Shown here: positions 1 through 64,000 of the stretch, piece after piece
Numbering within the stretch: the stretch's first letter is position 1
Layout: every line of letters begins with the position of its first letter
Source: Herminiimonas sp. KBW02
GTDB taxonomy: Bacteria > Pseudomonadota > Gammaproteobacteria > Burkholderiales > Burkholderiaceae_D
Reading direction: 5' to 3'
NCBI RefSeq assembly: GCF_003852535.1
Contig: NZ_QAJP01000007.1
Location: 186,001-250,000, forward strand
DNA length: 64,000 bases
Notes under the pieces: model-generated
Database searches by the model: none
What the model was told of the DNA's origin: nothing
The model's input: the letters and a program-made list of their open reading frames with translations, nothing else
Program-made: the position numbers and the translations under genes

Positions 1-510
1 ATCACGGCATCGACAGTCATGAACTCGTTCTACATTCCTGCACTGGCTGGCCAGATCTACGCGATGCCAGGCATGGAAACCCAACTGAACGCGGTTATTA
101 ATAAGCCAGGTACGTTTGACGGCTTCTCGGCTAACTTCAGCGGTCCGGGTTTCTCGCACATGCGCTTTAAGTATCACGGCATGGATGTGGCTGACTTTGA
201 TCAATGGGTAAAAGACGCGAAGAAAAACGGCCAGACTCTGGATCGTGCGGTCTACACCGAACTCGAACAGCCTAGCGAACGTGAGCCGGTGCGTCACTTC
301 GGTAAAGTTGCGCCGGATCTGTATCACGCTGTCCTGAATCGTTGCGTTGCTGAAGGTACCGTCTGCATGAACAAAATCATGCACGACGATATGAACCGCA
401 TGAAGGTTCAGGCGGCAGCGAAGAATTTCCTCCGAGACGACAAAACAGCCCTTGCTGAAATCGACGCAGCGGTATGTACTCCGTCCACCAATTTATTGAA
501 GAGTAACTAA
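1..510 (+). CDS. cyoA: Cytochrome bo3 ubiquinol oxidase subunit II, C-terminal part (partial at window start)
   Basis: Open from base 1, so the gene begins before the window; about 169 C-terminal residues are visible. The protein is the periplasmic cupredoxin-like domain of subunit II of the proton-pumping quinol oxidase. Recognisable family stretches are [20 protein letters not shown], the EPGTFDG-type segment (here KPGTFDG) and [11 protein letters not shown]. The CuA-binding cysteines and histidines of cytochrome c oxidases are absent from this part, as expected for a quinol oxidase. It ends in TAATG, so its stop codon overlaps the cyoB start by one base and the two are translationally coupled. 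The tail is shorter and less acidic than that of E. coli CyoA. Confidence 0.95.
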
Positions 511-2513
511 TGCAAGACCATACTGATCTGACGAAGCTTATCTTCGGCCGTCTGAGCTGGGACGCGATTCCGTTTCACGATCCTATCCTGCTGGGAACCT
601 TTGCGATGGTGGTTCTTGGCGGCATCGCTGTGCTGGGCGGACTTACCTACTTCCGTCTGTGGGGTACTTTGTGGCGTGACTGGATCACCAGTATCGATCA
701 CAAGAAAATCGGCATCATGTACATGATCCTCGGTTTGATCATGCTGATGCGCGGCTTTGCCGATGCATTGATGATGCGCGCCCAGCAAGCGATTGCTTTC
801 GGCGACAATCCAGGTTTCCTGCCACCACATCACTACGACCAGATTTTCACCGCGCACGGCGTGATCATGATTTTCTTCGTGGCGATGCCATTGGTTACCG
901 GCCTGATGAACTACGTCGTGCCGCTGCAAATCGGTGCGCGTGACGTTGCTTTCCCGTTCCTGAATAACTTCAGCTTCTGGATGACCACCTTCGGTGCTGT
1001 CCTGGTGATGGCTTCGTTGTTCGTTGGTGAATTCGCAAAAACCGGCTGGCTGGCATATCCGCCGCTGTCGGGTATTTTGGCGAGTCCGGATGTCGGGGTT
1101 GATTACTACATCTGGTCATTACAGATTGCCGGTGTCGGCACGCTGCTGTCAGGTGTCAACCTGATCGTCACCATCGTCAAGATGCGTGCGCCTGGCATGG
1201 ACATGATGAAGATGCCAGTGTTCAGCTGGACCGCTTTGTGTACCAACGTTCTGATCGTTGCTGCGTTCCCAGTACTGACCGCAGTACTGGCGATGTTGTC
1301 GCTGGATCGTATCTTTGGCACCAACTTCTTCACGAACGATCTGGGCGGCAACGCGATGATGTATGTCAACCTGATCTGGATCTGGGGACATCCTGAAGTC
1401 TACATTCTGATCCTGCCATTGTTTGGCGTGTTCTCGGAAGTGGTATCGACCTTCTCGGCCAAGCGTCTGTTCGGTTACACCTCGATGGTGTACGCGACCG
1501 TGGTTATTACCATCCTGTCTTACCTGGTGTGGCTGCATCACTTCTTCACCATGGGTTCAGGGGCCAGCGTCAACTCGTTCTTCGGTATCACCACGATGAT
1601 TATCTCGATCCCTACCGGCGCGAAGATTTTCAACTGGTTGTTCACGATGTATCGCGGTCGTATCCGTTTCGAACTGCCTATGATGTGGACCATCGGCTTC
1701 ATGATCACTTTCGTGATTGGCGGTATGACCGGCGTCTTGCTGGCAGTACCACCAGCTGACTTCGTATTGCATAACAGCCTGTTCCTGATCGCTCACTTCC
1801 ATAACGTGATTATCGGTGGTGTGTTGTTCGGCCTGTTTGCAGGTATCAACTACTGGTTCCCGAAAGCATTCGGCTACAAGCTGGACGTGTTCTGGGGTAA
1901 ATGCTCGTTCTGGTTCTGGATCGTCGGTTTCTGGATGGCCTTCATGCCGTTGTACGTACTCGGCCTGATGGGTGTCACCCGTCGTATGAGCCAGTTCCAG
2001 GATCCTTCGCTGCAAATCTGGTTCCAGGTTGCTGCGTTCGGTGCGGTTCTGATCGCGCTCGGTATCGGTTCGATGCTGATCCAGTTCTACGTCAGCTTCC
2101 GTCGTCGTCATGAATTGCGCGATGTGACTGGTGATCCATGGGATGGCCGTACGCTGGAATGGTCGACTTCGTCGCCACCACCAGACTACAACTTCGCGTT
2201 CACACCTAAGGTCTACGATAACGATACCTGGGCTGACATGAAGAAGAATGGTTACAAGCGTCCGCTGACAGGCTTCACCGCTATCCATATGCCGAAAAAC
2301 ACTGGCGCCGGCTTCATCATTTCGGCGATCAGCGCGGCGATTGGTTTCTGCCTGATCTGGCAAATGTGGTTGCTGGCAAGCGTGACCTTTGTGGTCCTGC
2401 TGGCAGCGATCATCATCCATACCTTTAATTACAAACGCGATTTTTATATCCCGGCGGAAGAAGTAGCCCGTACCGAAAATCTTCGCACTCGCTTGTTGGA
2501 AAGCCATGTCTGA
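510..2513 (+). CDS. cyoB: Cytochrome bo3 ubiquinol oxidase subunit I
   Basis: Catalytic subunit, 667 residues, close to the E. coli length. It oxidises ubiquinol, reduces oxygen to water and pumps protons across the inner membrane. All metal ligands can be placed: H116 and H431 for the low-spin haem, H429 for haem o3, and H294, H343 and H344 for CuB. H294 and Y298 lie in WGHPEVY, the His-Tyr cross-link motif. Many hydrophobic segments fit the roughly 15-helix topology. It starts inside the cyoA stop and overlaps cyoC by 8 bases. No missing residues or frame problems were seen. Confidence 0.98.
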
Positions 2514-3138
2514 AATTACCGCAAATTCCAGCGCCATGAGCGCTGACCCAAGCGCGCGTTATTACGTGCAAGAGCATCATCCGGAAAACGGCACCTTGCT
2601 GGGTTTCTGGTTGTACCTGATGAGCGACTGCCTGATTTTCGCGTGTCTGTTCGCAACCTACGCAGTATTGGGTCGCAACTACGCAGGCGGTCCTACCGGT
2701 GCTGACCTGTTTGATCTGCCACTGGTAGCGATGAATACGGCGTTCCTGCTGTTGTCGTCGATTACCTACGGCTTCGCCATGCTGGAAGCGCAACGTAAGC
2801 GCTTGAAAGCCACCATGATCTGGCTGGCCGTCACCGGTTTGCTCGGTGCAGCCTTCCTGGCACTTGAACTGTATGAGTTCAGCCACCTGCTGCATGAAGG
2901 TGCAGGCCCGCAACGCAGTGGCTTCCTGACTGCCTTCTTTGCCCTGGTTGCTACCCACGGTCTGCACGTGACCTTCGGTATCGTCTGGCTGGTGACCCTG
3001 ATGTTCCAATTGAAACGTCACGGTTTGATTCCTGAAAACGGTCGTCGCCTGATGTGCCTGTCGATGTTCTGGCACTTCCTGGACGTGATCTGGATCGGTG
3101 TATTTACCTTTGTTTATCTGATGGGAGTGTTGCCATGA
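2506..3138 (+). CDS. cyoC: Cytochrome bo3 ubiquinol oxidase subunit III
   Basis: Membrane protein of 210 residues with five hydrophobic segments, the usual topology of haem-copper oxidase subunit III. Family stretches include [20 protein letters not shown] near residue 35, [10 protein letters not shown] near 165 and [13 protein letters not shown] near the C terminus. Subunit III carries no redox centre and stabilises subunit I. The start overlaps the last 8 bases of cyoB and the stop overlaps the cyoD start (ATGA), so it sits in the middle of a tightly coupled operon. Confidence 0.96.
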
Positions 3139-3587
3139 GCGATCATCACGCACACGGCGCGCATGGCGCCGACCACGGCCATGGTCATGGTCACGACGAC
3201 GGTCATGCCCACGGCAGCCTGAAAAGCTACACCATCGGTTTCATCCTGTCGGTCATCCTGACAGCGATTCCGTTCTGGCTGGTCATGGGCAAGGTAATCG
3301 ATAGCTCCAGCACTACAGCATTTGTTATCCTTGGTTTTGCTGCGGTACAAGTTGTCGTGCACATGATTTATTTCCTGCACATGAACACCAAGTCGGAAGG
3401 TGGCTGGTCGATGCTGGGTCTGATCTTCACCATCATGGTCGTCGTGATCATGCTGGCTGGTTCGATCTGGGTCATGTACCACATGAACCACAACATGATG
3501 CCGCACCTAAGCGATCCTACCAATGAGCTGCACACTTCGTCATCCAACGCGATGTCGGGTGCAGCACAACAAATGAATCATCGGTAA
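3135..3587 (+). CDS. cyoD: Cytochrome bo3 ubiquinol oxidase subunit IV, with histidine-rich N terminus
   Basis: 150 residues with three transmembrane segments; segments such as SYTIGFILSVILTAIPFW and QVVVHMIYFLHM identify subunit IV, an assembly factor for the CuB centre. The ATG at 3135 overlaps the cyoC stop and is preferred to an upstream in-frame start inside cyoC. The protein is longer than the roughly 110-residue family norm. About 30 residues precede the first helix and are extremely rich in His with Gly, Asp and Ala (HGHGHGHDDGHAHG). A polar, Met- and His-containing tail of about 30 residues follows the last helix. The His-rich segment could bind metal, which is inference. Confidence 0.93.
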   Translation: MSDHHAHGAHGADHGHGHGHDDGHAHGSLKSYTIGFILSVILTAIPFWLVMGKVIDSSSTTAFVILGFAAVQVVVHMIYFLHMNTKSEGGWSMLGLIFTIMVVVIMLAGSIWVMYHMNHNMMPHLSDPTNELHTSSSNAMSGAAQQMNHR

Positions 3588-4447
3588 TGACTGATCAGTC
3601 TGCACAGACTAGCGGCCCGGTTTCGAAGGAAGCCGGGCCGCTTTCACGTTCGACCACCGTCCTGACGGTGCTGGCCGTGATAGCGCTCATCTTGTTCACT
3701 GGCCTGGTCGCTCTCGGCACCTGGCAGGTCTATCGCCTGCAATGGAAGCTGGCGCTGATCGAGCGTGTTGAACAGCGCGTACATGCTGCCGCGACGCCGG
3801 CGCCGGGACCTGAGTTATGGCCGCAAATCAGTGCTGCCAATGATGAATATCGGCATGTCAGCGTCAGCGGCAATTTCCTGTATGAGCAGTCGGTGAAAGT
3901 ACAGGCGGTGACCGAGCTGGGTGCGGGTTTCTGGGTGTTAACACCGTTGCGTACGGCAGACGGCAACATCTTCCTGATCAATCGCGGTTACATACCGGAA
4001 CGTAGTACGCCGGCAGCAGGCGATCCGCAGCAAGTCGTCAGCGTCAGCGGACTGTTGCGCATCAGCGAGCCGGGCGGTGGTTTCCTGCGTCATAACGATC
4101 CGGCAGGCAATCGCTGGTATTCGCGCGACGTGCAGGCGATCGCTACACAGCACCAGCTGACTCCGGTGGCGCCTTATTTCATCGATGCGGAAGCGGGCAA
4201 GCCAGTACCCGCCAGTTCAGCCGCAGATCCGGCTGTAGCAGAGCCGGTCGGTGGTTTAACCATCATCTCATTTCACAATAACCATCTCGTTTATGCACTT
4301 ACTTGGTATGCTCTTGCCTTGATGGTGGCGGGCGCAGCTTTTTGGCTCAGGCGCGAAGAGCGCAAAGCGCGCGCTACCGGCACCCATGCTGACCGTATAG
4401 ACCGAGAAACCGAAGATGTTGGGAAAAACCGAAGCTCCAGCGAGTAA
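3587..4447 (+). CDS. SURF1-family oxidase assembly protein
   Basis: 286 residues with the SURF1 layout: a cytoplasmic N terminus, one helix at about residues 25-47 leading into a GTWQVYRLQWK motif (family GxWQxxRxxWK), a periplasmic domain, and a second helix at about 233-253. SURF1 proteins help insert haem into subunit I of haem-copper oxidases. It starts on the last base of the cyoD stop (TAATG), so it belongs to the cyo operon. A SURF1 dedicated to a quinol oxidase (Surf1q) is known from Paracoccus. The position usually taken by cyoE (haem O synthase) is occupied by this gene. Confidence 0.9.
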   Translation: MTDQSAQTSGPVSKEAGPLSRSTTVLTVLAVIALILFTGLVALGTWQVYRLQWKLALIERVEQRVHAAATPAPGPELWPQISAANDEYRHVSVSGNFLYEQSVKVQAVTELGAGFWVLTPLRTADGNIFLINRGYIPERSTPAAGDPQQVVSVSGLLRISEPGGGFLRHNDPAGNRWYSRDVQAIATQHQLTPVAPYFIDAEAGKPVPASSAADPAVAEPVGGLTIISFHNNHLVYALTWYALALMVAGAAFWLRREERKARATGTHADRIDRETEDVGKNRSSSE

Positions 4448-5768
4448 GGACGCCGTCAAAGAGCGGGATCGCTGGGCAACCACGGATAGCGAAAACTCCG
4501 TAGGCCACAAGAATATGCAGCAGTTGATCCAGCTGCGCTGGATCGCTGTCGTTGGACAAATTACAACGATAGCTGTGGTCACTCTGGGCCTGGGTATTGA
4601 GCTGCCGGTACGGCATATGCTGGAAGTGCTGGTTTGCCTGGTTGCTTTCAATATTGCCAGTCACCTGCGCTGGCACGAACGTCCCAGGGTTTCCAATAGC
4701 GAGTTATTCCTGGCATTGCTGGTTGACGTCGCTATTCTGACTGCACAGCTCTACCTCAGCGGCGGCACCACCAATCCTTTTATCTTCCTGTACCTGTTGC
4801 AGGTCATCCTCAGCGCCGTATTGCTGGAAGCGTGGTCGACCTGGCTCATCGTGGCAATCACCAGTGCCTGCCTGGTTGCCTTGTCGATACTCTCCAGCCC
4901 GCTGACGCTGCCTTACGATCACGAATATCTTGTCTTCAGCATGTATGTGCAAGGCGTGCTGATATGTTTTTCGCTGAACGCCATCCTGCTGGCTTTCTTT
5001 ATTACGCGGATTAAGCGCAATCTGCGCGTAGGGGCGACGCAATTGGCTGACTTGCGCAAGCGTGCAACCGAAGAAGAAAACATAGTGCGCATGGGTTTGC
5101 TGGCTTCCGGTGCCGCACATGAACTGGGTACGCCACTGGCAACGCTGTCGGTGATTCTGGGTGACTGGCGTCGTATGCCCGAGTTCACGAATAATCCTGA
5201 GCTGCAGGATGAAATCGTCGAGATGGAAACGCAGCTGAAACGCTGCAAGTCCATCGTCAGCAGCATCCTGCTGTCGGCAGGGGAAGCGCGCGGTGAATCG
5301 TCGGTGAAAACCACGCTCAATACTTTCCTCGATGATCTGGCGGCAGAGTGGCGCAGCAGCCGTGCGATTACCCACTTTGAATATAAGAACCGCATAGAAC
5401 AGGACATACCTGTGGTATTCGATTCGGTGTTGAAACAAATGATCTGCAATGTATTGGATAATGCGGTCGAAGCGTCGCCGCATTGGGTTCGGCTGGAAGT
5501 ATCAAGTAAGGAAGATGTGCTGACCTTGCTGATTACCGATGCAGGCCCTGGTTTCGCACCGGGTATGTTGTCGCAGATAGGCAAGCCTTATCAATCGACC
5601 AAAGGACGTCCGGGCAGCGGCCTGGGTTTGTTCCTGGTCGTGAATGTTGCACGCAAACTGGGTGGCACCGTCGCCGCCCGTAACCGTAAAGAGGGAGGCG
5701 CAGTCGTTGAGCTGACCTTGCCGCTCTCTGCTATCAGTCTCGACGAGGATGATGAACATGTCGGCTGA
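4416..5768 (+). CDS. regB: RegB/PrrB-type redox-sensing histidine kinase
   Basis: Membrane kinase of 450 residues. The N-terminal half has about six hydrophobic segments (residues 40-200). Between helices, residues 116-122 read GGTTNPF, matching the GGxxNPF quinone-binding heptad of RegB. The phosphoacceptor is H235 in AAHELGTPLATL, the RegB-type H-box. C277 in LKRCKSI is at the position expected for the redox-active cysteine of RegB. N and G boxes (NVLDNAVEA, GPGFAPGM, GSGLGLFLV) complete the ATPase domain. It overlaps the SURF1 gene by 32 bases; an internal ATG at residue 34 is an alternative start. Its place after the cyo genes suggests it senses quinone redox state and adjusts oxidase expression, which is inference. 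Confidence 0.92.
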   Translation: MLGKTEAPASKDAVKERDRWATTDSENSVGHKNMQQLIQLRWIAVVGQITTIAVVTLGLGIELPVRHMLEVLVCLVAFNIASHLRWHERPRVSNSELFLALLVDVAILTAQLYLSGGTTNPFIFLYLLQVILSAVLLEAWSTWLIVAITSACLVALSILSSPLTLPYDHEYLVFSMYVQGVLICFSLNAILLAFFITRIKRNLRVGATQLADLRKRATEEENIVRMGLLASGAAHELGTPLATLSVILGDWRRMPEFTNNPELQDEIVEMETQLKRCKSIVSSILLSAGEARGESSVKTTLNTFLDDLAAEWRSSRAITHFEYKNRIEQDIPVVFDSVLKQMICNVLDNAVEASPHWVRLEVSSKEDVLTLLITDAGPGFAPGMLSQIGKPYQSTKGRPGSGLGLFLVVNVARKLGGTVAARNRKEGGAVVELTLPLSAISLDEDDEHVG

Positions 5769-6297
5769 TAACCGCTTATTGCTGATTATTGAAGATGACG
5801 CGGCGTTTGCCCGCACGCTGGGTCGTTCCTTCGAACGACGCGGCTACACGGTGCTACTCGCTGCCAACCTGGAAGCAGCGAGCGCCTTCTTGCGCGAGCA
5901 CAATCCCGGTTACGCAGTAGTCGATCTCAAGCTGGAGGGAAATACTTCCGGCCTCGCGTGCGTACAGATGCTGCACAAGCATGACCCGACGATGCTGATC
6001 GTAGTACTGACCGGTTTTGCCAGCCTCAATACCGCAGTGGAAGCGATCAAGCTGGGTGCCTGCCAGTACCTCGCCAAACCATCGAATACCGATGACATCG
6101 AAGCGGCCTTCGGTCATGTAGCAGGTGTGGTCGAGATCGAAGTAAGTAATCGTTCGACTTCGATCAAGACGCTGGAGTGGGAGCGCATACATGAAGTGCT
6201 GGTGGAAACCGATTTCAATATCTCTGAAGCGGCACGCAGGCTGGGCATGCACCGACGTACGCTGGCACGCAAGCTGGAAAAGCAGCGTATCAAATAG
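5758..6297 (+). CDS. regA: RegA/ActR/PrrA-type response regulator
   Basis: About 180 residues: a receiver domain, then a short Fis-type helix-turn-helix. Receiver residues visible are the acidic pair in IIEDDAAF, the phosphoacceptor Asp in VVDLKLEG, Thr in VVLTGFAS and Lys in YLAKPS. The C-terminal helix-turn-helix AARRLGMHRRTLARKL is the near-invariant RegA/PrrA signature. ATGs at 5749, 5752 and 5758 are all in frame; the GAGGA at 5744-5748 is best spaced for 5758. It overlaps the end of regB and is its expected partner. No operator site could be identified by eye. Confidence 0.93.
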   Translation: MSADNRLLLIIEDDAAFARTLGRSFERRGYTVLLAANLEAASAFLREHNPGYAVVDLKLEGNTSGLACVQMLHKHDPTMLIVVLTGFASLNTAVEAIKLGACQYLAKPSNTDDIEAAFGHVAGVVEIEVSNRSTSIKTLEWERIHEVLVETDFNISEAARRLGMHRRTLARKLEKQRIK

Positions 6298-6399
6298 TTG
6301 CTTCCTATCGCCCTCGTATGTACACAGCGAGGACTTGTCTGTATGACAGCTTATTTGCAGGCGCTGACATGCTTTGCGGATTTCCTTTAAGCTTCTGCT

Positions 6400-7629
6400 A
6401 TGTCATCGCCAGATTCTCCTATTCCCGCCGCAGTTTCCGCTGTTCCGCCCAAATATTTAAATACCTCCGCCTTGCTCCTGATGGCACTGGCTTCGGGCCT
6501 GTGCGCAGGCGGCAATTATTTCAATCAACCTTTATTGCGTTCGATCGCGCTCAGTTTTGACGTCAGTGAAACAACGGCAGCGTTGACGGTAACGATGGCG
6601 CAGGTATCGTATGCATTGGGCTTGTTGTTACTGGTGCCGCTGGGCGATAAGCTGGAACGGCGTGGCCTGGCGGTCACGCTGATGTTGCTGGCGGCGACCG
6701 GGCAATTCATCAGCGGCTTTTCTTTCAGTATCGCGATGCTGTTTGTCGGCATCATCATGTCGGGTTTGTTTTCGGTCGCTGCGCAAATCATGGTGCCGAT
6801 GGCGGCGACCTTGTCTGATCCGGGGCGCAGTGGTCGTGCGGTCGGGCTGGTGATGAGTGGTTTGCTGATCGGTATCCTGACGGCACGCAGCCTGGCTGGT
6901 TTGTTGTCGGAGCTGGGTGGCTGGACCACGGTGTATCGGGTTGCAGGTGTCGTCATGTTGCTGGTGGCACTGGCCTTGTGGCATTTGTTGCCGCCTTCAC
7001 GTAATCCGGCACGCGTGAGTTATCTGCAAGTCCTGCGTTCGATGACGACCCTGATAGGACGTTATCCGCGTTTGCGCAGTCGCTCGTTAATGGGCGCTTT
7101 AACTTTCGCTTCGGTGAGTGTGCTGTTCTCCACCATGGCTTTGTTATTGTCGGGGCCGAACCACGGTTTGAGCGACGCTGGCATCGGTTTGGTGGGGCTG
7201 GTCGGCATTGCCGGTGCCTTGATGGCGAGCGTGGCCGGACGTCTGGCAGACAAAGGCTTTGGTGTGACGACCAGTATCACTTGCCTGTTGTTGCTCTTGC
7301 TGGCCTGGGTTTGTTTCTGGCTGGGCAGCACCAGCCTGATGTGGTTCCTGGTCGGTATGCTGGTGATCGATCTGGCGCTGCAAGGTTTGCACATTACGAA
7401 TCAGAGTGTGGTGCTGCAACTGGAACCGCAAGCACGTTCACGCCTGAATGCAGTGTATATGACGAGTTATTTTATCGGCGCAGCTTCCGGTTCCGCGCTG
7501 GGTTCATTGGCATGGCGTCTGGGGGGCTGGCATGCGATCTGTATAGCCGGTGTCTTGCTGACTCTGCTGGCCGGTGTAGTGTTCTTGTATGACCGCAAAC
7601 TGGCACGCGCAGAATTAAAAGCAACATGA
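6400..7629 (+). CDS. Major facilitator superfamily transporter (sugar-efflux/YgaY-like)
   Basis: 409 residues with about twelve hydrophobic segments and the MFS loop 2-3 motif GDKLERRGLA near residue 85. The N-terminal stretch GGNYFNQPLL resembles the NYYNQPLL segment of proton-driven efflux permeases such as YgaY. Substrate cannot be read from sequence. It ends in ATGA overlapping the next gene, an acetyltransferase, so the two are probably cotranscribed. The 102 bases between regA and this gene show no strong terminator. Confidence 0.85.
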   Translation: MSSPDSPIPAAVSAVPPKYLNTSALLLMALASGLCAGGNYFNQPLLRSIALSFDVSETTAALTVTMAQVSYALGLLLLVPLGDKLERRGLAVTLMLLAATGQFISGFSFSIAMLFVGIIMSGLFSVAAQIMVPMAATLSDPGRSGRAVGLVMSGLLIGILTARSLAGLLSELGGWTTVYRVAGVVMLLVALALWHLLPPSRNPARVSYLQVLRSMTTLIGRYPRLRSRSLMGALTFASVSVLFSTMALLLSGPNHGLSDAGIGLVGLVGIAGALMASVAGRLADKGFGVTTSITCLLLLLLAWVCFWLGSTSLMWFLVGMLVIDLALQGLHITNQSVVLQLEPQARSRLNAVYMTSYFIGAASGSALGSLAWRLGGWHAICIAGVLLTLLAGVVFLYDRKLARAELKAT

Positions 7630-8090
7630 GTACTTATCCAGACCAACATCTGTCCACCGTCGAAGTCGGCGAGTTCGCATTGCTGACAGAGATCTGGGAA
7701 CAGTCAGTACGCGCGACGCACGACTTCCTGAGCGAAGCAGATATTCAGGATCTCAAACCGAAAGTATTGAACGACTATTTACCGCTGATGGCTTTGCGTG
7801 CGTATCGTGATGACGATGGAAATCTGCAGGGATTCATAGGCGCATTGAATGGCAAGATAGAGATGCTGTTCATCGCACCCGATAGTCGCGGTCGCGGCAT
7901 AGGCAAGGCGCTGGTGCGCTATGCAGTCGACATCATGGGCGCGCATGCGCTCGATGTGAATGAACAAAACCCGCAAGCGCTGGGTTTTTATCAGCGCATG
8001 GGGTTTCAGGTGACAGGGCGTTCGGCGGCAGACGGGCAGGGCCATCCTTTTCCCTTGTTGCATATGACCTTAGCGACTGCCCCCGCTTAA
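7626..8090 (+). CDS. GNAT-family N-acetyltransferase, YjaB-like
   Basis: 154 residues forming one GNAT domain. The acetyl-CoA binding loop is DSRGRGIGKAL near residue 80 (family RxxGxG/A). The segments SVRATHDFL near the start, LDVNEQNPQALGFYQRMGF and VTGRSAADGQGHPFPLLHM follow the E. coli YjaB pattern. Substrate is unknown. It overlaps the preceding MFS gene by four bases (ATGA), so its substrate may relate to the exported compound; that is speculation. Confidence 0.86.
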   Translation: MSTYPDQHLSTVEVGEFALLTEIWEQSVRATHDFLSEADIQDLKPKVLNDYLPLMALRAYRDDDGNLQGFIGALNGKIEMLFIAPDSRGRGIGKALVRYAVDIMGAHALDVNEQNPQALGFYQRMGFQVTGRSAADGQGHPFPLLHMTLATAPA

Positions 8091-8100
8091 ACTTTCCTGC

Positions 8101-9036
8101 TCAATACGTTGCTGCCCAGATACCGGTACGTGCGGTAGTCGGTGCTATCTCGCGCAAGCTCCAGCGCAACGGGATTGCATGTGCCTGCCACCAGCCACCA
8201 GTGATGTGGAAGCGCCACAGGCGTTCCGCACCAGTCAATGCCGCCGCTTCTTTCGATTGCCACAGGACTTCGGTTCTGCCTTGCAGATGCAATAAGCTAC
8301 CGCTGGCGTAGTCTATGAAGAGCAGGGCGGCGCGCGGTTCCAGCAACATATTGCCGAGCGTATTGAAATACTTGTTGCCGTTGAAGTCCGGTATCGTCAG
8401 CGTGTTGCCATCAATACGGATGAAGCCCGGCATGCCACCTCGGTGCGAGATATCCGGCCCGCCCATATTCGTTTCATGCGCGCCTGAAGTGGTCGCCACA
8501 AAAAGACTATCTGCGTGATGGATCAGCTCGCGTGCAGCTGCGTCCAGTTCGGTAAAACTTTGCGCAGGCAGTGCAATCTCGCCCGACGGCGCGGTTTGTA
8601 CATCACGCAGTTGTATATATCGCGGGCAGTTGCCGAACGATTGCGTCACGCTGATATGCACGCCATTGTCGCCCGCGTCCTGAATCACGCCGTTCGCGCG
8701 GTTGCGTCTGCGCGTGTTGAAGTCTATGCCGAGCATACCTACTTGCTGACCAGTGACAAATTGCTCCTTGCTGATGCCGGGCCAATGCGCATCTGCCGCG
8801 ATGTGCAAGTGCATGGGATCCGGTGACGAGACGAAGCCTGCCGCGCCGGTCACGATGGTGGCGACCGGCCAGCCGCTGTCGTCAGTCGTGGCGAGCATCA
8901 GATAAGGCAGCAATGGGAAGAATAGCCGGTGCTGTTCCGGCATGAAGTTACGGATGGCAGCAGCAGGCGTACCGCTGCCTGCCAATGCATGCGCTTGCAC
9001 TTCTCCAGTATGAAAGAGCTCCGGCTGGATGTTCAT
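8101..9036 (-). CDS. Pyridoxamine 5'-phosphate oxidase-family FMN-binding protein
   Basis: About 311 residues starting at the ATG at 9036, which overlaps the stop of the upstream GST gene (ATGA); a longer frame to 9174 lies inside the GST gene and is rejected. The split-barrel flavin-binding family is suggested by FFPLLPYLMLATTDDSGWPVATIVTG, summarised here by its LATTDDSGWP core, and by the second half with NYFNTLGNMLLEPRAALLF-type segments (GNMLLEPRAALL). Members of this subgroup are often annotated as flavin-nucleotide-binding proteins; the true substrate is not known. It shares an operon with a glutathione S-transferase and is divergent from a LysR regulator, suggesting a small detoxification module. 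Confidence 0.8.
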   Translation of the reverse strand: MNIQPELFHTGEVQAHALAGSGTPAAAIRNFMPEQHRLFFPLLPYLMLATTDDSGWPVATIVTGAAGFVSSPDPMHLHIAADAHWPGISKEQFVTGQQVGMLGIDFNTRRRNRANGVIQDAGDNGVHISVTQSFGNCPRYIQLRDVQTAPSGEIALPAQSFTELDAAARELIHHADSLFVATTSGAHETNMGGPDISHRGGMPGFIRIDGNTLTIPDFNGNKYFNTLGNMLLEPRAALLFIDYASGSLLHLQGRTEVLWQSKEAAALTGAERLWRFHITGGWWQAHAIPLRWSLREIAPTTARTGIWAATY

Positions 9037-9659
9037 GCTGCTTCCGGTATCGCTGAACGTGGCATTGCCACAAAGCCAGGCAACTGCTCTATGCGTGCCA
9101 GCCATGCACGTACGGCCGGATACTGATCCAGCGGAATGCCGCCTTCCGGTGCATGTGCCACATACGAATGGCAAGCCAGGTCGGCGATGCTCGGATGATC
9201 GGTCGCAAGGTAGTGGCGCGTGGCGAGATGCTGCTCCATAAAGGCGAGCAAATCATGGCCGATTTCGGCTGCACGGACCGGATCATCCTTACCCATTTTC
9301 CATAAACGGTAGATGCGCGCATTGGCCGGGCCGTAACGCAATTCGCCTGCTGCTATCGATAGCCAGCGCTGAACCTGTGCAGCACCGATGGCATCTTCCG
9401 GCAACCACAGACTACCCGCAGCGTAACGTTTGGCCAGATACACCAGAATGGCATTGCTGTCGCTCAGGACCAGGTCGCCGTCACACAGCACCGGAATCTG
9501 GCCGAGTGGATTGAGTTGGCGGAAATCAGCAGAGGCGCGCAGCGCCGCATCCGCATTCACTGCTTCAAATGGGATATTGAGCAGGTTCAGGAACAGGGCG
9601 ACGCGATGGCAGTGGCCGGACAGGGTGACGCCATAGAGTTTGATACCGGGGGTACTCAT
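9033..9659 (-). CDS. Glutathione S-transferase
   Basis: 208 residues with the two-domain GST layout. The N-terminal thioredoxin-like domain starts KLYGVTLSGHCHRV, contains the cis-Pro loop GQIPVLCDGDLVLSDSNAIL (the DSNAI part binds the glutathione gamma-glutamyl group), and is followed by an all-helical domain with PSIADLACHSYVAHAPEGG. The catalytic residue is probably a Ser or Thr near residue 12-14. The stop overlaps the next gene. A Shine-Dalgarno (AGGAG on the minus strand, 9663-9667) precedes the start. The 102-base gap to the LysR gene at 9762 is the likely shared regulatory region. Confidence 0.9.
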   Translation of the reverse strand: MSTPGIKLYGVTLSGHCHRVALFLNLLNIPFEAVNADAALRASADFRQLNPLGQIPVLCDGDLVLSDSNAILVYLAKRYAAGSLWLPEDAIGAAQVQRWLSIAAGELRYGPANARIYRLWKMGKDDPVRAAEIGHDLLAFMEQHLATRHYLATDHPSIADLACHSYVAHAPEGGIPLDQYPAVRAWLARIEQLPGFVAMPRSAIPEAA

Positions 9660-9761
9660 GATTTACTCCTTCAGTTTTGGTGACTAGATCTTATGTATTC
9701 CTTAAATTGATGTAAATTAGGTGAAATTGAAATTTACTGTTTCACAAATAGGAATAGTCAT

Positions 9762-10661
9762 ATGGATAGACTGGACGAGCTGGAAGTCTTTATCGCCATC
9801 CTGGATAGCGGCAGCCTGATCGCTGCCAGCCGTAAACTCCGGCGTTCGCCGCCAGCTATTACGCGGGCCCTGGGCTCGCTGGAAGAGCGTGTCGGCACCC
9901 GTCTGTTTGAGCGCACAACGCGTCGTCTGGTGGCGACTGAAGCGGGCTCGCGCCTGGCGCAACATGCGCGACGTGTACTGGCTGATTACGAGGAGACCGT
10001 GCAGGAAGATGCGTCCGCGCCTTTACGCGGCGTGTTGCGGGTAACCGCGCCAGTTGTGTTCGGGCGGCGGCATATTGCGCCCATCGTTAATAGCTATCTT
10101 GATCAGTATCCGGAGATGCGGGTAGAGCTGGTAACCAATGATCGCAATCTGGATTTGATAGAGGAAGGGATAGATGTCGGCGTGCGCATCGGTACGCTGG
10201 CAGATACCAGCATGGTGGCGCGTCGGGTCGGGCAAGTACAAAGCTTGCTGGTCGCCAGTCCGGACTATATTGCGCGCAAGGGCAAGCCGGAATCGATAGC
10301 TGACATTGCCGCGCATGATGTAATTTTTACGGCGATACGTGAAAAAGCTCCTGAATGGCGCTTCCGCCATAACGGACGTGAACACATTGTGGCCCTCGCA
10401 CCACGTTTGATCGTGAATGAAATTGATGCGGTATTACTGGCAGCCAAAGCTGGCCGTGGCCTGGCGCGCGTGTTGTCGTATCAGGTTGCAGATGAGTTGC
10501 GCGCCGGCACCTTGTTGCGCGTGTTGCCTGAAATCGAATCACCGATGTTACCGGTACAACTGATCGTACCCAGCGCGCGCCTGCTGGCAGCCAAATCAAG
10601 AGCTTTCCTTGATCTTGCCATCAGCAAATTAGGTACATTAAACGTTATCCAGACTTCCTGA
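9762..10661 (+). CDS. LysR-family transcriptional regulator
   Basis: 299 residues, the standard LysR size. The N-terminal winged helix-turn-helix covers residues 1-60 (MDRLDELEVFIAILDSGS, AASRKLRRSPPAITRALGSLE, GTRLFERTTRRLVATEAG in short pieces). A ligand-binding domain of the CrgA/AaeR-like subgroup follows (VLRVTAPVVFGRRHIAP). It is transcribed away from the GST/PNPOx pair, the classic arrangement for a LysR regulator and its targets, so it probably controls them. The AT-rich 102-base gap is the likely operator, but I could not assign a specific T-N11-A site with confidence. Confidence 0.92.
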   Translation: MDRLDELEVFIAILDSGSLIAASRKLRRSPPAITRALGSLEERVGTRLFERTTRRLVATEAGSRLAQHARRVLADYEETVQEDASAPLRGVLRVTAPVVFGRRHIAPIVNSYLDQYPEMRVELVTNDRNLDLIEEGIDVGVRIGTLADTSMVARRVGQVQSLLVASPDYIARKGKPESIADIAAHDVIFTAIREKAPEWRFRHNGREHIVALAPRLIVNEIDAVLLAAKAGRGLARVLSYQVADELRAGTLLRVLPEIESPMLPVQLIVPSARLLAAKSRAFLDLAISKLGTLNVIQTS

Positions 10662-11093
10662 TGTTTTGCGTTTAAGTTCGCTTAACATTCGACATCACCC
10701 GAGGTTTTTATCGCTTCTTGCCGGGAACAGGCGCGTCAAGGTTACGTCTGTTTTAATCCCATCTTTTTATTCAGCGTGTACGAGTTTTGCTGAATCCGTT
10801 TTTTCATTTCTTCCGTATAAGTATCCATGACGAATCAGTTTCTATTTGTCAACGAACGCTGTGTAAAGTACTTGGTATTAAAGTTGACAAATGTAAATGA
10901 ACTTATGCGCCATTTGTGACTCATGTTATAAATGTTGATAACGAGAATTTAATACTTTGCTCTAAGGGCTGTTTTGTTTGCAAGAGACAGGAGAGGCATA
11001 CCCGGCATCAAGCGCTGCAAATCTAAGAAACCAATCAATAAGTTGTCGAGTTTGTTGGCAAACGACAATTTTTATAGAAAGGACAATAGGCGC
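10662..11093 (+). promoter_or_regulatory. Long non-coding upstream region of the wecB-nfr cluster with inverted repeat
   Basis: 432 bases without a credible gene. A perfect 10-bp inverted repeat, ATTTGTCAAC at 10844-10853 and GTTGACAAAT at 10883-10892, is separated by 29 bases. A third related element, CATTTGTGAC at 10911-10920, pairs with the ACAAATG at 10887-10893. The right arm contains a consensus -35 hexamer TTGACA (10884-10889), but no well-spaced -10 follows it; TATAAA at 10927-10932 is another -10-like element. A frame open from a TTG at 10974 extends wecB by 40 residues and is not preferred. The layout suggests a regulated promoter with dimer binding sites. Confidence 0.5.
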
Positions 11094-12281
11094 ATGAAAA
11101 TACTTTCAATTTTTGGCACGCGTCCCGAAGCCATCAAAATGGCCCCATTGGTACGCACCCTGGAACAGGCCGCCAGCATCGACTCGGTGGTTTGTATTAC
11201 GGGGCAGCACAGAACCATGCTGGAACAGGTAATGAACCTGTTCGACATCAAGGCTCATCACGATCTCGATGTGATGGTGCCGAACCAATCCCTGAATTCC
11301 CTGTGTTCCCGCATTTTTGCCAAGCTTGATCCTATTCTGGAAAGCGAACGGCCGGATCGTGTACTGGTGCATGGAGATACCTCAACAGCAATGGTGGCAG
11401 CGACTGCAGCATTTCACCGGCGCATCCCGGTGGGCCATGTGGAAGCGGGTTTACGCACCGGCGACCTGAGCCAGCCATGGCCGGAGGAAATGAACCGGCG
11501 CGTGATTGACGTCATGAGCGATTTCCTGTTTGCGCCGACCGTCAGTTCACGCGATAACCTGCTGCGCGAGAATCTCGGTGGTCGTGTTGTCGTAACCGGT
11601 AATACGGTGATCGACGCCTTGCAATTGACAGCGCAGCGCCTGAATAAGGATACGAACCTGCGCGCGAAACTGGATGCCAGGTTTCCCTTCATTACACCGG
11701 AACGCCGCATCTTGCTGGTTACCGGTCACAGGCGTGAAAACTTCGGTGACGGTTTTGCGCATATCTGCGAAGCATTAGCAGAGCTGGCCAGGCGTCCCGA
11801 CATCGATATCGTCTATCCGGTACACCTCAATCCCAATGTGCGCGGCCCGGTTCAGCAGTTGCTGTCGAACCTGCCGCGCGTGCATTTGATAGAACCACTG
11901 GATTACCTCGAGTTTGTGCGCCTGATGCAGTTGTCGCACGTGGTACTGACGGATTCCGGCGGTGTGCAGGAAGAAGCGCCGTCATTGGGTAAACCGGTAC
12001 TGGTCATGCGCGATGTCACTGAGCGTCCGGAAGCGGTAGCCGCCGGAACAGTACAACTGATAGGAACCAGCAAGAAACGCATTGTCGATGGAGTCGATCT
12101 CCTGTTCGATGATGAGAAAAAATACCGTCAGTTTTCCAATGTTGTGAATCCTTACGGCGACGGCCACGCTTCGTCGCGCATCGTGCGCGCCCTGCTGGGC
12201 AAGGATTTCGAAGAATTCAATACCGACGCTGATGCAGCCCTCAGCGAATTTATCTCCCGAGGAAATTATGCGCGTACTTAA
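11094..12281 (+). CDS. wecB: UDP-N-acetylglucosamine 2-epimerase (non-hydrolysing)
   Basis: 395 residues from the ATG at 11094, behind AAAGGA at 11079-11084. The enzyme interconverts UDP-GlcNAc and UDP-ManNAc in the cytoplasm. Family signatures are IFGTRPEAIKMAPLV at the N terminus, HGDTSTAMVAA, the HVEAGLRTG segment with PWPEEMNRR, TGHRRENFG and DSGGVQEEAPSLGKPVL. Catalytic acidic residues and His are in these motifs. It overlaps the next gene (BcsB-like) by 14 bases. In E. coli wecB is also nfrC, one of the genes needed for phage N4 adsorption. Finding it in front of nfrB and nfrA is strong context for a ManNAc-containing glycan. Confidence 0.95.
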   Translation: MKILSIFGTRPEAIKMAPLVRTLEQAASIDSVVCITGQHRTMLEQVMNLFDIKAHHDLDVMVPNQSLNSLCSRIFAKLDPILESERPDRVLVHGDTSTAMVAATAAFHRRIPVGHVEAGLRTGDLSQPWPEEMNRRVIDVMSDFLFAPTVSSRDNLLRENLGGRVVVTGNTVIDALQLTAQRLNKDTNLRAKLDARFPFITPERRILLVTGHRRENFGDGFAHICEALAELARRPDIDIVYPVHLNPNVRGPVQQLLSNLPRVHLIEPLDYLEFVRLMQLSHVVLTDSGGVQEEAPSLGKPVLVMRDVTERPEAVAAGTVQLIGTSKKRIVDGVDLLFDDEKKYRQFSNVVNPYGDGHASSRIVRALLGKDFEEFNTDADAALSEFISRGNYART

Positions 12282-14522
12282 TCGCATCTCTGAGCCATCA
12301 CATAGCCGGATGCCATCCCGTTCATCCTTGTTCAGGCCGCTACTGGCTACAGTCCTGTTGTCCGCTGTTACTGCCAGCGCCTGGTCAGCAGACGGCGTAG
12401 GGCGTCATTTCCTGCAAATGGCGTCGGATCAGTCGGTGATGCGTCAGGTGACATTGAAAGAGCTGGGCATCACCAATCCTATAATCTTTACCGGTGCTGA
12501 AAGTCAGCGCGAATTATTCCTGCCGGTCCCTGCCGGTGTGCCGGTGATGAATGCTTCCCTGCAATTCAATGCGAGTTATCTGCGCGCTGACGGTGGTCGT
12601 ACTTCGATGGCTTTGTCGATCGATGGTTATCCGACGGTTGCGCGCAGGCTGGCGGAAGATCAGGGCGACCTCAGCCAGGGGATTGCGATTCCCGGACAAG
12701 CGCGCAACGATGGTTTTGTAAAGTTTGGTATCACCTGGTCTTCGGTGATATCGGAGACTGTGTGTAGCGACCAGCGCGCTCCGGGTAATGCCTTGAGGGT
12801 AGAGCCCAGCTCACGGTTTACTTATAGCTATGATCGGAGCGCGATCAAATCAATCGCCACTGCGTGGAGCGCCTTACCACCGAATCCGGTCTTGCTGGTA
12901 TCCGGCCGCAACCTTACTCCGGACGCTTACGATACTGCATGGCGTATGGGCCTGACCCTGAAGCGTGCCGGCAAACGGCCGCGCTGGATGGCGTTGCCGG
13001 CAGTGGGTGACACCGTCAATCTTTCCGCGATCAGCGTACCTCCCGAGTTGCGTGTCGTCCCTTCATTTGCTTCTTTAATGAATGGTGATGCGCAATACAA
13101 GATCAAGAACAATGCGGAAATCGCAGCCTTGTTCATTCTTGGTAACCAGGGACAGTTCCGCGCTGATCTGGTGGTGGCTGATGCGGCGATGAATACCAAT
13201 CTGCGCAATGCGATGAATGCGCTGGGGGCGGAAATTCAGGCGAGTTCACCGGATTCCGGTGCAATCTTCCAGAACTGGCTGAAAACCGATGTGGCCATCC
13301 TGGATCAACCCAATCAAGCTGACCAGGTTCGCCTGGCTTCCTTCGTCGGCAGCCCGGTCATCATGGTAGCGGCCAAAGGCGGCAAGAATGCGCCGCTTTG
13401 TTCGATACCTTGTGGCGCCCGATAGCCGCTTCCAAAGATCTGACGGTCGAGTCAGCTGAAGCGTTGCGCGCCAAAGCGTCCACTGTATTGCTCAGTCAGT
13501 TCGGCGGTATCAACGGTACGATGGAAGTGTCGGAAAAAGCCGAACGTGCAGTCTCATTCGAAATTGGCGAGCTGGTGGGCAGTGGCCGCCTGCCTAGCCA
13601 GGTCGTGTTTGATCTGTCCGCGGCTCCCGGTACCAATGGCGAAGCGCCGGTTGCTTCCATTTTCATGAATGACTATTTGCTTGGTGCGCACGTGATGACG
13701 GCGGACGGCAAGCCGCATCGTGTCGCGGTGGATATCCCGTACTACACACTGGCGGCACGCAACATCATACGTATTGTTTTCATACGTCAGTCTTCCAAGC
13801 AGCATTGCCATGACACGACGACTTCATTCCCGGTCGCGATTTTTCCGGGCAGTCATTTGAAACTGAAGCAAATGGCACCTGGCGATAACTTCGTCGGTAT
13901 TGCGGCACGCTATGCGAAAGAAAGTACGCTCATCGTCAAGGACGCATGGCTGCAGGATGCGCCGGTGATGTTGCCGATGACGGTACGTATGGCGGACGCC
14001 GCGGGTTTGTCTTCTATACATAGTCAATTCTCTGTACTGAAGCAGGGCGAAGCCCTGAAGCCGAGCACGCCATTCCTGGCGCTGGATGCGCCGCCGGAAG
14101 GCAAGGCTGCGGCTGAAGAGCATAACGGTATGCTGGTGCTGAACGGTGCGGAGAAAAAACCTATCCTGCAATTGAAAGGACTGGATCGCATCGGTGTGGC
14201 GGAAGTGGTCGAAGTCAACGGTCAGAGCGGCATCCGTTTCTATAGTGTGGGTAAAAACATGCCGGTCCTCAGCAGTTCCTTCCGTCTGGCACATGGCAAT
14301 CTGGCGGTGATTACCGATGCCGGGCCAGTACTGCAAATTGACAAGAACGATCCGACCGATAGCCGGTTTGCGAAGGAAGATAATCCCCAATCCATATGGC
14401 AGCGTCATATGGAATGGTGGCTGGCTGCGATTGCAGTGATTATCTTTATCCTGATCTCTGCACGCGTGGCACAAGTTCGCCGCAACAAGCGTAAAGCGGC
14501 GGGATCGCAACAGGGTCTGTGA
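12268..14522 (+). pseudogene. BcsB-like periplasmic polysaccharide-synthase subunit, split by a one-base frameshift
   Basis: Start ATG at 12268 behind GAGGAAA. The first frame gives a signal peptide (LFRPLLATVLLSAVTASAWS) and BcsB-like carbohydrate-binding segments (RELFLPVPAGVPVMNASLQF), then stops at 13425. The second frame resumes with AALFDTLWRPIAAS from about 13392 and runs to 14522, ending in a transmembrane anchor (WWLAAIAVIIFILISA) and a basic tail. The joint is at 13387-13398, where GCGCCGC would read GCGGCCGC if one G were added. The repaired product is 751 residues, the normal BcsB size. BcsB is the inner-membrane-anchored periplasmic partner of cellulose synthase. The rest of the frame is intact, so this may be a sequencing error, a recent mutation or, less likely, recoding. 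Confidence 0.8.
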
Positions 14523-14523
14523 T

Positions 14524-16668
14524 TTGAGTGCCGATTCTCTATTCTGGCCGATATTCTTTGCGCAGTATTACAGCGTACTGGAGAGCATTGGTGTCGTAGT
14601 GGCGGTGCTCATCATGATCTCCAGTTTTGATGATTTGTTTATCGATGGCTGGTACTGGACGCGTGAGATTATCCGGAAATTCAGGTTCCGGAATAATGAC
14701 AGCTATCGTCCGTTGACGCCGGAACAAATCAAGGAGCGCGAAGAGCAACATCTGGCGATCATGGTGCCAGCCTGGCTTGAGTATGACGTGATCGCGCAGA
14801 TGATAGAAAGCATGGTGGCGACGCTTGATTATCGTAACTACACCGTGTTCGTCGGTACTTACGTCAATGATCACAGAACGATAGAAGAAGTGGAACGCAT
14901 GCGACGTCGCTATAAGCAATTGCGCCGTGTCGAAGTGCCGCATGACGGTCCTACCTGCAAGGCCGATTGCCTGAACTGGGTGATACAGGCGATTTTCCTG
15001 CACGAGCAGCAAGCCGGGATCGAATTTGCCGGCGTCATCCTGCACGATAGTGAAGACGTGTTGCATCCGCTGGAACTGAAGTTTTTCAATTATCTGTTGC
15101 CGCGTAAAGACATGATCCAGTTGCCGGTCGCCTCGCTGGAGCGCGAGTGGTATGAATTGGTGGCAGGTGTTTACATGGATGAGTTTGCCGAATGGCATGC
15201 CAAGGATCTGGTGGTGCGTGAAAGCGTAACAGGTACTGTGCCATCGGCCGGTGTAGGCACCTGTTTCTCGCGCCGTGCCTTGCTGGCACTGGCTGCGATT
15301 ACCGATAACCAACCGTTCAATACGGAAAGCCTGACCGAAGATTACGACGTCGGTAATCGTCTGGCAGCGATGGGCATGAAAGCCATCTTTGCCGTGTTCC
15401 CGGTTGATTTCGTCACCCGCGGGCGGCGCTGGTTTGGCCTCGGCCCGGACCAGGAGCGCGTCATACGCATGCCTTTATGTGTACGCGAATTCTTCCCCGA
15501 TACATTCCGCACTTCGTACCGGCAAAAGGCCCGCTGGGTGCTGGGTATCAGTATGCAGAACTGGGAACAGATGGGCTGGCGTGGTTCGTTCGCGCATAAA
15601 TATCTGTTGTTCCGTGATCGCAAAGGGATAGTGACCTCCATCGTCAGTGTGGTGGCGTATGTGCTGTTCTTCCAGTTCATTCTGTTTTATCTGGCGCATC
15701 TGGCTGGTATCTGGACGATGGAATTTCCCAGTATCTTTGTCGAGGGTAGCTGGTTGCAGTGGGTGGCTCAGTTCATTCTGTTTGCACTGGCCTTGCGTGT
15801 AATCCAGCGGTTTTACTTCGTGGCGCGCCTGTACGGTTGGGAACATGGCCTGATGTCTATCCCGCGCATGGTAGTGGGCAACGTCATCAACTTCATGGCG
15901 GTATGCCGCGCATGGAAACTGTTTTCCGGCCATATGCTGATGGGGAAAAAGATGGTCTGGGACAAGACCATGCACGATTTCCCGACTACTTCGCAATTGG
16001 TGCAGAAGCGCCAGTTGCTGGGTGAAGTGCTGACGGCATGGCAAGCGGTTGATGCTGACAAGATGAACAATGCCCTGGAAGAACGCGAAAAAACGCATCG
16101 GCCACTGGGCCGTATCCTGATTTCGAACGGCTGGCTGGATGAAGAAACGCTGGCTGAAGCGATCGCCTTCCAGTCCGATCTGCCGCGTGCCAATCTGGAT
16201 GCGGAACTGATAGAGAAGTATGCCGGTTATTTACCGCTGGAGCTGTGTGTGCGCCTGCGCATGCTGTACATCGGGAATGATATGCACAATCGCCCGTTGG
16301 TCGTGGTGGCGGCACCGCTGACACAGGAAGAGATGCAGGAAGTATCCATTGTGTTTGGCCAGGACCCGGCGCTGCGCATTGCGCGTGATAGTGAAATCGC
16401 CGCCGGCTTGCGTTTCCTGCGTGGTGAAACCGATGCCTTCCGGCCGCTGCCGGAAGGCGCTACCGGTGTACCTCTGCTGGGCGATTTGCTGATAGAGCGC
16501 GGCCTGGTACGGAGGGAAGCATTCGATGCTGCGATGGATGCTTACCGGCCGGAAGAACATGGGCGCATTGGTGATTATCTGGTTGCCAGCGGTGTCATCG
16601 AACGTCATGTCATAGAACAGGTAGTGGAAGAACAACGTCGTCTGCGTGCAGCACAAGAGAGCCATTAA
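14524..16668 (+). CDS. nfrB: NfrB-like processive glycosyltransferase with C-terminal MshEN-type modules
   Basis: 714 residues from a TTG start behind AGGG at 14512-14515. It is an inner-membrane GT2 synthase. The N-terminal helix is followed by the GT2 core: KADCLN, the ILHDSEDV acidic motif, SLTEDYDVG and QKARW (QxxRW). The segments HDSEDVLHPLELKFFNYL and AGVGTCFSRRA closely follow E. coli NfrB as I remember it. Several helices lie at about 375-460. The C terminus carries an MshEN-like repeat at 527-550 with a GspE_N-like fold, and a second tandem pair at 651-674 and 681-704 (RIGDYLVASGV with Gln 704). MshEN repeats bind c-di-GMP, so activity is probably switched by that messenger. It sits between the BcsB-like gene and nfrA. 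Confidence 0.93.
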   Translation: MSADSLFWPIFFAQYYSVLESIGVVVAVLIMISSFDDLFIDGWYWTREIIRKFRFRNNDSYRPLTPEQIKEREEQHLAIMVPAWLEYDVIAQMIESMVATLDYRNYTVFVGTYVNDHRTIEEVERMRRRYKQLRRVEVPHDGPTCKADCLNWVIQAIFLHEQQAGIEFAGVILHDSEDVLHPLELKFFNYLLPRKDMIQLPVASLEREWYELVAGVYMDEFAEWHAKDLVVRESVTGTVPSAGVGTCFSRRALLALAAITDNQPFNTESLTEDYDVGNRLAAMGMKAIFAVFPVDFVTRGRRWFGLGPDQERVIRMPLCVREFFPDTFRTSYRQKARWVLGISMQNWEQMGWRGSFAHKYLLFRDRKGIVTSIVSVVAYVLFFQFILFYLAHLAGIWTMEFPSIFVEGSWLQWVAQFILFALALRVIQRFYFVARLYGWEHGLMSIPRMVVGNVINFMAVCRAWKLFSGHMLMGKKMVWDKTMHDFPTTSQLVQKRQLLGEVLTAWQAVDADKMNNALEEREKTHRPLGRILISNGWLDEETLAEAIAFQSDLPRANLDAELIEKYAGYLPLELCVRLRMLYIGNDMHNRPLVVVAAPLTQEEMQEVSIVFGQDPALRIARDSEIAAGLRFLRGETDAFRPLPEGATGVPLLGDLLIERGLVRREAFDAAMDAYRPEEHGRIGDYLVASGVIERHVIEQVVEEQRRLRAAQESH

Positions 16669-19196
16669 TGAAAAAAACAAATCTTCTTTTATTGCTGTTG
16701 ATGAATGCAGGCATGCTGACGCATGTCGCTGCGGAAGAAACTGATGTGCCATTGAGCGGGCCCGCTTATGAAATGGCGGACGCTGCTTACAAGTCCTACG
16801 CAAAGGGTGATTATGCGAAGGCTGCAGAGCAGGCTAAGGAAGCCGCACGCTTACGTCCGGATGTGGCGCGTCTGAAGCAATTACAGGCACAGGCGGAAGC
16901 GGCGCAAAAGAACAAGCAACAGGCTGCAGCTGCGGCGAAGGCAGTACCGAAGGCCGCAGCGCCTGCCAGTAATCCGGCCTACCTGGCCGCTGACAAAGGC
17001 TATAAGGCCTATGACAAAAAGGATTACGCCACAGCGATCAGCCATGCACAGAATGCAGTGCGGCTGGCACCGTCTAATGCAGCGTACTGGACTTTGCTGA
17101 TTAATTCCCAATTGGCGGCGCAGAGATTTAATGATGCGGATCAGAGTGTGACAGAGGCACTGCAACGTTTTGGTCCGCGTTCTGCTTTTGCGCATGAACG
17201 TGTAGTGGTGAATCAGAACCTGGCTGGCGCAGCCGGTGCACAGATTTATCAGGCGCTCGAGCAACAGGACTACGCCAAGGCAGTGGATGCGGCGCAACGT
17301 GCAGTGAAGTACGCGCCGGAACGCCGCGTGTATCGCTTGCTGCTGGTGCAATCGTTGCTGGGTGCGAATCGACTGGATGAAGCGTCGCAGGCGCTGGAGC
17401 CCTTGCTGCAACAAGGAAATGATCCGGTCGCACTGACCTGGCGGGCTTATGTCAGGCAGCGTCTGGGCCAGCGTCAGATGGCAACTGCCGATTTTGCGCA
17501 AGCCTTGTCCATGCGCGGCAGTATGTCGACTGAAGACATGGTCAATTTGCGCCTCATCATTGCCGATGCAGGTCTGCAGGCAGGTGATCCGGATGCAGCC
17601 TTGCAAGTGCTGGAGTCGCTGGATGGTAACGCTGCCGTTGCCGCCCGCAAACGCAGTGCTGCGGAATTGCGTCTGTGGCAGGCCAGCCAGCAAAACATAG
17701 CGAGTACCCAGACCATGCCTCCGCCAGCCTTGCGTTGCCGCGGCGCTGCGAATGCAGAAGTGTGCGGCCTGGTACCGGGCAGCGCACCGCTGGACCCTGC
17801 ATATGCCAGCGCTGATGCTGCGTACAAGGCATTGGCCAGCAACGATTATCCGCAGGCATTGAGCAATACAAGGGCAGCTTTGCAGAAGTCGCCGGGCAAT
17901 CCCGCCTATCAATTATTGCTGGTGAATATCCTCAGTCGCGACAAGCAACTGGAAGCCGCCGAACGTGAAGCGACGCTGGCGATCAACAATGGTAACCGCG
18001 ATCCTGAAATGCTGGCGCAACGCGGACGCGTACGCGAAGCGCTGGGTAAAAAGGAACTGGCCGAGCAAGACTATAAAGATGTTTTGCAGCTGGGTACTGC
18101 CTCGGTACCGCTGCAGATCAATATGCTGTCCCTCCTGCATGAGCGCAAGGAGGCAAGTCGTCGTTACCATGCCGCTGAAGAAGCAGGCGTGTTCGATGGC
18201 ATGCCCAAAGTTGAACAAGCTTACGTAGCAACATCAGCCGGCGAGAGTGCGCGTGCCTTTACCCTGTTTGACCAGGCTGACCGGGAAGGCAGCCTGCCAC
18301 CGGCGGCGATACCGGATACCGCGTATGCGGCCTTGAGTGCACGACGTGATCCGGATGCTTCGAAGTATTTCCGTCGTACCGTGGATGCGGTGGATAAGGG
18401 CGATATTGCGCTCACGCCGCAACAACTGTTTGAAACCCGTCGCGCGATTGCCGACATAGAACGTACCTGGGGTGCGACTGCGTCACTGAATTATCGTGGT
18501 GCCAGCCTGCAGCCAGGTTCCGGTATCACACCTGGCGGTACGAATAACAGTGCACAGATAGGTGGCGAAGTATATTGGCGGCCATTCGGTTATCGCAGCG
18601 GACGGCCGATCGAGATTTATGCGAGCCTGTTTGAGTCTGTGTATAACAAAAGTAATGCAGTAACCGGTGCACCTACCGCACAAGGTGGTATCGGTATTCG
18701 CTGGAAGCCATTCAGTGAAACCAATTTCATCATGGCCCTGCAACGCCAGATCAAGATCGGTTCGGCATCTGGTGATGGTGACTGGGTGGCACGTCTGGCG
18801 TACTCAAATTCCTTCGGTACCGACTTGCGTGTCGATCAGCCTGGCTGGTGGACTGGTCAGATCTTTGGTGAGGTTGGCCGCTATATAGACAACAAGCAAA
18901 CGTATTCGGTGTTTGAGGGGCAGCTGGGACGTACCTACCGACTGGATAATATCAATCCGAAACTGACGGTCACACCACACGTAGCCCTGGGTTCTGATTT
19001 CAATTCGAGCTTAAGACTGCCGGCGGATAAAACGGCCATCGGTATGGGGCCAGGTGTCAGCATGCGTTACTGGTTCCGCGAAGATCACTACAAGGCGCCG
19101 CAGTCGTATGTCGATTTCTCGCTGCAGTATCGCTTCAAATTGTCCGGTGATGACAGGGCAGAAGGCGTGGTCTTCCGTACCACGCTTGCTTACTGA
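16668..19196 (+). CDS. nfrA: NfrA-like outer-membrane glycan exporter with TPR-type repeats
   Basis: 842 residues with a signal peptide (residues 1-22). Helical repeats share the pattern AYxxADxxYKxYxxxDY at about 33, 104 and 378, each followed by TPR-like pairs. From about residue 600 the sequence becomes beta-rich with alternating polar/aromatic strands and ends in RTTLAY, fitting the NfrA C-terminal barrel. The layout parallels BcsC, PgaA and AlgK/E: periplasmic TPR scaffold plus outer-membrane pore. It starts inside the nfrB stop (TAATG). In E. coli NfrA is the phage N4 receptor component that exports the NfrB product. Confidence 0.92.
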   Translation: MKKTNLLLLLLMNAGMLTHVAAEETDVPLSGPAYEMADAAYKSYAKGDYAKAAEQAKEAARLRPDVARLKQLQAQAEAAQKNKQQAAAAAKAVPKAAAPASNPAYLAADKGYKAYDKKDYATAISHAQNAVRLAPSNAAYWTLLINSQLAAQRFNDADQSVTEALQRFGPRSAFAHERVVVNQNLAGAAGAQIYQALEQQDYAKAVDAAQRAVKYAPERRVYRLLLVQSLLGANRLDEASQALEPLLQQGNDPVALTWRAYVRQRLGQRQMATADFAQALSMRGSMSTEDMVNLRLIIADAGLQAGDPDAALQVLESLDGNAAVAARKRSAAELRLWQASQQNIASTQTMPPPALRCRGAANAEVCGLVPGSAPLDPAYASADAAYKALASNDYPQALSNTRAALQKSPGNPAYQLLLVNILSRDKQLEAAEREATLAINNGNRDPEMLAQRGRVREALGKKELAEQDYKDVLQLGTASVPLQINMLSLLHERKEASRRYHAAEEAGVFDGMPKVEQAYVATSAGESARAFTLFDQADREGSLPPAAIPDTAYAALSARRDPDASKYFRRTVDAVDKGDIALTPQQLFETRRAIADIERTWGATASLNYRGASLQPGSGITPGGTNNSAQIGGEVYWRPFGYRSGRPIEIYASLFESVYNKSNAVTGAPTAQGGIGIRWKPFSETNFIMALQRQIKIGSASGDGDWVARLAYSNSFGTDLRVDQPGWWTGQIFGEVGRYIDNKQTYSVFEGQLGRTYRLDNINPKLTVTPHVALGSDFNSSLRLPADKTAIGMGPGVSMRYWFREDHYKAPQSYVDFSLQYRFKLSGDDRAEGVVFRTTLAY

Positions 19197-19285
19197 CATC
19201 TTGCTGCGTGGATATGAAGCGCGTGTCGATTTCCCCCTGATGCTTAAAGAGTGCACAATGAACTACTTTATCGTCAGGGATCGCC

Positions 19286-20173
19286 ATGCCGTCCGCAGTT
19301 GAAACCAGCTTCTTTCCCTCCGTACGACCTTTCCTCGTTCGCTGTTTGCTGCTTTCCGCATTATTAGGTGGCGTCAGCATGCTCACTGCTTGCGCATCGA
19401 CCATCAGCGGCGTCGTATGGCAGCCTGAAAATGCACTCATCGATCCCAAAGGGAAATGGGATCAGATAGGCGCGCGTCAGTTATTGATCCAGTGGACAGC
19501 TGTCGACAACATCGCATTCGTCAGCGGTGCCGGGATACCGACGGCGCCCAGGTTGCCGGACTGGCCGCGCATCGCCGCCGAACCGTGGGCCAAGGAAGTC
19601 ATACTGGGCCTGGCCGGATATTTTGACGAGACCAGGGCACGTACCAAGCTGGATGAGCTGGGCGCATTGTCCGAGCGCCTGGCCAGGCTGCCGACGCCGT
19701 TGAATGTGGTCGGCTGGTATTTCCCGGTAGAGATAGACCCGACCTGGGGTGACGCGCCCAAGCTGGCAGCCGTCCTGAACAAGTTGCCGCGTCCTTTGTG
19801 GATCAGTGTCTATGACAGTGCGAATGTCGGGCCGGATGATGTGGCGAAGTGGCTGGAAGTCTGGTTGCCGAAAGATGTCGGTGTGTTTTTTCAGGATGGC
19901 GTCGGCGTGCATGCGCGTGAGGCCAGCGTCGCACTTGATTATGTGACCGCGATGGAAAAGCGTCTGGGTAAGAATCGTGTGCGCGTGATCGTCGAAGCAT
20001 TCCGGCCGCAAGTCGGTGGCGGCTTCCGCGCTGCGACTGCGGCTGAACTGATGCCGCAACTCAAAACCTACGGTGCGCGTCAGGTATATTTATTTGACGG
20101 TCCGCATTACGTGCCGGACACGCTGGTGGATGAACTCAAGGCTGGCTTTGCGCAAGATAGCAAGCAGCCTTGA
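19286..20173 (+). CDS. Putative lipoprotein next to nfrA (YbcH-like, possible glycan-active protein)
   Basis: 295 residues. A hydrophobic N terminus ends in the lipobox LTAC with the lipidated Cys at residue 36. The mature part begins SGVVWQPENALIDPKGKW and has QLLIQWTAVD, a pattern that recalls DUF4434/YbcH-type proteins with a TIM-barrel-like, glycosidase-related fold; this is recognition by eye. E. coli carries ybcH beside nfrA/nfrB, which supports the link. A CAGGGA precedes the ATG. It lies 90 bases after nfrA on the same strand and is the last gene of the cluster. No catalytic acids can be assigned safely. It might trim or retain the exported glycan. Confidence 0.7.
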   Translation: MPSAVETSFFPSVRPFLVRCLLLSALLGGVSMLTACASTISGVVWQPENALIDPKGKWDQIGARQLLIQWTAVDNIAFVSGAGIPTAPRLPDWPRIAAEPWAKEVILGLAGYFDETRARTKLDELGALSERLARLPTPLNVVGWYFPVEIDPTWGDAPKLAAVLNKLPRPLWISVYDSANVGPDDVAKWLEVWLPKDVGVFFQDGVGVHAREASVALDYVTAMEKRLGKNRVRVIVEAFRPQVGGGFRAATAAELMPQLKTYGARQVYLFDGPHYVPDTLVDELKAGFAQDSKQP

Positions 20174-20183
20174 GCGACTCGGA

Positions 20184-21437
20184 TCACGAATAAATCGAAG
20201 GTGCAGGTACTTCTCCGGTCAGCACCCACTGGCCGACATCCTTGAGTTTGTAGTCCAGGGAGTCGTGCAAAGTGTGCACCCGTACATTGCGCCAGTAGCG
20301 ATCGAAGCCATACTTGGCGGCAGTAGCACGCGCACCCATGACTTCAAATATCTTTGCAGTAATATCCAGCGCTGCGCGTGCTGCCGCGATTTTGGTTTCA
20401 TAGATAGCTACTGCCAATGCGCCGCGTTCTTCGGCGGTCAGTGCATCACCGCGTTCCCAGGCCGTTTGTAATTTGGCGGCAGCATCTTCTGCCAGCGCAA
20501 TTGCTCCGCGCAAGGCAATGCGCAAATCACCGTAGTGTTGCTGCGTAAACGGATCGTCTATCGCCCGCGCGACGCCGGACGTGAACCACGGGCGGCCTTG
20601 TTCATGTGTGTACTTCCATGCGTTCAGCAACGCACCTTGGGCATTGCCGATATAAATTTCTATCAGAATCAATTGCGATACCAACGTACGCAAAGTCGCG
20701 CGTGGCGTGCCGGAAGTGCCCGGTGGCCCGAGTACCTCATGTGCTTCCACCCGCACTTTATCGAAGGTGACTGAGCCGCTGTCTGTCTGGCGCTGACCCA
20801 GATTGTCCCAGTCATCCAGCACCTTGACGCCGTCTCTGGCTGTCGGGATGGACAGGAAGACGCGATCTGCCGGATCAGCAGAACGTGGCGCGGTGATGTT
20901 GAGCATATCGGAACCAGTCGCGCCCGAGCAGAATGACTTGATGCCATTGAGTTCGTAGTAACCATCGGCGCTATCCTTGCCTTCACGCCAGACCAGGGTG
21001 GCACGTGTATCGAGGCCATTCGTCGCGTTACCCCAGAACCAGTTTTCACTGACGGTTTTGCCAAGGTACAGTGCTTTCTGCTCCGGATTGCCGAACAGCG
21101 TGACGCTGGCAACCTGCAAGTGCTGGAAGCCAAACAGATGTGCCAGCGAGCTGTCGACTTCAGCAAAGCGACGGATGATTTTGTAAATAGTCGGCCATGG
21201 GGTTTCCGGTCCGCCAAAGGCAGCAGGTACCGCCAGCTTCAGCAAACCACTGTCACGTAATACCTGGCGTTCGGTCCATGCGGTACCGCCGCTGCGATCG
21301 CGCTCGGTTGCGGTGAGCGCCAGTGCAGCTGCGGTTTGCTCGACCGCATCTGTCAACGTGCCGAAATCGCGTGTGACCAGATGATCCGGTGTATAGCGTG
21401 CTGCCGCTTGTTCATCGAGCTTCAGTATTTGACCCAT
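20184..21437 (-). CDS. SfnB/DszC-type acyl-CoA dehydrogenase-like flavin monooxygenase
   Basis: 417 residues with the acyl-CoA dehydrogenase fold. The N-terminal helical domain has LRDSGLLKLAVPAAFGGPE, the middle beta domain ends near DKVRVEAHEVLG, and the C-terminal helices contain AARAALDITAKIFEVMGARAT-type sequence with ATAAKYGFDRYWRNVRVHTLHD (RNVRVHTLHD). The catalytic Glu of true dehydrogenases is not evident. The RN-R-HTLHD ending and the sulfonate-transport neighbours point to FMNH2-dependent desulfurisation enzymes such as SfnB, SoxC or DszC. It is the last gene of a five-gene minus-strand operon. The exact substrate cannot be deduced. Confidence 0.85.
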   Translation of the reverse strand: MGQILKLDEQAAARYTPDHLVTRDFGTLTDAVEQTAAALALTATERDRSGGTAWTERQVLRDSGLLKLAVPAAFGGPETPWPTIYKIIRRFAEVDSSLAHLFGFQHLQVASVTLFGNPEQKALYLGKTVSENWFWGNATNGLDTRATLVWREGKDSADGYYELNGIKSFCSGATGSDMLNITAPRSADPADRVFLSIPTARDGVKVLDDWDNLGQRQTDSGSVTFDKVRVEAHEVLGPPGTSGTPRATLRTLVSQLILIEIYIGNAQGALLNAWKYTHEQGRPWFTSGVARAIDDPFTQQHYGDLRIALRGAIALAEDAAAKLQTAWERGDALTAEERGALAVAIYETKIAAARAALDITAKIFEVMGARATAAKYGFDRYWRNVRVHTLHDSLDYKLKDVGQWVLTGEVPAPSIYS

Positions 21438-21470
21438 GATCTGATTATTCCAATGCTGGTGATGCGTGAT

Positions 21471-22424
21471 TTAAAAAACGGGTACGGCAGTCGCGTTAAC
21501 CTTTTTCGGCAGCAAGCCTTCAGCCAGGAATGCGTCGGCGATTTTTTGCTGTTCGCCCAGGCGTTCCGGCAACACGGCACGTACTTCATAGCTGCGGCGT
21601 GCGTTGGCCTGTTCAACCGTTGCTACGTCCAGGCCCCATACCGGTGCCAGCAGGGCGGCAGCGTCTTTCGGTGATTGTTTGACCCATTTGCCGGTTTCGG
21701 ACAGGGAGTCAACGATGACTTTCACCACGTCAGGACGTGCTTTGGCATATGGTGTCGAAGCCAGGTAGTAGCGCTGGTAATCAGCCAGGCCACGACCATC
21801 AGTCAGCACGCGTACTTGCGATTGACGTTGTACGGCAGCCAGGAACGGATCCCAGATCACCCATGCGTCGATTGCTTCACGTTCGAAGGCGGCGCGACCA
21901 TCGGCCGGAGCCAGGTAGGCGAGCTGAATATCCTTCAGCGAGAGACCGGCTTTTTCCAGTGCAGCGATCAGCAGATAATGTGCACCCGCAGCCTTGGCGA
22001 AGCCCACACGTTTGCCGCGCAGGTCAGCCAGGGTTTTGATATTGGAGTCAGCCTTGACGACGATAGCCTGAGCGCTCGGCGATGGCGATTCCTGTGCGAT
22101 ATAGGTCAGTTGCGCACCTGCTGCCTGTGCGAACACAGGTACGGTATCTGCAACGTCGGCGGAGACATCAATGGCGCCGACATTCAGTGCTTCCAGCAGC
22201 GGCAGGCCGCTGGCAAATTCATGCCAGGTCACTTTCACACCCAATGCGCCGAGTCGCTGTTCCAGCGTGCCGCGGGTTTTCAGTACGGTGATCAGGGTCG
22301 ATGACTTTTGATAGCCGATGCGTACCGTATCGCCGGCTTTTTGTGCATGTGCCGGCAAGGCGAACAATGGACTGAATGCGAGCAGCGTCAGTAGCGTGCG
22401 GCGTAGTTTGGAATTGGTTTTCAT
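21471..22424 (-). CDS. ssuA: Aliphatic sulfonate ABC transporter, substrate-binding protein
   Basis: 317 residues with a Sec signal peptide (RTLLTLLAFSPLFALPAHAQ). The mature protein starts KAGDTVRIGYQKSSTLITVL and continues LADLRGKRVGFAKAAGAHY and FEREAIDAWVIWDPFLAAV, the SsuA pattern for alkanesulfonate binding in the periplasm. A Shine-Dalgarno (GGGAGT on the minus strand) precedes the start. It lies between ssuB and the SfnB-like gene. A second binding protein of the same family is encoded at the head of the operon, so this transporter probably serves two substrate classes. Confidence 0.92.
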   Translation of the reverse strand: MKTNSKLRRTLLTLLAFSPLFALPAHAQKAGDTVRIGYQKSSTLITVLKTRGTLEQRLGALGVKVTWHEFASGLPLLEALNVGAIDVSADVADTVPVFAQAAGAQLTYIAQESPSPSAQAIVVKADSNIKTLADLRGKRVGFAKAAGAHYLLIAALEKAGLSLKDIQLAYLAPADGRAAFEREAIDAWVIWDPFLAAVQRQSQVRVLTDGRGLADYQRYYLASTPYAKARPDVVKVIVDSLSETGKWVKQSPKDAAALLAPVWGLDVATVEQANARRSYEVRAVLPERLGEQQKIADAFLAEGLLPKKVNATAVPVF

Positions 22425-22456
22425 TATTTACTCCCGATGTTGGATTTCTAGTTAAT

Positions 22457-23221
22457 TCAAATGGCATGGATTTCTTCCAGTACCCTGAGGATGTTGTCGC
22501 GCGCAGTCGCCAGCTCAGGTGTATGTCGATTGCGTGGACGTGGCAGGTCGACGCGGGTGTCTTCTATGATTTCGCCTTGTCCCATGGTCAGGACGCGATC
22601 ACTGAGATACGCCGCTTCATCGATATCGTGTGTCACCAGCAGCACGGCAAAGCCATGTTCGGCGGCCAGCGTCAGCAGCAAGTCCTGCAAGCGCATGCGG
22701 GTAAAGGCATCGACTGCAGAGAATGGTTCATCCAGTAATAACAGGCGTGGCTGATTGAATAGTCCGCGGGCGATGGCCGCGCGTTGTGCCATGCCGCCTG
22801 ATAATTGCTTGGGTAAATAATCGATAGCCGCACTCAGGCCGACTTCATGCAGCAAGGCTAGTACTTGCGGATTGTCATGCGCGCGCGTGCGATCCTGATC
22901 CGGACGGTTGAAGCCGACGTTCTCTGCCACGCTGAGCCAGGGCAGCAAACGCGGTTCCTGGAAGATCAGGCCGATATCTGGTGTGACGCCTTTGAGCGGC
23001 ACGCCAGCCAGTGAAATTTCACCGCTATAGTTTTTGTCGAGACCTGCGATCAGACGCAGCAGCGTACTTTTACCGCAACCTGATTTACCGACCAGACTGA
23101 CGACTTCGCCCGCGGCGAGCGTCAGCGTAACGTTGTCCAGAACGGTATGGTCGCCGAAATTCTTTGCGCGTACATGCAGTTCGAGTAAAGGCTTGGGTGG
23201 TGGGACGAGTGCAATGCTCAT
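22457..23221 (-). CDS. ssuB: Aliphatic sulfonate ABC transporter, ATP-binding protein
   Basis: 254 residues, one ABC ATPase domain. Walker A is GKSGCGKST near residue 38, the signature is LSGGMAQRAAIARGL, and Walker B is LLLLDEPFSAVD followed by the H-loop VTHDIDEA. The sequence fits the SsuB/TauB/NrtD group. It energises uptake through SsuC. The gap to ssuC is 10 bases and to ssuA 32 bases, so the genes are cotranscribed. Since the sulfate operon further along lacks its own ATPase gene, substitution by SsuB could be asked, but nothing in the sequence shows it. Confidence 0.94.
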   Translation of the reverse strand: MSIALVPPPKPLLELHVRAKNFGDHTVLDNVTLTLAAGEVVSLVGKSGCGKSTLLRLIAGLDKNYSGEISLAGVPLKGVTPDIGLIFQEPRLLPWLSVAENVGFNRPDQDRTRAHDNPQVLALLHEVGLSAAIDYLPKQLSGGMAQRAAIARGLFNQPRLLLLDEPFSAVDAFTRMRLQDLLLTLAAEHGFAVLLVTHDIDEAAYLSDRVLTMGQGEIIEDTRVDLPRPRNRHTPELATARDNILRVLEEIHAI

Positions 23222-23231
23222 GTGTGCAACC

Positions 23232-24119
23232 TCAGACTGAACGTGTAGCGAGCGAGTCTGACCATGCCAGCTTGCGCGTTTCCAGCCATTTCAATAAGCC
23301 ATCAGTCAGCTTGCCGAGTAGGGCCAGCAGGAAGATCGCTGCCAGCACGACATCCGGCCGGCTGGTTTCGCGACCGTCGGTCAGCAGATAGCCGATGCCC
23401 TTGGTGGCGGCAATCAGCTCTGCTGCAACCAGGAACATCCATGCCAGCGACAAGCCGTTACGCAAGCCGGTGAACAGGCTGGGTAATGCGGCAGGCAGCA
23501 CGATGCGGCGGGCCAGTGCCGGAGCTGACAAGCCATAGATTTCGCCGAGTTCGATCAGCTTGCGATCCACGTTGCGGATGCCGGATACCAGGCCGAGATA
23601 GATAGGGAAGAAAGCGCCGATAGCAATCAGCGTGATCTTCGGTGTTTCATCTATGCCGAACCACAGCAGGAGCAGCGGTACCCAGGCCAGGCTGGGTATG
23701 GCACGCAAAGCCTGGAAGGTCGGTTCAAAGAAAGCTTCCGCATGCTTGCTGAGGCCGACGAATAAACCGAACAGGACGGCCAGTCCGGCACCGATGGCAT
23801 AACCGGAGAACACGCGCGCAACGCTGGCACTGATGTGTGTCAGCAAGCCTTGTTCGAGCAACGCAGAGAGGGTTTGCACGACTTCGGATGGCGGCGGCAG
23901 CAGGCGTGCCTGGATCCAGCCCAGGTGTGCCGAGACTTCGATCAGGCCCAGCGCCGCCAGCGGCAGTATCCACCCCAGCCAGCCGAGACTGCGGCTGGCT
24001 GGCTTGCTACTGGCAACCGGCACATCCTTTACCGCAGCGTGCTTGTTCACAGGCGCATGCGACGGCCGGATCGGGCTGGTGTTGACAGGTATAAAGCTGG
24101 CGCTGCGACTGTTGTCCAT
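23232..24119 (-). CDS. ssuC: Aliphatic sulfonate ABC transporter, permease
   Basis: 295 residues with about six transmembrane segments. The EAA loop that contacts the ATPase is at ELGEIYGLSAPALARRIVLPAALPSLFTGLRNGL (key part APALARRIVLPAALP), typical for SsuC. An N-terminal extension of about 40 polar residues precedes the first helix, somewhat longer than in E. coli SsuC. An alternative internal start is not supported by a good Shine-Dalgarno. It is flanked by the upstream binding-protein gene (gap 20 bases) and ssuB. Confidence 0.92.
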   Translation of the reverse strand: MDNSRSASFIPVNTSPIRPSHAPVNKHAAVKDVPVASSKPASRSLGWLGWILPLAALGLIEVSAHLGWIQARLLPPPSEVVQTLSALLEQGLLTHISASVARVFSGYAIGAGLAVLFGLFVGLSKHAEAFFEPTFQALRAIPSLAWVPLLLLWFGIDETPKITLIAIGAFFPIYLGLVSGIRNVDRKLIELGEIYGLSAPALARRIVLPAALPSLFTGLRNGLSLAWMFLVAAELIAATKGIGYLLTDGRETSRPDVVLAAIFLLALLGKLTDGLLKWLETRKLAWSDSLATRSV

Positions 24120-24139
24120 GAGGTCGGTATCCGTTGCGA

Positions 24140-25138
24140 TCAGGTCGCCGATTTCTTCGGTGCCAGTGTTTGCACGAAGCTCGGGTCGATCAGATCATTA
24201 ATGACTTTATTCAGGTCAGTACCTTTCTTGACCAGGTCTTCCTGCAGCAGGATAGGTGCGGCAGCCTGCAAGGCTTCACGATGTTCACGACCGATGTACG
24301 GATTCGAGAAATCGGTGCGGTTCAATTGCACTTTGGCCACGGCCAGCGAGATCTTTGCTTCATCGGCCTGGATCTGCGATGCTTCACGCGGATTGGCGAG
24401 TATCCACAGACGTGCGCGTTCGTACGCTTGCAATACTTGTTTTACCTGATCCGGATACTTCTTCGCGAAATCTTCGGTTACGTTCAGGAAGCCATAGGTG
24501 TTGAAGGCAACATTGCGATACAGCAGGCGCGAACCGGCTTGCAATTCACTGGAAGCCATGTGCGGATCGAGGCCAGCCCACGCATCGATGCGACCACTTT
24601 CCAGTGCTGCACGGCCATCCGCGTGTTGCAGGTGGACGATTTCGACATCGGATTTTTTCAGCCCGTTGACTTTCAGTGTGCGCAACAGGAAGAGGTAAGG
24701 ATCGGTACCTTTGGTGGCGGCGATTTTTTTACCTTTGAGGTCGGCCACGGTTTTGATCGGTGAATCTTTGGGTACCAGCAGCGCGGTCCATTCCGGACGC
24801 GAGTACACGTACACGCTCTTGATAGGATTGCCATTGGCGCGCGACAGGACAGCGGCGAGGCCAGCAGTGCTGCCGAAGTCGATGCTGTTGGCGCTCAGAT
24901 ACTCCAGCGCGCGGTTACTGCCTTGCGACAGCGTCCATTTGACTTTGATGCCGCTGGATTTAACTTGTTCTTCGAGCCAGCCGAAGTGTTTCAGTACCAG
25001 ACTGGTCGGTGAGTAGTAAGCATAGTCGAGACGAATTTCATCGGGGGTTGCAGCAGCGCGTGCCGAAAGTGTAAGACCTGAACCCAGGCCAGCCAGGGTC
25101 AGCAATGCGGTATTTTTGATAAAAAATCTGCGATCCAT
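24140..25138 (-). CDS. Second SsuA/TauA-type substrate-binding protein with Tat-like signal
   Basis: 332 residues. The N terminus MDRRFFIKNTALLTLAGLG matches the twin-arginine pattern RRxFxK, unlike the Sec signal of the other binding protein in this operon. The mature part has DEIRLDYAYYSPTSLVLKH, VADLKGKKIAATKGTDPY and LESGRIDAWAGLDPHMAS, typical for the nitrate/sulfonate/taurine binding family. It is the first gene of the five-gene operon. Having two diverged receptors suggests a broader range of sulfonates or sulfate esters. Tat export usually goes with folded or cofactor-bearing proteins, so the signal could also work through Sec. Confidence 0.88.
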   Translation of the reverse strand: MDRRFFIKNTALLTLAGLGSGLTLSARAAATPDEIRLDYAYYSPTSLVLKHFGWLEEQVKSSGIKVKWTLSQGSNRALEYLSANSIDFGSTAGLAAVLSRANGNPIKSVYVYSRPEWTALLVPKDSPIKTVADLKGKKIAATKGTDPYLFLLRTLKVNGLKKSDVEIVHLQHADGRAALESGRIDAWAGLDPHMASSELQAGSRLLYRNVAFNTYGFLNVTEDFAKKYPDQVKQVLQAYERARLWILANPREASQIQADEAKISLAVAKVQLNRTDFSNPYIGREHREALQAAAPILLQEDLVKKGTDLNKVINDLIDPSFVQTLAPKKSAT

Positions 25139-25438
25139 GTTCTACCTTGAATAGTGAGGCAGGCACTAGCCAGTGCCCGGTTTATCGTATCGTGTCGGAT
25201 GTGAGATCGCCGGAGACGGCTGCTGGAATGGTTACCTGCGTTTGCTATGCAGGAGGAAGGCCAAATCAGTTTTCACTCAATCGTTATCGTTGTTGGGAAT
25301 AAGATTAACGACAGGTGCAAATTAACGGAACGAATCTCTTCGTTGATGCATCATCGGTTTTCGCATAAGCCGTTTTAGTCATAAGCACATGCGAAAACTG
25401 CGGATGAATGTGCAAGCTGGATTGCAGACGATGTGTAC
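25139..25438. other. Intergenic region upstream of the sulfonate operon
   Basis: 300 bases between the start of the sulfonate operon and the end of the GGDEF-EAL gene, both on the minus strand. It should hold the operon promoter. I see AT-rich stretches around 25290-25330 with TTAACGACAGG-like and AAATTAACGG repeats of the ATTAACG word (25305-25311 and 25321-25327), but no assignable CysB or sigma-54 site and no terminator with a clear stem. Confidence 0.4.
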
Positions 25439-28171
25439 TTAATCAACCAGTGCTGCGCTGCGTTCATTCAATAGCAGTGTTTCTATCTGATCAGATGGCA
25501 ATGGTTTGCAGAAGTAATAACCCTGCATTTCATCGCAACCCTGATGACGCAGGATTTCCATCTGGCTGGCCGTTTCCACGCCTTCTGCAATCACATTCAG
25601 CTTGAGATTATGTGCGAGCGAGATGATGGATGAGACGATGGAGGCGTCATCCTGGTTGATTGCAATGTCGCGCACGAAGGAGCGATCTATCTTCAGTGTA
25701 TCGATAGGAAAGCGCTTCAGATAGGCGAGACTGGAATGGCCGGTACCGAAATCATCCACCGAGAGTTGCACGCCTAATGACTTGAGATCACGCAAGGTCA
25801 TGATGTTGCGTTCTATATCAGCCATGACCGAACTCTCGGTCAGTTCGATTTCAAGGAAGTGCGCTTCAAGTCCGGTTTCTTGCAAGGTTTGCTGGATGGA
25901 TGCCAGCAGGCTGGCTTGCGTGAATTGGCGTGCCGACAGATTGACTGCGATTCGCAGTTGCGTGCAACCCATGTCTTGCCAGGCCCTGGCCTGGCGGCAG
26001 GCGGTTTGCAGGACCCAGGCACCGATAGGAATGATGAGGCCGGTTTCTTCTGCCAGGCTGATGAAGCTGCCCGGTTGCACCATGCCGAGTATAGGATGAT
26101 TCCAGCGCACCAATGCTTCCAGGCCGACGATGGCGCCGGTATGCAAATCGACCTGCGGCTGGTAGTGCAGCACCAGTTCATTCAGTTCGACCGCATGGCG
26201 CAGCTCGCCTTCTATGCGCAGGCGGGCAAGTGCCTGATCATTCATTGCCGCTGTATAGAACTGGAAATTGTTGCGGCCCAATTCCTTGGAGCGATACATC
26301 GCCACGTCGGCATGTGCCAGCAGCGTGGTCGGATCGGCGCCGTCGTTGGGATAAACCGCGATGCCCATGCTGCAGCTGAGGAAGAATTCACTGCCTTGTA
26401 TGGTCAGTGGTTTCACTACTGCTTCCATGATGCGCTGGATGACATCGGATGAGTAACCGGAAGGACCGTCACCGCACTCCGGCAAGACCAGCACGAATTC
26501 ATCGCCACCGAGGCGCGCCACGGTATCGGATTCACGTACCGATGCCTGCAAGCGATCCGAAATAATTTTCAGCAAGACGTCGCCGGCCTGATGTCCCATC
26601 GTGTCGTTGACGAATTTAAAGCGGTCGAGATCGACCAGCACGACCCAGACAGCGTGTCCGTTACGGGAGGAGTAGGCGATGGCGTTTTCCAGCCTGTCCT
26701 GCAGTAGTGCACGATTTGGCAAACCGGTCAGCACGTCATGGCTGGCCATGCGGTGCAGTGTGGTTTCGTATTGCTTCATCGGCGTGATGTCGCTCATCGC
26801 CGCTACGAAGTGTGTGGTTTTACCCTGGTCGTCCTTGACCGGTGCGATGTAGAGATCGTTCCAGAACAGCGAGCCGTCCTTGCGATAGTTGCGCAGCACG
26901 CCTTTGCCTTCACGTTTTTCAGACAAGGCTGCGCGGATTTCATACAAGTCCGCCTGGTCATGGTCGTTGCCGAGCAGGAAGCTGCTGCTGCGACCGATGG
27001 CTTCGGCAGCGGTGTAACCGGTGATACGTTCAAACGCAGGATTTACATATTCGATGGCGAAATCCGGTGCCTGCGCGCTGGAGATAATGACCGCATTCGC
27101 GCTGCATTCAATCGCACGTTCGCGCAGGCGCAGTGCTGCCTCTGCCGCCTGGCGGCCATTGCGGTCACGGTGTGCGCGTATTTCTACGGTCACCCTTTGC
27201 GCCAGGCTGACCAGCAATGCGACTTCCTGCGCGTCGAAGGCATCCGGTTCGGAAGCATAGACATTGAAGACGCCGATGATTTCCTGGTCATCGCCCATAG
27301 GCAAGACCAGCTTGGAGTAAAAGCCGCGTCGCATCGCTTCTTCGCGCCACGGTGTCGGGCTCATATCATTCGCGAAGTAATTGGCGACCGCCGGACGTCT
27401 GGTTTGCAAAGCCGTATTGATGGCCCGGGTGCCGACGCCACCAGCCTGCAGCGGTACTTTCAATGCATCCAGATAACCCTGGTGTTCCTGCGTCAGGCCG
27501 ACCGGGATGATCGCACCGTCGGCTGCCATCAGGCCGACCCAGGCCATCCGATAGCCGGTCGCAGTCACCACATCACATATGCCTTGCAGCAGTGCGTTTT
27601 CATCTGTTGCTTCGGAGATGACGTCCTCGCAATCATGGATCGCGCGCAGCGCACGATTGCTACGCGCGAGGGCGATTTCCAGATGGTGCCGGGTCGTGAT
27701 GTCGGTACCGATTAATTTGATATGGCCGCTATGCTCGTCGCTATCCGGGATAAAGCGCGCCTGATATTCGATCCAGCGCGGACTGCCGTCAGGACGATTG
27801 ATGCGCAGGCGCAGTGTTTGCTGTGGTTCGTGCTGGATGCTATGCAAGAGATCACGTGCCTGCTCGCGATCTGCCGGGGCGATATTCTCCAGCCACAGGC
27901 GTGAGTTGGCATAAAAGCGCTCCGGTGAGCTGCCGTATAGCGCTTCTACCGTTTTGCTGGCATAGATCACCTGGCCATCCGGGATGCGCAAGACCCAGAC
28001 TATCTTGTCGGTCGCTAGCAGGCTTTCGGTGGCCGGATCGACCAGATAGCCTGCATGCTTGCGTACCGTATAACGACGCCAGCTCTTCTTCAACAGCGAG
28101 GCGAATGCGTACACGCAGCCTTGCAGAAAGTTCAGGTTGGTGCCAGGCTCTTTACGGATAATGCGTTCCAT
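25439..28171 (-). CDS. PAS-GAF-PAS-GGDEF-EAL cyclic-di-GMP signalling protein
   Basis: 910 residues, predicted soluble. Order: PAS (about 50-165, VYASKTVEALYG), GAF (about 175-335, with RRPAVANYFAND), PAS/PAC (about 345-460, SANAVIISSAQAP and NYRKDGSLFWNDLYI), GGDEF and EAL. The cyclase motif is intact (RLGGDEF near residue 555). The phosphodiesterase domain has the EAL signature as LEALVRWNHP near 684, ELTESSVM and SVDDFGTGHSSLAYLKRFP, so both activities are possible. AAGGAAA on the minus strand precedes the ATG. It is a candidate source or sink of the c-di-GMP read by the NfrB-like synthase, which is inference. Input signals are unknown. Confidence 0.95.
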   Translation of the reverse strand: MERIIRKEPGTNLNFLQGCVYAFASLLKKSWRRYTVRKHAGYLVDPATESLLATDKIVWVLRIPDGQVIYASKTVEALYGSSPERFYANSRLWLENIAPADREQARDLLHSIQHEPQQTLRLRINRPDGSPRWIEYQARFIPDSDEHSGHIKLIGTDITTRHHLEIALARSNRALRAIHDCEDVISEATDENALLQGICDVVTATGYRMAWVGLMAADGAIIPVGLTQEHQGYLDALKVPLQAGGVGTRAINTALQTRRPAVANYFANDMSPTPWREEAMRRGFYSKLVLPMGDDQEIIGVFNVYASEPDAFDAQEVALLVSLAQRVTVEIRAHRDRNGRQAAEAALRLRERAIECSANAVIISSAQAPDFAIEYVNPAFERITGYTAAEAIGRSSSFLLGNDHDQADLYEIRAALSEKREGKGVLRNYRKDGSLFWNDLYIAPVKDDQGKTTHFVAAMSDITPMKQYETTLHRMASHDVLTGLPNRALLQDRLENAIAYSSRNGHAVWVVLVDLDRFKFVNDTMGHQAGDVLLKIISDRLQASVRESDTVARLGGDEFVLVLPECGDGPSGYSSDVIQRIMEAVVKPLTIQGSEFFLSCSMGIAVYPNDGADPTTLLAHADVAMYRSKELGRNNFQFYTAAMNDQALARLRIEGELRHAVELNELVLHYQPQVDLHTGAIVGLEALVRWNHPILGMVQPGSFISLAEETGLIIPIGAWVLQTACRQARAWQDMGCTQLRIAVNLSARQFTQASLLASIQQTLQETGLEAHFLEIELTESSVMADIERNIMTLRDLKSLGVQLSVDDFGTGHSSLAYLKRFPIDTLKIDRSFVRDIAINQDDASIVSSIISLAHNLKLNVIAEGVETASQMEILRHQGCDEMQGYYFCKPLPSDQIETLLLNERSAALVD

Positions 28172-28401
28172 ACGTATTCGATTTTCCTTGCCTGGTAGGC
28201 AGGCAAGAGATGCTGCATGCGGGGGGCAGGTAGTGACTGCAGCGGGTAGTTGAGAGTTGATTTACTGCAATAGGATTCTAAGATAAGTAAAAATGAATTC
28301 AGTCTAATTTTTCTGAATATCAATATACGTTTGCTGAGGTCTGCTATCGTAGCTACCGGGGGCAGGACAAGTCTGCCTGGATTATTTATATAGAGGGGAA
28401 T

Positions 28402-29070
28402 ATGGGCGTGATCGACGTCGATGTCATGGCGCTATGCGCGAGTGGTGTGTTGTTAATGGCTTATTACGTGTACCTGATGATGCGGGTGCGGCGTAATCCT
28501 GATTTTTCCGTGCACTCGGTTAATCATCGCGCCCGCGCATTATGGGTCAAGGATGTGATGGCCAGCGGCGGCAAGAAAGATGTGATGGCGGTACAGACGC
28601 TGCGCAACTTTGGCATGACCGCAACCTTCAAGGCTTCTTCTTCCATTCTGCTTATTCTCGGCACCTTGACCCTGTCCGGTCAGGCCGAGAGTCTGGCGCG
28701 CACCTGGCATGTGCTCGACTTTGCCGGCGGTTCGCGTGCGGCCGAATGGTGGGTAATCAAGATTATTTGCCTGCTAACTGTATTGCTGGTGGCGTTCTTT
28801 GCCTTCGCGATGTCGCTGCGCCTGCTGAACCATGTGGTGTTTATGGTCAATCTGTCGCAAACCGATGCACAGGGTTCGCTGTCACCCGAGCGGGTCGGGC
28901 AGCGCCTGAACAGCGCCGGGGTTTTTTATACGCTGGGTATGCGCGCATTCTTCGTAGCGGTGCCGTTGACCTTCTGGTTGTTTGGCCCGCTGTTCCTGTT
29001 TTTATCGACCCTGGGCCTGATCGTGGCGCTGTATCACCTGGATCGCAGTCCGCTGGCGGAAAACAATTAG
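28402..29070 (+). CDS. DUF599-family inner membrane protein
   Basis: 222 residues behind a strong Shine-Dalgarno (AGAGGGGAAT). Four hydrophobic segments can be seen at about 8-26, 75-95, 113-138 and 180-215. The conserved loop RARALWVKDVM and LRNFGMTATFKASSS matches the DUF599 family, whose function is unknown. The neighbours (a c-di-GMP protein and fumC) give no clear functional hint. Confidence 0.8.
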   Translation: MGVIDVDVMALCASGVLLMAYYVYLMMRVRRNPDFSVHSVNHRARALWVKDVMASGGKKDVMAVQTLRNFGMTATFKASSSILLILGTLTLSGQAESLARTWHVLDFAGGSRAAEWWVIKIICLLTVLLVAFFAFAMSLRLLNHVVFMVNLSQTDAQGSLSPERVGQRLNSAGVFYTLGMRAFFVAVPLTFWLFGPLFLFLSTLGLIVALYHLDRSPLAENN

Positions 29071-29154
29071 GCATGCTGCTTTCGGAGCAGTCTCCTGCAA
29101 ATAAGCGCGCTTTGCAGTAGTCTTTACTTCTCACAGCTCAATCAGGATCAGCCC

Positions 29155-30543
29155 ATGACGACCCGTACAGAACGCGACACATTCGGCCCGATAGAAGTGA
29201 ATAGTGAACGCTTGTGGGGCGCGCAAACGCAGCGCTCGCTTGAGCATTTCAAGATATCTACCGAAAAGATGCCGCAGGAATTGATTGTGGCACTGGCTGA
29301 AGTCAAACGTGCCGCTGCCATCGTCAACCAGGATCTCGGCAAGTTGGCCAAAGACAAGGCGCAAGCCATCGCCCAGGCTGCCGAGGAAGTGATCGGTGGT
29401 CAGCATCCGCATGAATTTCCGCTGGCGGTGTGGCAGACCGGCTCCGGCACGCAAAGCAATATGAATATGAATGAGGTGCTGGCAAATCGCGCTTCTGAAT
29501 TGCTCGGCGGCGAACGCGGCGAGAAGCGTCTGGTGCATCCGAATGACGATGTTAACCTCGGCCAGTCCTCCAACGATATCTTCCCGACCGCGATGTATGT
29601 GGCTGCCGCCGTGGCCGTGGTGCAGACGCTGCTGCCGGCGACGCAGGCATTGCAAACAACATTGAACGGCAAAGCCGAAGAGTTTGCCGACATCGTCAAG
29701 ATAGGCCGTACCCATTTGCAGGATGCGACGCCGCTGACGCTGGGTCAGGAGTTCTCGGGCTATGTCGCACAACTGGCGCAGTCTGCCGCTGCCATCACGA
29801 GCTTGCTGCCGCCGCTGCAAGACCTCGCAGTGGGCGGTACTGCAGTGGGTACCGGCCTGAATACGCATCCGGAATTCGGCGTCCGCGTAGCAGCCGAGCT
29901 GACGCGTCGCACTGGTGTGACGTTTAAAAGCGCAAATAATAAGTTCGCCGCGCTGGCCGCACATGATGCGATGGTGAGCGTACATGGTGGTCTGAAGACG
30001 CTGGCCGCCAGCATGATGAAGATCGCCAATGATGTGCGCTGGCTGGCTTCCGGTCCGCGTTCCGGCCTCGGTGAAATCAGCATTCCGGAAAACGAACCGG
30101 GCAGTTCCATCATGCCGGGTAAGGTCAATCCGACGCAGAGCGAAGCGGTGACGATGTTGTGTTGCCAGGTGTTTGGCAACGATGTCGCACTCAATTTCGG
30201 TGGCGCGTCCGGCAACTTTGAATTGAATGTGTTCAAGCCGCTGCTGGCACATAACTTCCTGCAAAGCGTGCGCTTGCTGGCCGACGGCATCCATAGCTTC
30301 GATGAACATTGTGCGCACGGCATCGTGGCCAATCGTGATCGCATCTCGGATTTGATGGAACGTTCACTCATGCTGGTGACAGCGCTGGCGCCGCATATCG
30401 GTTACGACAAGGCGGCGAAGATAGCCAAGCAGGCACATCAGCAGGGTGCCAATCTGAAGGAAACGGCGGTGGCGCTCGGCTATGTGACGAGTGAGGAATT
30501 TGACTTGTGGGTTCAGCCGCAGGACATGATACATCCGGGCTGA
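29155..30543 (+). CDS. fumC: Fumarate hydratase, class II
   Basis: 462 residues, the normal length for the oxygen-stable, iron-free class II fumarase, which converts fumarate to malate in the TCA cycle. Signatures: [14 protein letters not shown] near 100, NSSND-type [13 protein letters not shown] near 140, [17 protein letters not shown] near 186, and the lyase family signature [13 protein letters not shown] near 318. Catalytic His and Ser sit in these motifs. CAGGAT precedes the ATG. A strong terminator follows. Confidence 0.97.
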
Positions 30544-30576
30544 AAACGCTCCACAGTCATCAGGCAGGAATATAAA

Positions 30577-30606
30577 AACGGCCCCGGTAGTGATACCGGG
30601 GCCGTT
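30577..30606. terminator. Bidirectional rho-independent terminator after fumC
   Basis: A perfect 13-bp stem (arms 30577-30589 and 30594-30606, core CGGCCCCGG) with the four-base loop GTGA. A runs upstream (AAAAA) supply a U-tract for the minus strand, and the plus-strand side reads TTGTCTT. It lies between the convergent fumC and the Cys-repeat gene, so it can serve both. Confidence 0.9.
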
Positions 30607-30661
30607 GTCTTGCCAGGAGTCAGGATAGAAAAGGCTATACCGCCTTATTTGCTATCAGTGC

Positions 30662-31204
30662 TTATTTGCCAGCGTTAGCAGCGGCGATACAACGCGATTT
30701 TTCATCGCCGGCCAATGCTTCACACTTCTCTTTTTGCACTGCTACGTGTGCATCTTTCTTTTCGTCGCGTGCATCTTTACGTGCATCGCTCACTTCTTTT
30801 GACGCTTTGGCGTCAGCAACAGCGGAGTCGTGCGTCGCTTTCGCTTCTTTTACGCAGACATCTTTTTTGTTGCCGCTAAAGTCATCGCATTTTTCCTTGG
30901 CCACTTTATAGTTGGCATCGGCAATGTCGGTGCGTGCTTTCTTCTGTGCGGCAGGAGTGCCTTTATAGGCGGCTTCCGCTTCGGCCTTGGCTTTTACTTC
31001 GCCAGCCTTGGCTTCTTCCTGGCAGATATCCTTGGCATTGCCTTTCATATTGTCGCAGGCTGCACGTGCGACTTTGTAATCGGCTTCGGCGCGGGTTTTG
31101 GCCGCGTCGTAGTTAGCCTTGGCTTCAGATGGTGCTGCGTAAGAAGCGCTCATAAAACCGAAGCTGGCTGCAGCCATGACTATCATAGAGAGGGATTTTT
31201 TCAT
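30662..31204 (-). CDS. Periplasmic, charged protein with three C-x10-C repeats
   Basis: 180 residues with a signal peptide (MKKSLSMIVMAAASFGFMSASYA). The mature protein is Ala/Lys/Asp/Glu-rich and probably helical. Three repeats carry a cysteine pair with ten residues between: CDNMKGNAKDIC, CDDFSGNKKDVC and CEALAGDEKSRC, each preceded by YKVAxxx- or VQKE-like helix and followed by an acidic/basic linker. The pattern suggests helical hairpins closed by disulfides. I do not recognise a named family; similar proteins are loosely called TolA-like or cell-envelope stress proteins. The next gene upstream on the same strand is CsbD-like, so a stress role is plausible. Confidence 0.75.
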   Translation of the reverse strand: MKKSLSMIVMAAASFGFMSASYAAPSEAKANYDAAKTRAEADYKVARAACDNMKGNAKDICQEEAKAGEVKAKAEAEAAYKGTPAAQKKARTDIADANYKVAKEKCDDFSGNKKDVCVKEAKATHDSAVADAKASKEVSDARKDARDEKKDAHVAVQKEKCEALAGDEKSRCIAAANAGK

Positions 31205-31272
31205 TTTGTATCCTTTATGCTTATTTAGAATGTCTTGCTGCCGGCGAGCCCTGGGCCCGCACTACAAAGCAC

Positions 31273-31491
31273 TTACAGATAGCGCTTATCGTTGCGGTTG
31301 CGGTCTTCGAAAGCCTTGATCTGTTTCTCGGCTTCATCCTTGTTGACGCCGTAAGCTTCCTGTATCTTGCCGGCGAGCTGGTCGCGCTTGCCCGCGATCG
31401 TGTCGAGATGATCATCGGTGAGCTTGCCCCATTGCTCTTTGATATTGCCTTTGAGTTGTTTCCAGTTACCTTCAATAACGTCCCAATTCAT
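31273..31491 (-). CDS. CsbD-like general stress protein
   Basis: 72 residues from the ATG at 31491 (minus strand), preceded by GGAGA; a longer frame to 31539 lacks support. The sequence MNWDVIEGNWKQLKGNIKEQ with WGKLTDDHLDTIAGKRDQL is the CsbD/YjbJ domain over its whole length. Such small, soluble, helical proteins are induced by stress in many bacteria; their biochemical role is unknown. It is followed on the same strand by the cysteine-repeat protein. Confidence 0.92.
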   Translation of the reverse strand: MNWDVIEGNWKQLKGNIKEQWGKLTDDHLDTIAGKRDQLAGKIQEAYGVNKDEAEKQIKAFEDRNRNDKRYL

Positions 31492-31539
31492 AGCATTCTC
31501 CTTGTTCAGGTTGCTCGCGAGTAAATCGCGGTAAGGCAA

Positions 31540-31985
31540 AGTGCCTGCCTTTTACTACGCAAGCCGCAGGCCAGCTTGTGCGCCTATACGAATCAAGGAC
31601 TTATGTTTATTTTTTGATATTTTTGTAAAAATTACCGGGTAGCTTGAACCCGCTACATGTGGGAAAAGAGGAGTTTCCTTGTCTGGCGGCAAGCAGGCTA
31701 AGCCGGGGAAATGTTAAATCGAGCGTTAAAATTTGTTGGCTTTTTGGAACCATTTCACTGGAGCAGCATCTGAACAGCTGCTTGCCAGGGCGCTGCTAAA
31801 ATCGCAGGAAAGAGCCGCATAAGTTGTCAGACATTTGCAGTGCCCACGCATACTGCTATTCTGATTTCGATCACATCTGTATACAGTCGTAACACCTGCA
31901 GTCGCTATGTCGCGTTGCTTGTTGCCTTAGTCTGGATAGTGGCTTTGCTTAACTTGCTTCACCCATTACTTACACAGGAATTTTT
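31540..31985. promoter_or_regulatory. Divergent intergenic region between csbD-like gene and sensor kinase
   Basis: 446 bases without a gene. It must carry divergent promoters for the CsbD-like gene (minus) and the kinase (plus). Small hairpins are visible: GTAGC/GCTAC near 31641-31658 and AGCAGC/GCTGCT near 31762-31782. An ACACAGGA Shine-Dalgarno precedes the kinase ATG. No sigma-54 or Fur-type site stood out. Confidence 0.4.
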
Positions 31986-34022
31986 ATGCTGACTAGCCCG
32001 CCAGTACGTACCACGTTCACACCTTTGTGGGCGCCGCTATTGGCTGCGTTGCTGATGGTGGGCGTGGGCGTGCTGGCCATGGTCAATGTGCGGCAAGACC
32101 TGTGGGTATTGGATTACCGCCTGTTCGACCTGGTGCCTATCCTGGCGAATACCGCACTGGCTTTTGTGCTGGCTGGCCTGGCGCTGATACTGCGTTCCTT
32201 CAAAATCTCTACACCGCGTGCGCGCACTGTATTTTCCGTACTGGCTTCTATCGTTGCACTTTGTGTTGCCTTGCTCGGCCTGTCGACACTGCTGCAATTC
32301 ATGTTCGGTGTGCATGTCGGTATCGAGCGTGTATTCCCGACACTGGCGACAACTGAATACAAAGCCTATCTGGAACGCATGGCACCGTTGCCGGCGTTGG
32401 GTTTCACGCTGGCCGGGCTGAGTTTGCTCATGCTGGATTACCGTACCACACGCGATCACTATCCTTCTGAGTACGGTGCGTTCATTCTCGCGGGTGTGAT
32501 GGGTATACCGCTGATCGGTCACTTATACAACGTGATGTCGGTCGATGAATTGAATGCGGCACATACTGTGACGCCATTCATTTCGATCATCTTCTTCATC
32601 CTGGCGCTCGGTATTTTGTCGGCGCGTCCGGAACACAGGCTGATGAGCCTGTGGAACAGTACTTCGCCTGGCGGCCCGTTATTGCGACGTTTGTTGCCGA
32701 ATAGCCTGATACTGCTGGTGATTCTTGATTTCGCCATCAAGTGGGGGGTGCAGAATCGCTACTATGATGCAGATAAGGCGTCGCCCTTGCTGATCCTGCT
32801 GAGCAGTTCGCTGCTCTTCATTATGTTTTGCCGAACTGCTGCCTTGCTTAATCGTGAATACGAGGGACGGCAACAAGGTGAGGCGGCGCTGGCAGAGAGT
32901 AATGCCCTGTTGCGGGCAGTCAGCGATAACACGCCGGATGCGATCTTCGTCAAGGACAGCAGTGGTCGCATGGTGTTTGCAAATCCGGCCAAGCTGCGGC
33001 TGCTCGGCAAGCAGCGTGATGAGGTTATAGGCTACCGCAGCATAGATCTCTATCCGCTGCGGGAAGATGCGGAGCAGGTTCAGCTGGAAGATCAGAGTGT
33101 GCTTGATGATGGTGTTCCCAAGGTATTTGAAACGACGATACAGTTCGTCAACGGTGTGCACACCATGCACTCTACCAAGGCACCGTGGCTGAACGCGAAT
33201 GGCGAGGTAATGGGACTGGTCGGCATCAGTACCGACATTACCGAACGCAAGCGTATGGAAGACTCACTGAAAGCACATGAAACGCAGCTGGAAGCGCTGG
33301 TCGCCGCGCGGACCGCCGAAGTCAGTGAATTGATCGGCCATCTGGAAACGACGCGCGAAGAAGAGAAGCATGCGATCGCCCGTGAGTTGCATGACGATCT
33401 CGGTTCTGCACTGACCGCGCTGAATATGCATTTGTCGCTGCTGTTCCAGCAAATACCGGTGGAGCCGAAATTTACCGAGCGTTCGCTCAAAATCAAGGCT
33501 TTGCTGAGTTCGATTACCGACGCCACGCGCCGCATCCAGAATGGTTTGCGGCCTGATAAGCTGGATGTGTTCGGCATCAAGATCGCGATAGCGGAGCAGG
33601 CAGCCGAGTTTGAAAAGTACACAGGTGTCACCTGTAATGCGAGCTTGCCTGACGATAGGTTGATTTACGCGCCGCGCGTGGATATCGCCTTGTTCCGCAT
33701 GGTGCAGGAGTCACTGAACAATATTGCCAAGCATGCGCAAGCGACGCATGTCGATGTGGTGCTGGATGATGCGGATGACGAGATCATGCTGACCATACGT
33801 GACAACGGTGTCGGCATACCGATTGCACAATCAGGCGTGATTACACATGGTTTGCGTGGGATGCGTGAGCGTGCCGGTTATCTGGGTGGTTCGGTGCGGG
33901 TGAGCAGCAGCGCGGGAAGCGGGACGACGATTGCGATCAGCATACCGAAGACGGCAGAGAATATGCGGATAGAAGTGGACGACGAAAGCGAAGAGGGGAA
34001 TGAAGCCGAGAAAGCGCGTTAG
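31986..34022 (+). CDS. Membrane PAS sensor histidine kinase, NarL-partner (HisKA_3) type
   Basis: 678 residues. The first 290 residues hold about eight hydrophobic segments, a MASE-like membrane sensor without large periplasmic loops. A PAS/PAC domain follows at about 300-420 (NTPDAIFVKDSSGRMVFAN, GISTDITERKRME). The HisKA_3 box is ARELHDDLGSALTAL with H469, and the ATPase domain shows the N box (ESLNNIAKHAQATHV), the G1 box DNGVGI and GLRGMRERA. This subgroup phosphorylates NarL/FixJ-type regulators. The NarL-type regulator at 34547-35179 is therefore a likely partner. Confidence 0.92.
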   Translation: MLTSPPVRTTFTPLWAPLLAALLMVGVGVLAMVNVRQDLWVLDYRLFDLVPILANTALAFVLAGLALILRSFKISTPRARTVFSVLASIVALCVALLGLSTLLQFMFGVHVGIERVFPTLATTEYKAYLERMAPLPALGFTLAGLSLLMLDYRTTRDHYPSEYGAFILAGVMGIPLIGHLYNVMSVDELNAAHTVTPFISIIFFILALGILSARPEHRLMSLWNSTSPGGPLLRRLLPNSLILLVILDFAIKWGVQNRYYDADKASPLLILLSSSLLFIMFCRTAALLNREYEGRQQGEAALAESNALLRAVSDNTPDAIFVKDSSGRMVFANPAKLRLLGKQRDEVIGYRSIDLYPLREDAEQVQLEDQSVLDDGVPKVFETTIQFVNGVHTMHSTKAPWLNANGEVMGLVGISTDITERKRMEDSLKAHETQLEALVAARTAEVSELIGHLETTREEEKHAIARELHDDLGSALTALNMHLSLLFQQIPVEPKFTERSLKIKALLSSITDATRRIQNGLRPDKLDVFGIKIAIAEQAAEFEKYTGVTCNASLPDDRLIYAPRVDIALFRMVQESLNNIAKHAQATHVDVVLDDADDEIMLTIRDNGVGIPIAQSGVITHGLRGMRERAGYLGGSVRVSSSAGSGTTIAISIPKTAENMRIEVDDESEEGNEAEKAR

Positions 34023-34046
34023 CCTGTAGTGCGAGGAAGCTGGGGT

Positions 34047-34481
34047 TTAACCGCGTGCATGGTATTGCAGATTGGCGGAACTCAGGCTTTTCACCAATTC
34101 AAATAACTGTGGAAACTCGGACGTCTTGTCGAAGAAGTGGTTGACGCCATATTGACGGCCAACGCGGCGGAACACTTCGGTGGCGTTATTGCTGCAGATG
34201 ATTTTCAATGCATTTGCTGCCCTGGCTTTTTCAGATATCTGACGCAGCAGGTTGATGCCGTTACCTTTTTTGAGCTGGATATCAACTATCAGTACATCGC
34301 ACGGCAGCGCATTCAGCTGGTTCAGTGCATCGCCTTCGGACTCGGACACACCAGCAACCACGACGCCGGGAATCATCGCCAGGTTTTCTATCATCAGTTC
34401 ACGTACGTCCAGCGAATCTTCTACGAGGAAGACCCGTAAGGGCTGGCTCACTGTGTTTTCAAAAGTCATCGCTTGAGTCAT
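34047..34481 (-). CDS. Single-domain response regulator (CheY-like receiver)
   Basis: 144 residues: a receiver with acidic residues in VFLVEDSLDVREL, the phosphoacceptor Asp in VLIVDIQLKKGNGINLL, Ser/Thr region IICSNNAT and Lys in FFDKTSEF. No output domain follows, only a 15-residue tail. It may act as a phosphate sink or phosphorelay intermediate for the kinase next door, with which it is convergent. The gap of 65 bases to the NarL-type gene on the same strand allows cotranscription. Confidence 0.88.
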   Translation of the reverse strand: MTQAMTFENTVSQPLRVFLVEDSLDVRELMIENLAMIPGVVVAGVSESEGDALNQLNALPCDVLIVDIQLKKGNGINLLRQISEKARAANALKIICSNNATEVFRRVGRQYGVNHFFDKTSEFPQLFELVKSLSSANLQYHARG

Positions 34482-34546
34482 ATTTCAACCACGGTTAAGA
34501 ATATCGATTACTGAACTTGCATACCTGTTGCTGCTTCCGGCTGCCA

Positions 34547-35179
34547 TTAGTCAATCAGGTTTTGCTTGATTGCGTAGTAAATGATGCCGGCGTTATTTTC
34601 CATATTCATCTTTTGCAATACACGTGCCCGATAGGTACTGACTGTTTTCACGCTCAGGCATAGTTCTTCTGCGATCTTGGTAACGCCATGACCCTGGCAC
34701 AGCTTGTAGAAAATTTCGTACTCACGTTTCGACAGGGTTTCGTGCAAAGGCTTTTCGGTACTGGTATCGAGTTCTGTCGTCAGTAGTTCCGCAACGGTAT
34801 GGCTGATGTACTTGTGGCCGCGCAGGATGGTCTGAATCGCATTGACCAATTCTTCTGCCAGCGCTTCCTTCTGCACATAACCACTGGCACCGCTGCGTAA
34901 TATCTGTACCGCATAGCGGCTTTCCGGGTGCATGCTCAGGATCAGTACCGGCAGATCCGGCTTCTCGCGCTTGATTTGCTTCAGTACTTCGACCCCGCTT
35001 TTATCCGGCATATTAATGTCGAGCAAAACGATGTCCCAATCCTGGGAGCGCACCAGGCGGATAGCTTCCTGCGCAGTAGCGGCTTCACCTTCGATTTTCA
35101 TGTCCGGTACTTGCGCAATGAAATACTGCACGCCGGCGCGTACTACTGCATGGTCATCGACTACTAAAATTTTTATCAT
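34547..35179 (-). CDS. NarL/FixJ-type response regulator with LuxR helix-turn-helix
   Basis: 210 residues. The receiver has KILVVDDHAVVRAGV, phosphoacceptor Asp in IVLLDINMPDKSGV and Lys in GYVQKEA. The LuxR-type DNA-binding domain at about 145-210 contains LSKREYEIFYKLCQG and SVKTVSTYRARVLQKM. It resembles regulators such as UvrY/GacA and FixJ. It is the natural partner for the HisKA_3 kinase at 31986. The sigma-54 activator gene follows upstream on the same strand with a gap of 34 bases. Confidence 0.92.
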   Translation of the reverse strand: MIKILVVDDHAVVRAGVQYFIAQVPDMKIEGEAATAQEAIRLVRSQDWDIVLLDINMPDKSGVEVLKQIKREKPDLPVLILSMHPESRYAVQILRSGASGYVQKEALAEELVNAIQTILRGHKYISHTVAELLTTELDTSTEKPLHETLSKREYEIFYKLCQGHGVTKIAEELCLSVKTVSTYRARVLQKMNMENNAGIIYYAIKQNLID

Positions 35180-35213
35180 TATGAGTATGGGCGTTTAAAT
35201 GAGTACTCGCCGA

Positions 35214-36329
35214 TCACTGATTCCGGCTTTGCGCGCCATAGGGCCGCACATGCGGAATGACATCGCCCAGGAATAGCTTGGCCTGGTATTCATTCAAACG
35301 ATTGTAAAGGGTTTTCAGGCTCACACCTAACACCTCGGCGGTCAGAGTCTTATTACCGCCACAGTGCCCTAAAGTGGCATAAATCAGGCGTTGTTCGGCA
35401 TCGGCCAGCTTGCTGCCCAGCTGCACGGTGACGCAATCGCCGATTTGCTCGCTGACCATACCTTTGTTCGGGTTTACGAGTGGTAACAGCTCCAGCTCAT
35501 GGTCGGCCATGATGTAGGCACGGTGCACAACGTTTTTCAATTCACGCACATTGCCCGGCCAGGTGTATTCATTCAACAGGCGCCACGACGCTTTGGAAAA
35601 GACCCGGTCACGACCGTCTTCCTCATTGAGCTGATCAAGGAACAGGCTGGCCAGCAGGCGGATATCTTCGCTGCGCTCGCGCAGCGGCGGCAAGTCCAGT
35701 GGGAATACTGCCAGGCGATAAAAGAGATCGCTGCGCAGGATGCCACTCTTCATTGCCTCCAGCGGATCGCGATTGGTTGCGGCGATGACGCGGACTTTGA
35801 CTTCGGTTTCTTCTTCCGCGCCGATACGGCAGAAGCGGCTACTCTCCAGCACGCGCAGCAGCTTGACCTGCATATCGAGCGACATTTCCGTCACTTCATC
35901 GAGGAAGAGCGTGCCGCCATTCGCACGTTCGAAGCAGCCTTTTTGCATGCGGATCGCACCGGTAAAGCTGCCGCGTTCATGGCCAAACAATTCGGCCTCG
36001 ATCAATTGTGGCGATACGGCACTACAGTTCAGGGCGACGAAAGGCTGATCCTGTTCGCGGCTCAGTTGATGGATGGCTTGTGCGACCAATTCCTTACCGG
36101 TGCCGCTTTCGCCTGCGATCAGGACGTTGGCAGTGGTCGGCGCCACTTTGCCTATCATCTCGAACAACTGCTGCATCGGAGCGGACGCACCATACAGGTC
36201 GCCGCAACGCGCAAGCTGCTTGAGCGTATGGGTGTGGGAGTTATTTCGGGCTTGCAATACGGCCATGTCATGGGCGCCGGGAATCGATAAATCTGCGATT
36301 TCAGCACTACCATTCAATCCGTTCGACAT
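35214..36329 (-). CDS. Sigma-54-dependent transcriptional activator without receiver domain
   Basis: 371 residues. A short N-terminal segment of about 45 residues leads directly into an AAA+ domain: Walker A GESGTGKE, the sigma-54 loop GSFTGA (GAFTGA with Ala to Ser), Walker B GGTLFLDEV and the sensor II region WPGNVRELKN. The C-terminal Fis-type helix-turn-helix is AEVLGVSLKTLYNRL. The lack of a receiver or GAF domain means it may be constitutively active or controlled by a partner protein, as in PspF. GAGGAGA precedes the start. It lies upstream of two response-regulator genes, likely as one transcription unit. Confidence 0.93.
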   Translation of the reverse strand: MSNGLNGSAEIADLSIPGAHDMAVLQARNNSHTHTLKQLARCGDLYGASAPMQQLFEMIGKVAPTTANVLIAGESGTGKELVAQAIHQLSREQDQPFVALNCSAVSPQLIEAELFGHERGSFTGAIRMQKGCFERANGGTLFLDEVTEMSLDMQVKLLRVLESSRFCRIGAEEETEVKVRVIAATNRDPLEAMKSGILRSDLFYRLAVFPLDLPPLRERSEDIRLLASLFLDQLNEEDGRDRVFSKASWRLLNEYTWPGNVRELKNVVHRAYIMADHELELLPLVNPNKGMVSEQIGDCVTVQLGSKLADAEQRLIYATLGHCGGNKTLTAEVLGVSLKTLYNRLNEYQAKLFLGDVIPHVRPYGAQSRNQ

Positions 36330-36492
36330 TCACTTCTCCTCTGTTAGGACGGCTACGACTTTTACAGAGTGAATTGTGAAGTAGTTGATAACATCGCAGA
36401 ATCGGTGCTTATCCGATTCTGCTGTGGGAAAGCGCTTACATCTGCAAGCAATAGAGGGAGAGTTTACGGTGCAGTGCAGCAGGGAAACTTGT

Positions 36493-37605
36493 CTAGCGCG
36501 CCATCCAGACTGCACTTTGTTGACGTACGACATCGCTAAGTGAGCCTGATTTCTCGTAGCAGGCACGCAGCCAGTCGGCGTCGGATTGTCCGGCCTGTAT
36601 GCGCTGACGCAACAACTCTATGGCCTCAGTGGTACCTAGTTCCTGGGCAATATCGGCCAGCATATCGAAGGTCTGCAGAATGTCTTCCTTGATCGAAGTC
36701 TGGGTCCCGTTGATAGGATTGATGATGGTGCCGTTCATGCCGAAGCGGCATGCCTGGAAGCGATTGTAGGAGTAGGTCAGGTAAGTATCTTGCGCCGGTT
36801 TCAGTTCCTGCTGCGCAAAGAAGAACTTGCTGAGCGTTTGCGCGTAACCGGCCAGTGCGACGGCGACTTCTATCGACAGCGGTGTGTCGCAGACACGGAT
36901 TTCAACTGTGCCGTATTCCGGCTTGGGCCGGATGTCCCAGTAAAAGTCTTTCATGCTGGCGACGATGCCGAGGCTGGACATTTTGTCGAAGTAAGCATTG
37001 AACGCATCCCAGTCGGTCACGAAGGGCATGTAGCCACTCAGCGGGAAGGCGTTGATGCTGGTTAGGCGTGATGACTGGAAGGTGGTATCCACGCCCTGGT
37101 AAAACGGCGACGACGCCGACAGCGTGATGAAGTGCGGGATGTAGCGCGCCAGCATATGCGCAAGGCGTATCGCTTCATCGCCGGTCGCACAGCCTATGTG
37201 TATGTGTTGGCCGTACACGGTGAATTGCTTGGCCAGATAACCGTATAACTCGGAGACCAGGCGATAACGATCAGTCGGATAAATGCGCTGGTCTTCCCAG
37301 TGCTGGAACGGATGCGCACCGCCACCGGCGAGGCCGAGGTTGAGTTTGTCGGCAGCGCTGACCAGCAGCGTACGCATGGCGGTCAGCTCGGCCAGCATTT
37401 CCTTGTGATCGGTGTGCACGGAAGTCGCAATCTCGATCATGCTCTCGGTGATTTCCGGCTTGATGTCATAGCCGTGATCAGTCTTGTCGATGATGACGAG
37501 CAAATCGCTGGAGCCGCGTGTGAGGTTGTAGTCGCGGCGGTTAACGATTTGCAGCTCGAGCTCTACGCCCATCGTCAGCGGAGTCGAATTATTGAATTCC
37601 AGCAT
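36493..37605 (-). CDS. ybdK: YbdK-family carboxylate-amine ligase (glutamate-cysteine ligase type 2)
   Basis: 370 residues with the GCS2 fold: TMGVELELQIVN at the N terminus, GGGAHPFQHWEDQ, the HIHIGC motif and TVEIRVCDTPLSIE. YbdK has weak gamma-glutamylcysteine ligase activity in vitro; its real substrate is unknown. The gap to the antiporter gene on the same strand is 17 bases, so the two are probably cotranscribed. The coupling of a thiol ligase-like enzyme with a cation/proton antiporter recalls glutathione-gated Kef systems, but this is only an association. Confidence 0.9.
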   Translation of the reverse strand: MLEFNNSTPLTMGVELELQIVNRRDYNLTRGSSDLLVIIDKTDHGYDIKPEITESMIEIATSVHTDHKEMLAELTAMRTLLVSAADKLNLGLAGGGAHPFQHWEDQRIYPTDRYRLVSELYGYLAKQFTVYGQHIHIGCATGDEAIRLAHMLARYIPHFITLSASSPFYQGVDTTFQSSRLTSINAFPLSGYMPFVTDWDAFNAYFDKMSSLGIVASMKDFYWDIRPKPEYGTVEIRVCDTPLSIEVAVALAGYAQTLSKFFFAQQELKPAQDTYLTYSYNRFQACRFGMNGTIINPINGTQTSIKEDILQTFDMLADIAQELGTTEAIELLRQRIQAGQSDADWLRACYEKSGSLSDVVRQQSAVWMAR

Positions 37606-37622
37606 AGGGTTTCCTTGTTTGC

Positions 37623-38825
37623 TTATTGCTTGGCTTCACCGGATGCAACAAGTGCATAGCGGGTGCAGACCGGGCCTATGATTTCCAGGATGACGAGTAT
37701 CGATACGACCAGTGCCGCGAGTTGCGAGCCGAACTGCGGATAGTAACCGACCGCATGCTGCACCATGATGATGTTGAAGCCGGACAGCGGCATCAGGCCG
37801 ATACCGAGCAATGCACCTTTGCGCAGGGTCACGCCATTGATGCGTGCCATGGCCGTGGTGGTAGTCATCGCGATGGCGAGGCGCAAAACGATGAAAGCAA
37901 GTACTGCCGGCCACAAGGTCAACAGGTGTGACAGTTCCAGCTTGGCGCCGGCAAAAACGAACAGAGCGACGTAAAACAGGCCGCTGAACTGGCTCAGGTC
38001 AGGCTCAACAATTGCGTGGCGCGCATCGTAGCTGCGGCTGGCGATACCGAATACCAGCAGCGCAATCAGCGCGGACAGATTGAACATGACCGAGATGCCT
38101 ACCGTCGCTGCAATCAGTGCCAGCACCATTATCAGTTGCGACTGGGTATCGCGTCCCAGCCATTGCCCTATCCATACCAGGAGGCGGCTGATGATCCAGC
38201 CGAGGGCAGCGGAACCGAGCAGCAGGTAGAGCGGATGCAGGATGTAGCTCTGCCAGCCGGCCGCGTATTCAACGTGCACCGCAGCCAGTCCCATTGAAAA
38301 AATAATAAAGGCCAGCGCATTGCCGATAACGACGATGTTGAGCATCCGCTCGGTCAGTTGTCCTTCGGCTTTGACTTCACGCACCACGTTCAGGATGACG
38401 GCAGGCGAGGTGGCCATGCCGAGTGCAGCGACCATGCTGGCGACCAGCTTGCTGACGCCGAATTGCGTCAGCAGCAGGAACAGTGCGAAGAAGGTCACCA
38501 GACTCAGCAGTACGCCGGTAATCAGCAAGCCGCGTTCGCGCAGCAACCATTTGTAATCAACCCGGCGGCCAAGTTCAAACAGTACCAGTCCCAGTGCAAG
38601 ATCGACCATGATGCTGATTTCTTCCAGCATCGGTGCATCGATCAGGTTCAGTACCGATGGTCCTATTAATAAGCCAGTCAACACGTAACAGGTGATAGCA
38701 GGTATTTGCGGAAAAAAACGACGCAGAAAATGCGAACCGAGTATGCCGACGATGAGGATCAGGCCGGTGGCGGTAAGCACATTCAAAGCGTGCGGCATGG
38801 ACGGAAAAAAACTATGTGATGTCAT
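37623..38825 (-). CDS. CPA2-family cation:proton antiporter
   Basis: 400 residues with about twelve hydrophobic segments and no cytosolic TrkA domain. Characteristic segments are YVLTGLLIGPSVLNL near 45, LGLVLFELGRRVD near 80, and MATSPAVILNVVREV near 140. The family exchanges Na+ or K+ for protons. The usual Asp of the ion site is replaced by the TSPAV motif, so selectivity is uncertain. It is the first gene of a two-gene unit with ybdK. Confidence 0.87.
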   Translation of the reverse strand: MTSHSFFPSMPHALNVLTATGLILIVGILGSHFLRRFFPQIPAITCYVLTGLLIGPSVLNLIDAPMLEEISIMVDLALGLVLFELGRRVDYKWLLRERGLLITGVLLSLVTFFALFLLLTQFGVSKLVASMVAALGMATSPAVILNVVREVKAEGQLTERMLNIVVIGNALAFIIFSMGLAAVHVEYAAGWQSYILHPLYLLLGSAALGWIISRLLVWIGQWLGRDTQSQLIMVLALIAATVGISVMFNLSALIALLVFGIASRSYDARHAIVEPDLSQFSGLFYVALFVFAGAKLELSHLLTLWPAVLAFIVLRLAIAMTTTTAMARINGVTLRKGALLGIGLMPLSGFNIIMVQHAVGYYPQFGSQLAALVVSILVILEIIGPVCTRYALVASGEAKQ

Positions 38826-39231
38826 GTTGTTCCCGGCAATTTAAAGTAAGTGTTTCACGCAAGATGAAACGACTTGTGTAGCAGGACGCCTTGTCTATTC
38901 TGCAGACAGTACAGCGGCGACCATGTGTTTAGGTCGAGCAACTTTACTCACAGATTGTTTTCGGATGCTACTGCCTGCACTCATTGCAGGTGTCACCCGG
39001 TTTGTTGTGCCGTGATACTAACGACACGTGAGCGAATAAGACTGTTAGGTTCTTAACGGAGATACCGTTTTATTAATTTGACTGCGAAAGTGTAGCAGCA
39101 GTTATAGCAAAAGGCCGTATACATTTTTCTGCGATGCATATTACGAAATACGCCGCATGTCTGATATACAGACAGCGGCGAATTATAGTGCAATTCTTTT
39201 TTTTCTACATCAAGACACGATTAAGGTGTGT
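38826..39231. other. Non-coding region between antiporter and ndh genes
   Basis: 406 bases with no credible gene. Three small inverted repeats are visible: GTTTCA/TGAAAC (38851-38869), CCTGCA/TGCAGG (38976-38992) and AACGG/CCGTT (39056-39070), the last followed by TTTATTAATTT on the plus strand. The last element looks like a weak terminator although no plus-strand gene ends here, so a small RNA is possible. The antiporter promoter must also lie here. Confidence 0.35.
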
Positions 39232-40602
39232 TTAGTGCAATTTTACGCGGGGTGATGTTTTGCGCCTTAACCAGTGCCCCACCGTATCAGCGCAAGTACG
39301 TATCACACCGTGTAATGCAACCAGATGCATGCGGTACAAGGAGATGTAAAGCAGGCGTGCCAGCACGCCTTCAATAAACATCGCACGACCAAGCAATGGC
39401 CCCATCAGATTGCCGACTGCATCGAAGCGACCGAGTGACACTAGTGAGCCGAGATCACGATACTGGAACAGCGGCAGCTCTTCATTGTCGAGGCGTTTCT
39501 TGATGGCATTGAACAGGAAGCTGGCCTGTTGATGGGCCGCCTGTGCACGCGGTGGCACTGTACTGTTTTTCTCCGGCCATGGACACGCAGCGCAATCACC
39601 GAACGCAAAAATATTCGGATCGACTTCAGTTTGCAGGCTTTGCGTCACGACTACCTGGCCGAGACGATTTACCGGTAAGCCGAGTTCGCTGAGGATTTGT
39701 GGTGCACGTATGCCTGCTGCCCATACGGTCAGGTCGGCCGGCACACTTTCGCCATTCGCGAGCATGACTGCGTGCTCCTGTACTTCAGAAACCTTGGCGT
39801 CGATGAGCACATCGATTTCCATATGATTCAGCAGTTCGGTAGTTTTGCTGGATACACGTTCCGGCAGTGCCGACAGAATGCGTGGTGCGGCTTCGATCAC
39901 GCTGATGCGGATATCGCGGTGCGGATCAAGGTGATGCAAGCCGTAAGCACCGAGTATCTCTGCGGTATTGCGTAGCTCTGCTGATAACTCAACGCCGGTT
40001 GCACCACCGCCGATGATCGCGATATTCAGTTTGCTTTGTGCCTGGTCGGCACGCACACACAGTCCTATCATGCGACGACGGAAGTGCTCGGCCTGATGCA
40101 TGGTATCGATCGAGATCGCATTCTTTTCCGCGCCCTGCACATTAAAGAAGTTGGTCACACTACCTATCGACAAGACCAGGGTATCGTAAGGAATATCGCG
40201 ACGTGGCAGTAACTCGACACCGTCATCGTCGTTCACGCTGCCTATCGTAATCGTCTTGCGTGCACGATCCAGTCCTTGCAGTTCGCCCGGCTGATAGACA
40301 AAGCGGTGCCAGCGTGCCTGCGCCGCGTATTCGAGTTGGTGTGAGTTGGCATCCATGCTGCCAGCTGCAACTTCATGCAGCAAAGGCTTCCAGATGTGGG
40401 TAGACGAACGGTCGACCAGCACGACACTGATGCGTCCGCTCTTGACGAGCTTGTCACCGAGCGCGGTGGCCAGTTCAAGGCCGCCGGCACCACCACCGAC
40501 GATAACGATGCGGTGTATTGCCGCAGCGTTGTCGGTCAAGGTTTGTAATTCAGTGTTGGTCTGGCTGCTCTGGTTTACTTCTCCATCAAGATCGTTAGAC
40601 AT
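39232..40602 (-). CDS. ndh: Type II NADH dehydrogenase (non-proton-pumping)
   Basis: 456 residues. The FAD-binding motif IVIVGGGAGGLELATALG lies near residue 32 and the NADH-binding motif IAIIGGGATGVELSAEL near 195. TVWAAGIRAP and the FAFGDCAACPW segment are family markers. The C-terminal part has the amphipathic helix that binds the membrane face. It transfers electrons from NADH to quinone and would feed the bo3 oxidase encoded at the start of the window. GGAGA precedes the ATG. The N terminus is about 25 residues longer than in typical Ndh. Confidence 0.93.
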   Translation of the reverse strand: MSNDLDGEVNQSSQTNTELQTLTDNAAAIHRIVIVGGGAGGLELATALGDKLVKSGRISVVLVDRSSTHIWKPLLHEVAAGSMDANSHQLEYAAQARWHRFVYQPGELQGLDRARKTITIGSVNDDDGVELLPRRDIPYDTLVLSIGSVTNFFNVQGAEKNAISIDTMHQAEHFRRRMIGLCVRADQAQSKLNIAIIGGGATGVELSAELRNTAEILGAYGLHHLDPHRDIRISVIEAAPRILSALPERVSSKTTELLNHMEIDVLIDAKVSEVQEHAVMLANGESVPADLTVWAAGIRAPQILSELGLPVNRLGQVVVTQSLQTEVDPNIFAFGDCAACPWPEKNSTVPPRAQAAHQQASFLFNAIKKRLDNEELPLFQYRDLGSLVSLGRFDAVGNLMGPLLGRAMFIEGVLARLLYISLYRMHLVALHGVIRTCADTVGHWLRRKTSPRVKLH

Positions 40603-40754
40603 AGCTACTCTCCAATTGTTGAAAATCGTGAGCGGCAGGGCGATCAGCCCCGCGATGCATGCCTTTCCTGGAAACGGCGGGTATTCAGCACGGTTTCAAC
40701 AAGAAATCATGCGCAATAGTGTTGTTATATCAGGTTCGGGCCCGTCGTGCATAG

Positions 40755-43700
40755 TCAGTCGAAAGCAAAGTTATAGAACACAGATAGCGCGCTACTGGTA
40801 CCGGCTTCGCCTTCCAGCGTAATGCGTGGCGTCAGTGTATAGCGCAGCAGCAGGACGCTGCCGACGGTATCCAGGCTTTGCTTGAAGCTGAGATAAAGGC
40901 GCGACGAGATACGTTTGCCCAGGGTGATGATGCGATCCTGCAGATCTGTGCCGCCTTTGCCTATGCTGACGTCGTCAAAGCCGAAAGCACTGGCAATTTG
41001 CGACTGCAAACCGGCTGCCGCCGTACCGGACAGCAGCGAGGTGGCAGCACTTTGCAGCGCATCGCGGTCTGCATCACCGGTGCCGGACAAGCCGCGTCCC
41101 AGTACCAGCCACGACAGTTTTTCCGCGTCGGTGACATTCGGTTCCGACACCAGCGTGATGCGTGGCGCGAGGGCTGTGCCGCGTATCGATACCCCGGCTT
41201 CGACTTCCTGGCCGCGTCGCATCGCGCGTATATCCAGTGCCGGATTGTTGAGCGGACCGCTGAACAGGACGGAACCTTGTTCGATTTTCAATTCACGCTG
41301 ATAGGCTTTGAAGGTGCCGGATGAGACGCGCAGTGTGCCTTGCGCGCGCAAGGTATCACCGGCATTTGCCTGCAAGCGTACCTGGCCGACCAGCGTCGCA
41401 TCCAGACCGCGACCTTGCAGTTTGATGCCATCACCGAGGCTGATGCTGACGTCCAGTGCGATGGCGGTCTTCTTGCCGCCATCTTCACTCTGACCGACGA
41501 TGATGACGTCATCCGATAGTTCTGGGGTGCCGGACACGCCGATATCAACCAGGCCGGAATTGACTTCGAATTGTCCGTTCGCCTTGGCTACACCTGCTTG
41601 CCAGCCGACCACGCTGTCACCACTGATAACCAGCTTGCGGTCGCTGCGATCTATCAATTTATAACGCGTTACTTTGACTTTCAGTTCCAGCGCCAGTTGC
41701 TCACGCAGCAAACTGATGGGCCCGGAGATCAGCAGGTCGCCATCGTTTTTAAAACTGAGCTGGTTGATCATCAGCTGATCAGTCTGGAAGCTGCTGCGCA
41801 ATACGCCTTGTTTCAGTTCTATGCCGGTATCGGTAAATAACAGGCGCAAACCATCCGCATTGACCGGTCCTTGCAGGCGCGGTTTGGCAAAGCTGCCATC
41901 CAGTACGATATCGGCCTGCACATTCCCTTCCATGACTAATGACGGAGAAATCAATGGGCCCAGCCATGCGAGAGTGGGCGTATTCATTTTGAGGTTGCCG
42001 GACAGCGGCGCATTCGGTGCGATCGAGAAGCGTCCGTCACCGCCTATGGTGGTGGCTAGCCTGCCTTCGATACGACCGGTACGTTTGCCGTCAGCCAGTA
42101 GTTGTGCTGTGAGCTGGCCCTTATTGGCAGTTGCGTTCACTTCGAAGGTATTCAGGCCCAGCGCAGTTGATGCGCTGCCGTGGATTGCGATATCGCCGCT
42201 TTCACGCCGTATGCTGAGATTGCCATCGAGCTTATCCTTCATGACCAGGTTCCATTCGCCGCCCAGCGTGAGGTCGCCGGTTGCGATAGGCGCCTGATTC
42301 AGCGCATGCAGGATTTCACCCGGTCGCACGCGTTTGAAATTACCGCGTGTGCTGATGCTGCGCTCGGTGCGCAGGAACTGTTCGATCTGGATGCTGGCGT
42401 TGTTGGCAGTGATCTTGAACTGATCCAGTTGTACCTGTTTTTGCGAAATTAATAGCGGTGCAGGTGCTTCCAGTTTTGCGTTGAAGCGACCGCTGGTGTC
42501 GAGGTTGTTGATGCTGCCTTCCCAACGCGGTGCACGTGCCAGGTCTTTCAAGCCGCCTGTTGCGTTCAGCTTCCATTTTTGTTCACGCTCGTTGAGGTTG
42601 CTGACCAGCGTATGTTGACCTGTGCTGCCACTGACTTTGAGATCAAAGTTATCCGCGCGCAGTTGTCCGCTCAGATTTTCCGCATGCACGAGGATGGAGA
42701 GGGGTGCGCTGTCCTGTGCGGCAAATTGCGCCTGTGCATCCAGTTTGGCGAATTGCTGGCCGCTGGATTGCACGGCTGTGGCATTCGTATTCAGCGTGAC
42801 ATTGCTGAGCAGGAAGGCTTTGTCATTCAGGTTCAGTGTCAGGTCGGCCTTGCCGGTGACAGTACCGATCCGGGTCTGGCCGGGTACGCGTACCTGATTG
42901 CCTTTCCAGTCAGCGCTAATGCGTGGTTGCTGCAGCTTGCCGCGTACTTCGCCATTAACTTGCAGTTCGCCGCCAAACTCTGATCCCAGCTGCGCCAGTG
43001 CCGGTGCCTGCAGGTCGAAGCTGAGGCGTGAGTTGTTTTCATCCAGCCTGCCGTTTGCGCTCAGGCGGTTTTTGCCGGCGACCAGCAGCAGCTTGGGGAT
43101 GTCCAGTGTTTGTGCACGTAAACGTACTTCACCTTCGCCGCTCAAAGGATTGCCCGCAAGCTGGCTGTCATGGATGCGGAAGGAGAGGTCGCTTTCCAGA
43201 CGTGGTTGACGTGTGCCACTGACGGAGAAATTACCATTCAGGTTGAGTGTCGGGAGTTGTGCAAAGTCGCCGAGTACACGTGGATTGAATTGGCGGATCA
43301 CGCCTTTCGCGCTGAATGCCTGTTTGCCGCTGAAGGCGATATGCGCACTCGCATCGATGGCGCTGGCATCGGCACGCAGCTCCAGCTTATCCACGATCAG
43401 TGCTTCGTCCGCAACGACACCGTGTGCATTCAGGCTGAGCTTGCCTTTCTTGAGGGCTTCGGTGGCTGCCAGTGTGATGACTTGCCGACCTTCGGTATGT
43501 GCAACATCCAGCTTGATCGCCAGTCTGGTGGCACGCATGCGCTGATCGAGCTTTTTCAGGTCGAGGGCATCGGTATTGAGTGTGATATTCAATGCGCCAT
43601 CAGCGTAGCGACCGCTGCCTTTGATGCTGCCAGCCGGGCGTTGTGCGCTGCCGAGCCTGATGAGCAGGGACTCCAGCAGGAAAGCATCATCCTTGGGCTT

Positions 43701-44702
43701 GAAGCTGAGCGACAGGTCTGTCAATGGAATCCGGCCTGCATCATAAGTACCGGCGGCAGTGTTGTTGATGTCCAGCGTCCCGGCACCTTCTTCAGTGGCG
43801 TGCAGTTGCAGGTTGATATTGGTTTGCGGTAAATCCTTGCCCAGTTCGCTCAGGTTGAGTGCTGTTGCAGCCAGGTCAGCCGCACCCAGCATGTTGTCGG
43901 AAAATGGCTTGAGCACGACCTGGCCCTTGATGAGGGCTTTGTTCACTTGGGCGTCGATGGAGGTTGCGATTTCTGCCAGCGAGCCATCCAGGTCTATGCG
44001 CGCGTTGGCGCCGAAATGCTGCTCATCGAGCATGGCTTCGGTGCTGCTGACCAGGCTGGCCTGCAACGGATAGGGCTTGGTCGTGGAGAGCGAAGCATGG
44101 CCATTGATCTTGCCGCTGTAGCTGTTGGTGCCGGAAGACGATCGCGCTGCCAGCTGATCAAGGTCGAGCAGATAACGCTTGCCATCGAAATCCAGCTTGA
44201 CGGCGAACGCACCCAGCGTCACCACATCGACCGGACCCCAGGCCACGCTGCCGCCATTGACTTGTAGCTGGTCTACTTTCAGTTTGACTGGCAAGCCTAT
44301 GCTGTCCGGCAGTGTGGATGGTTCCTTGCTCTGGTCTATCTTGCTGATGATGCCCAGTTTGCCGACCTGCAGCAGCGGAATGTGCACTTTGCCAGCCAGC
44401 AAGGCGGAGAGTCGGGTTTCGATCAGCACATCATCGAGTGTGATGGTTTGATTTTCCAGTTTGATATTGAGCTGTTTGAGTTGCAGGGAGCCGCTCAGTT
44501 GTCCGCTGACGTCACGGCTTTGCACTATGCCAGCACTTAATTTGTCGACCAGACCAAAGGCAAACTGAGCACCGCTTTCGGTTTTCAGCAGCCAGCCACC
44601 CGCCGCCAGCACGGTGATGAGCAACGCAAGCAGACAGAATAGCCATATGCGCCATCTGCGCCTGCGTGGTGGAGGCGGAGTTGTTTGATCGTCAGAAGCC
44701 AT
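40755..44702 (-). CDS. tamB: TamB, inner-membrane-anchored translocation/lipid-transport protein
   Basis: 1315 residues from the ATG at 44702, inside the tamA end; the longer frame to 44873 lies in tamA and is rejected. A polybasic stretch (PPPPRRRRWRIW) and one transmembrane anchor at about 18-40 lead into a very long, beta-rich AsmA-like periplasmic body. The C-terminal DUF490 domain shows GKRISSRLYLSF and TLEGEAGTSSALSVFY and ends in a terminal Phe-Asp. With TamA it forms the TAM complex linking both membranes, implicated in autotransporter insertion and phospholipid transport. The 11-base overlap with tamA shows coupling. Confidence 0.95.
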   Translation of the reverse strand: MASDDQTTPPPPRRRRWRIWLFCLLALLITVLAAGGWLLKTESGAQFAFGLVDKLSAGIVQSRDVSGQLSGSLQLKQLNIKLENQTITLDDVLIETRLSALLAGKVHIPLLQVGKLGIISKIDQSKEPSTLPDSIGLPVKLKVDQLQVNGGSVAWGPVDVVTLGAFAVKLDFDGKRYLLDLDQLAARSSSGTNSYSGKINGHASLSTTKPYPLQASLVSSTEAMLDEQHFGANARIDLDGSLAEIATSIDAQVNKALIKGQVVLKPFSDNMLGAADLAATALNLSELGKDLPQTNINLQLHATEEGAGTLDINNTAAGTYDAGRIPLTDLSLSFKPKDDAFLLESLLIRLGSAQRPAGSIKGSGRYADGALNITLNTDALDLKKLDQRMRATRLAIKLDVAHTEGRQVITLAATEALKKGKLSLNAHGVVADEALIVDKLELRADASAIDASAHIAFSGKQAFSAKGVIRQFNPRVLGDFAQLPTLNLNGNFSVSGTRQPRLESDLSFRIHDSQLAGNPLSGEGEVRLRAQTLDIPKLLLVAGKNRLSANGRLDENNSRLSFDLQAPALAQLGSEFGGELQVNGEVRGKLQQPRISADWKGNQVRVPGQTRIGTVTGKADLTLNLNDKAFLLSNVTLNTNATAVQSSGQQFAKLDAQAQFAAQDSAPLSILVHAENLSGQLRADNFDLKVSGSTGQHTLVSNLNEREQKWKLNATGGLKDLARAPRWEGSINNLDTSGRFNAKLEAPAPLLISQKQVQLDQFKITANNASIQIEQFLRTERSISTRGNFKRVRPGEILHALNQAPIATGDLTLGGEWNLVMKDKLDGNLSIRRESGDIAIHGSASTALGLNTFEVNATANKGQLTAQLLADGKRTGRIEGRLATTIGGDGRFSIAPNAPLSGNLKMNTPTLAWLGPLISPSLVMEGNVQADIVLDGSFAKPRLQGPVNADGLRLLFTDTGIELKQGVLRSSFQTDQLMINQLSFKNDGDLLISGPISLLREQLALELKVKVTRYKLIDRSDRKLVISGDSVVGWQAGVAKANGQFEVNSGLVDIGVSGTPELSDDVIIVGQSEDGGKKTAIALDVSISLGDGIKLQGRGLDATLVGQVRLQANAGDTLRAQGTLRVSSGTFKAYQRELKIEQGSVLFSGPLNNPALDIRAMRRGQEVEAGVSIRGTALAPRITLVSEPNVTDAEKLSWLVLGRGLSGTGDADRDALQSAATSLLSGTAAAGLQSQIASAFGFDDVSIGKGGTDLQDRIITLGKRISSRLYLSFKQSLDTVGSVLLLRYTLTPRITLEGEAGTSSALSVFYNFAFD

Positions 44703-46455
44703 AACCGATAGAGAAGTGTAGACGCAGGTCTTTCGTGTCGTGACCGTAAGCGAGATCCAGATTGACCGGGCCGATAGGGCTGCGCCAGCGCGCACCAACG
44801 CCACTACCTTGCGCGAGGCGGAAACCTTTCCATGAGTCGGCGGCATTGCCGGCATCGGTAAACACGGCGGCACCCCATTCCGGCGTGACGCTGTAAATCA
44901 CTTCTGCACTCAGCACCGCACTGACAGTACCGCCGACAATCGCGCCGTCTTGCGCGACGCCCAGCTTGTTGTAGCCATAGCCGCGGACAGTCTGGTCACC
45001 ACCGGTGCGGAACAGCAAGTCACTCGGCACGGTGTCGGAATTGGCCCCGAATACCTGTCCGACCTGGCCACGTAGTACTGCCTGGAAGCGACCATAGCTA
45101 GGCGAGAGCCAGGTGGCACGGCCGACGGTGCGTACCAGTCCTTTTTTGTTGACCACTCCGCCCGGGCCGACGCCGATTTCGAGCGAAGCGTAGTAACCAC
45201 GTGTCGGTGAAATCAGATTGTTCACGCGACGCACGGTGTAGGTGTACGAAGCGATCAGCGCTTCACGGTTATTGCTGAAGACGTTGCCTATGCGCTGACG
45301 ATCCGCGAGGAAGGCGACGCCGACTATGCTTTCATTACGTTTGTCCGGACTGATCAGGCGCGCACCGGTACGGAATTTATCGGTCGCTTCGCCTGAGCTG
45401 TTGGTGTATTCATAGTTGGCACCTACGCTCGGACGCCAGTCATTGTCCAGGGTCGGCAGGTAGACATCACCACCCAGCAGACGGTTGTCACGATCAGCGC
45501 GCAGCTGTGATTCGAGACGCCAGTCTTTGCCGAGGAAGTGCCTATCCGTCCATTTCATTTGTGCACGTGCACCGTTGTCTGTGGAGAAGCCCAGACCCAG
45601 CGACAGGCGACGACGTTCGTTCTCTGTCAGGTCGAGCTTGATCGGCACGTTATGCGGATGGGCCGGATCGACTGCGATGGTGGCAAAGGCCGAGCGGAAA
45701 TAGCCGGTATCTTGTATGCGTGCCTGCAGTTCGTTGAGTTTTTCCTGTGAATAGCGGTCGCCGGGTTTGATCGGATTGAGTTTCTCCACCATCGTGCGTG
45801 AGTAACGGTTCAGGCCGACGATTTCGAGTTCACCAAAGGTAAAGGCCGGGCCTGAGTTGACCTGCACCACGAGTGCCGCAGTATTCGTCGCCGGGTCTAT
45901 GCGGGCTTCGCTGTGGGCGATGGCGGCGGCAGGGTAGTCACGATTGAGCATGGCCTTGAGCAAGTCGCCCTTGGCACTGTCCCATGCACTTTGGCGAAAG
46001 GTGGTGCCGCTTTTCAGGCTCCAGTTTTCGCGCAGCTGCTCGATGCGGCGCGGATTTTTTTGTTCGATGTCACCGCTGAAGCTTATGTTGACCGATTCGA
46101 TTTTGGTAGATGCACCCAGTTCTATATTGAGACGCGCGATCCACGGTGTGCTTTCCTGGTCCAGCGTGGCGTTCACGACAGGGGTGAAGTAGCCTTCGGT
46201 TGCCAGCAGTGAGCGCACCTGGGTCGGTGCAACGGCAACCAGTCTTTGTACTTCTTCTGCGCTGATGTCGTCGGACTTGCTGCGCTTGACGACGTCCAGA
46301 TGCTCATTAAGCAGTGAGGTATAACTATCCGCACCGCTGATGGAGACGGTGTAGGAGGTGGCGGCTTCGCTCGTGAAAGGCAGACACAGCGCAATCAGTA
46401 AGGAACAAAGCAGGAAGCGCCATGCTGAATGTTTGTAAATGGTAACTCTTGGCAC
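44692..46455 (-). CDS. tamA: TamA, Omp85-family outer-membrane protein
   Basis: About 587 residues from a GTG at 46455, chosen because it directly precedes a good signal peptide (WRFLLCSLLIALCLPFTSEA); the open frame runs on to 46704 without a fitting start and there is no clear Shine-Dalgarno. Three POTRA domains span about 30-270 and a 16-strand barrel follows, with the Omp85 motif VRGYGYNKLG and the terminal strand LRLHFSIGYGF ending in Phe. The length equals E. coli TamA. It is translated before tamB and is divergent from the methyltransferase gene. Confidence 0.94.
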   Translation of the reverse strand: MPRVTIYKHSAWRFLLCSLLIALCLPFTSEAATSYTVSISGADSYTSLLNEHLDVVKRSKSDDISAEEVQRLVAVAPTQVRSLLATEGYFTPVVNATLDQESTPWIARLNIELGASTKIESVNISFSGDIEQKNPRRIEQLRENWSLKSGTTFRQSAWDSAKGDLLKAMLNRDYPAAAIAHSEARIDPATNTAALVVQVNSGPAFTFGELEIVGLNRYSRTMVEKLNPIKPGDRYSQEKLNELQARIQDTGYFRSAFATIAVDPAHPHNVPIKLDLTENERRRLSLGLGFSTDNGARAQMKWTDRHFLGKDWRLESQLRADRDNRLLGGDVYLPTLDNDWRPSVGANYEYTNSSGEATDKFRTGARLISPDKRNESIVGVAFLADRQRIGNVFSNNREALIASYTYTVRRVNNLISPTRGYYASLEIGVGPGGVVNKKGLVRTVGRATWLSPSYGRFQAVLRGQVGQVFGANSDTVPSDLLFRTGGDQTVRGYGYNKLGVAQDGAIVGGTVSAVLSAEVIYSVTPEWGAAVFTDAGNAADSWKGFRLAQGSGVGARWRSPIGPVNLDLAYGHDTKDLRLHFSIGYGF

Positions 46456-46632
46456 GTTGTTGGTATTGAAGGTAATTGGAAAAGCGGCATGACAAGGCAA
46501 GCATGTCGATTTTGCAAATTCGCTGATAGCCACGAGTGGACTAATCTTATCAGTATTATCAGTATTTGCCCGGCGTATGGTCGTTTTGATAGTGTAAACG
46601 GCCAGGATCACGTGCATGCTGTTGCTCTTAGC

Positions 46633-46661
46633 TTGCCGCCCCGGGGCAAAATCCCTATAGT
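46633..46661 (+). promoter_or_regulatory. Sigma-70-type promoter for the methyltransferase gene
   Basis: TTGCCG (46633-46638), a 17-base spacer and TATAGT (46656-46661) make a good sigma-70 match, with transcription predicted to begin near 46668 and the ATG at 46694. The spacer and -35 contain the imperfect palindrome TTGCC/GGCAA around CCCCGG, which could be an operator. Confidence 0.6.
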
Positions 46662-46693
46662 GGGCGCACCCCAAGATCACGGAAATATGCCAG

Positions 46694-47536
46694 ATGAGCA
46701 ACACCCACGAAATACGCCCCGGTCAGTCGATAGAGCTATTGAAAGAGCTGCATATCCTGACACGTGACGGCAAGCTGAACCAGGATAGCCGTCGCAAGCT
46801 CAAGCAGGTCTACCATTTATATCAGTTTATTGAGCCGCTACTGCAAGAAATCCAGAACGATCATCCGGATATTACGCTGGCTGATCACGGTGCCGGTAAA
46901 TCCTACCTGGGCTTCATTCTCTACGATTTGTTCTTCAAGGAACGCAAGGACAACTCGCGCATCTACGGCATAGAAACACGCGATGAGCTGGTGCAGAAGT
47001 CGGAAGCGCTGGCCAAGAAGCTGGAATTTCCCGGCATGTCTTTCCTTAATCTGTCAGTAGCGGAATCCATTACTTCGGATTTGTTGCCGGAAAAGATAGA
47101 TGTCGTTACAGCGCTGCATGCCTGCAATACGGCAACCGATGACGCAATCCATTTCGCATTGAAGAAGCAGGCCAAGTTCATCGTGCTGGTGCCGTGCTGC
47201 CAGGCGGAAGTCGCTTCAGTACTGAAGAAGAACAAGGGCAAGACGCTGGCGAAAAGCGCCTTAACCGAAATCTGGCGTCATCCTTTACACACACGTGAAT
47301 TCGGCAGCCAGGTCACCAATGTGCTGCGTTGTTTGCAGCTGGAAGCACACGGCTATCAGGTCAATGTGACCGAGCTGGTGGGTTGGGAGCATTCGATGAA
47401 GAATGAATTGATCATCGCCAGCTACAAGGATTTGCCACGTCGGCGTCCGACCGAGCGCTTGCAGGAAGTATTGCAAACGCTGGGACTGGAAGAGATGCAG
47501 CCGCGTTTCTTTACCGACGAAACACCTGTCACTTAA
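46694..47536 (+). CDS. SAM-dependent methyltransferase (Methyltransf_32-like)
   Basis: 280 residues. The SAM-binding region is LADHGAGKSYLGFILYD near residue 56, followed by YGIETRDELVQ. The segments TALHACNTATDDAI and LVPCCQAEV are typical for Methyltransf_32 proteins, which include GSTCD-related enzymes thought to modify RNA. The conserved double cysteine of VPCCQ is intact. Substrate is unknown. The gene is divergent from tamA and convergent with the cytochrome gene, only 5 bases away. Confidence 0.82.
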   Translation: MSNTHEIRPGQSIELLKELHILTRDGKLNQDSRRKLKQVYHLYQFIEPLLQEIQNDHPDITLADHGAGKSYLGFILYDLFFKERKDNSRIYGIETRDELVQKSEALAKKLEFPGMSFLNLSVAESITSDLLPEKIDVVTALHACNTATDDAIHFALKKQAKFIVLVPCCQAEVASVLKKNKGKTLAKSALTEIWRHPLHTREFGSQVTNVLRCLQLEAHGYQVNVTELVGWEHSMKNELIIASYKDLPRRRPTERLQEVLQTLGLEEMQPRFFTDETPVT

Positions 47537-47541
47537 TTACT

Positions 47542-48357
47542 TCATTTCTGCAGTGCCATCTGGCGCAAATAGGCCAGCAAATCATCCATCTGTGATTCAC
47601 TCATGACGCTGTCGGCAAAGCCCGGCATCGTCATGCCCGGCCAGCTGCGTACTGCTGCCGGATCACGCAGGTATTTTCTTAAGTAGGTTTCGTTAAAGTA
47701 TTCAGTCGGATTGGCCGGACGGTTCAGATCCGGTCCGACCGCTGCGTCGCCGCCGCCATTGACCTGGTGACAGCTGGCGCATTGCGTTGCATAGACTTGC
47801 ATGCCGTGATAGGCAGCGCTGTCAGGTGGAGTATGTGGTTTGATTTGCGGGTAACGACTGTGCAGTGGTGTGACATCGCTGATGCTGGCGATCTGATACG
47901 GCCATTGCTCTTGCGTGATGTGGTTCTTCTCCGGTGTCAGCCACACCAGATAGAAAGGACCGGCACTGGGGCCACCTGCCTTTAAGGCGGGCCACGGTAC
48001 TTGCGGTACTTCTATCGCCAGCCAGGCTTCGGACTCACCGAGGAATAGTGAAGCCGGGATGTTCGCGACGAAGCCATCGGTGGCTTTGAATTGCAGCGTA
48101 TCGACCTTGCTGATGTCGCGCAGTATCGCCAGCAAGGGCAGCGCGCGATATTCCATTGTACGTTTGTAGCTGACGTCGGCGGGGATCCTGATGGTGCGCA
48201 GCGCCGGGTGTTTTAGTAAATCAGTGAGAGCCAGGGTTTGCTGCTGGCTGCCGACGCGTAGCTGTAGTTTCGCATCCTGTGCATAAGCGGGTAGCAGTTG
48301 GGTGCAGAGCAGCACCAGGCTGATGAGGACGGAGCGGAAGATGGCAGGGGCTGACAT
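47542..48357 (-). CDS. Exported cytochrome c with N-terminal molybdopterin-oxidoreductase-like domain
   Basis: 271 residues with a signal peptide (LISLVLLCTQLLPAYA). Residues 30-170 (LALTDLLKHPALRTI, MEYRALPLLAILRDI, ATDGFVANIP) resemble the COG3915/sulfite-oxidase-like domain, but the cofactor-binding Cys is not evident. Residues 180-271 form a class I cytochrome c: haem motif CASCH near 194, GPDLNRP and a Met ligand in GMTMPGF. Such a fusion suggests periplasmic electron transfer. Partner unknown. It is divergent from the GIY-YIG gene. Confidence 0.8.
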   Translation of the reverse strand: MSAPAIFRSVLISLVLLCTQLLPAYAQDAKLQLRVGSQQQTLALTDLLKHPALRTIRIPADVSYKRTMEYRALPLLAILRDISKVDTLQFKATDGFVANIPASLFLGESEAWLAIEVPQVPWPALKAGGPSAGPFYLVWLTPEKNHITQEQWPYQIASISDVTPLHSRYPQIKPHTPPDSAAYHGMQVYATQCASCHQVNGGGDAAVGPDLNRPANPTEYFNETYLRKYLRDPAAVRSWPGMTMPGFADSVMSESQMDDLLAYLRQMALQK

Positions 48358-48428
48358 GATGATGGCAGTATAACCAAGTCACGGCGTGATACGAATCGCT
48401 ACTCAGAGTGAAAAGGGTGAAAGCTCTT

Positions 48429-48434
48429 TATACT
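48429..48434 (+). promoter_or_regulatory. Candidate -10 element (TATACT) immediately before the GIY-YIG start codon
   Basis: TATACT ends 7 bases before the ATG at 48442, so transcription from it would begin at or next to the start codon and the mRNA would be leaderless. No Shine-Dalgarno is present between them, which fits. A -35 element is weak. Confidence 0.4.
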
Positions 48435-48441
48435 AGCGCGC

Positions 48442-48741
48442 ATGACATGGTTTCTTTATCTCCTTGAATGCAGGAACGGCAGTATTTATACCGGTATTGC
48501 GGTCGATGTACACGCCCGTTACAACGCGCATGTGAGCGGCAAGGGTGCGCGCTATACGCGCTCCAATCCGCCGCGACGTTTGCTGGCGGTGCTGGAGTAT
48601 CCGGATCGTTCGGCCGCGTCCAAGGCTGAATATGCAATGAAGCGCCTGAGCGCAGCCCAGAAACGGGGCTTGTGCCTGCAGCGCGACGCACTATGGAGCG
48701 TCTCGCTGGCAGAGCATATCGCCCGACTATCCACTGATTGA
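48442..48741 (+). CDS. GIY-YIG domain protein (UPF0213/YhbQ family)
   Basis: 99 residues: the GIY-YIG nuclease fold with SIYTGIAVDVHARYNAH (conserved Tyr, Gly and Arg), KGARYTRSNPPRRLLAVLEY and a Glu in SKAEYAMKRLS. Members are small stand-alone nucleases; YhbQ has been linked to nuclease activity on DNA, but its role is not settled. The gene precedes a DUF938 methyltransferase by 19 bases on the same strand. Confidence 0.92.
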   Translation: MTWFLYLLECRNGSIYTGIAVDVHARYNAHVSGKGARYTRSNPPRRLLAVLEYPDRSAASKAEYAMKRLSAAQKRGLCLQRDALWSVSLAEHIARLSTD

Positions 48742-48760
48742 TTTATACAAGAAGAACGCG

Positions 48761-49354
48761 ATGAGCAAACAATTTTCCAGTGCCAGTGAACGCAATCGTG
48801 AGCCGATACTGGCGGTTTTAAGTACAGAGCTCGCGACCAGCAAGACAGTGCTGGAGATAGGCAGCGGTACTGGCCAGCATGCGGTTTTCTTTGCCGCACA
48901 TATACCGCATTTGATTTGGCAAACAAGTGACTTGCCGCAGAACCATCCCAGCATCACCGCGTGGATGCAGGAAGCGGATTTGCCGAATGTGTTGTCACCG
49001 CTGGTGCTGGATATGGAACAACCGGGCTGGCCGACGCAGACTTATGATGCCGCGTTCACTGCTAACACATGTCACATCATGGCATGGCATCAGGTACAGA
49101 ATATGTTCAGGGGCGTCGGACAGCGCCTGAACCCGGGGGGTAAGTTCTGTGTGTACGGGCCATTCAATTACGACGGAAAATTTACCAGTGCCGGGAATGC
49201 ACAATTCGATGCATCACTCAGGGCACAGGCGGCGCACATGGGCATACGCGATAGTGAAGCGGTGAACGCTTTAGCGCAGGAGCAAGGTTTACAACTGCAT
49301 GCAGATCATGCGATGCCAGCCAATAATCATTTACTGGTCTGGCAGCGCGTTTGA
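48761..49354 (+). CDS. DUF938-family SAM-dependent methyltransferase
   Basis: 197 residues covering the whole DUF938 domain. The N terminus is SASERNREPILAVLS; the SAM-binding Gly motif is VLEIGSGTGQHAVFFA; later segments are FTANTCHIMAWHQVQ, GGKFCVYGPFNYDGKFTSAGNAQFD in short (YGPFNYDGKFTS), all family markers. Substrate unknown. AAGAAGAA precedes the ATG. It forms a probable two-gene unit with the GIY-YIG gene and is convergent with a lipoprotein gene. Confidence 0.9.
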   Translation: MSKQFSSASERNREPILAVLSTELATSKTVLEIGSGTGQHAVFFAAHIPHLIWQTSDLPQNHPSITAWMQEADLPNVLSPLVLDMEQPGWPTQTYDAAFTANTCHIMAWHQVQNMFRGVGQRLNPGGKFCVYGPFNYDGKFTSAGNAQFDASLRAQAAHMGIRDSEAVNALAQEQGLQLHADHAMPANNHLLVWQRV

Positions 49355-49363
49355 CGAGGTAAC

Positions 49364-50098
49364 TTATTTACCCTGGGCTTGCGGGGCAGGAGCAGAGGCA
49401 GGTGGTGGTGGCAGCGGATCTGTTTTGCAGCCTTTGTAGCTGACGCCGTTTATTTCAAACAGTGCTTCATTACCCTTATTCCAGAAGGTGGTGGAGCCGT
49501 CAGAGTAGCGTGCGCCGGAACCCGAAATCACATGCGGCAGGGTGATGGTGCGACCGGCCAGCATGATTTCTACCTTGTCGTTGTTGGTGAATTTGGCGAT
49601 GAATTCCAGATCGTCACATTTGAATGCCGCGACATTGCTCTTAGCTGCATTTGCCGCGACCGGGTTGCCGACACGTTGCAGCATAATGTTGATCGGCTTC
49701 TCAGGCTCATTGAAATTGACCGGATAAGCTTCGGTCGAGGTCCACATCAGTTCATCCCGATTGTCGAGGATCACCGCACGTACGTTGTAGCGATGGCGCA
49801 AGTCGATGGCGGACGGAATGTAGCGCAAATCAAACTGGATAGGAACCTGTCCGCTAGCACGCAGCGTTTGTTGTGCAATGAAGATGGCGCTGGCATCGGC
49901 GCGGCTGACATCTTCCAGGCTGACGACTATCTTTGCATCAGGCGGCAGGGCAATACGTTCGCGGTAGATGACAGAGCCGCTGACGCGTCCGGATAAATTG
50001 GGTTTGCTTTCTGTTTTGTACCATTTGGCGCAACCGCTTGCGGCCACGGTCAGCGCTACCAGGGTAAGAATGGTGCGCAAGGTGTGTAATTTCTTCAT
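49364..50098 (-). CDS. Lipoprotein with YbaY-type and MliC-type domains
   Basis: 244 residues from the ATG at 50098, preceded by AGGA. A lipoprotein signal ends in AASGCAKW. Residues 35-145 match the YbaY-type domain (SGSVIYRERIALPPDAKIVV, VSLEDVSRAD). Residues 160-225 match the MliC C-type lysozyme inhibitor domain: FKCDDLEFIAKF, GSGARYSDGSTTFWNKGNEA and the closing YKGC. MliC inhibits lysozyme at the periplasmic face. The fusion of the two suggests an envelope defence role against host or predator lysozyme. The C terminus is Pro/Ala rich. Confidence 0.85.
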   Translation of the reverse strand: MKKLHTLRTILTLVALTVAASGCAKWYKTESKPNLSGRVSGSVIYRERIALPPDAKIVVSLEDVSRADASAIFIAQQTLRASGQVPIQFDLRYIPSAIDLRHRYNVRAVILDNRDELMWTSTEAYPVNFNEPEKPINIMLQRVGNPVAANAAKSNVAAFKCDDLEFIAKFTNNDKVEIMLAGRTITLPHVISGSGARYSDGSTTFWNKGNEALFEINGVSYKGCKTDPLPPPPASAPAPQAQGK

Positions 50099-50304
50099 GT
50101 TGATTTCCTGAAAATGGCATGCGATGAGAAAGTGTAGCGTTTGCCATCGCAAAGTCCAGTGTTGCTTACGCCCGCCTGACAGCTTGACGCATGCAAAGAC
50201 GACAAGTAGTCTTTGCTTTCCTGTCAGGCAGGTGATGATGGACAGCATTATTCAATCTGCGTTCCCGCCAGTGCGCGTAAAACATCTCTTCCGCTATTAA
50301 ATTA

Positions 50305-51393
50305 ATGCATACAGCTCGTCATTCCCGTCCGCGTCTCCCTCATTTGCTGGTCGCTACACTATTCGCTTTTTTTTCCGGCGCGGTGTGGGCTGACGATGAA
50401 GTGTGTGGCTCGAAGCCCGGCGTCAGGGCATTGAAAAATTATCCTGATGTGTACAACTTCTATTACGAAAACGATTTGTTTGCCGGTACGGATAACAACT
50501 ACACCAGTGGCGCCAAATTTTCCTGGGTCTCGGCCAACCTTGAGGATTACATCAACGATCCTTGTCTGCCGAAGTGGGTGCGGCAACTGAACCGTATTTC
50601 AGAGTGGGTGCAGCCGGGCGTTTTCGATTCACGCAATATGGTGATCAGTCTTGGGCAGGAGATGTACACGCCGACCGATAAAACGCGACGCGACCTGATT
50701 ACCAATGACCGGCCGTATGCAGGCTGGCTCTATCTCGGCCTGGCCTACAACGCACGTAACGATACCGATATGGAAGTGACTGAGATTGATATCGGTATGG
50801 TGGGGCCAGCCTCGCTGGCGCGCCAGTCGCAAAACTTTATCCATCGCATACGCGGCATAGACCGCTTCAACGGCTGGGATAACCAGCTCAATAATGAACT
50901 GGGCATACAGTTTGTGAAGGAAAGAAAGACCAAGGTATTCAACTGGTCACGTTCGGGCTGGCCCAAGATGGATGCGATCAGCCATTACGGTTTTGCGCTG
51001 GGCAATGTGAATACGTATTTGAATGGCGGGCTGGAAGTGCGTATAGGTAGTTTCCTGCCTAACGATTTTGGTACTGCGCCTATTCGTCCGGCCAGTGACA
51101 GCAATGCGCCGCTACCGGCCAATGCGTCGCGTCGCATGGGCGATGGTGGTGTGCATTTCTTTGCCTCGGTCGATGGCCGTGCAGTTGCACGCAATATCTT
51201 CCTGGACGGGAATACCTTCTCCGACAGCCACAGTATTTCGAAACGCTATTTCGTTGGCGACGTGGCAGCCGGTGTGGCCTGGCAATGGGTGGGCGGCAAG
51301 ATCACGTATGCGCAGTATTTGCGCAGCAAGGAATTCCGCGGTCAGGACAAAGCGCAAAGCTATGGCTCGATTACGCTCAGCCTTGAATACTGA
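50305..51393 (+). CDS. LpxR-family (DUF2219) outer-membrane lipid A deacylase-like protein
   Basis: 362 residues with a signal peptide (LLVATLFAFFSGAVWA). The mature N terminus has FYYENDLFAGTDNNYTSG, the LpxR signature with the Asn, Asp and Thr of the calcium/active site, followed by NDRPYAGWLYLGL. The beta-barrel ends in GSITLSLEY with an aromatic terminus. LpxR removes the 3'-acyloxyacyl group of lipid A in Salmonella; activity here is inferred. The gene stands alone, with the start in an AT-rich context (TTAAATTAATG). Confidence 0.85.
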   Translation: MHTARHSRPRLPHLLVATLFAFFSGAVWADDEVCGSKPGVRALKNYPDVYNFYYENDLFAGTDNNYTSGAKFSWVSANLEDYINDPCLPKWVRQLNRISEWVQPGVFDSRNMVISLGQEMYTPTDKTRRDLITNDRPYAGWLYLGLAYNARNDTDMEVTEIDIGMVGPASLARQSQNFIHRIRGIDRFNGWDNQLNNELGIQFVKERKTKVFNWSRSGWPKMDAISHYGFALGNVNTYLNGGLEVRIGSFLPNDFGTAPIRPASDSNAPLPANASRRMGDGGVHFFASVDGRAVARNIFLDGNTFSDSHSISKRYFVGDVAAGVAWQWVGGKITYAQYLRSKEFRGQDKAQSYGSITLSLEY

Positions 51394-51406
51394 TAATCAG
51401 AATGGG

Positions 51407-51437
51407 GCGTCATGCACAGGCATGCTGTGCATGACGT
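51407..51437. terminator. Hairpin between the convergent LpxR-like and carbonic anhydrase genes
   Basis: A perfect 12-bp stem, arms CGTCATGCACAG (51408-51419) and CTGTGCATGACG (51425-51436), with a five-base loop. No T-tract follows on either strand, so it may be a rho-dependent or mRNA-end protecting structure rather than a classic terminator. Confidence 0.65.
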
Positions 51438-51446
51438 ATAGCGATA

Positions 51447-52085
51447 TTAATCGAAGCTGAAGTCAGCCGGCAGGCCGTCGAAGAATTCGACTTCACCGGT
51501 TTCCAGCGAGTATTCGGCACCGACCACCAGCAAACCTTCGTTTTGACTCAGGCTTTCCAGTATTTCCGAACCGTGGCGCAAGTGATTGACGGAAGCACGG
51601 ATGTTGGCGCGTACCGATTGATGCACCAGTGCGTCATGGTCGTGCTTCAGGTCGGTGTCCATCAGGGTTTCGATCGAAGGACGAATGCGATCAACGATGG
51701 ACTTCAGATTGCGTGACTGGTTTTCGCTTGGGCGCTTGAGCTCGTCCAGCGTCGCCAGGATCGCGCCGCATTGCGAGTGGCCCAGTACCACAACCAGCTT
51801 GGTGCGATAGCGGGCCGCTGCAAATTCCACGCTGCCGACCTGCGATGGTGCAACGATGTTGCCCGCGACGCGGATCACGAATAAATCACCCAGACCCTGA
51901 TCGAATACCAGTTCTGCCGGTACGCGCGAGTCGGAGCAGCCAAGAATAATGGCGAACGGTTCCTGGCCAGCGGCGATTTCGCTGCGACGGGCATGGGAGG
52001 AGGCATTGTCGGGGTTACGGACATCTGCGACAAAACGGCGGTTACCGTCGCGCAGACGCTTTAGTGCGGCTTTTGCTGTTTCCAT
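51447..52085 (-). CDS. Beta-class carbonic anhydrase
   Basis: 212 residues from the ATG at 52085, behind GAAAGAA; a longer frame to 52133 has no support. Zinc ligands and catalytic dyad are visible: Cys, Asp and Arg in LGCSDSRVPAE, and His and Cys in LGHSQCGAI. The protein interconverts CO2 and bicarbonate in the cytoplasm. The N-terminal ALKRLRDGNRRFV is typical for the bacterial subgroup without export signal. Confidence 0.94.
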   Translation of the reverse strand: METAKAALKRLRDGNRRFVADVRNPDNASSHARRSEIAAGQEPFAIILGCSDSRVPAELVFDQGLGDLFVIRVAGNIVAPSQVGSVEFAAARYRTKLVVVLGHSQCGAILATLDELKRPSENQSRNLKSIVDRIRPSIETLMDTDLKHDHDALVHQSVRANIRASVNHLRHGSEILESLSQNEGLLVVGAEYSLETGEVEFFDGLPADFSFD

Positions 52086-52393
52086 TAAGTTCTTTCTTTC
52101 GATAGCTGTCTGGTGCCTGCGGGAGGGGTGCATTTGCGTGGGGAAGCATGAAGGCGCGCGCTGGCGCTATCGTGTGCAAAGGCAGGCGTTCGCTACTTTA
52201 AAGCATTCTCAGGCGGCTTGCTGTGGAAATTTTTCAGATCAGAGGAGTGCGGGCTATCATGTCGTTCAGGTGAGAACGACGATAAATAACAGATCTTGGA
52301 TTGTTTTAAGAGAAGAAGCGTAGTGAAGTGTGCAGATGTTGGTGCGGCGCAGCATGGTGGATAGCCGGATTGCAAGCTATCCATACCCGGTAT
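52086..52393. other. Intergenic region upstream of the carbonic anhydrase gene
   Basis: 308 bases. A small hairpin TCGTTC/GAACGA lies at 52262-52279. No open frame with a Shine-Dalgarno was found. It should contain the promoter of the carbonic anhydrase gene and the 3' end of the zinc-ribbon gene transcript. Confidence 0.35.
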
Positions 52394-52675
52394 TTAAAAA
52401 TCGAATAATTCGCCGATCAGGTCTTTTTTCTGTTTTTGCCCATAGCCTTCCTTGTTGTAGCCATGTTGCATGGCGCGCACAGGGCTGCTGCGCTCACCGC
52501 GATAACGCGGCAGCGGTGGTGCTTCAGGCGGCAGGGCGTTGGCGGAACGATCGATCAGTTTGTCGAGTTCGCCCCTGTCCAGCCAGACGCCGCGGCAGTT
52601 TGGGCAGTAATCAATTTCAATTCCGTGGCGATCAGAAGTGATCAAATGCATTTCATTGCAGGCCGGACATTTCAT
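52394..52675 (-). CDS. Small zinc-ribbon protein (zf-TFIIB type)
   Basis: 93 residues from the ATG at 52675, preceded by GAGGA; the frame to 52723 lacks a Shine-Dalgarno. Two CxxC knuckles, CPAC at residue 3 and CPNC near 23, followed by RGVWLDRGELDKLI, form the zf-TFIIB domain. The C-terminal part is basic and disordered and ends in KDLIGELFDF. Function is unknown. It is divergent from nhaR. Confidence 0.88.
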   Translation of the reverse strand: MKCPACNEMHLITSDRHGIEIDYCPNCRGVWLDRGELDKLIDRSANALPPEAPPLPRYRGERSSPVRAMQHGYNKEGYGQKQKKDLIGELFDF

Positions 52676-52734
52676 CTTGATATCCTCGTCGTTAAGTCGC
52701 CCATTACGGACGATAAGCTGCACTCTAGGCGCTC

Positions 52735-52778
52735 TTTAACTGTTTGAAAATTCGAATATAATCACTTTTTCATTCGAA
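52735..52778 (+). promoter_or_regulatory. nhaR promoter with repeated ATTCGAA elements
   Basis: TTTAAC (52735-52740), a 16-base spacer and a perfect TATAAT (52757-52762). The heptamer ATTCGAA occurs at 52750-52756 and again at 52772-52778, flanking the -10 box at a 22-base pitch (two helical turns). This is a natural arrangement for an autoregulatory LysR-type site. Confidence 0.6.
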
Positions 52779-52799
52779 AAAACAGAAGAGAGATCTTGC

Positions 52800-53699
52800 A
52801 TGAGTGGAATAAATTACAAGCATTTGCACTATTTCTGGGTGGTCGCCAAGTCTGGTGGCATCGGACGCGCCAGTGAGCGCCTGCATTTGACGCCGCAAAC
52901 CATTAGCGGCCAGATCAGCCAGTTTGAGGATGTGCTTGGTTATAAATTATTCAACAGGGTCGGGCGGCGACTGGAATTGAATGACGCCGGACGCGTGGTG
53001 CTCGGCTATGCGGATGAAATCTTCACGCTCGGCGAGGAGTTGCAGGAGGTGCTGCGCTTCCGCCCGGGCGGCTGGCCTCTGCAGTTCCGGGTCGGTGTCG
53101 CGGACGCAGTGCCGAAGGCGATTGCCTATCTGCTGCTGGAGCCAGCGATGGAGTTACCCGAATCGCTGCGCATCGTCTGCCGCGAAGGCAAGCTGACCAA
53201 CCTGCTGGCTGACCTGGCCGTGCATAGGCTGGATATCGTGATTGCCGACAGTCCGATGCCGGCCAATATTGATGTGCGCGGCTACAACCATTTGCTGGGT
53301 GAGTGCGGTATGACTTTCTTCGCAACCGATGAGCTGGCCAAAAAATATCAAAAGGATTTCCCCAAGAGCCTGGACGGCGCTCCTTTCCTGATGCCGGGTG
53401 AGGATGCAGCCGTGCGTCCGCGCCTGATCCGCTGGTTTGAAAAAGAAAAAGTCCGGCCGCGTATTGTCGGTGAGTTTGACGATGGCGCCTTGCTGCAGGC
53501 TTTCGGTGAGGCAGGTAAAGGCATCTTCGCCGCGCCTTCCGCCGTCGCCGAGCAAATTAAGAAGCAATATGGTGTGACCGAGATAGGTCGTACCAATGCG
53601 GTGTCCGAACAGTTCTACGCGATTTCGGTGGAACGGCAATTGTCCCACCCTGCGGTGGTGGCCATCAGTTCGGCTGCGCGTGAAAGCCTGATCCGTTAA
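52800..53699 (+). CDS. nhaR: NhaR-type LysR-family transcriptional regulator
   Basis: 299 residues. The DNA-binding domain MSGINYKHLHYFWVVAKSG with LTPQTISGQISQFE and GYADEIFTLGEELQEVL is NhaR rather than generic LysR. The effector domain contains VGVADAVPKAIAYLLL, IVIADSPMP and GEFDDGALLQAFGEAGKGIF, again as in NhaR. In E. coli NhaR senses sodium and activates nhaA and pgaABCD. No nhaA is present next to this gene; the nearest transporter candidates in the window are far away. It is convergent with the FAD monooxygenase gene, 6 bases apart. Confidence 0.92.
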   Translation: MSGINYKHLHYFWVVAKSGGIGRASERLHLTPQTISGQISQFEDVLGYKLFNRVGRRLELNDAGRVVLGYADEIFTLGEELQEVLRFRPGGWPLQFRVGVADAVPKAIAYLLLEPAMELPESLRIVCREGKLTNLLADLAVHRLDIVIADSPMPANIDVRGYNHLLGECGMTFFATDELAKKYQKDFPKSLDGAPFLMPGEDAAVRPRLIRWFEKEKVRPRIVGEFDDGALLQAFGEAGKGIFAAPSAVAEQIKKQYGVTEIGRTNAVSEQFYAISVERQLSHPAVVAISSAARESLIR

Positions 53700-53705
53700 T
53701 CCGCT

Positions 53706-54974
53706 TCAGTAATCCATCTCGGGGCTGTCTTGCTGCCGTGCTGTGGCCGGCGAGTAGATGTGTTCCGGTCGCACGCCTATGCCGACCGCATAAGCCGGTA
53801 TCACGCGTAGTGCCGGGATCAGGTTAAGCAGGCGCATCGCCCACGGCACGCTGAGCGGCTTATCCTGCGCACGGTTCACGACCGGTGCCAGGATGCGATT
53901 CTGGATCGCGACCTGCGCCGCCTGCGTGACGCGGGCAGGGAAGAGGCGACGGGTTTGAACCTTGGCGAGGAAGGGCGTCAGCGCCAGCGGTGCAATCTCC
54001 GGATTGGCCAGCGACAGTGCGAGGATGTTTGCTGTTGCCACAGCATCCTGTATCGCCAGATTGATGCCGATGCCGCCGACCGGAGACATCGCGTGCGCGG
54101 CATCGCCTATGCATAACAAGCCAGGCTTCCACCATTGCTCCAGTCTGTCGACCGACACGCTCAGTAATTTAATATCGTCCCAGCTTTGCAGGCTGGCGAC
54201 ACGCTCAGCAAACATCGGTGCGATGCGACTAAGTTCGGCGTGGAAAGCAGGCAAGCCACGCGCATGAATTTCTTCGATACCGCCTTTCGCAATGACATAT
54301 GCACATTGCCAGTAGGTACCTCTATGTAGCATGACAAAGAATTGCCCGGCATCGAGACGGGCCCCGGTACTGGTCGGGTCACCTGGCGCTGTTGGCAGGC
54401 GTAACCACAAGACATCGATAGGTGCGCCCAGATTGCGTACTTGTAGTCGGGCCGCTTCTCGCACGGTGGAGTGGCGGCCATCGGCACCTATTACCAGGTC
54501 GGCATGGACTTGCAAGGGACCGTCCTTAGTCGTGACCTGTACGCCGGTGACGCGTTCGCTGTCTTCCAGCAAACTATCTACCCGGGCATTCTGGATCAAG
54601 CGAAAGTTGGGATAACGCACCGCTTCATCGCGCAGGAAATCGAGAAAGTCCCATTGCGGCATCAGTGCGATGAATTTGCATTGCGTACTCAGCCGTGAGA
54701 AATCAGCGACCTTCAATACGCGGCCGCCTACATTGATGCTCAGGTCGCGCGCTTCGTCATGCGGCCGTTGCAGGAAGGCGGTCAGCAAGCCGAGTTCATG
54801 CATGAGTTCCAGCGTGGACGGATGCACGGTATCGCCGCGAAAGTCGCGCAGGAAATCACCATGTTTTTCCAGCACGAGAACGTCGACTCCGGCACGTGCC
54901 AGCAGCAAGCCCAGCATCATGCCGGCCGGACCACCTCCGGCGATGCAACAACGTGTATGGATCTCATCCGGCAT
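53706..54974 (-). CDS. FAD-dependent monooxygenase (PHBH/UbiH superfamily)
   Basis: 422 residues from the ATG at 54974, behind AAGGAGT; the frame to 55052 is not supported. The FAD-binding dinucleotide motif is CCIAGGGPAGMMLGLLLARAG near residue 8 (GGGPAG), the second motif is VIGADGRHSTVRE near 165, and the third is GLLCIGDAAHAMSPVGGIGINLA near 285. These define the aromatic-hydroxylase-like group. The substrate is unknown. No degradation-pathway genes lie nearby. Confidence 0.9.
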   Translation of the reverse strand: MPDEIHTRCCIAGGGPAGMMLGLLLARAGVDVLVLEKHGDFLRDFRGDTVHPSTLELMHELGLLTAFLQRPHDEARDLSINVGGRVLKVADFSRLSTQCKFIALMPQWDFLDFLRDEAVRYPNFRLIQNARVDSLLEDSERVTGVQVTTKDGPLQVHADLVIGADGRHSTVREAARLQVRNLGAPIDVLWLRLPTAPGDPTSTGARLDAGQFFVMLHRGTYWQCAYVIAKGGIEEIHARGLPAFHAELSRIAPMFAERVASLQSWDDIKLLSVSVDRLEQWWKPGLLCIGDAAHAMSPVGGIGINLAIQDAVATANILALSLANPEIAPLALTPFLAKVQTRRLFPARVTQAAQVAIQNRILAPVVNRAQDKPLSVPWAMRLLNLIPALRVIPAYAVGIGVRPEHIYSPATARQQDSPEMDY

Positions 54975-55218
54975 GGAAACACTCCTTGCAGTCAACGCAT
55001 CACCAGTGCAATTACCCGAATTGATTATGGCGATAGTTGTGACAACAGGCAAAGAGATTCATGGTCGCAATGACCTTCACTTATGCGTAGACATGACTAC
55101 GCGCCTGCCGACGATTTATCGCGGGCAAGGCGTGTAGCTTATACAAGCAAGAAGTAACTTACTGTTTTGCAGAGCGATCAGCCGCGCTGAGGCGAATCTG
55201 ATCGGGCAGGATAGGGGC

Positions 55219-55413
55219 TTACTGGAAGGAACCAGTTTGCGTGGTGTTGAACGGTACGACGATGGTAGTGGAGCCTTCGGACTTATCTTGCTCGATCGAG
55301 CCAGTATCGTTGTCCTGTTCTTCACTGATCTGCTTATGTTCCTTGTCGGAGATATGCTTGCCAGCGTGGATAGGTTTAGCCGTATGGTGGGCGTTATCGT
55401 AGTTTTTGTACAT
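55219..55413 (-). CDS. Small hypothetical protein, hydrophilic
   Basis: 64 residues with an AAGGAT Shine-Dalgarno on the minus strand before the ATG at 55413. The product is polar, rich in His, Lys, Asp and Glu in the first 45 residues (HHTAKPIHAGKHISDKEHKQ), with a beta-like tail STTIVVPFN. No signal peptide or known motif. The start region and coding-like composition support it, but the size makes it uncertain. Confidence 0.5.
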   Translation of the reverse strand: MYKNYDNAHHTAKPIHAGKHISDKEHKQISEEQDNDTGSIEQDKSEGSTTIVVPFNTTQTGSFQ

Positions 55414-55848
55414 GGTCGATATCCTTATTGATCACAGCGATCAAATTTCGAAAGCTGCTGATTGTTGTGATGGCATGTCGCACTGCCCGTGCCGTTTAAA
55501 ATCTGTGGCACGACCCGAGTTGCGAGAATAAAGGAGCCGTCCGGAGATGGCGATCAGAGATCATCCTAAAGTTTTGTAGGAAGGCGCTGACTTGATTGTG
55601 CAAATGGCATGTTTGCCATGTTGCCGACTATGGGTGAAAACGAGTGGCACAAAATACTGTGCCGGCGAATGATGCTTGCTTGGCATCCCGTTATGACGGG
55701 AATAGTTGCTGCGAGCAGATGGGCTGCAGCGGCGTAATGATAGTTGATTTTGCAGCGGGGCGGGGGATGGTGAAAATAGTTGCCAAGTTGCTTCTGTTTT
55801 CCCATCACCACGCTGCGGGATCTTGCTTGCCGGATTAACTCTCCAGCG
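55414..55848. other. Non-coding region downstream of cysW, where cysA would be expected
   Basis: 435 bases on the 3' side of cysW. No frame shows ABC-ATPase motifs (no Walker A, no LSGGQ), so there is no recognisable remnant of cysA. The GATCACAGCGATC inverted repeat at 55430-55442 lies just upstream of the small hypothetical gene and may be its operator. Otherwise nothing assignable. Confidence 0.45.
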
Positions 55849-56700
55849 TTAACCCATATGGACTTCTTCCGGTTCTGCTTCGCGTCTTTCCTGACGCCAT
55901 TCCATTGCCGTTTTCAATACCAGTGTCAGCAATGCCATACATGCGAGCAAGGCAGCAGCGGTGAAGGCGGCAGCAGTTTTGTAATCGTTATTTAATTGTT
56001 CAACCAGCAAAGGCAGGGTCAGCGTCTGATTCATGATCGTGCCGGACACGACAGCGACCGCACCGAACTCACCGACTGCACGAGCATTGGTAATGACCGC
56101 GCCGTACAGCAACGCCCATTTAATATTAGGCAAAGTAACGCGCCAGAAAATTTGCCAGCCGGTCGCACCCAGCGACAGCGCAGCGATCTCTTCCTCGGTG
56201 CCTTGCTTTTGCATCAGCGGCATCAGGATACGTGCGATATACGGTGCGGTGACAAAGACCGTGACCATGATGATGCCGGGCCATGCAAACATCAATTGCA
56301 CGTCCTTCGCATACAGCCATTTACCGATGGTGCCTTCCAGTCCATACACCACCAGATAGCAGAAGCCGGCTACCACAGGTGAGGTTGCATACGGGATTTC
56401 GACCAGCGTCACCAGCAGGCGACGACCAAAGAAATCGTAATGCGTGACGCACCATGCGAGCAGGATGCCGAATACCAGATTGATAGGCACCGTCAGCAAG
56501 GCGGCCAGTATGGTCAGGCCGAGCGCATGCTTCATGTAGTCTTCATTCAGATTGGCCCACAGGAGTTCCAGGCCGCCACTGAAGGCTTGTGTAAAAATCA
56601 GCACCAGCGGCAGTACCAGCAACAGTATCGTCATGATGATACCGAGACCGATCAGCAGCCATTGATGTGTTTCGCGCGGGTGTTTAATTGCTTTAGCCAT
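55849..56700 (-). CDS. cysW: Sulfate/thiosulfate ABC transporter permease CysW
   Basis: 283 residues from the ATG at 56700, preceded by AAGGGG; the frame to 56742 overlaps cysT's end and is rejected. About six hydrophobic segments. The EAA loop is EEEIAALSLGATGWQIFWRVTLPNIKWALLYG in pieces (LSLGATGWQIFWRVTLP). FGRRLLVTLVEIPYATSPVVAG is a CysW marker. It forms the membrane channel with CysT. The cysA ATPase gene normally next in the operon is missing. Confidence 0.94.
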   Translation of the reverse strand: MAKAIKHPRETHQWLLIGLGIIMTILLLVLPLVLIFTQAFSGGLELLWANLNEDYMKHALGLTILAALLTVPINLVFGILLAWCVTHYDFFGRRLLVTLVEIPYATSPVVAGFCYLVVYGLEGTIGKWLYAKDVQLMFAWPGIIMVTVFVTAPYIARILMPLMQKQGTEEEIAALSLGATGWQIFWRVTLPNIKWALLYGAVITNARAVGEFGAVAVVSGTIMNQTLTLPLLVEQLNNDYKTAAAFTAAALLACMALLTLVLKTAMEWRQERREAEPEEVHMG

Positions 56701-56710
56701 GGTTATCCCC

Positions 56711-57547
56711 TTACGCTTTCTTGAAGAATCGTCCCTGCACAATTTGCAGCAGGAACAAGAGGATGAGGGAGGCCAGCAACACGACCGAAGCGATGGCGGC
56801 AGCGGCAGGGTAGTTGTACTCCTGCAGGCGCACGAACAGCATCAGCGATGTGACTTCGGTTTCGAACGGAATATTACCGGCGATCATGATGACGGCGCCG
56901 AATTCGCCGAGGCTGCGGATGAAGGCTTGCGACGAACCGGTAATCAGCGCCGGGATCAGGGTCGGCAAAATCACGCGCCAGAAAATTTGCCATTTATTGG
57001 CACCCAGCATCAGCGCGGCTTCTTCCAGTTCCTTTTCCATATCTTCCAGCACCGGTTGCACCGAGCGCACGATGAAAGGCAGGCTGGTGAAGATCATTGC
57101 AACCACGATGCCGGGGAAGGCATAGGAAATTTTGATGCCGAATAGTTCAAACCATTGTCCGAGCCAGCCGGATGGAATGAACAACGCGGACAATGTAATG
57201 CCTGCGACCGAAGTCGGCAGTGCAAACGGCAGGTCGACCAGTGAATCGATCAGGCGACGGCCGGGGAAATTGTAGCGGGTAACGATCCACGCCAGCAGGA
57301 AACCGATAAAGGTAACGATGATGGTGGAGTAAAACGCGCCTTGTATCGTGATCTTGTAGCTTTGCAGCACGCGTGCGTCGGTGATCGCAAACCAGTATTG
57401 ATCCCAGCTCATGCCGCTGACGTACAGCAACAGCGCCGAAATCGGCAACAGGATCACCAGGCTGATATACAGCGTCGAAAAGCCGAAGCTCATCGAAAAG
57501 CCCGGCAGGATAGGCGTACTACGGAAGAAGCGAAGAGACAGATTCAC
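56711..57547 (-). CDS. cysT: Sulfate/thiosulfate ABC transporter permease CysT (CysU)
   Basis: 278 residues with a GTG start at 57547; an ATG 18 codons later (57493) is an alternative because no clear Shine-Dalgarno precedes the GTG. Six hydrophobic segments, with FPGRRLIDSLVDLPFALPTSVAG and the EAA loop LEEAALMLGANKWQIFWRVILP in short (LMLGANKWQIFWRV). Partner of CysW. An attenuator-like terminator lies between sbp and this gene. Confidence 0.94.
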   Translation of the reverse strand: MNLSLRFFRSTPILPGFSMSFGFSTLYISLVILLPISALLLYVSGMSWDQYWFAITDARVLQSYKITIQGAFYSTIIVTFIGFLLAWIVTRYNFPGRRLIDSLVDLPFALPTSVAGITLSALFIPSGWLGQWFELFGIKISYAFPGIVVAMIFTSLPFIVRSVQPVLEDMEKELEEAALMLGANKWQIFWRVILPTLIPALITGSSQAFIRSLGEFGAVIMIAGNIPFETEVTSLMLFVRLQEYNYPAAAAIASVVLLASLILLFLLQIVQGRFFKKA

Positions 57548-57604
57548 GATATGTGCGGGTCAGGGCAGTGCGGCGTCACTGCAAAACGGTAACTGTAAAA
57601 ACAA

Positions 57605-57630
57605 ACGACCATCCAGTAACGGATGGTCGT
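57605..57630 (-). terminator. Terminator/attenuator between sbp and cysT
   Basis: A perfect 10-bp stem, ACGACCATCC and GGATGGTCGT, with a six-base loop; on the minus strand it is followed by TTGTTTTT. Its place inside the sulfate operon suggests partial termination that keeps binding-protein mRNA in excess over permease mRNA. Confidence 0.85.
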
Positions 57631-57716
57631 GTGGATGGCGGCATTGTAAACCACCCTCATCCTGTATGACAAAGATGATGCCGGCGCAGCGTTAAATTCA
57701 CGTCGCCGGCCCTTTA

Positions 57717-58727
57717 TCAACGACGTTGCGACAGCAACTGGTCGAGTACAGCGCCACCAGCGAAATGCTTGGCCTGGATGTCATCCCACGAACCCAGTAC
57801 TTTGGTCGGGTCGATCAGGCGGACTTTCGAGTAGCGGTCTGCGACAACTTTAGCGATATCAGGGTGATGAACGCGGTAGTTGAAAGTGGTCAGCAAGAGC
57901 TGGATTTCACGCGAGTATTGGTAGTTCAGGTAAGCCGTTGCGACTTTACGTGTACCTTTTTCATCAACAACCTTGTCGACGACTGCAACCGGGAACTCAG
58001 CCAGTACGGAGACTGGTGGTACCACGATTTCATACGCGCCGGATTTAAACTCATCGCTCTTCGCAATGTTGATCACTTCCGATTCAAAGGTCAGCAATGC
58101 ATCGCCTTGATTATTTTGCGCAAATGCTACGGTCGCGCCACGGCCACCGGTAGGGAAGTTCACAACGTTATGCAGCAGTTTGCCGACGAATTGTTTGGTT
58201 TTGGCTTCGTCGCCCTTAAACTTCTCGTTTGCGTACAGCCATGCGCCGAGGTAGGTGTAGCGTGCGTTACCGGATGTTTTCGGGTTAGGGAAAACAACTT
58301 TCACGTCATCACGTACCAGGTCATCCCAGGTTTTGATGTTCTTTGGGTTGCCTTTGCGTACCAGGAAAGCGATGGTGCTGTAGTAAGGCGAGCTATTGTT
58401 AGGGAAGGCTTTTTGCCAGTCTTTACGAACTAGGCCACGTTGCGCCAGGATGTCGATGTCGGTGACCTGGTTAAAAGTAACGGTATCTACTTTTTTACCC
58501 TGGATGATGTCCTGTGCCTGGCGCGAGGTACCTGCGAACGACTGGTCGATCTTCAGGTCCTGGCCGTTTTCAGCTTTCCATTTAGCCAGGAACTTAGGAT
58601 TGATCGCAGCAAACACTTCACGTGCAACGTCATACGACGCGTTCAGCAAAGGTTTTTCCTGGGCCTGAACGGCGCCGGACAGCAAAGTGGCGGTAGCCGC
58701 TGTCAGTAAAACAACTTTCTTAAACAT
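57717..58727 (-). CDS. sbp: Periplasmic sulfate-binding protein
   Basis: 336 residues from the ATG at 58727, correctly spaced from GGAG at 58736-58739; the ATG at 58733 is too close and the open frame to 58820 lacks support. Signal peptide: KKVVLLTAATATLLSGAVQA. The mature part starts EKPLLNASYDVARE and shows the family segments FAGTSRQAQDIIQG, VTFNQVTDID and NPKTSGNARYTYLGAW. It delivers sulfate to CysTW. It is the first gene of the operon. Confidence 0.95.
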   Translation of the reverse strand: MFKKVVLLTAATATLLSGAVQAQEKPLLNASYDVAREVFAAINPKFLAKWKAENGQDLKIDQSFAGTSRQAQDIIQGKKVDTVTFNQVTDIDILAQRGLVRKDWQKAFPNNSSPYYSTIAFLVRKGNPKNIKTWDDLVRDDVKVVFPNPKTSGNARYTYLGAWLYANEKFKGDEAKTKQFVGKLLHNVVNFPTGGRGATVAFAQNNQGDALLTFESEVINIAKSDEFKSGAYEIVVPPVSVLAEFPVAVVDKVVDEKGTRKVATAYLNYQYSREIQLLLTTFNYRVHHPDIAKVVADRYSKVRLIDPTKVLGSWDDIQAKHFAGGAVLDQLLSQRR

Positions 58728-58845
58728 GAACATTCTCCATATTTTGATAAAAAGGGGTGGTAGCAGGATTGCCGACGAGTCGGCATACGGAACGGATATA
58801 GCCTGATTCCATCTGTGCAATCGAGTAACTTACCGAACGGAAATG

Positions 58846-58873
58846 AATATAACAAATTTGCTTATTCGTTCAA
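58846..58873 (-). promoter_or_regulatory. Candidate sigma-70 promoter of the sbp-cysTW operon
   Basis: On the minus strand TTGAAC (58868-58873), a 16-base spacer and TATATT (58846-58851), about 119 bases before the sbp ATG. The surrounding AT-rich sequence would suit a CysB activator site, but no specific site could be assigned. Confidence 0.5.
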
Positions 58874-59101
58874 ACTATAGTTTTTGCATGTCTTCATGCT
58901 AAAAACGAATAAGGGAGAGGTTTTGTTATGAGTTCGGGGTTTGCGGCTTGCTGTGGTTTTGGTCTGAACGCTGTATTGCCGGTCTCAATGTTGCTTTTTC
59001 TTCGATCAGCCTTGGTTTGCCGGGCCACCCCCGGCAACGCACTTCTCCACGGAGAGAGAAGCGAATTAGCGGCATCAACAAGCAAGCCAAACAAACAATA
59101 A

Positions 59102-59129
59102 AAAACGCCCCGATCTCTCGAGGCGTTTT
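59102..59129 (-). terminator. Rho-independent terminator of sodB
   Basis: AAAACGCC pairs with GGCGTTTT (8 bp), with a mismatch and an inner CGA/TCG stem. On the minus strand it is followed by TTTTTT. It lies 52 bases after the sodB stop. Confidence 0.88.
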
Positions 59130-59180
59130 CTGTATCAGTCCTAAGTATCAGCTCAATAAGCCAACACCTTAAAACATTAA

Positions 59181-59759
59181 TTAAGCCAGGTTTTTAGCAA
59201 CAAAATCCCAGTTAACCAATGCCCAGAACGATTCAACATACTTAGGACGCGCATTGCGGTAGTCGATGTAGTAAGCGTGTTCCCAAACGTCGCAGGTCAA
59301 CAATGGTTTGTCAGCGCCGGTCAGCGGGCAGCCAGCGTTCGAGGTGTTAGCCAGGTCGAGCGAGCCGTCAGCTTTTTTCACCAGCCATGTCCAGCCGGAG
59401 CCGAAGTTGGTGACGCAGGATTTGGTGAATTCTTCTTTGAACTTGTCGAAGGAACCCCATTTTGCGTTGATAGCATCAGCAACTGCACCAGTTGGAGCGC
59501 CGCCGCCGTTTGGCTTCAGGCCGTTCCAGTAGAAGGTGTGGTTCCATACTTGTGCTGCATTGTTGAAAACGCCGCCGGAAGATTTTTTGATGATTTCTTC
59601 GAGGGTTGCGTTTTCGAATTCGGTACCTTTGATCAGGTTGTTCAAATTCGTTACGTAAGTTTGGTGATGTTTACCGTAATGGAATTCGAGCGTCTCTTTC
59701 GAGATGTGTGGAGCAAGTGCATCCAACGCATAGGGCAGTGCCGGCAGGGTATGTTCCAT
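59181..59759 (-). CDS. sodB: Iron superoxide dismutase
   Basis: 192 residues, the normal size. Metal ligands are His in LEFHYGKHH, His in WNHTFYW, and Asp and His in [13 protein letters not shown]. The residues [15 protein letters not shown] and FGSGWTWLV favour the iron form. It dismutates superoxide in the cytoplasm. AGAAGGACG precedes the ATG. A -10-like TACAAT lies at 59814-59819 on the minus strand, and a Fur-box-like site lies 230 bases upstream. Confidence 0.97.
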
Positions 59760-60127
59760 GGTCGTCCTTCTATATGGGGTTGAAAATGAGGATGTTCTTT
59801 TTGAAAGGCACTCATTGTAAAGCGGTTAGGCCTTGCTTGCACACGACGCAGATCAATTTCCGACAACGTGAAAAATCACGCATGAAAATCGATGAAAAAT
59901 TCGCTGTAAAAATTTTCTGTGATGTCGCGCAAAGCCAATGGGCATAAGGTTTTGTACGATTTACAGCACAACATTTTTTTGCTCTTAAATTGAGAATGAT
60001 TCTCGTTATTATTTGTGCCGTGTTGTGTGTGATTTTTACGTTTTACGTTTGTGCGCGACGATAGCGCAGAGCATGATCGCGTTCGAATTTTTTGAAAACT
60101 CAGTTCGAGCGCAGCAGCAGATATTTT
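59760..60127. other. Long AT-rich region upstream of sodB
   Basis: 368 bases between the end of xseA and sodB, both on the minus strand. Besides the Fur-box-like site and the sodB -10 element there are long A/T runs (ATTTTTTT at 59973-59980; TGAAAAATTCGCTGTAAAAATTTT region 59892-59920). No coding frame is convincing. Room exists for a Fur-controlled small RNA of 100-200 bases. Confidence 0.45.
59991..60005. promoter_or_regulatory. Fur-box-like operator
   Basis: TGAGAATGATTCTCG matches the 7-1-7 Fur consensus TGATAATGATTATCA and is a near-perfect palindrome around the central G (only the outermost pair mismatches). It is followed by TTATTATT, extending similarity to a second overlapping unit. 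It lies 230 bases before sodB and 123 bases after xseA. Confidence 0.7.
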
Positions 60128-61489
60128 CTATTCCAGGGTTTCCTGCACGCTGGCGATACCTACCTGAGCCGTACCATCCGCCAGTCGCACGGTAACGCTG
60201 TGACGTGCGTTTAACTCTTTCGGTGCGCGCACTATTTTGCCCTTGTCATCGGTAATCATCGCGTAACCACGTTCCAGCGTGCGTTGCGGATTCAGCATTT
60301 CCAATTGCGCAGATAGTGCCGCGAGGCTTTGTCTTTGCGTGGCGATGTTGTTGCTGATCTGATTGCTCATGCGACGTGCATGATTGATGACGTTTAAACG
60401 CTGCGCTTGCGTATCCGGCAATTGCGATAACCAGCGATTACGTAATTGCGCCAGGGCGAATTGCGCTTTGCTGAGCGGGATGCGGGTTGCATGACCGAGG
60501 CGTGCCTGCAGGTTTTGCAACTTCATTCTTTCATGCGCGATGTACGCGGCCGGACTGATCAGGCGACGTGACAGCCAGTCCAGGGTTTGCGCCGTATCCG
60601 ATAGCTGACGCTTTAATACGTAACGCATGTCATCCGCTTGTGCTTCCAGTCGCGCCAGCCAGTCGGCACGTGGTGTCGCAGCCAGCTCTGCAGCTGCAGT
60701 CGGCGTCGGTGCGCGCAGGTCGGCGGCGAAGTCGGCAATCGTGAAATCGGTTTCATGGCCAACACCGACGATGACGGGAATGTCGCAACCGACGATGGTG
60801 CGCGCCACCAGTTCATGGTTGAACGACCACAGGTCTTCGATGCTGCCGCCACCACGACACACCAGCAGTACATCGCATTCGGCGCGTGCAGAAGCGGTCG
60901 CTATCGCTTGCGCAATCTTATTGGCCGAGCCTTCGCCCTGTACCGGGGTCGGATAGAGGATGACGCGCACGTGCGGTGCGCGACGTTGCAAGGTGGTGAG
61001 GATGTCGCGCAAGGCCGCTGCCTGCGGGCTGGTGACTATGCCTATAGTGCGTGCGAATGCCGGAATCGCGCGTTTGCGCGCCGGATCGAACAAGCCTTCC
61101 GCATTCAGTTTTTCTTTCAATTGCAGGAAGGCTTCATACAAATTACCGACGCCCGCACGGCGTATCGCTTCCACACTTAATTGGTAATCACCGCGCGGCG
61201 CGTACAGCGTGACCAGCGCGCGCACTTCCACTTTGTCACCTTCGCGTGGCATGAAATCTGCATATTGAGCACGGCCACGGAACATCACGGCACGCACCTG
61301 GGCTGCACTGTCCTTGAGCGTGAAGTACCAGTGGCCGGAGGCGGCACAAGTGAAGTTGGAAATTTCGCCGGACACCCAGGACAGCGGGAAATTGCGCTCC
61401 AGCATGCGCGATACAGCCTGGTTCAGCGCGGAGACGCTGAGTACGGCAGGCGCGGCAGGTGGCGGGGCGGAGTAGCGATCGGAATTCAT
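60128..61489 (-). CDS. xseA: Exodeoxyribonuclease VII large subunit
   Basis: 453 residues from the ATG at 61489; a GTG at 61546 would add 19 residues, and neither has a clear Shine-Dalgarno. The N-terminal OB-fold contains [23 protein letters not shown] in short ([10 protein letters not shown]), and the catalytic domain has [30 protein letters not shown] and [24 protein letters not shown] in short ([12 protein letters not shown]). The product degrades single-stranded DNA together with XseB, which is not in this window. Confidence 0.96.
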
Positions 61490-61712
61490 AAATGTGCGTG
61501 CGTGGGGCAAAGCATGGGCAATTCTGGCGCTGGGCTGCCAGTTCACGCACAGAAATAGTGCATTTGGGCAACTTTAGCGTGCAGCGCCGCGGGCAATTGC
61601 CAGCGATTCGTGGGTAACAAATGCAGATGGTAATGGAATTTGGCTATTGAAATACGGCGGCATCCAGAAATAGATGTCGTCATGACTAGTGACTAGTACA
61701 GGGAAAATAAAA

Positions 61713-63443
61713 ATGAATATCTTGAATGTAAAAATTGGTGCTCGCCTGGCGCTGGGCTTTGGAACGATATTCATCCTGATGGCAACGCTGATCGTATTGG
61801 CCTTGCTGCGATTTAACAGCATAGGCGAAATTAATCATCAACTGGTTGATAGCGACTGGGTCAAGGCCGAGGCAGCGGCGACTATCGATAGCACTACACG
61901 CGCCAATGCTCGTCGCAATATGGAGTTGCTGGTGGAGACGGATGCGGCCAAGGTGGCTGCGCTGTATGCTGAGATAGCGAAGAACAAGAAGACCATTGAT
62001 GAAGCGGTAGTGGTGCTGGATAAGCTGGTGTATACCGAGCAGGGCAAGGCGCTGATGCAGGAATTCAAGCAGGCGCGCGGCAAGTATGTGGCGTCCTTCG
62101 GCACGGTCGGGAAACTGGTGGCGGATAACCGTAAGGAAGAAGCCCGGCAAATGATGCTGGCCGAAACCTTGCCTGCGCTGGATGTCGTACAAGGCATCGT
62201 GGCGCGCCTGAGCGCGGTGCAAAAGAAAATGGTGGAAGAACGCGGTGCTGTTGCCACTGGTCATATCGACGCTGCAATCCAGATGATGATGGTGCTGGGA
62301 GCGCTGGCTGCCGTCGGTGGTATTGCACTCGCTTACTGGATCACGCATTCAATTACCAGGCCACTGGATGAGGCCGTGAAGATCGCGCAGACCGTGGCCG
62401 CCGGTGATCTGACCAGTGTCATCGAAACCAAATACAAGGATGAAACCGGACAGTTGCTGCAGGCGCTGAAAAATATGAATACCAGCCTGATACGCATAGT
62501 CGGTGAAGTACGGCATAGCACGGAAGCGATAGCGATTGCTTCCACGCAAATTGCCAGCGGCAATATGGATCTGTCGTCGCGTACCGAAGAGCAAGCCAGT
62601 TCACTTGAGGAAACTGCTTCATCGATGGAAGAACTGACCGGGACCGTGCGGCAGAATGCAGACAATGCAAGGCAGGCTAATCAACTGGCATTGACTGCAT
62701 CATCGGTGGCGATCAAGGGCGGCGACGTGGTGTCGCAGGTGGTGGATACCATGGGGTCCATCAATGACTCCGCGAAGAAGATCGCCGACATCATCGGCGT
62801 TATCGACGGCATTGCATTCCAGACCAATATCCTGGCACTGAATGCAGCGGTCGAAGCAGCACGTGCCGGTGAGCAGGGACGCGGCTTCGCGGTGGTGGCG
62901 GGCGAGGTGCGCAATCTGGCGCAGCGTTCGGCGGCGGCAGCCAAGGAAATCAAAAACCTGATTGGTGATTCGGTGCAAAAGGTCAATGCCGGTTCACGCC
63001 TGGTGGACGATGCCGGTAGCACGATGCAGGAAGTCGTCGCCAGTGTGCGCCGTGTGACGGACATCATGGGTGAAATCACGGCGGCCAGCCAGGAGCAAAC
63101 TACCGGTATCGAGCAGATTAATCAGGCTGTGATGCAGATGGATTCCGTGACCCAGCAAAATGCCGCATTGGTCGAACAAGCGGCAGCCGCTGCTGCGTCT
63201 CTGCAGCATCAGGCCGGTAGCCTGGCGCAGGTGGTCGGTGTATTCAAACTGCATCACAGCGACGTTCAGCACGCTTTGCCAGCCACAGCGGTGCCTGTAA
63301 CAGCGAAGGCTAGCGTATCGGTATTGCCGCAGAAGGCGGCGCCGACACAAATCGCAAGCAAAGCGGCCGCGCCAGCCAGACAGGAGAAGCAGGAAAAACG
63401 CGCCGAGCTGGCAGTGGTCGGCGATGAATGGGAACAGTTTTAA
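61713..63443 (+). CDS. Methyl-accepting chemotaxis protein
   Basis: 576 residues from the ATG at 61713, behind AGGGA. Transmembrane helices at about 10-32 and 190-212 enclose a four-helix-bundle ligand domain of the Tar type. HAMP follows at about 213-265. The signalling tip is intact: [20 protein letters not shown] with [20 protein letters not shown]. The extreme C terminus, after a flexible Ala/Pro/Lys linker, is EWEQF, resembling the NWETF pentapeptide to which CheR and CheB bind. Ligand unknown. Confidence 0.95.
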
Positions 63444-63451
63444 GGGGGAGG

Positions 63452-63475
63452 GGCCGGGATGTTTCCGGCCTTTTT
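63452..63475 (+). terminator. Terminator after the chemoreceptor gene
   Basis: GGCCGG and CCGGCC (6 bp, extended by neighbouring G/C) with a seven-base loop are followed by TTTTT. The stop codon of the convergent rarD lies in the T-tract, so both genes end at the same place. Confidence 0.85.
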
Positions 63476-64000
63476 AAATCTTCAGGTTATGACGCGTGTA
63501 AACATTCTTCACGCCTTCAACGATCAATAACAAGACTGCAATCCAGATCGGAATATAGGTCAGCCACTGCGGGCCATCGATGGTTTCGCCGAGCAGCAGT
63601 GCAACCACAACCAGCAATACAGGCTCGACGTAACCGAGCAGACCAAACAGGCTGAGGCTCAGGGTCTGGCTGGCGATCATGTAAAACAGCAGGGCGAACG
63701 CACTGATGACACCGAGTATCGGGATCAGCGCATACAGCCGCGGATAATCGCTCAGCGATGCGATGCCGACATCACCGGCGTAGACAAACCACAAACCTGC
63801 CGGCAGCAGAAAGATCATGTCAAACCAGAGTCCGCCGATATTGTTGGAACCCAACCGGCGACGCAGCACGAAGTACACCGGATAGCCGAGTGCGACCACC
63901 ATGGTTTCCCATGACAGGCTGCCGACATTGAGCAGTTCGTTGGCGACACCGACGGCAGCACACATGGCAGCCAGATTTTGCAGGCGCGACAAGCGCTCCT
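63474..64000 (-). CDS. rarD: RarD/EamA-family permease, C-terminal part (runs off the window)
   Basis: About 175 C-terminal residues are visible; the frame is open through base 64000, so the start lies outside. Five hydrophobic segments, with FVLRRRLGSNNIGGLWFD, and SLSLFGLLGYVEPVLLVVVALLLGE in short (FGLLGYVEPVLL), which matches RarD of the EamA/DMT family (chloramphenicol-resistance-like permeases). The Gly-Tyr-x-Glu-Pro motif in the second EamA repeat is intact. Transported substrate is unknown. Confidence 0.88.
   Translation of the reverse strand, partial: ERLSRLQNLAAMCAAVGVANELLNVGSLSWETMVVALGYPVYFVLRRRLGSNNIGGLWFDMIFLLPAGLWFVYAGDVGIASLSDYPRLYALIPILGVISAFALLFYMIASQTLSLSLFGLLGYVEPVLLVVVALLLGETIDGPQWLTYIPIWIAVLLLIVEGVKNVYTRHNLKI

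Follow-up and report, generated by a model that had tools for sequence, protein, structure and literature searches.

A probable Nfr-type exopolysaccharide gene cluster with a BcsB-family subunit in Herminiimonas sp. KBW02

Results

Gene content and genomic setting

Here, we describe a single co-directional cluster on the + strand of Herminiimonas sp. KBW02, consisting of wecB, a bcsB-like gene, nfrB, nfrA and a ybcH-like lipoprotein gene (Table 1). The window is the whole stretch of DNA that was analysed, 64,000 nucleotides (contig NZ_QAJP01000007.1, positions 186,001 to 250,000), and coordinates count from its first letter. An earlier note on this DNA had claimed this order on one strand, with overlaps of 14 bases between wecB and the bcsB-like gene and of 1 base between nfrB and nfrA; order and overlaps are all present in the sequence, and the 14-base overlap recurs in three relatives (L030, L031 and L032). 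The start that the note gave for the cluster, 10844, has to be moved, as it falls inside an AT-rich intergenic stretch (G+C 0.39) and the first gene begins at 11094. A promoter 5' of wecB is likely but is something we infer, because a consensus scan gave no promoter-like site on the + strand of the intergenic stretch; the scan returned 6 promoter-like sites, fewer than the mean of 8.1 in shuffled sequence.

Table 1. Features of the cluster, in window coordinates
Feature	Position	Strand	Basis
AT-rich intergenic stretch 5' of wecB, likely promoter-bearing	10662..11093	+	G+C 0.39 vs 0.55 for window
wecB / nfrC, non-hydrolysing UDP-GlcNAc 2-epimerase	11094..12281	+	TIGR00236, Epimerase_2
bcsB-like gene, 5' piece	12268..13425	+	PF03170 19.0 bits; frame change ends piece near 13,390-13,400
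bcsB-like gene, 3' piece, C-terminal membrane anchor	13398..14522	+	PF03170 15.8 bits; one hydrophobic segment
nfrB, membrane family-2 glycosyltransferase, C-terminal MshEN c-di-GMP-binding motifs, TTG start	14524..16668	+	NF012033, NF053729
nfrA, periplasmic TPR region and outer-membrane C-terminal domain	16668..19196	+	NfrA_C, TPR families
ybcH-like lipoprotein, predicted TIM-barrel glycosidase-like fold	19286..20173	+	DUF4434, lipobox-like LTAC, model, Foldseek

The genome is a draft assembly of 3.64 Mb in 16 contigs. Among the matches listed, the closest named relative at the locus is Herminiimonas contaminans (L035), with an NfrB that is 96% identical; L030 and L035 are the same contig of that species. 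The cluster has a G+C content of 0.556 (0.548 for the window) and is flanked on both sides by the same genes in H. contaminans and in L031. In a further genome of the genus (L032), the flank genes were all found downstream of the cluster, with the LysR and acyl-CoA dehydrogenase matches 12 bases apart, and the cluster therefore sits elsewhere in that genome.

Synthase, epimerase and outer-membrane components

The wecB product matches TIGR00236 at 475.6 bits (cut-off 210) and Epimerase_2 at 400 bits. Judged by that match, the linked wecB would provide the UDP-ManNAc supply that characterises the Nfr/NGR system. The description of the cluster as self-contained is apt insofar as it has its own epimerase, but the genome holds a second WecB-family place (G000:C11, 238 bits).

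NfrB scores 1168 bits on NF012033 (PRK15489; cut-off 537) and 625 bits on the equivalog model NF008411, below the cut-off of 1170; by these profiles it is a member of the wider family and not of the E. coli equivalog. In the alignment, its D175, T271-E272-D273 (TED) and Q334-W338 correspond to motifs of the E. coli active site (D169-type aspartate, TED and QxxRW). The MshEN model NF053729 matches at 82 bits in 2 stretches, in which L499 and G500, the equivalents of E. coli L490 and G491, are kept and I547 replaces L537. Binding of c-di-GMP, and an effect of changes at these residues, have been reported for E. coli NfrB (Junkermeier and Hengge, PMC8669469). The proposed c-di-GMP switch is thus plausible, with two of the three residues kept and an isoleucine in place of L537. 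With 33 GGDEF places in the genome, of which the closest lies at 26,267-26,746 of the window, c-di-GMP signalling is present. NfrB is shorter in some relatives (565-573 aa in L033 and L118-L120), and in L034 and L130 the match is confined to the synthase part. NfrA matches NfrA_C (PF13283) at 197.4 bits, along with TPR families. These family matches support the earlier claim that the cluster is of the Nfr type, encoding a glycan synthase and a UDP-GlcNAc 2-epimerase of its own.

The BcsB-family subunit

The bcsB-like gene of the window lies in two overlapping frames, the second an open frame, and each piece alone scores below the PF03170 cut-off of 21 bits (Table 1). The intact H. contaminans protein scores 35.2 bits, above that cut-off, and the profile matched at E<=0.01 in 34 of 35 relatives chosen from the 77 named loci that carry the gene. 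Searching PDB sequences with profiles of the BcsB-like proteins and of YbcH brought no useful match (0 matches; 1 at E 1.3), and predicted folds were used for this reason. The model of the H. contaminans BcsB-like protein (pLDDT 86.3) has a long C-terminal helix at 709-744, and its Foldseek ranks 1-22 are all BcsB-containing entries (best E 1.6e-26; TM-scores 0.34-0.50 by query length). BcsB likewise ends in a helix, which has a role in BcsA-BcsB, and the 3' piece in the window has one hydrophobic segment at piece residues 342-360. Placement outside PF03170 had been set beforehand as a refutation of the proposed BcsB-family subunit; relatives match the profile and the fold retrieves solved BcsB first, and the protein is a true member of the family by the profile match and fold of its intact orthologue.

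The YbcH-like lipoprotein

The lipoprotein, in which a lipobox-like LTAC can be read, scores below both curated cut-offs, with 43.6 bits on NF007404 (PRK09936; cut-off 344) and 29.2 bits on DUF4434 (cut-off 30). By its blastp match to E. coli YbcH (26% over 216 columns, E 2e-7) it is nonetheless a clear YbcH relative, so this gene is present in E. coli too. A model built from the window protein and 26 relatives is a confident TIM barrel (pLDDT 91.1). At E<=0.001 Foldseek returned solely three chains of the putative alpha-L-fucosidase 4h41 (best E 2.7e-5, TM-score about 0.5), followed by PgaB hydrolase domains (1.4e-3 to 3.4e-3), with non-glycosidase barrels close behind. Four acidic residues, E137, D139, D192 and E225 (numbering of window 19322-20170), are invariant in 16 YbcH proteins from both branches of the NfrB tree described below; identity to the window protein is 19-24% for members of the other branch. 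TIM-barrel glycosidases usually carry one glutamate behind a barrel strand and a second behind a strand further on. Given the glycosidase-like barrel and the four residues invariant in both branches, the modelled YbcH is probably a polymer hydrolase.

Work in E. coli describes YbcH as a putative scaffold that is dispensable for phage N4 (PMC8669469), and ybcH was not found in 8 named Stenotrophomonas loci; for both reasons we regard it as accessory. In Acinetobacter baumannii, PgrE is reported to resemble the PgaB C-terminus (PMC12507263, 2025). Our literature search found no paper on DUF4434, and among the matches listed only PMC8669469 concerns YbcH function, judged by title; PMC12507263 was the only paper found to combine at least three of PgrE, PgaB, glycoside hydrolase and NfrB.

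Conservation of the linkage

A scan of named genomes with the NfrB alignment gave at least 594 candidate stretches, 569 of them confirmed, and the best 80, those nearest to the query, were kept. The bcsB-like gene is on the same strand in 77 of these best 80 loci and within 400 bases of nfrB in 76; the three loci without it are from Collimonas. wecB is on the same strand in 72/80 (4 of the 8 misses have less than 2.2 kb of contig upstream), nfrA is directly downstream in 73/80, ybcH is present in 65/80 (4 of the 15 misses have less than 1.3 kb downstream), and all five genes occur in 58/80, as counted with gene HMMs that had been rebuilt with matches from these same loci. Absence of conserved linkage of wecB and bcsB with nfrBA was the other refutation set beforehand, and among the best 80 loci this linkage is conserved.

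Since the best 80 loci are the nearest to the query, even order and class samples were also taken, with at most 3 candidates per genome scored in the rows shown. The order sample has NfrB with a synthase domain in 14 of 300 genomes, window included, by a reading of the match table, whose remaining rows shown fall almost entirely on the MshEN part. Of the 13 other genomes, 6 carry the bcsB-like gene and 5 lack it, and in 2 (L121 and L126) the contig ends at nfrB. In the class sample, 8 of 369 genomes, window included, pass E<=1e-60; the other 7 comprise one with a split bcsB-like gene (L129), three with none (L130, L131 and L132), two cut by contig ends (L133 and L135), and L134, in which a separate PF03170 gene (140 bits) lies beside wecB. 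Within the genus, the NfrB synthase occurs in 5 of 13 genomes including the window, and none was seen in the other 8, some of which are drafts.

A tree of 101 NfrB synthase domains was made after dropping L030, L115 and L117 as duplicates of named genomes and L121 and L135 as partial. The 86 BcsB-linked rows and the 3 Collimonas rows form one branch with support 100, and E. coli NfrB falls in another (7 rows, support 95). The tree comes from a quick method, and placement is unsure where long branches meet (L131, L034, L130, L134 and others). The BcsB label needs 2 changes on the tree vs a shuffled mean of 14.2, with 0 of 500 shuffles as low; L134 was labelled as lacking bcsB (under the 60-bit limit) despite its 140-bit gene, and counting it as present could add a change. 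Because the tree groups these rows in one supported branch, the BcsB-linked form is a branch and not a chance association or a fresh hybrid: judged by sequence, it is one branch of a widespread family, apart from that of E. coli. The suggestion of a local hybrid between cellulose-type and Nfr-type secretion is therefore given up. In Collimonas, loss of bcsB is the simplest reading, the change count giving no direction.

Discussion

We propose that the cluster is, very probably, a synthase-dependent exopolysaccharide system of the NGR/PGR kind, in its BcsB-containing form. This proposal draws on gene content, gene order, protein families, conserved linkage and predicted folds; the substrate, its polymerisation, activation by c-di-GMP and phage binding are what we infer by analogy with other organisms. 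In the proposed mechanism, WecB would supply UDP-ManNAc, which inner-membrane NfrB, switched on by c-di-GMP on its MshEN part, would polymerise and extrude as a chain. The BcsB-like protein, anchored beside NfrB by its C-terminal helix, would carry the chain through the periplasm, and the TPR region and outer-membrane barrel of NfrA would hand it to the surface, with the YbcH lipoprotein probably cutting or trimming it. Phages with tails of the N4-gp64 type may use the surface polymer as their receptor. Weighing against the proposal are the score of NfrB below the NF008411 cut-off, the 8 of 13 genus genomes (some of them drafts) in which no NfrB synthase was seen, the split bcsB-like gene, the absence of a glycan structure from the papers examined and, for the phage part, the Campylobacter labels among gp64 relatives and the assignment of NGR binding to gp66, both described below.

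The cluster is real and well conserved, and its kind is already known. The novelty claimed for it does not stand, as linkage of wecB with nfrB (Junkermeier and Hengge 2021, PMC8669469) and BcsB-containing loci in Achromobacter and A. baumannii have been published. In Achromobacter xylosoxidans, also a betaproteobacterium, the same four components, nfrA, nfrB, wecB and a BcsB homolog, are clustered, but with O-acetyltransferase homologs, none of which lies between the genes of the Herminiimonas cluster (Sellner 2021, PMC8669472). The A. baumannii PGR locus, a phage receptor locus that we liken to ours by its description, shares a BcsB homolog, an NfrB-like synthase, WecB, an outer-membrane porin and a protein similar to the C-terminal part of PgaB; it differs in a degenerate GGDEF protein and apparently, judging by the pgr letters, in gene order, and deleting the BcsB homolog in this NfrB/WecB-like locus is reported to abolish phage adsorption (2025, PMC12507263). 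The E. coli NGR system (PMC8669469, PMC8669472) shares NfrB (38% identity), NfrA and YbcH. N4 infection there requires WecB and the active-site residues of NfrB, and changes in MshEN lower it (PMC8669469). In contrast to the Herminiimonas cluster, nfrB, nfrA and ybcH are neighbours in E. coli K-12 and neither bcsB nor wecB adjoins them, wecB being in the ECA operon and NfrB in another branch of the tree. The earlier note was thus right that BcsB is absent from the E. coli nfr locus, an nfrBA-ybcH operon, with the bcsB of E. coli lying elsewhere. The 2025 paper still terms the polymer uncharacterised (PMC12507263), and no glycan structure for any member was found in the papers examined.

What might the split bcsB-like gene mean for the system in this strain? 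In four genus relatives (L030-L033) the gene is intact as a single frame of 739-751 aa. Against H. contaminans, dN/dS is 0.090 for the 5' piece and 0.056 for the 3' piece, compared with 0.089 for the intact pair L035-L031, and the other four genes of the cluster are intact with dN/dS of 0.025-0.076. Since both pieces are constrained about as intact copies are, the break is recent or a sequencing error. The two readings that follow bear solely on the state of bcsB and are alternatives to each other, not to the system proposed above. We give about even chances to an assembly or sequencing error in a cluster that is fully intact, a reading that agrees with the low dN/dS of both pieces and with a draft assembly in 16 contigs. 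Sequencing errors usually fall in longer homopolymer runs, and it speaks against this reading that the homopolymers visible around the frame change reach three bases at most.

Somewhat less probable is that the cluster is off or starting to decay here, with bcsB lost, for instance, under phage pressure. The split frame itself fits this reading, as do two further split bcsB-like genes (L087 and L129) among the 88 loci with a match (3 of the 88 being duplicates), and A. baumannii phage escape mutants are reported to carry insertions in the bcsB homolog, with disrupted loci in natural isolates (PMC12507263). Against it, the constraint on both pieces and the four intact genes would make the break recent, an error in the sequence would account for the split as well, and breaks are not clearly concentrated in bcsB. 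We had considered bcsB as a breakage hot spot and dropped the idea, with bcsB split in 2/88 loci vs wecB truncated or a remnant in 2/94, no clear excess; nfrB is not comparable with either, the loci having been selected by nfrB. If the break is real, the glycan is probably not made by this strain: the split bcsB, unless a sequencing error, would probably leave the system off in this genome, and the function of the cluster in this very strain is doubtful.

It is very improbable that the cluster makes cellulose or a cellulose-like glucan in place of a ManNAc polymer: a BcsB-family subunit is present, but a UDP-GlcNAc 2-epimerase gene precedes a synthase of the NfrB type (1168 bits), wecB accompanies nfrB both with and without bcsB, and no PF03170 place other than this bcsB-like gene was found in the genome. 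BcsA-BcsB shares the BcsB fold and the C-terminal membrane helix, but has a synthase of another family, whereas the Herminiimonas cluster has MshEN and a UDP-ManNAc pathway. BcsA of cellulose synthase carries a PilZ domain; no BcsA synthase with PilZ was found next to bcsB, whose neighbour is a synthase of the NfrB type that has MshEN and gave no match to PilZ.

Returning to an NGR/PGR-type system as the preferred reading, relatives of the N4 tail protein gp64, a TIM-barrel protein, bear on the polymer. They occur in 322 of 50,697 phage records (among them 223 Escherichia, 22 Pseudomonas, 21 Campylobacter, 17 Achromobacter and 15 Acinetobacter), and at a coverage of at least 80% in 42 records (17 Achromobacter, 15 Escherichia, 6 Pseudomonas, 2 Delftia and 2 Phobos, several being duplicates). 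At 72% coverage, gp64 is found in Escherichia phage Halfdan (host E. coli MG1655) and in a variant with the host Pseudomonas taiwanensis. All 21 Pseudomonas rows of the NfrB tree, chosen by similarity to the query, have a BcsB-type cluster. This distribution suggests that both Nfr branches may make a similar polymer. According to a 2026 paper, NGR binding of N4 is presumably by gp66, not gp64 (PMC12892993). The gp64 barrel was also considered as kin of YbcH and rejected, since no viral match reached E<=0.001 and hhalign, run with a single-sequence template, gave a probability of 0.3%.

Tentatively, and with less confidence than we attach to either reading of the split, we suggest a wider picture in three parts. 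YbcH/DUF4434 proteins may be dedicated Nfr polymer hydrolases, counterparts of the PgaB hydrolase domain, with the invariant glutamates after two barrel strands as the catalytic pair; BcsB-containing and BcsB-less Nfr machines may be two old branches with polymers similar enough for one phage tail family; and the split bcsB may be a natural phage-escape allele. The enzyme role proposed for YbcH is testable, and a specific hydrolase would help to determine the structure of the polymer. Our findings locate a phage-receptor glycan pathway about which little is known in a genus of environmental Burkholderiales, and show that the BcsB subunit is a feature of an entire branch of the Nfr-type pathway. 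As a separate observation, one that bears on foreign origin, the NfrB of genome G009 groups with genomes of other families in the NfrB tree.

Variation among related NfrB-type clusters

Linkage of a bcsB-like gene to an NfrB-type cluster exists outside the main branch of the NfrB tree, as a PF03170 (BcsB family) gene adjoins wecB and a TPR-protein gene in a far NfrB-like cluster (L134; see table). Within that branch, three Collimonas loci (L063, L070 and L102) have the order wecB-nfrB-nfrA-ybcH without bcsB, yet are placed with the BcsB-linked rows, an apparent loss of the gene.

The YbcH-like lipoprotein gene (DUF4434) has a second arrangement in L129 and L105, and a purpose-built YbcH profile (E<=10) found no match in approximately 10 kb of downstream sequence in eight Stenotrophomonas loci (L062, L071, L088, L093, L094, L103, L112 and L114). 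In three relatives, the nfrA-ybcH interval holds AlgX-type genes, joined in L041 by an MBOAT acetyltransferase gene; neither type lies between nfrA and ybcH in the window. A similar arrangement is described in two 2021 papers (Junkermeier and Hengge, PMC8669469; Sellner, PMC8669472).

NfrB itself is only 565-573 aa in four clusters (L033, L118, L119 and L120), being without the C-terminal part beyond the first stretch of the c-di-GMP-binding MshEN motif, and in L034 and L130 the match is to the synthase part only.

In L032, from a genome of the same genus, the cluster lies upstream of the PNPOx-like gene, and its two neighbours in the window, the LysR and acyl-CoA dehydrogenase genes, stand next to each other; compared with the window, the cluster has moved or was separately inserted. 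In the window, a GGDEF domain, part of a long frame, is found approximately 6 kb downstream of the cluster.

Features of the window and related loci (L-numbers; positions within each locus)
Locus	Feature	Position	Strand	Bits	Location
L134	PF03170 gene	13528-15768		140
L129	DUF4434 gene	13772-14881	opposite to cluster	164	beside nfrA
L105	DUF4434 gene	5316-6353	opposite to cluster	148	beside nfrA
L036	AlgX-type gene	18118-19110			nfrA-ybcH interval
L041	AlgX-type and MBOAT acetyltransferase genes	15733-19696			nfrA-ybcH interval
L074	AlgX-type gene	15350-16336			nfrA-ybcH interval
L032	Region of the cluster	5380-18316
Window	GGDEF domain	26267-26746	minus
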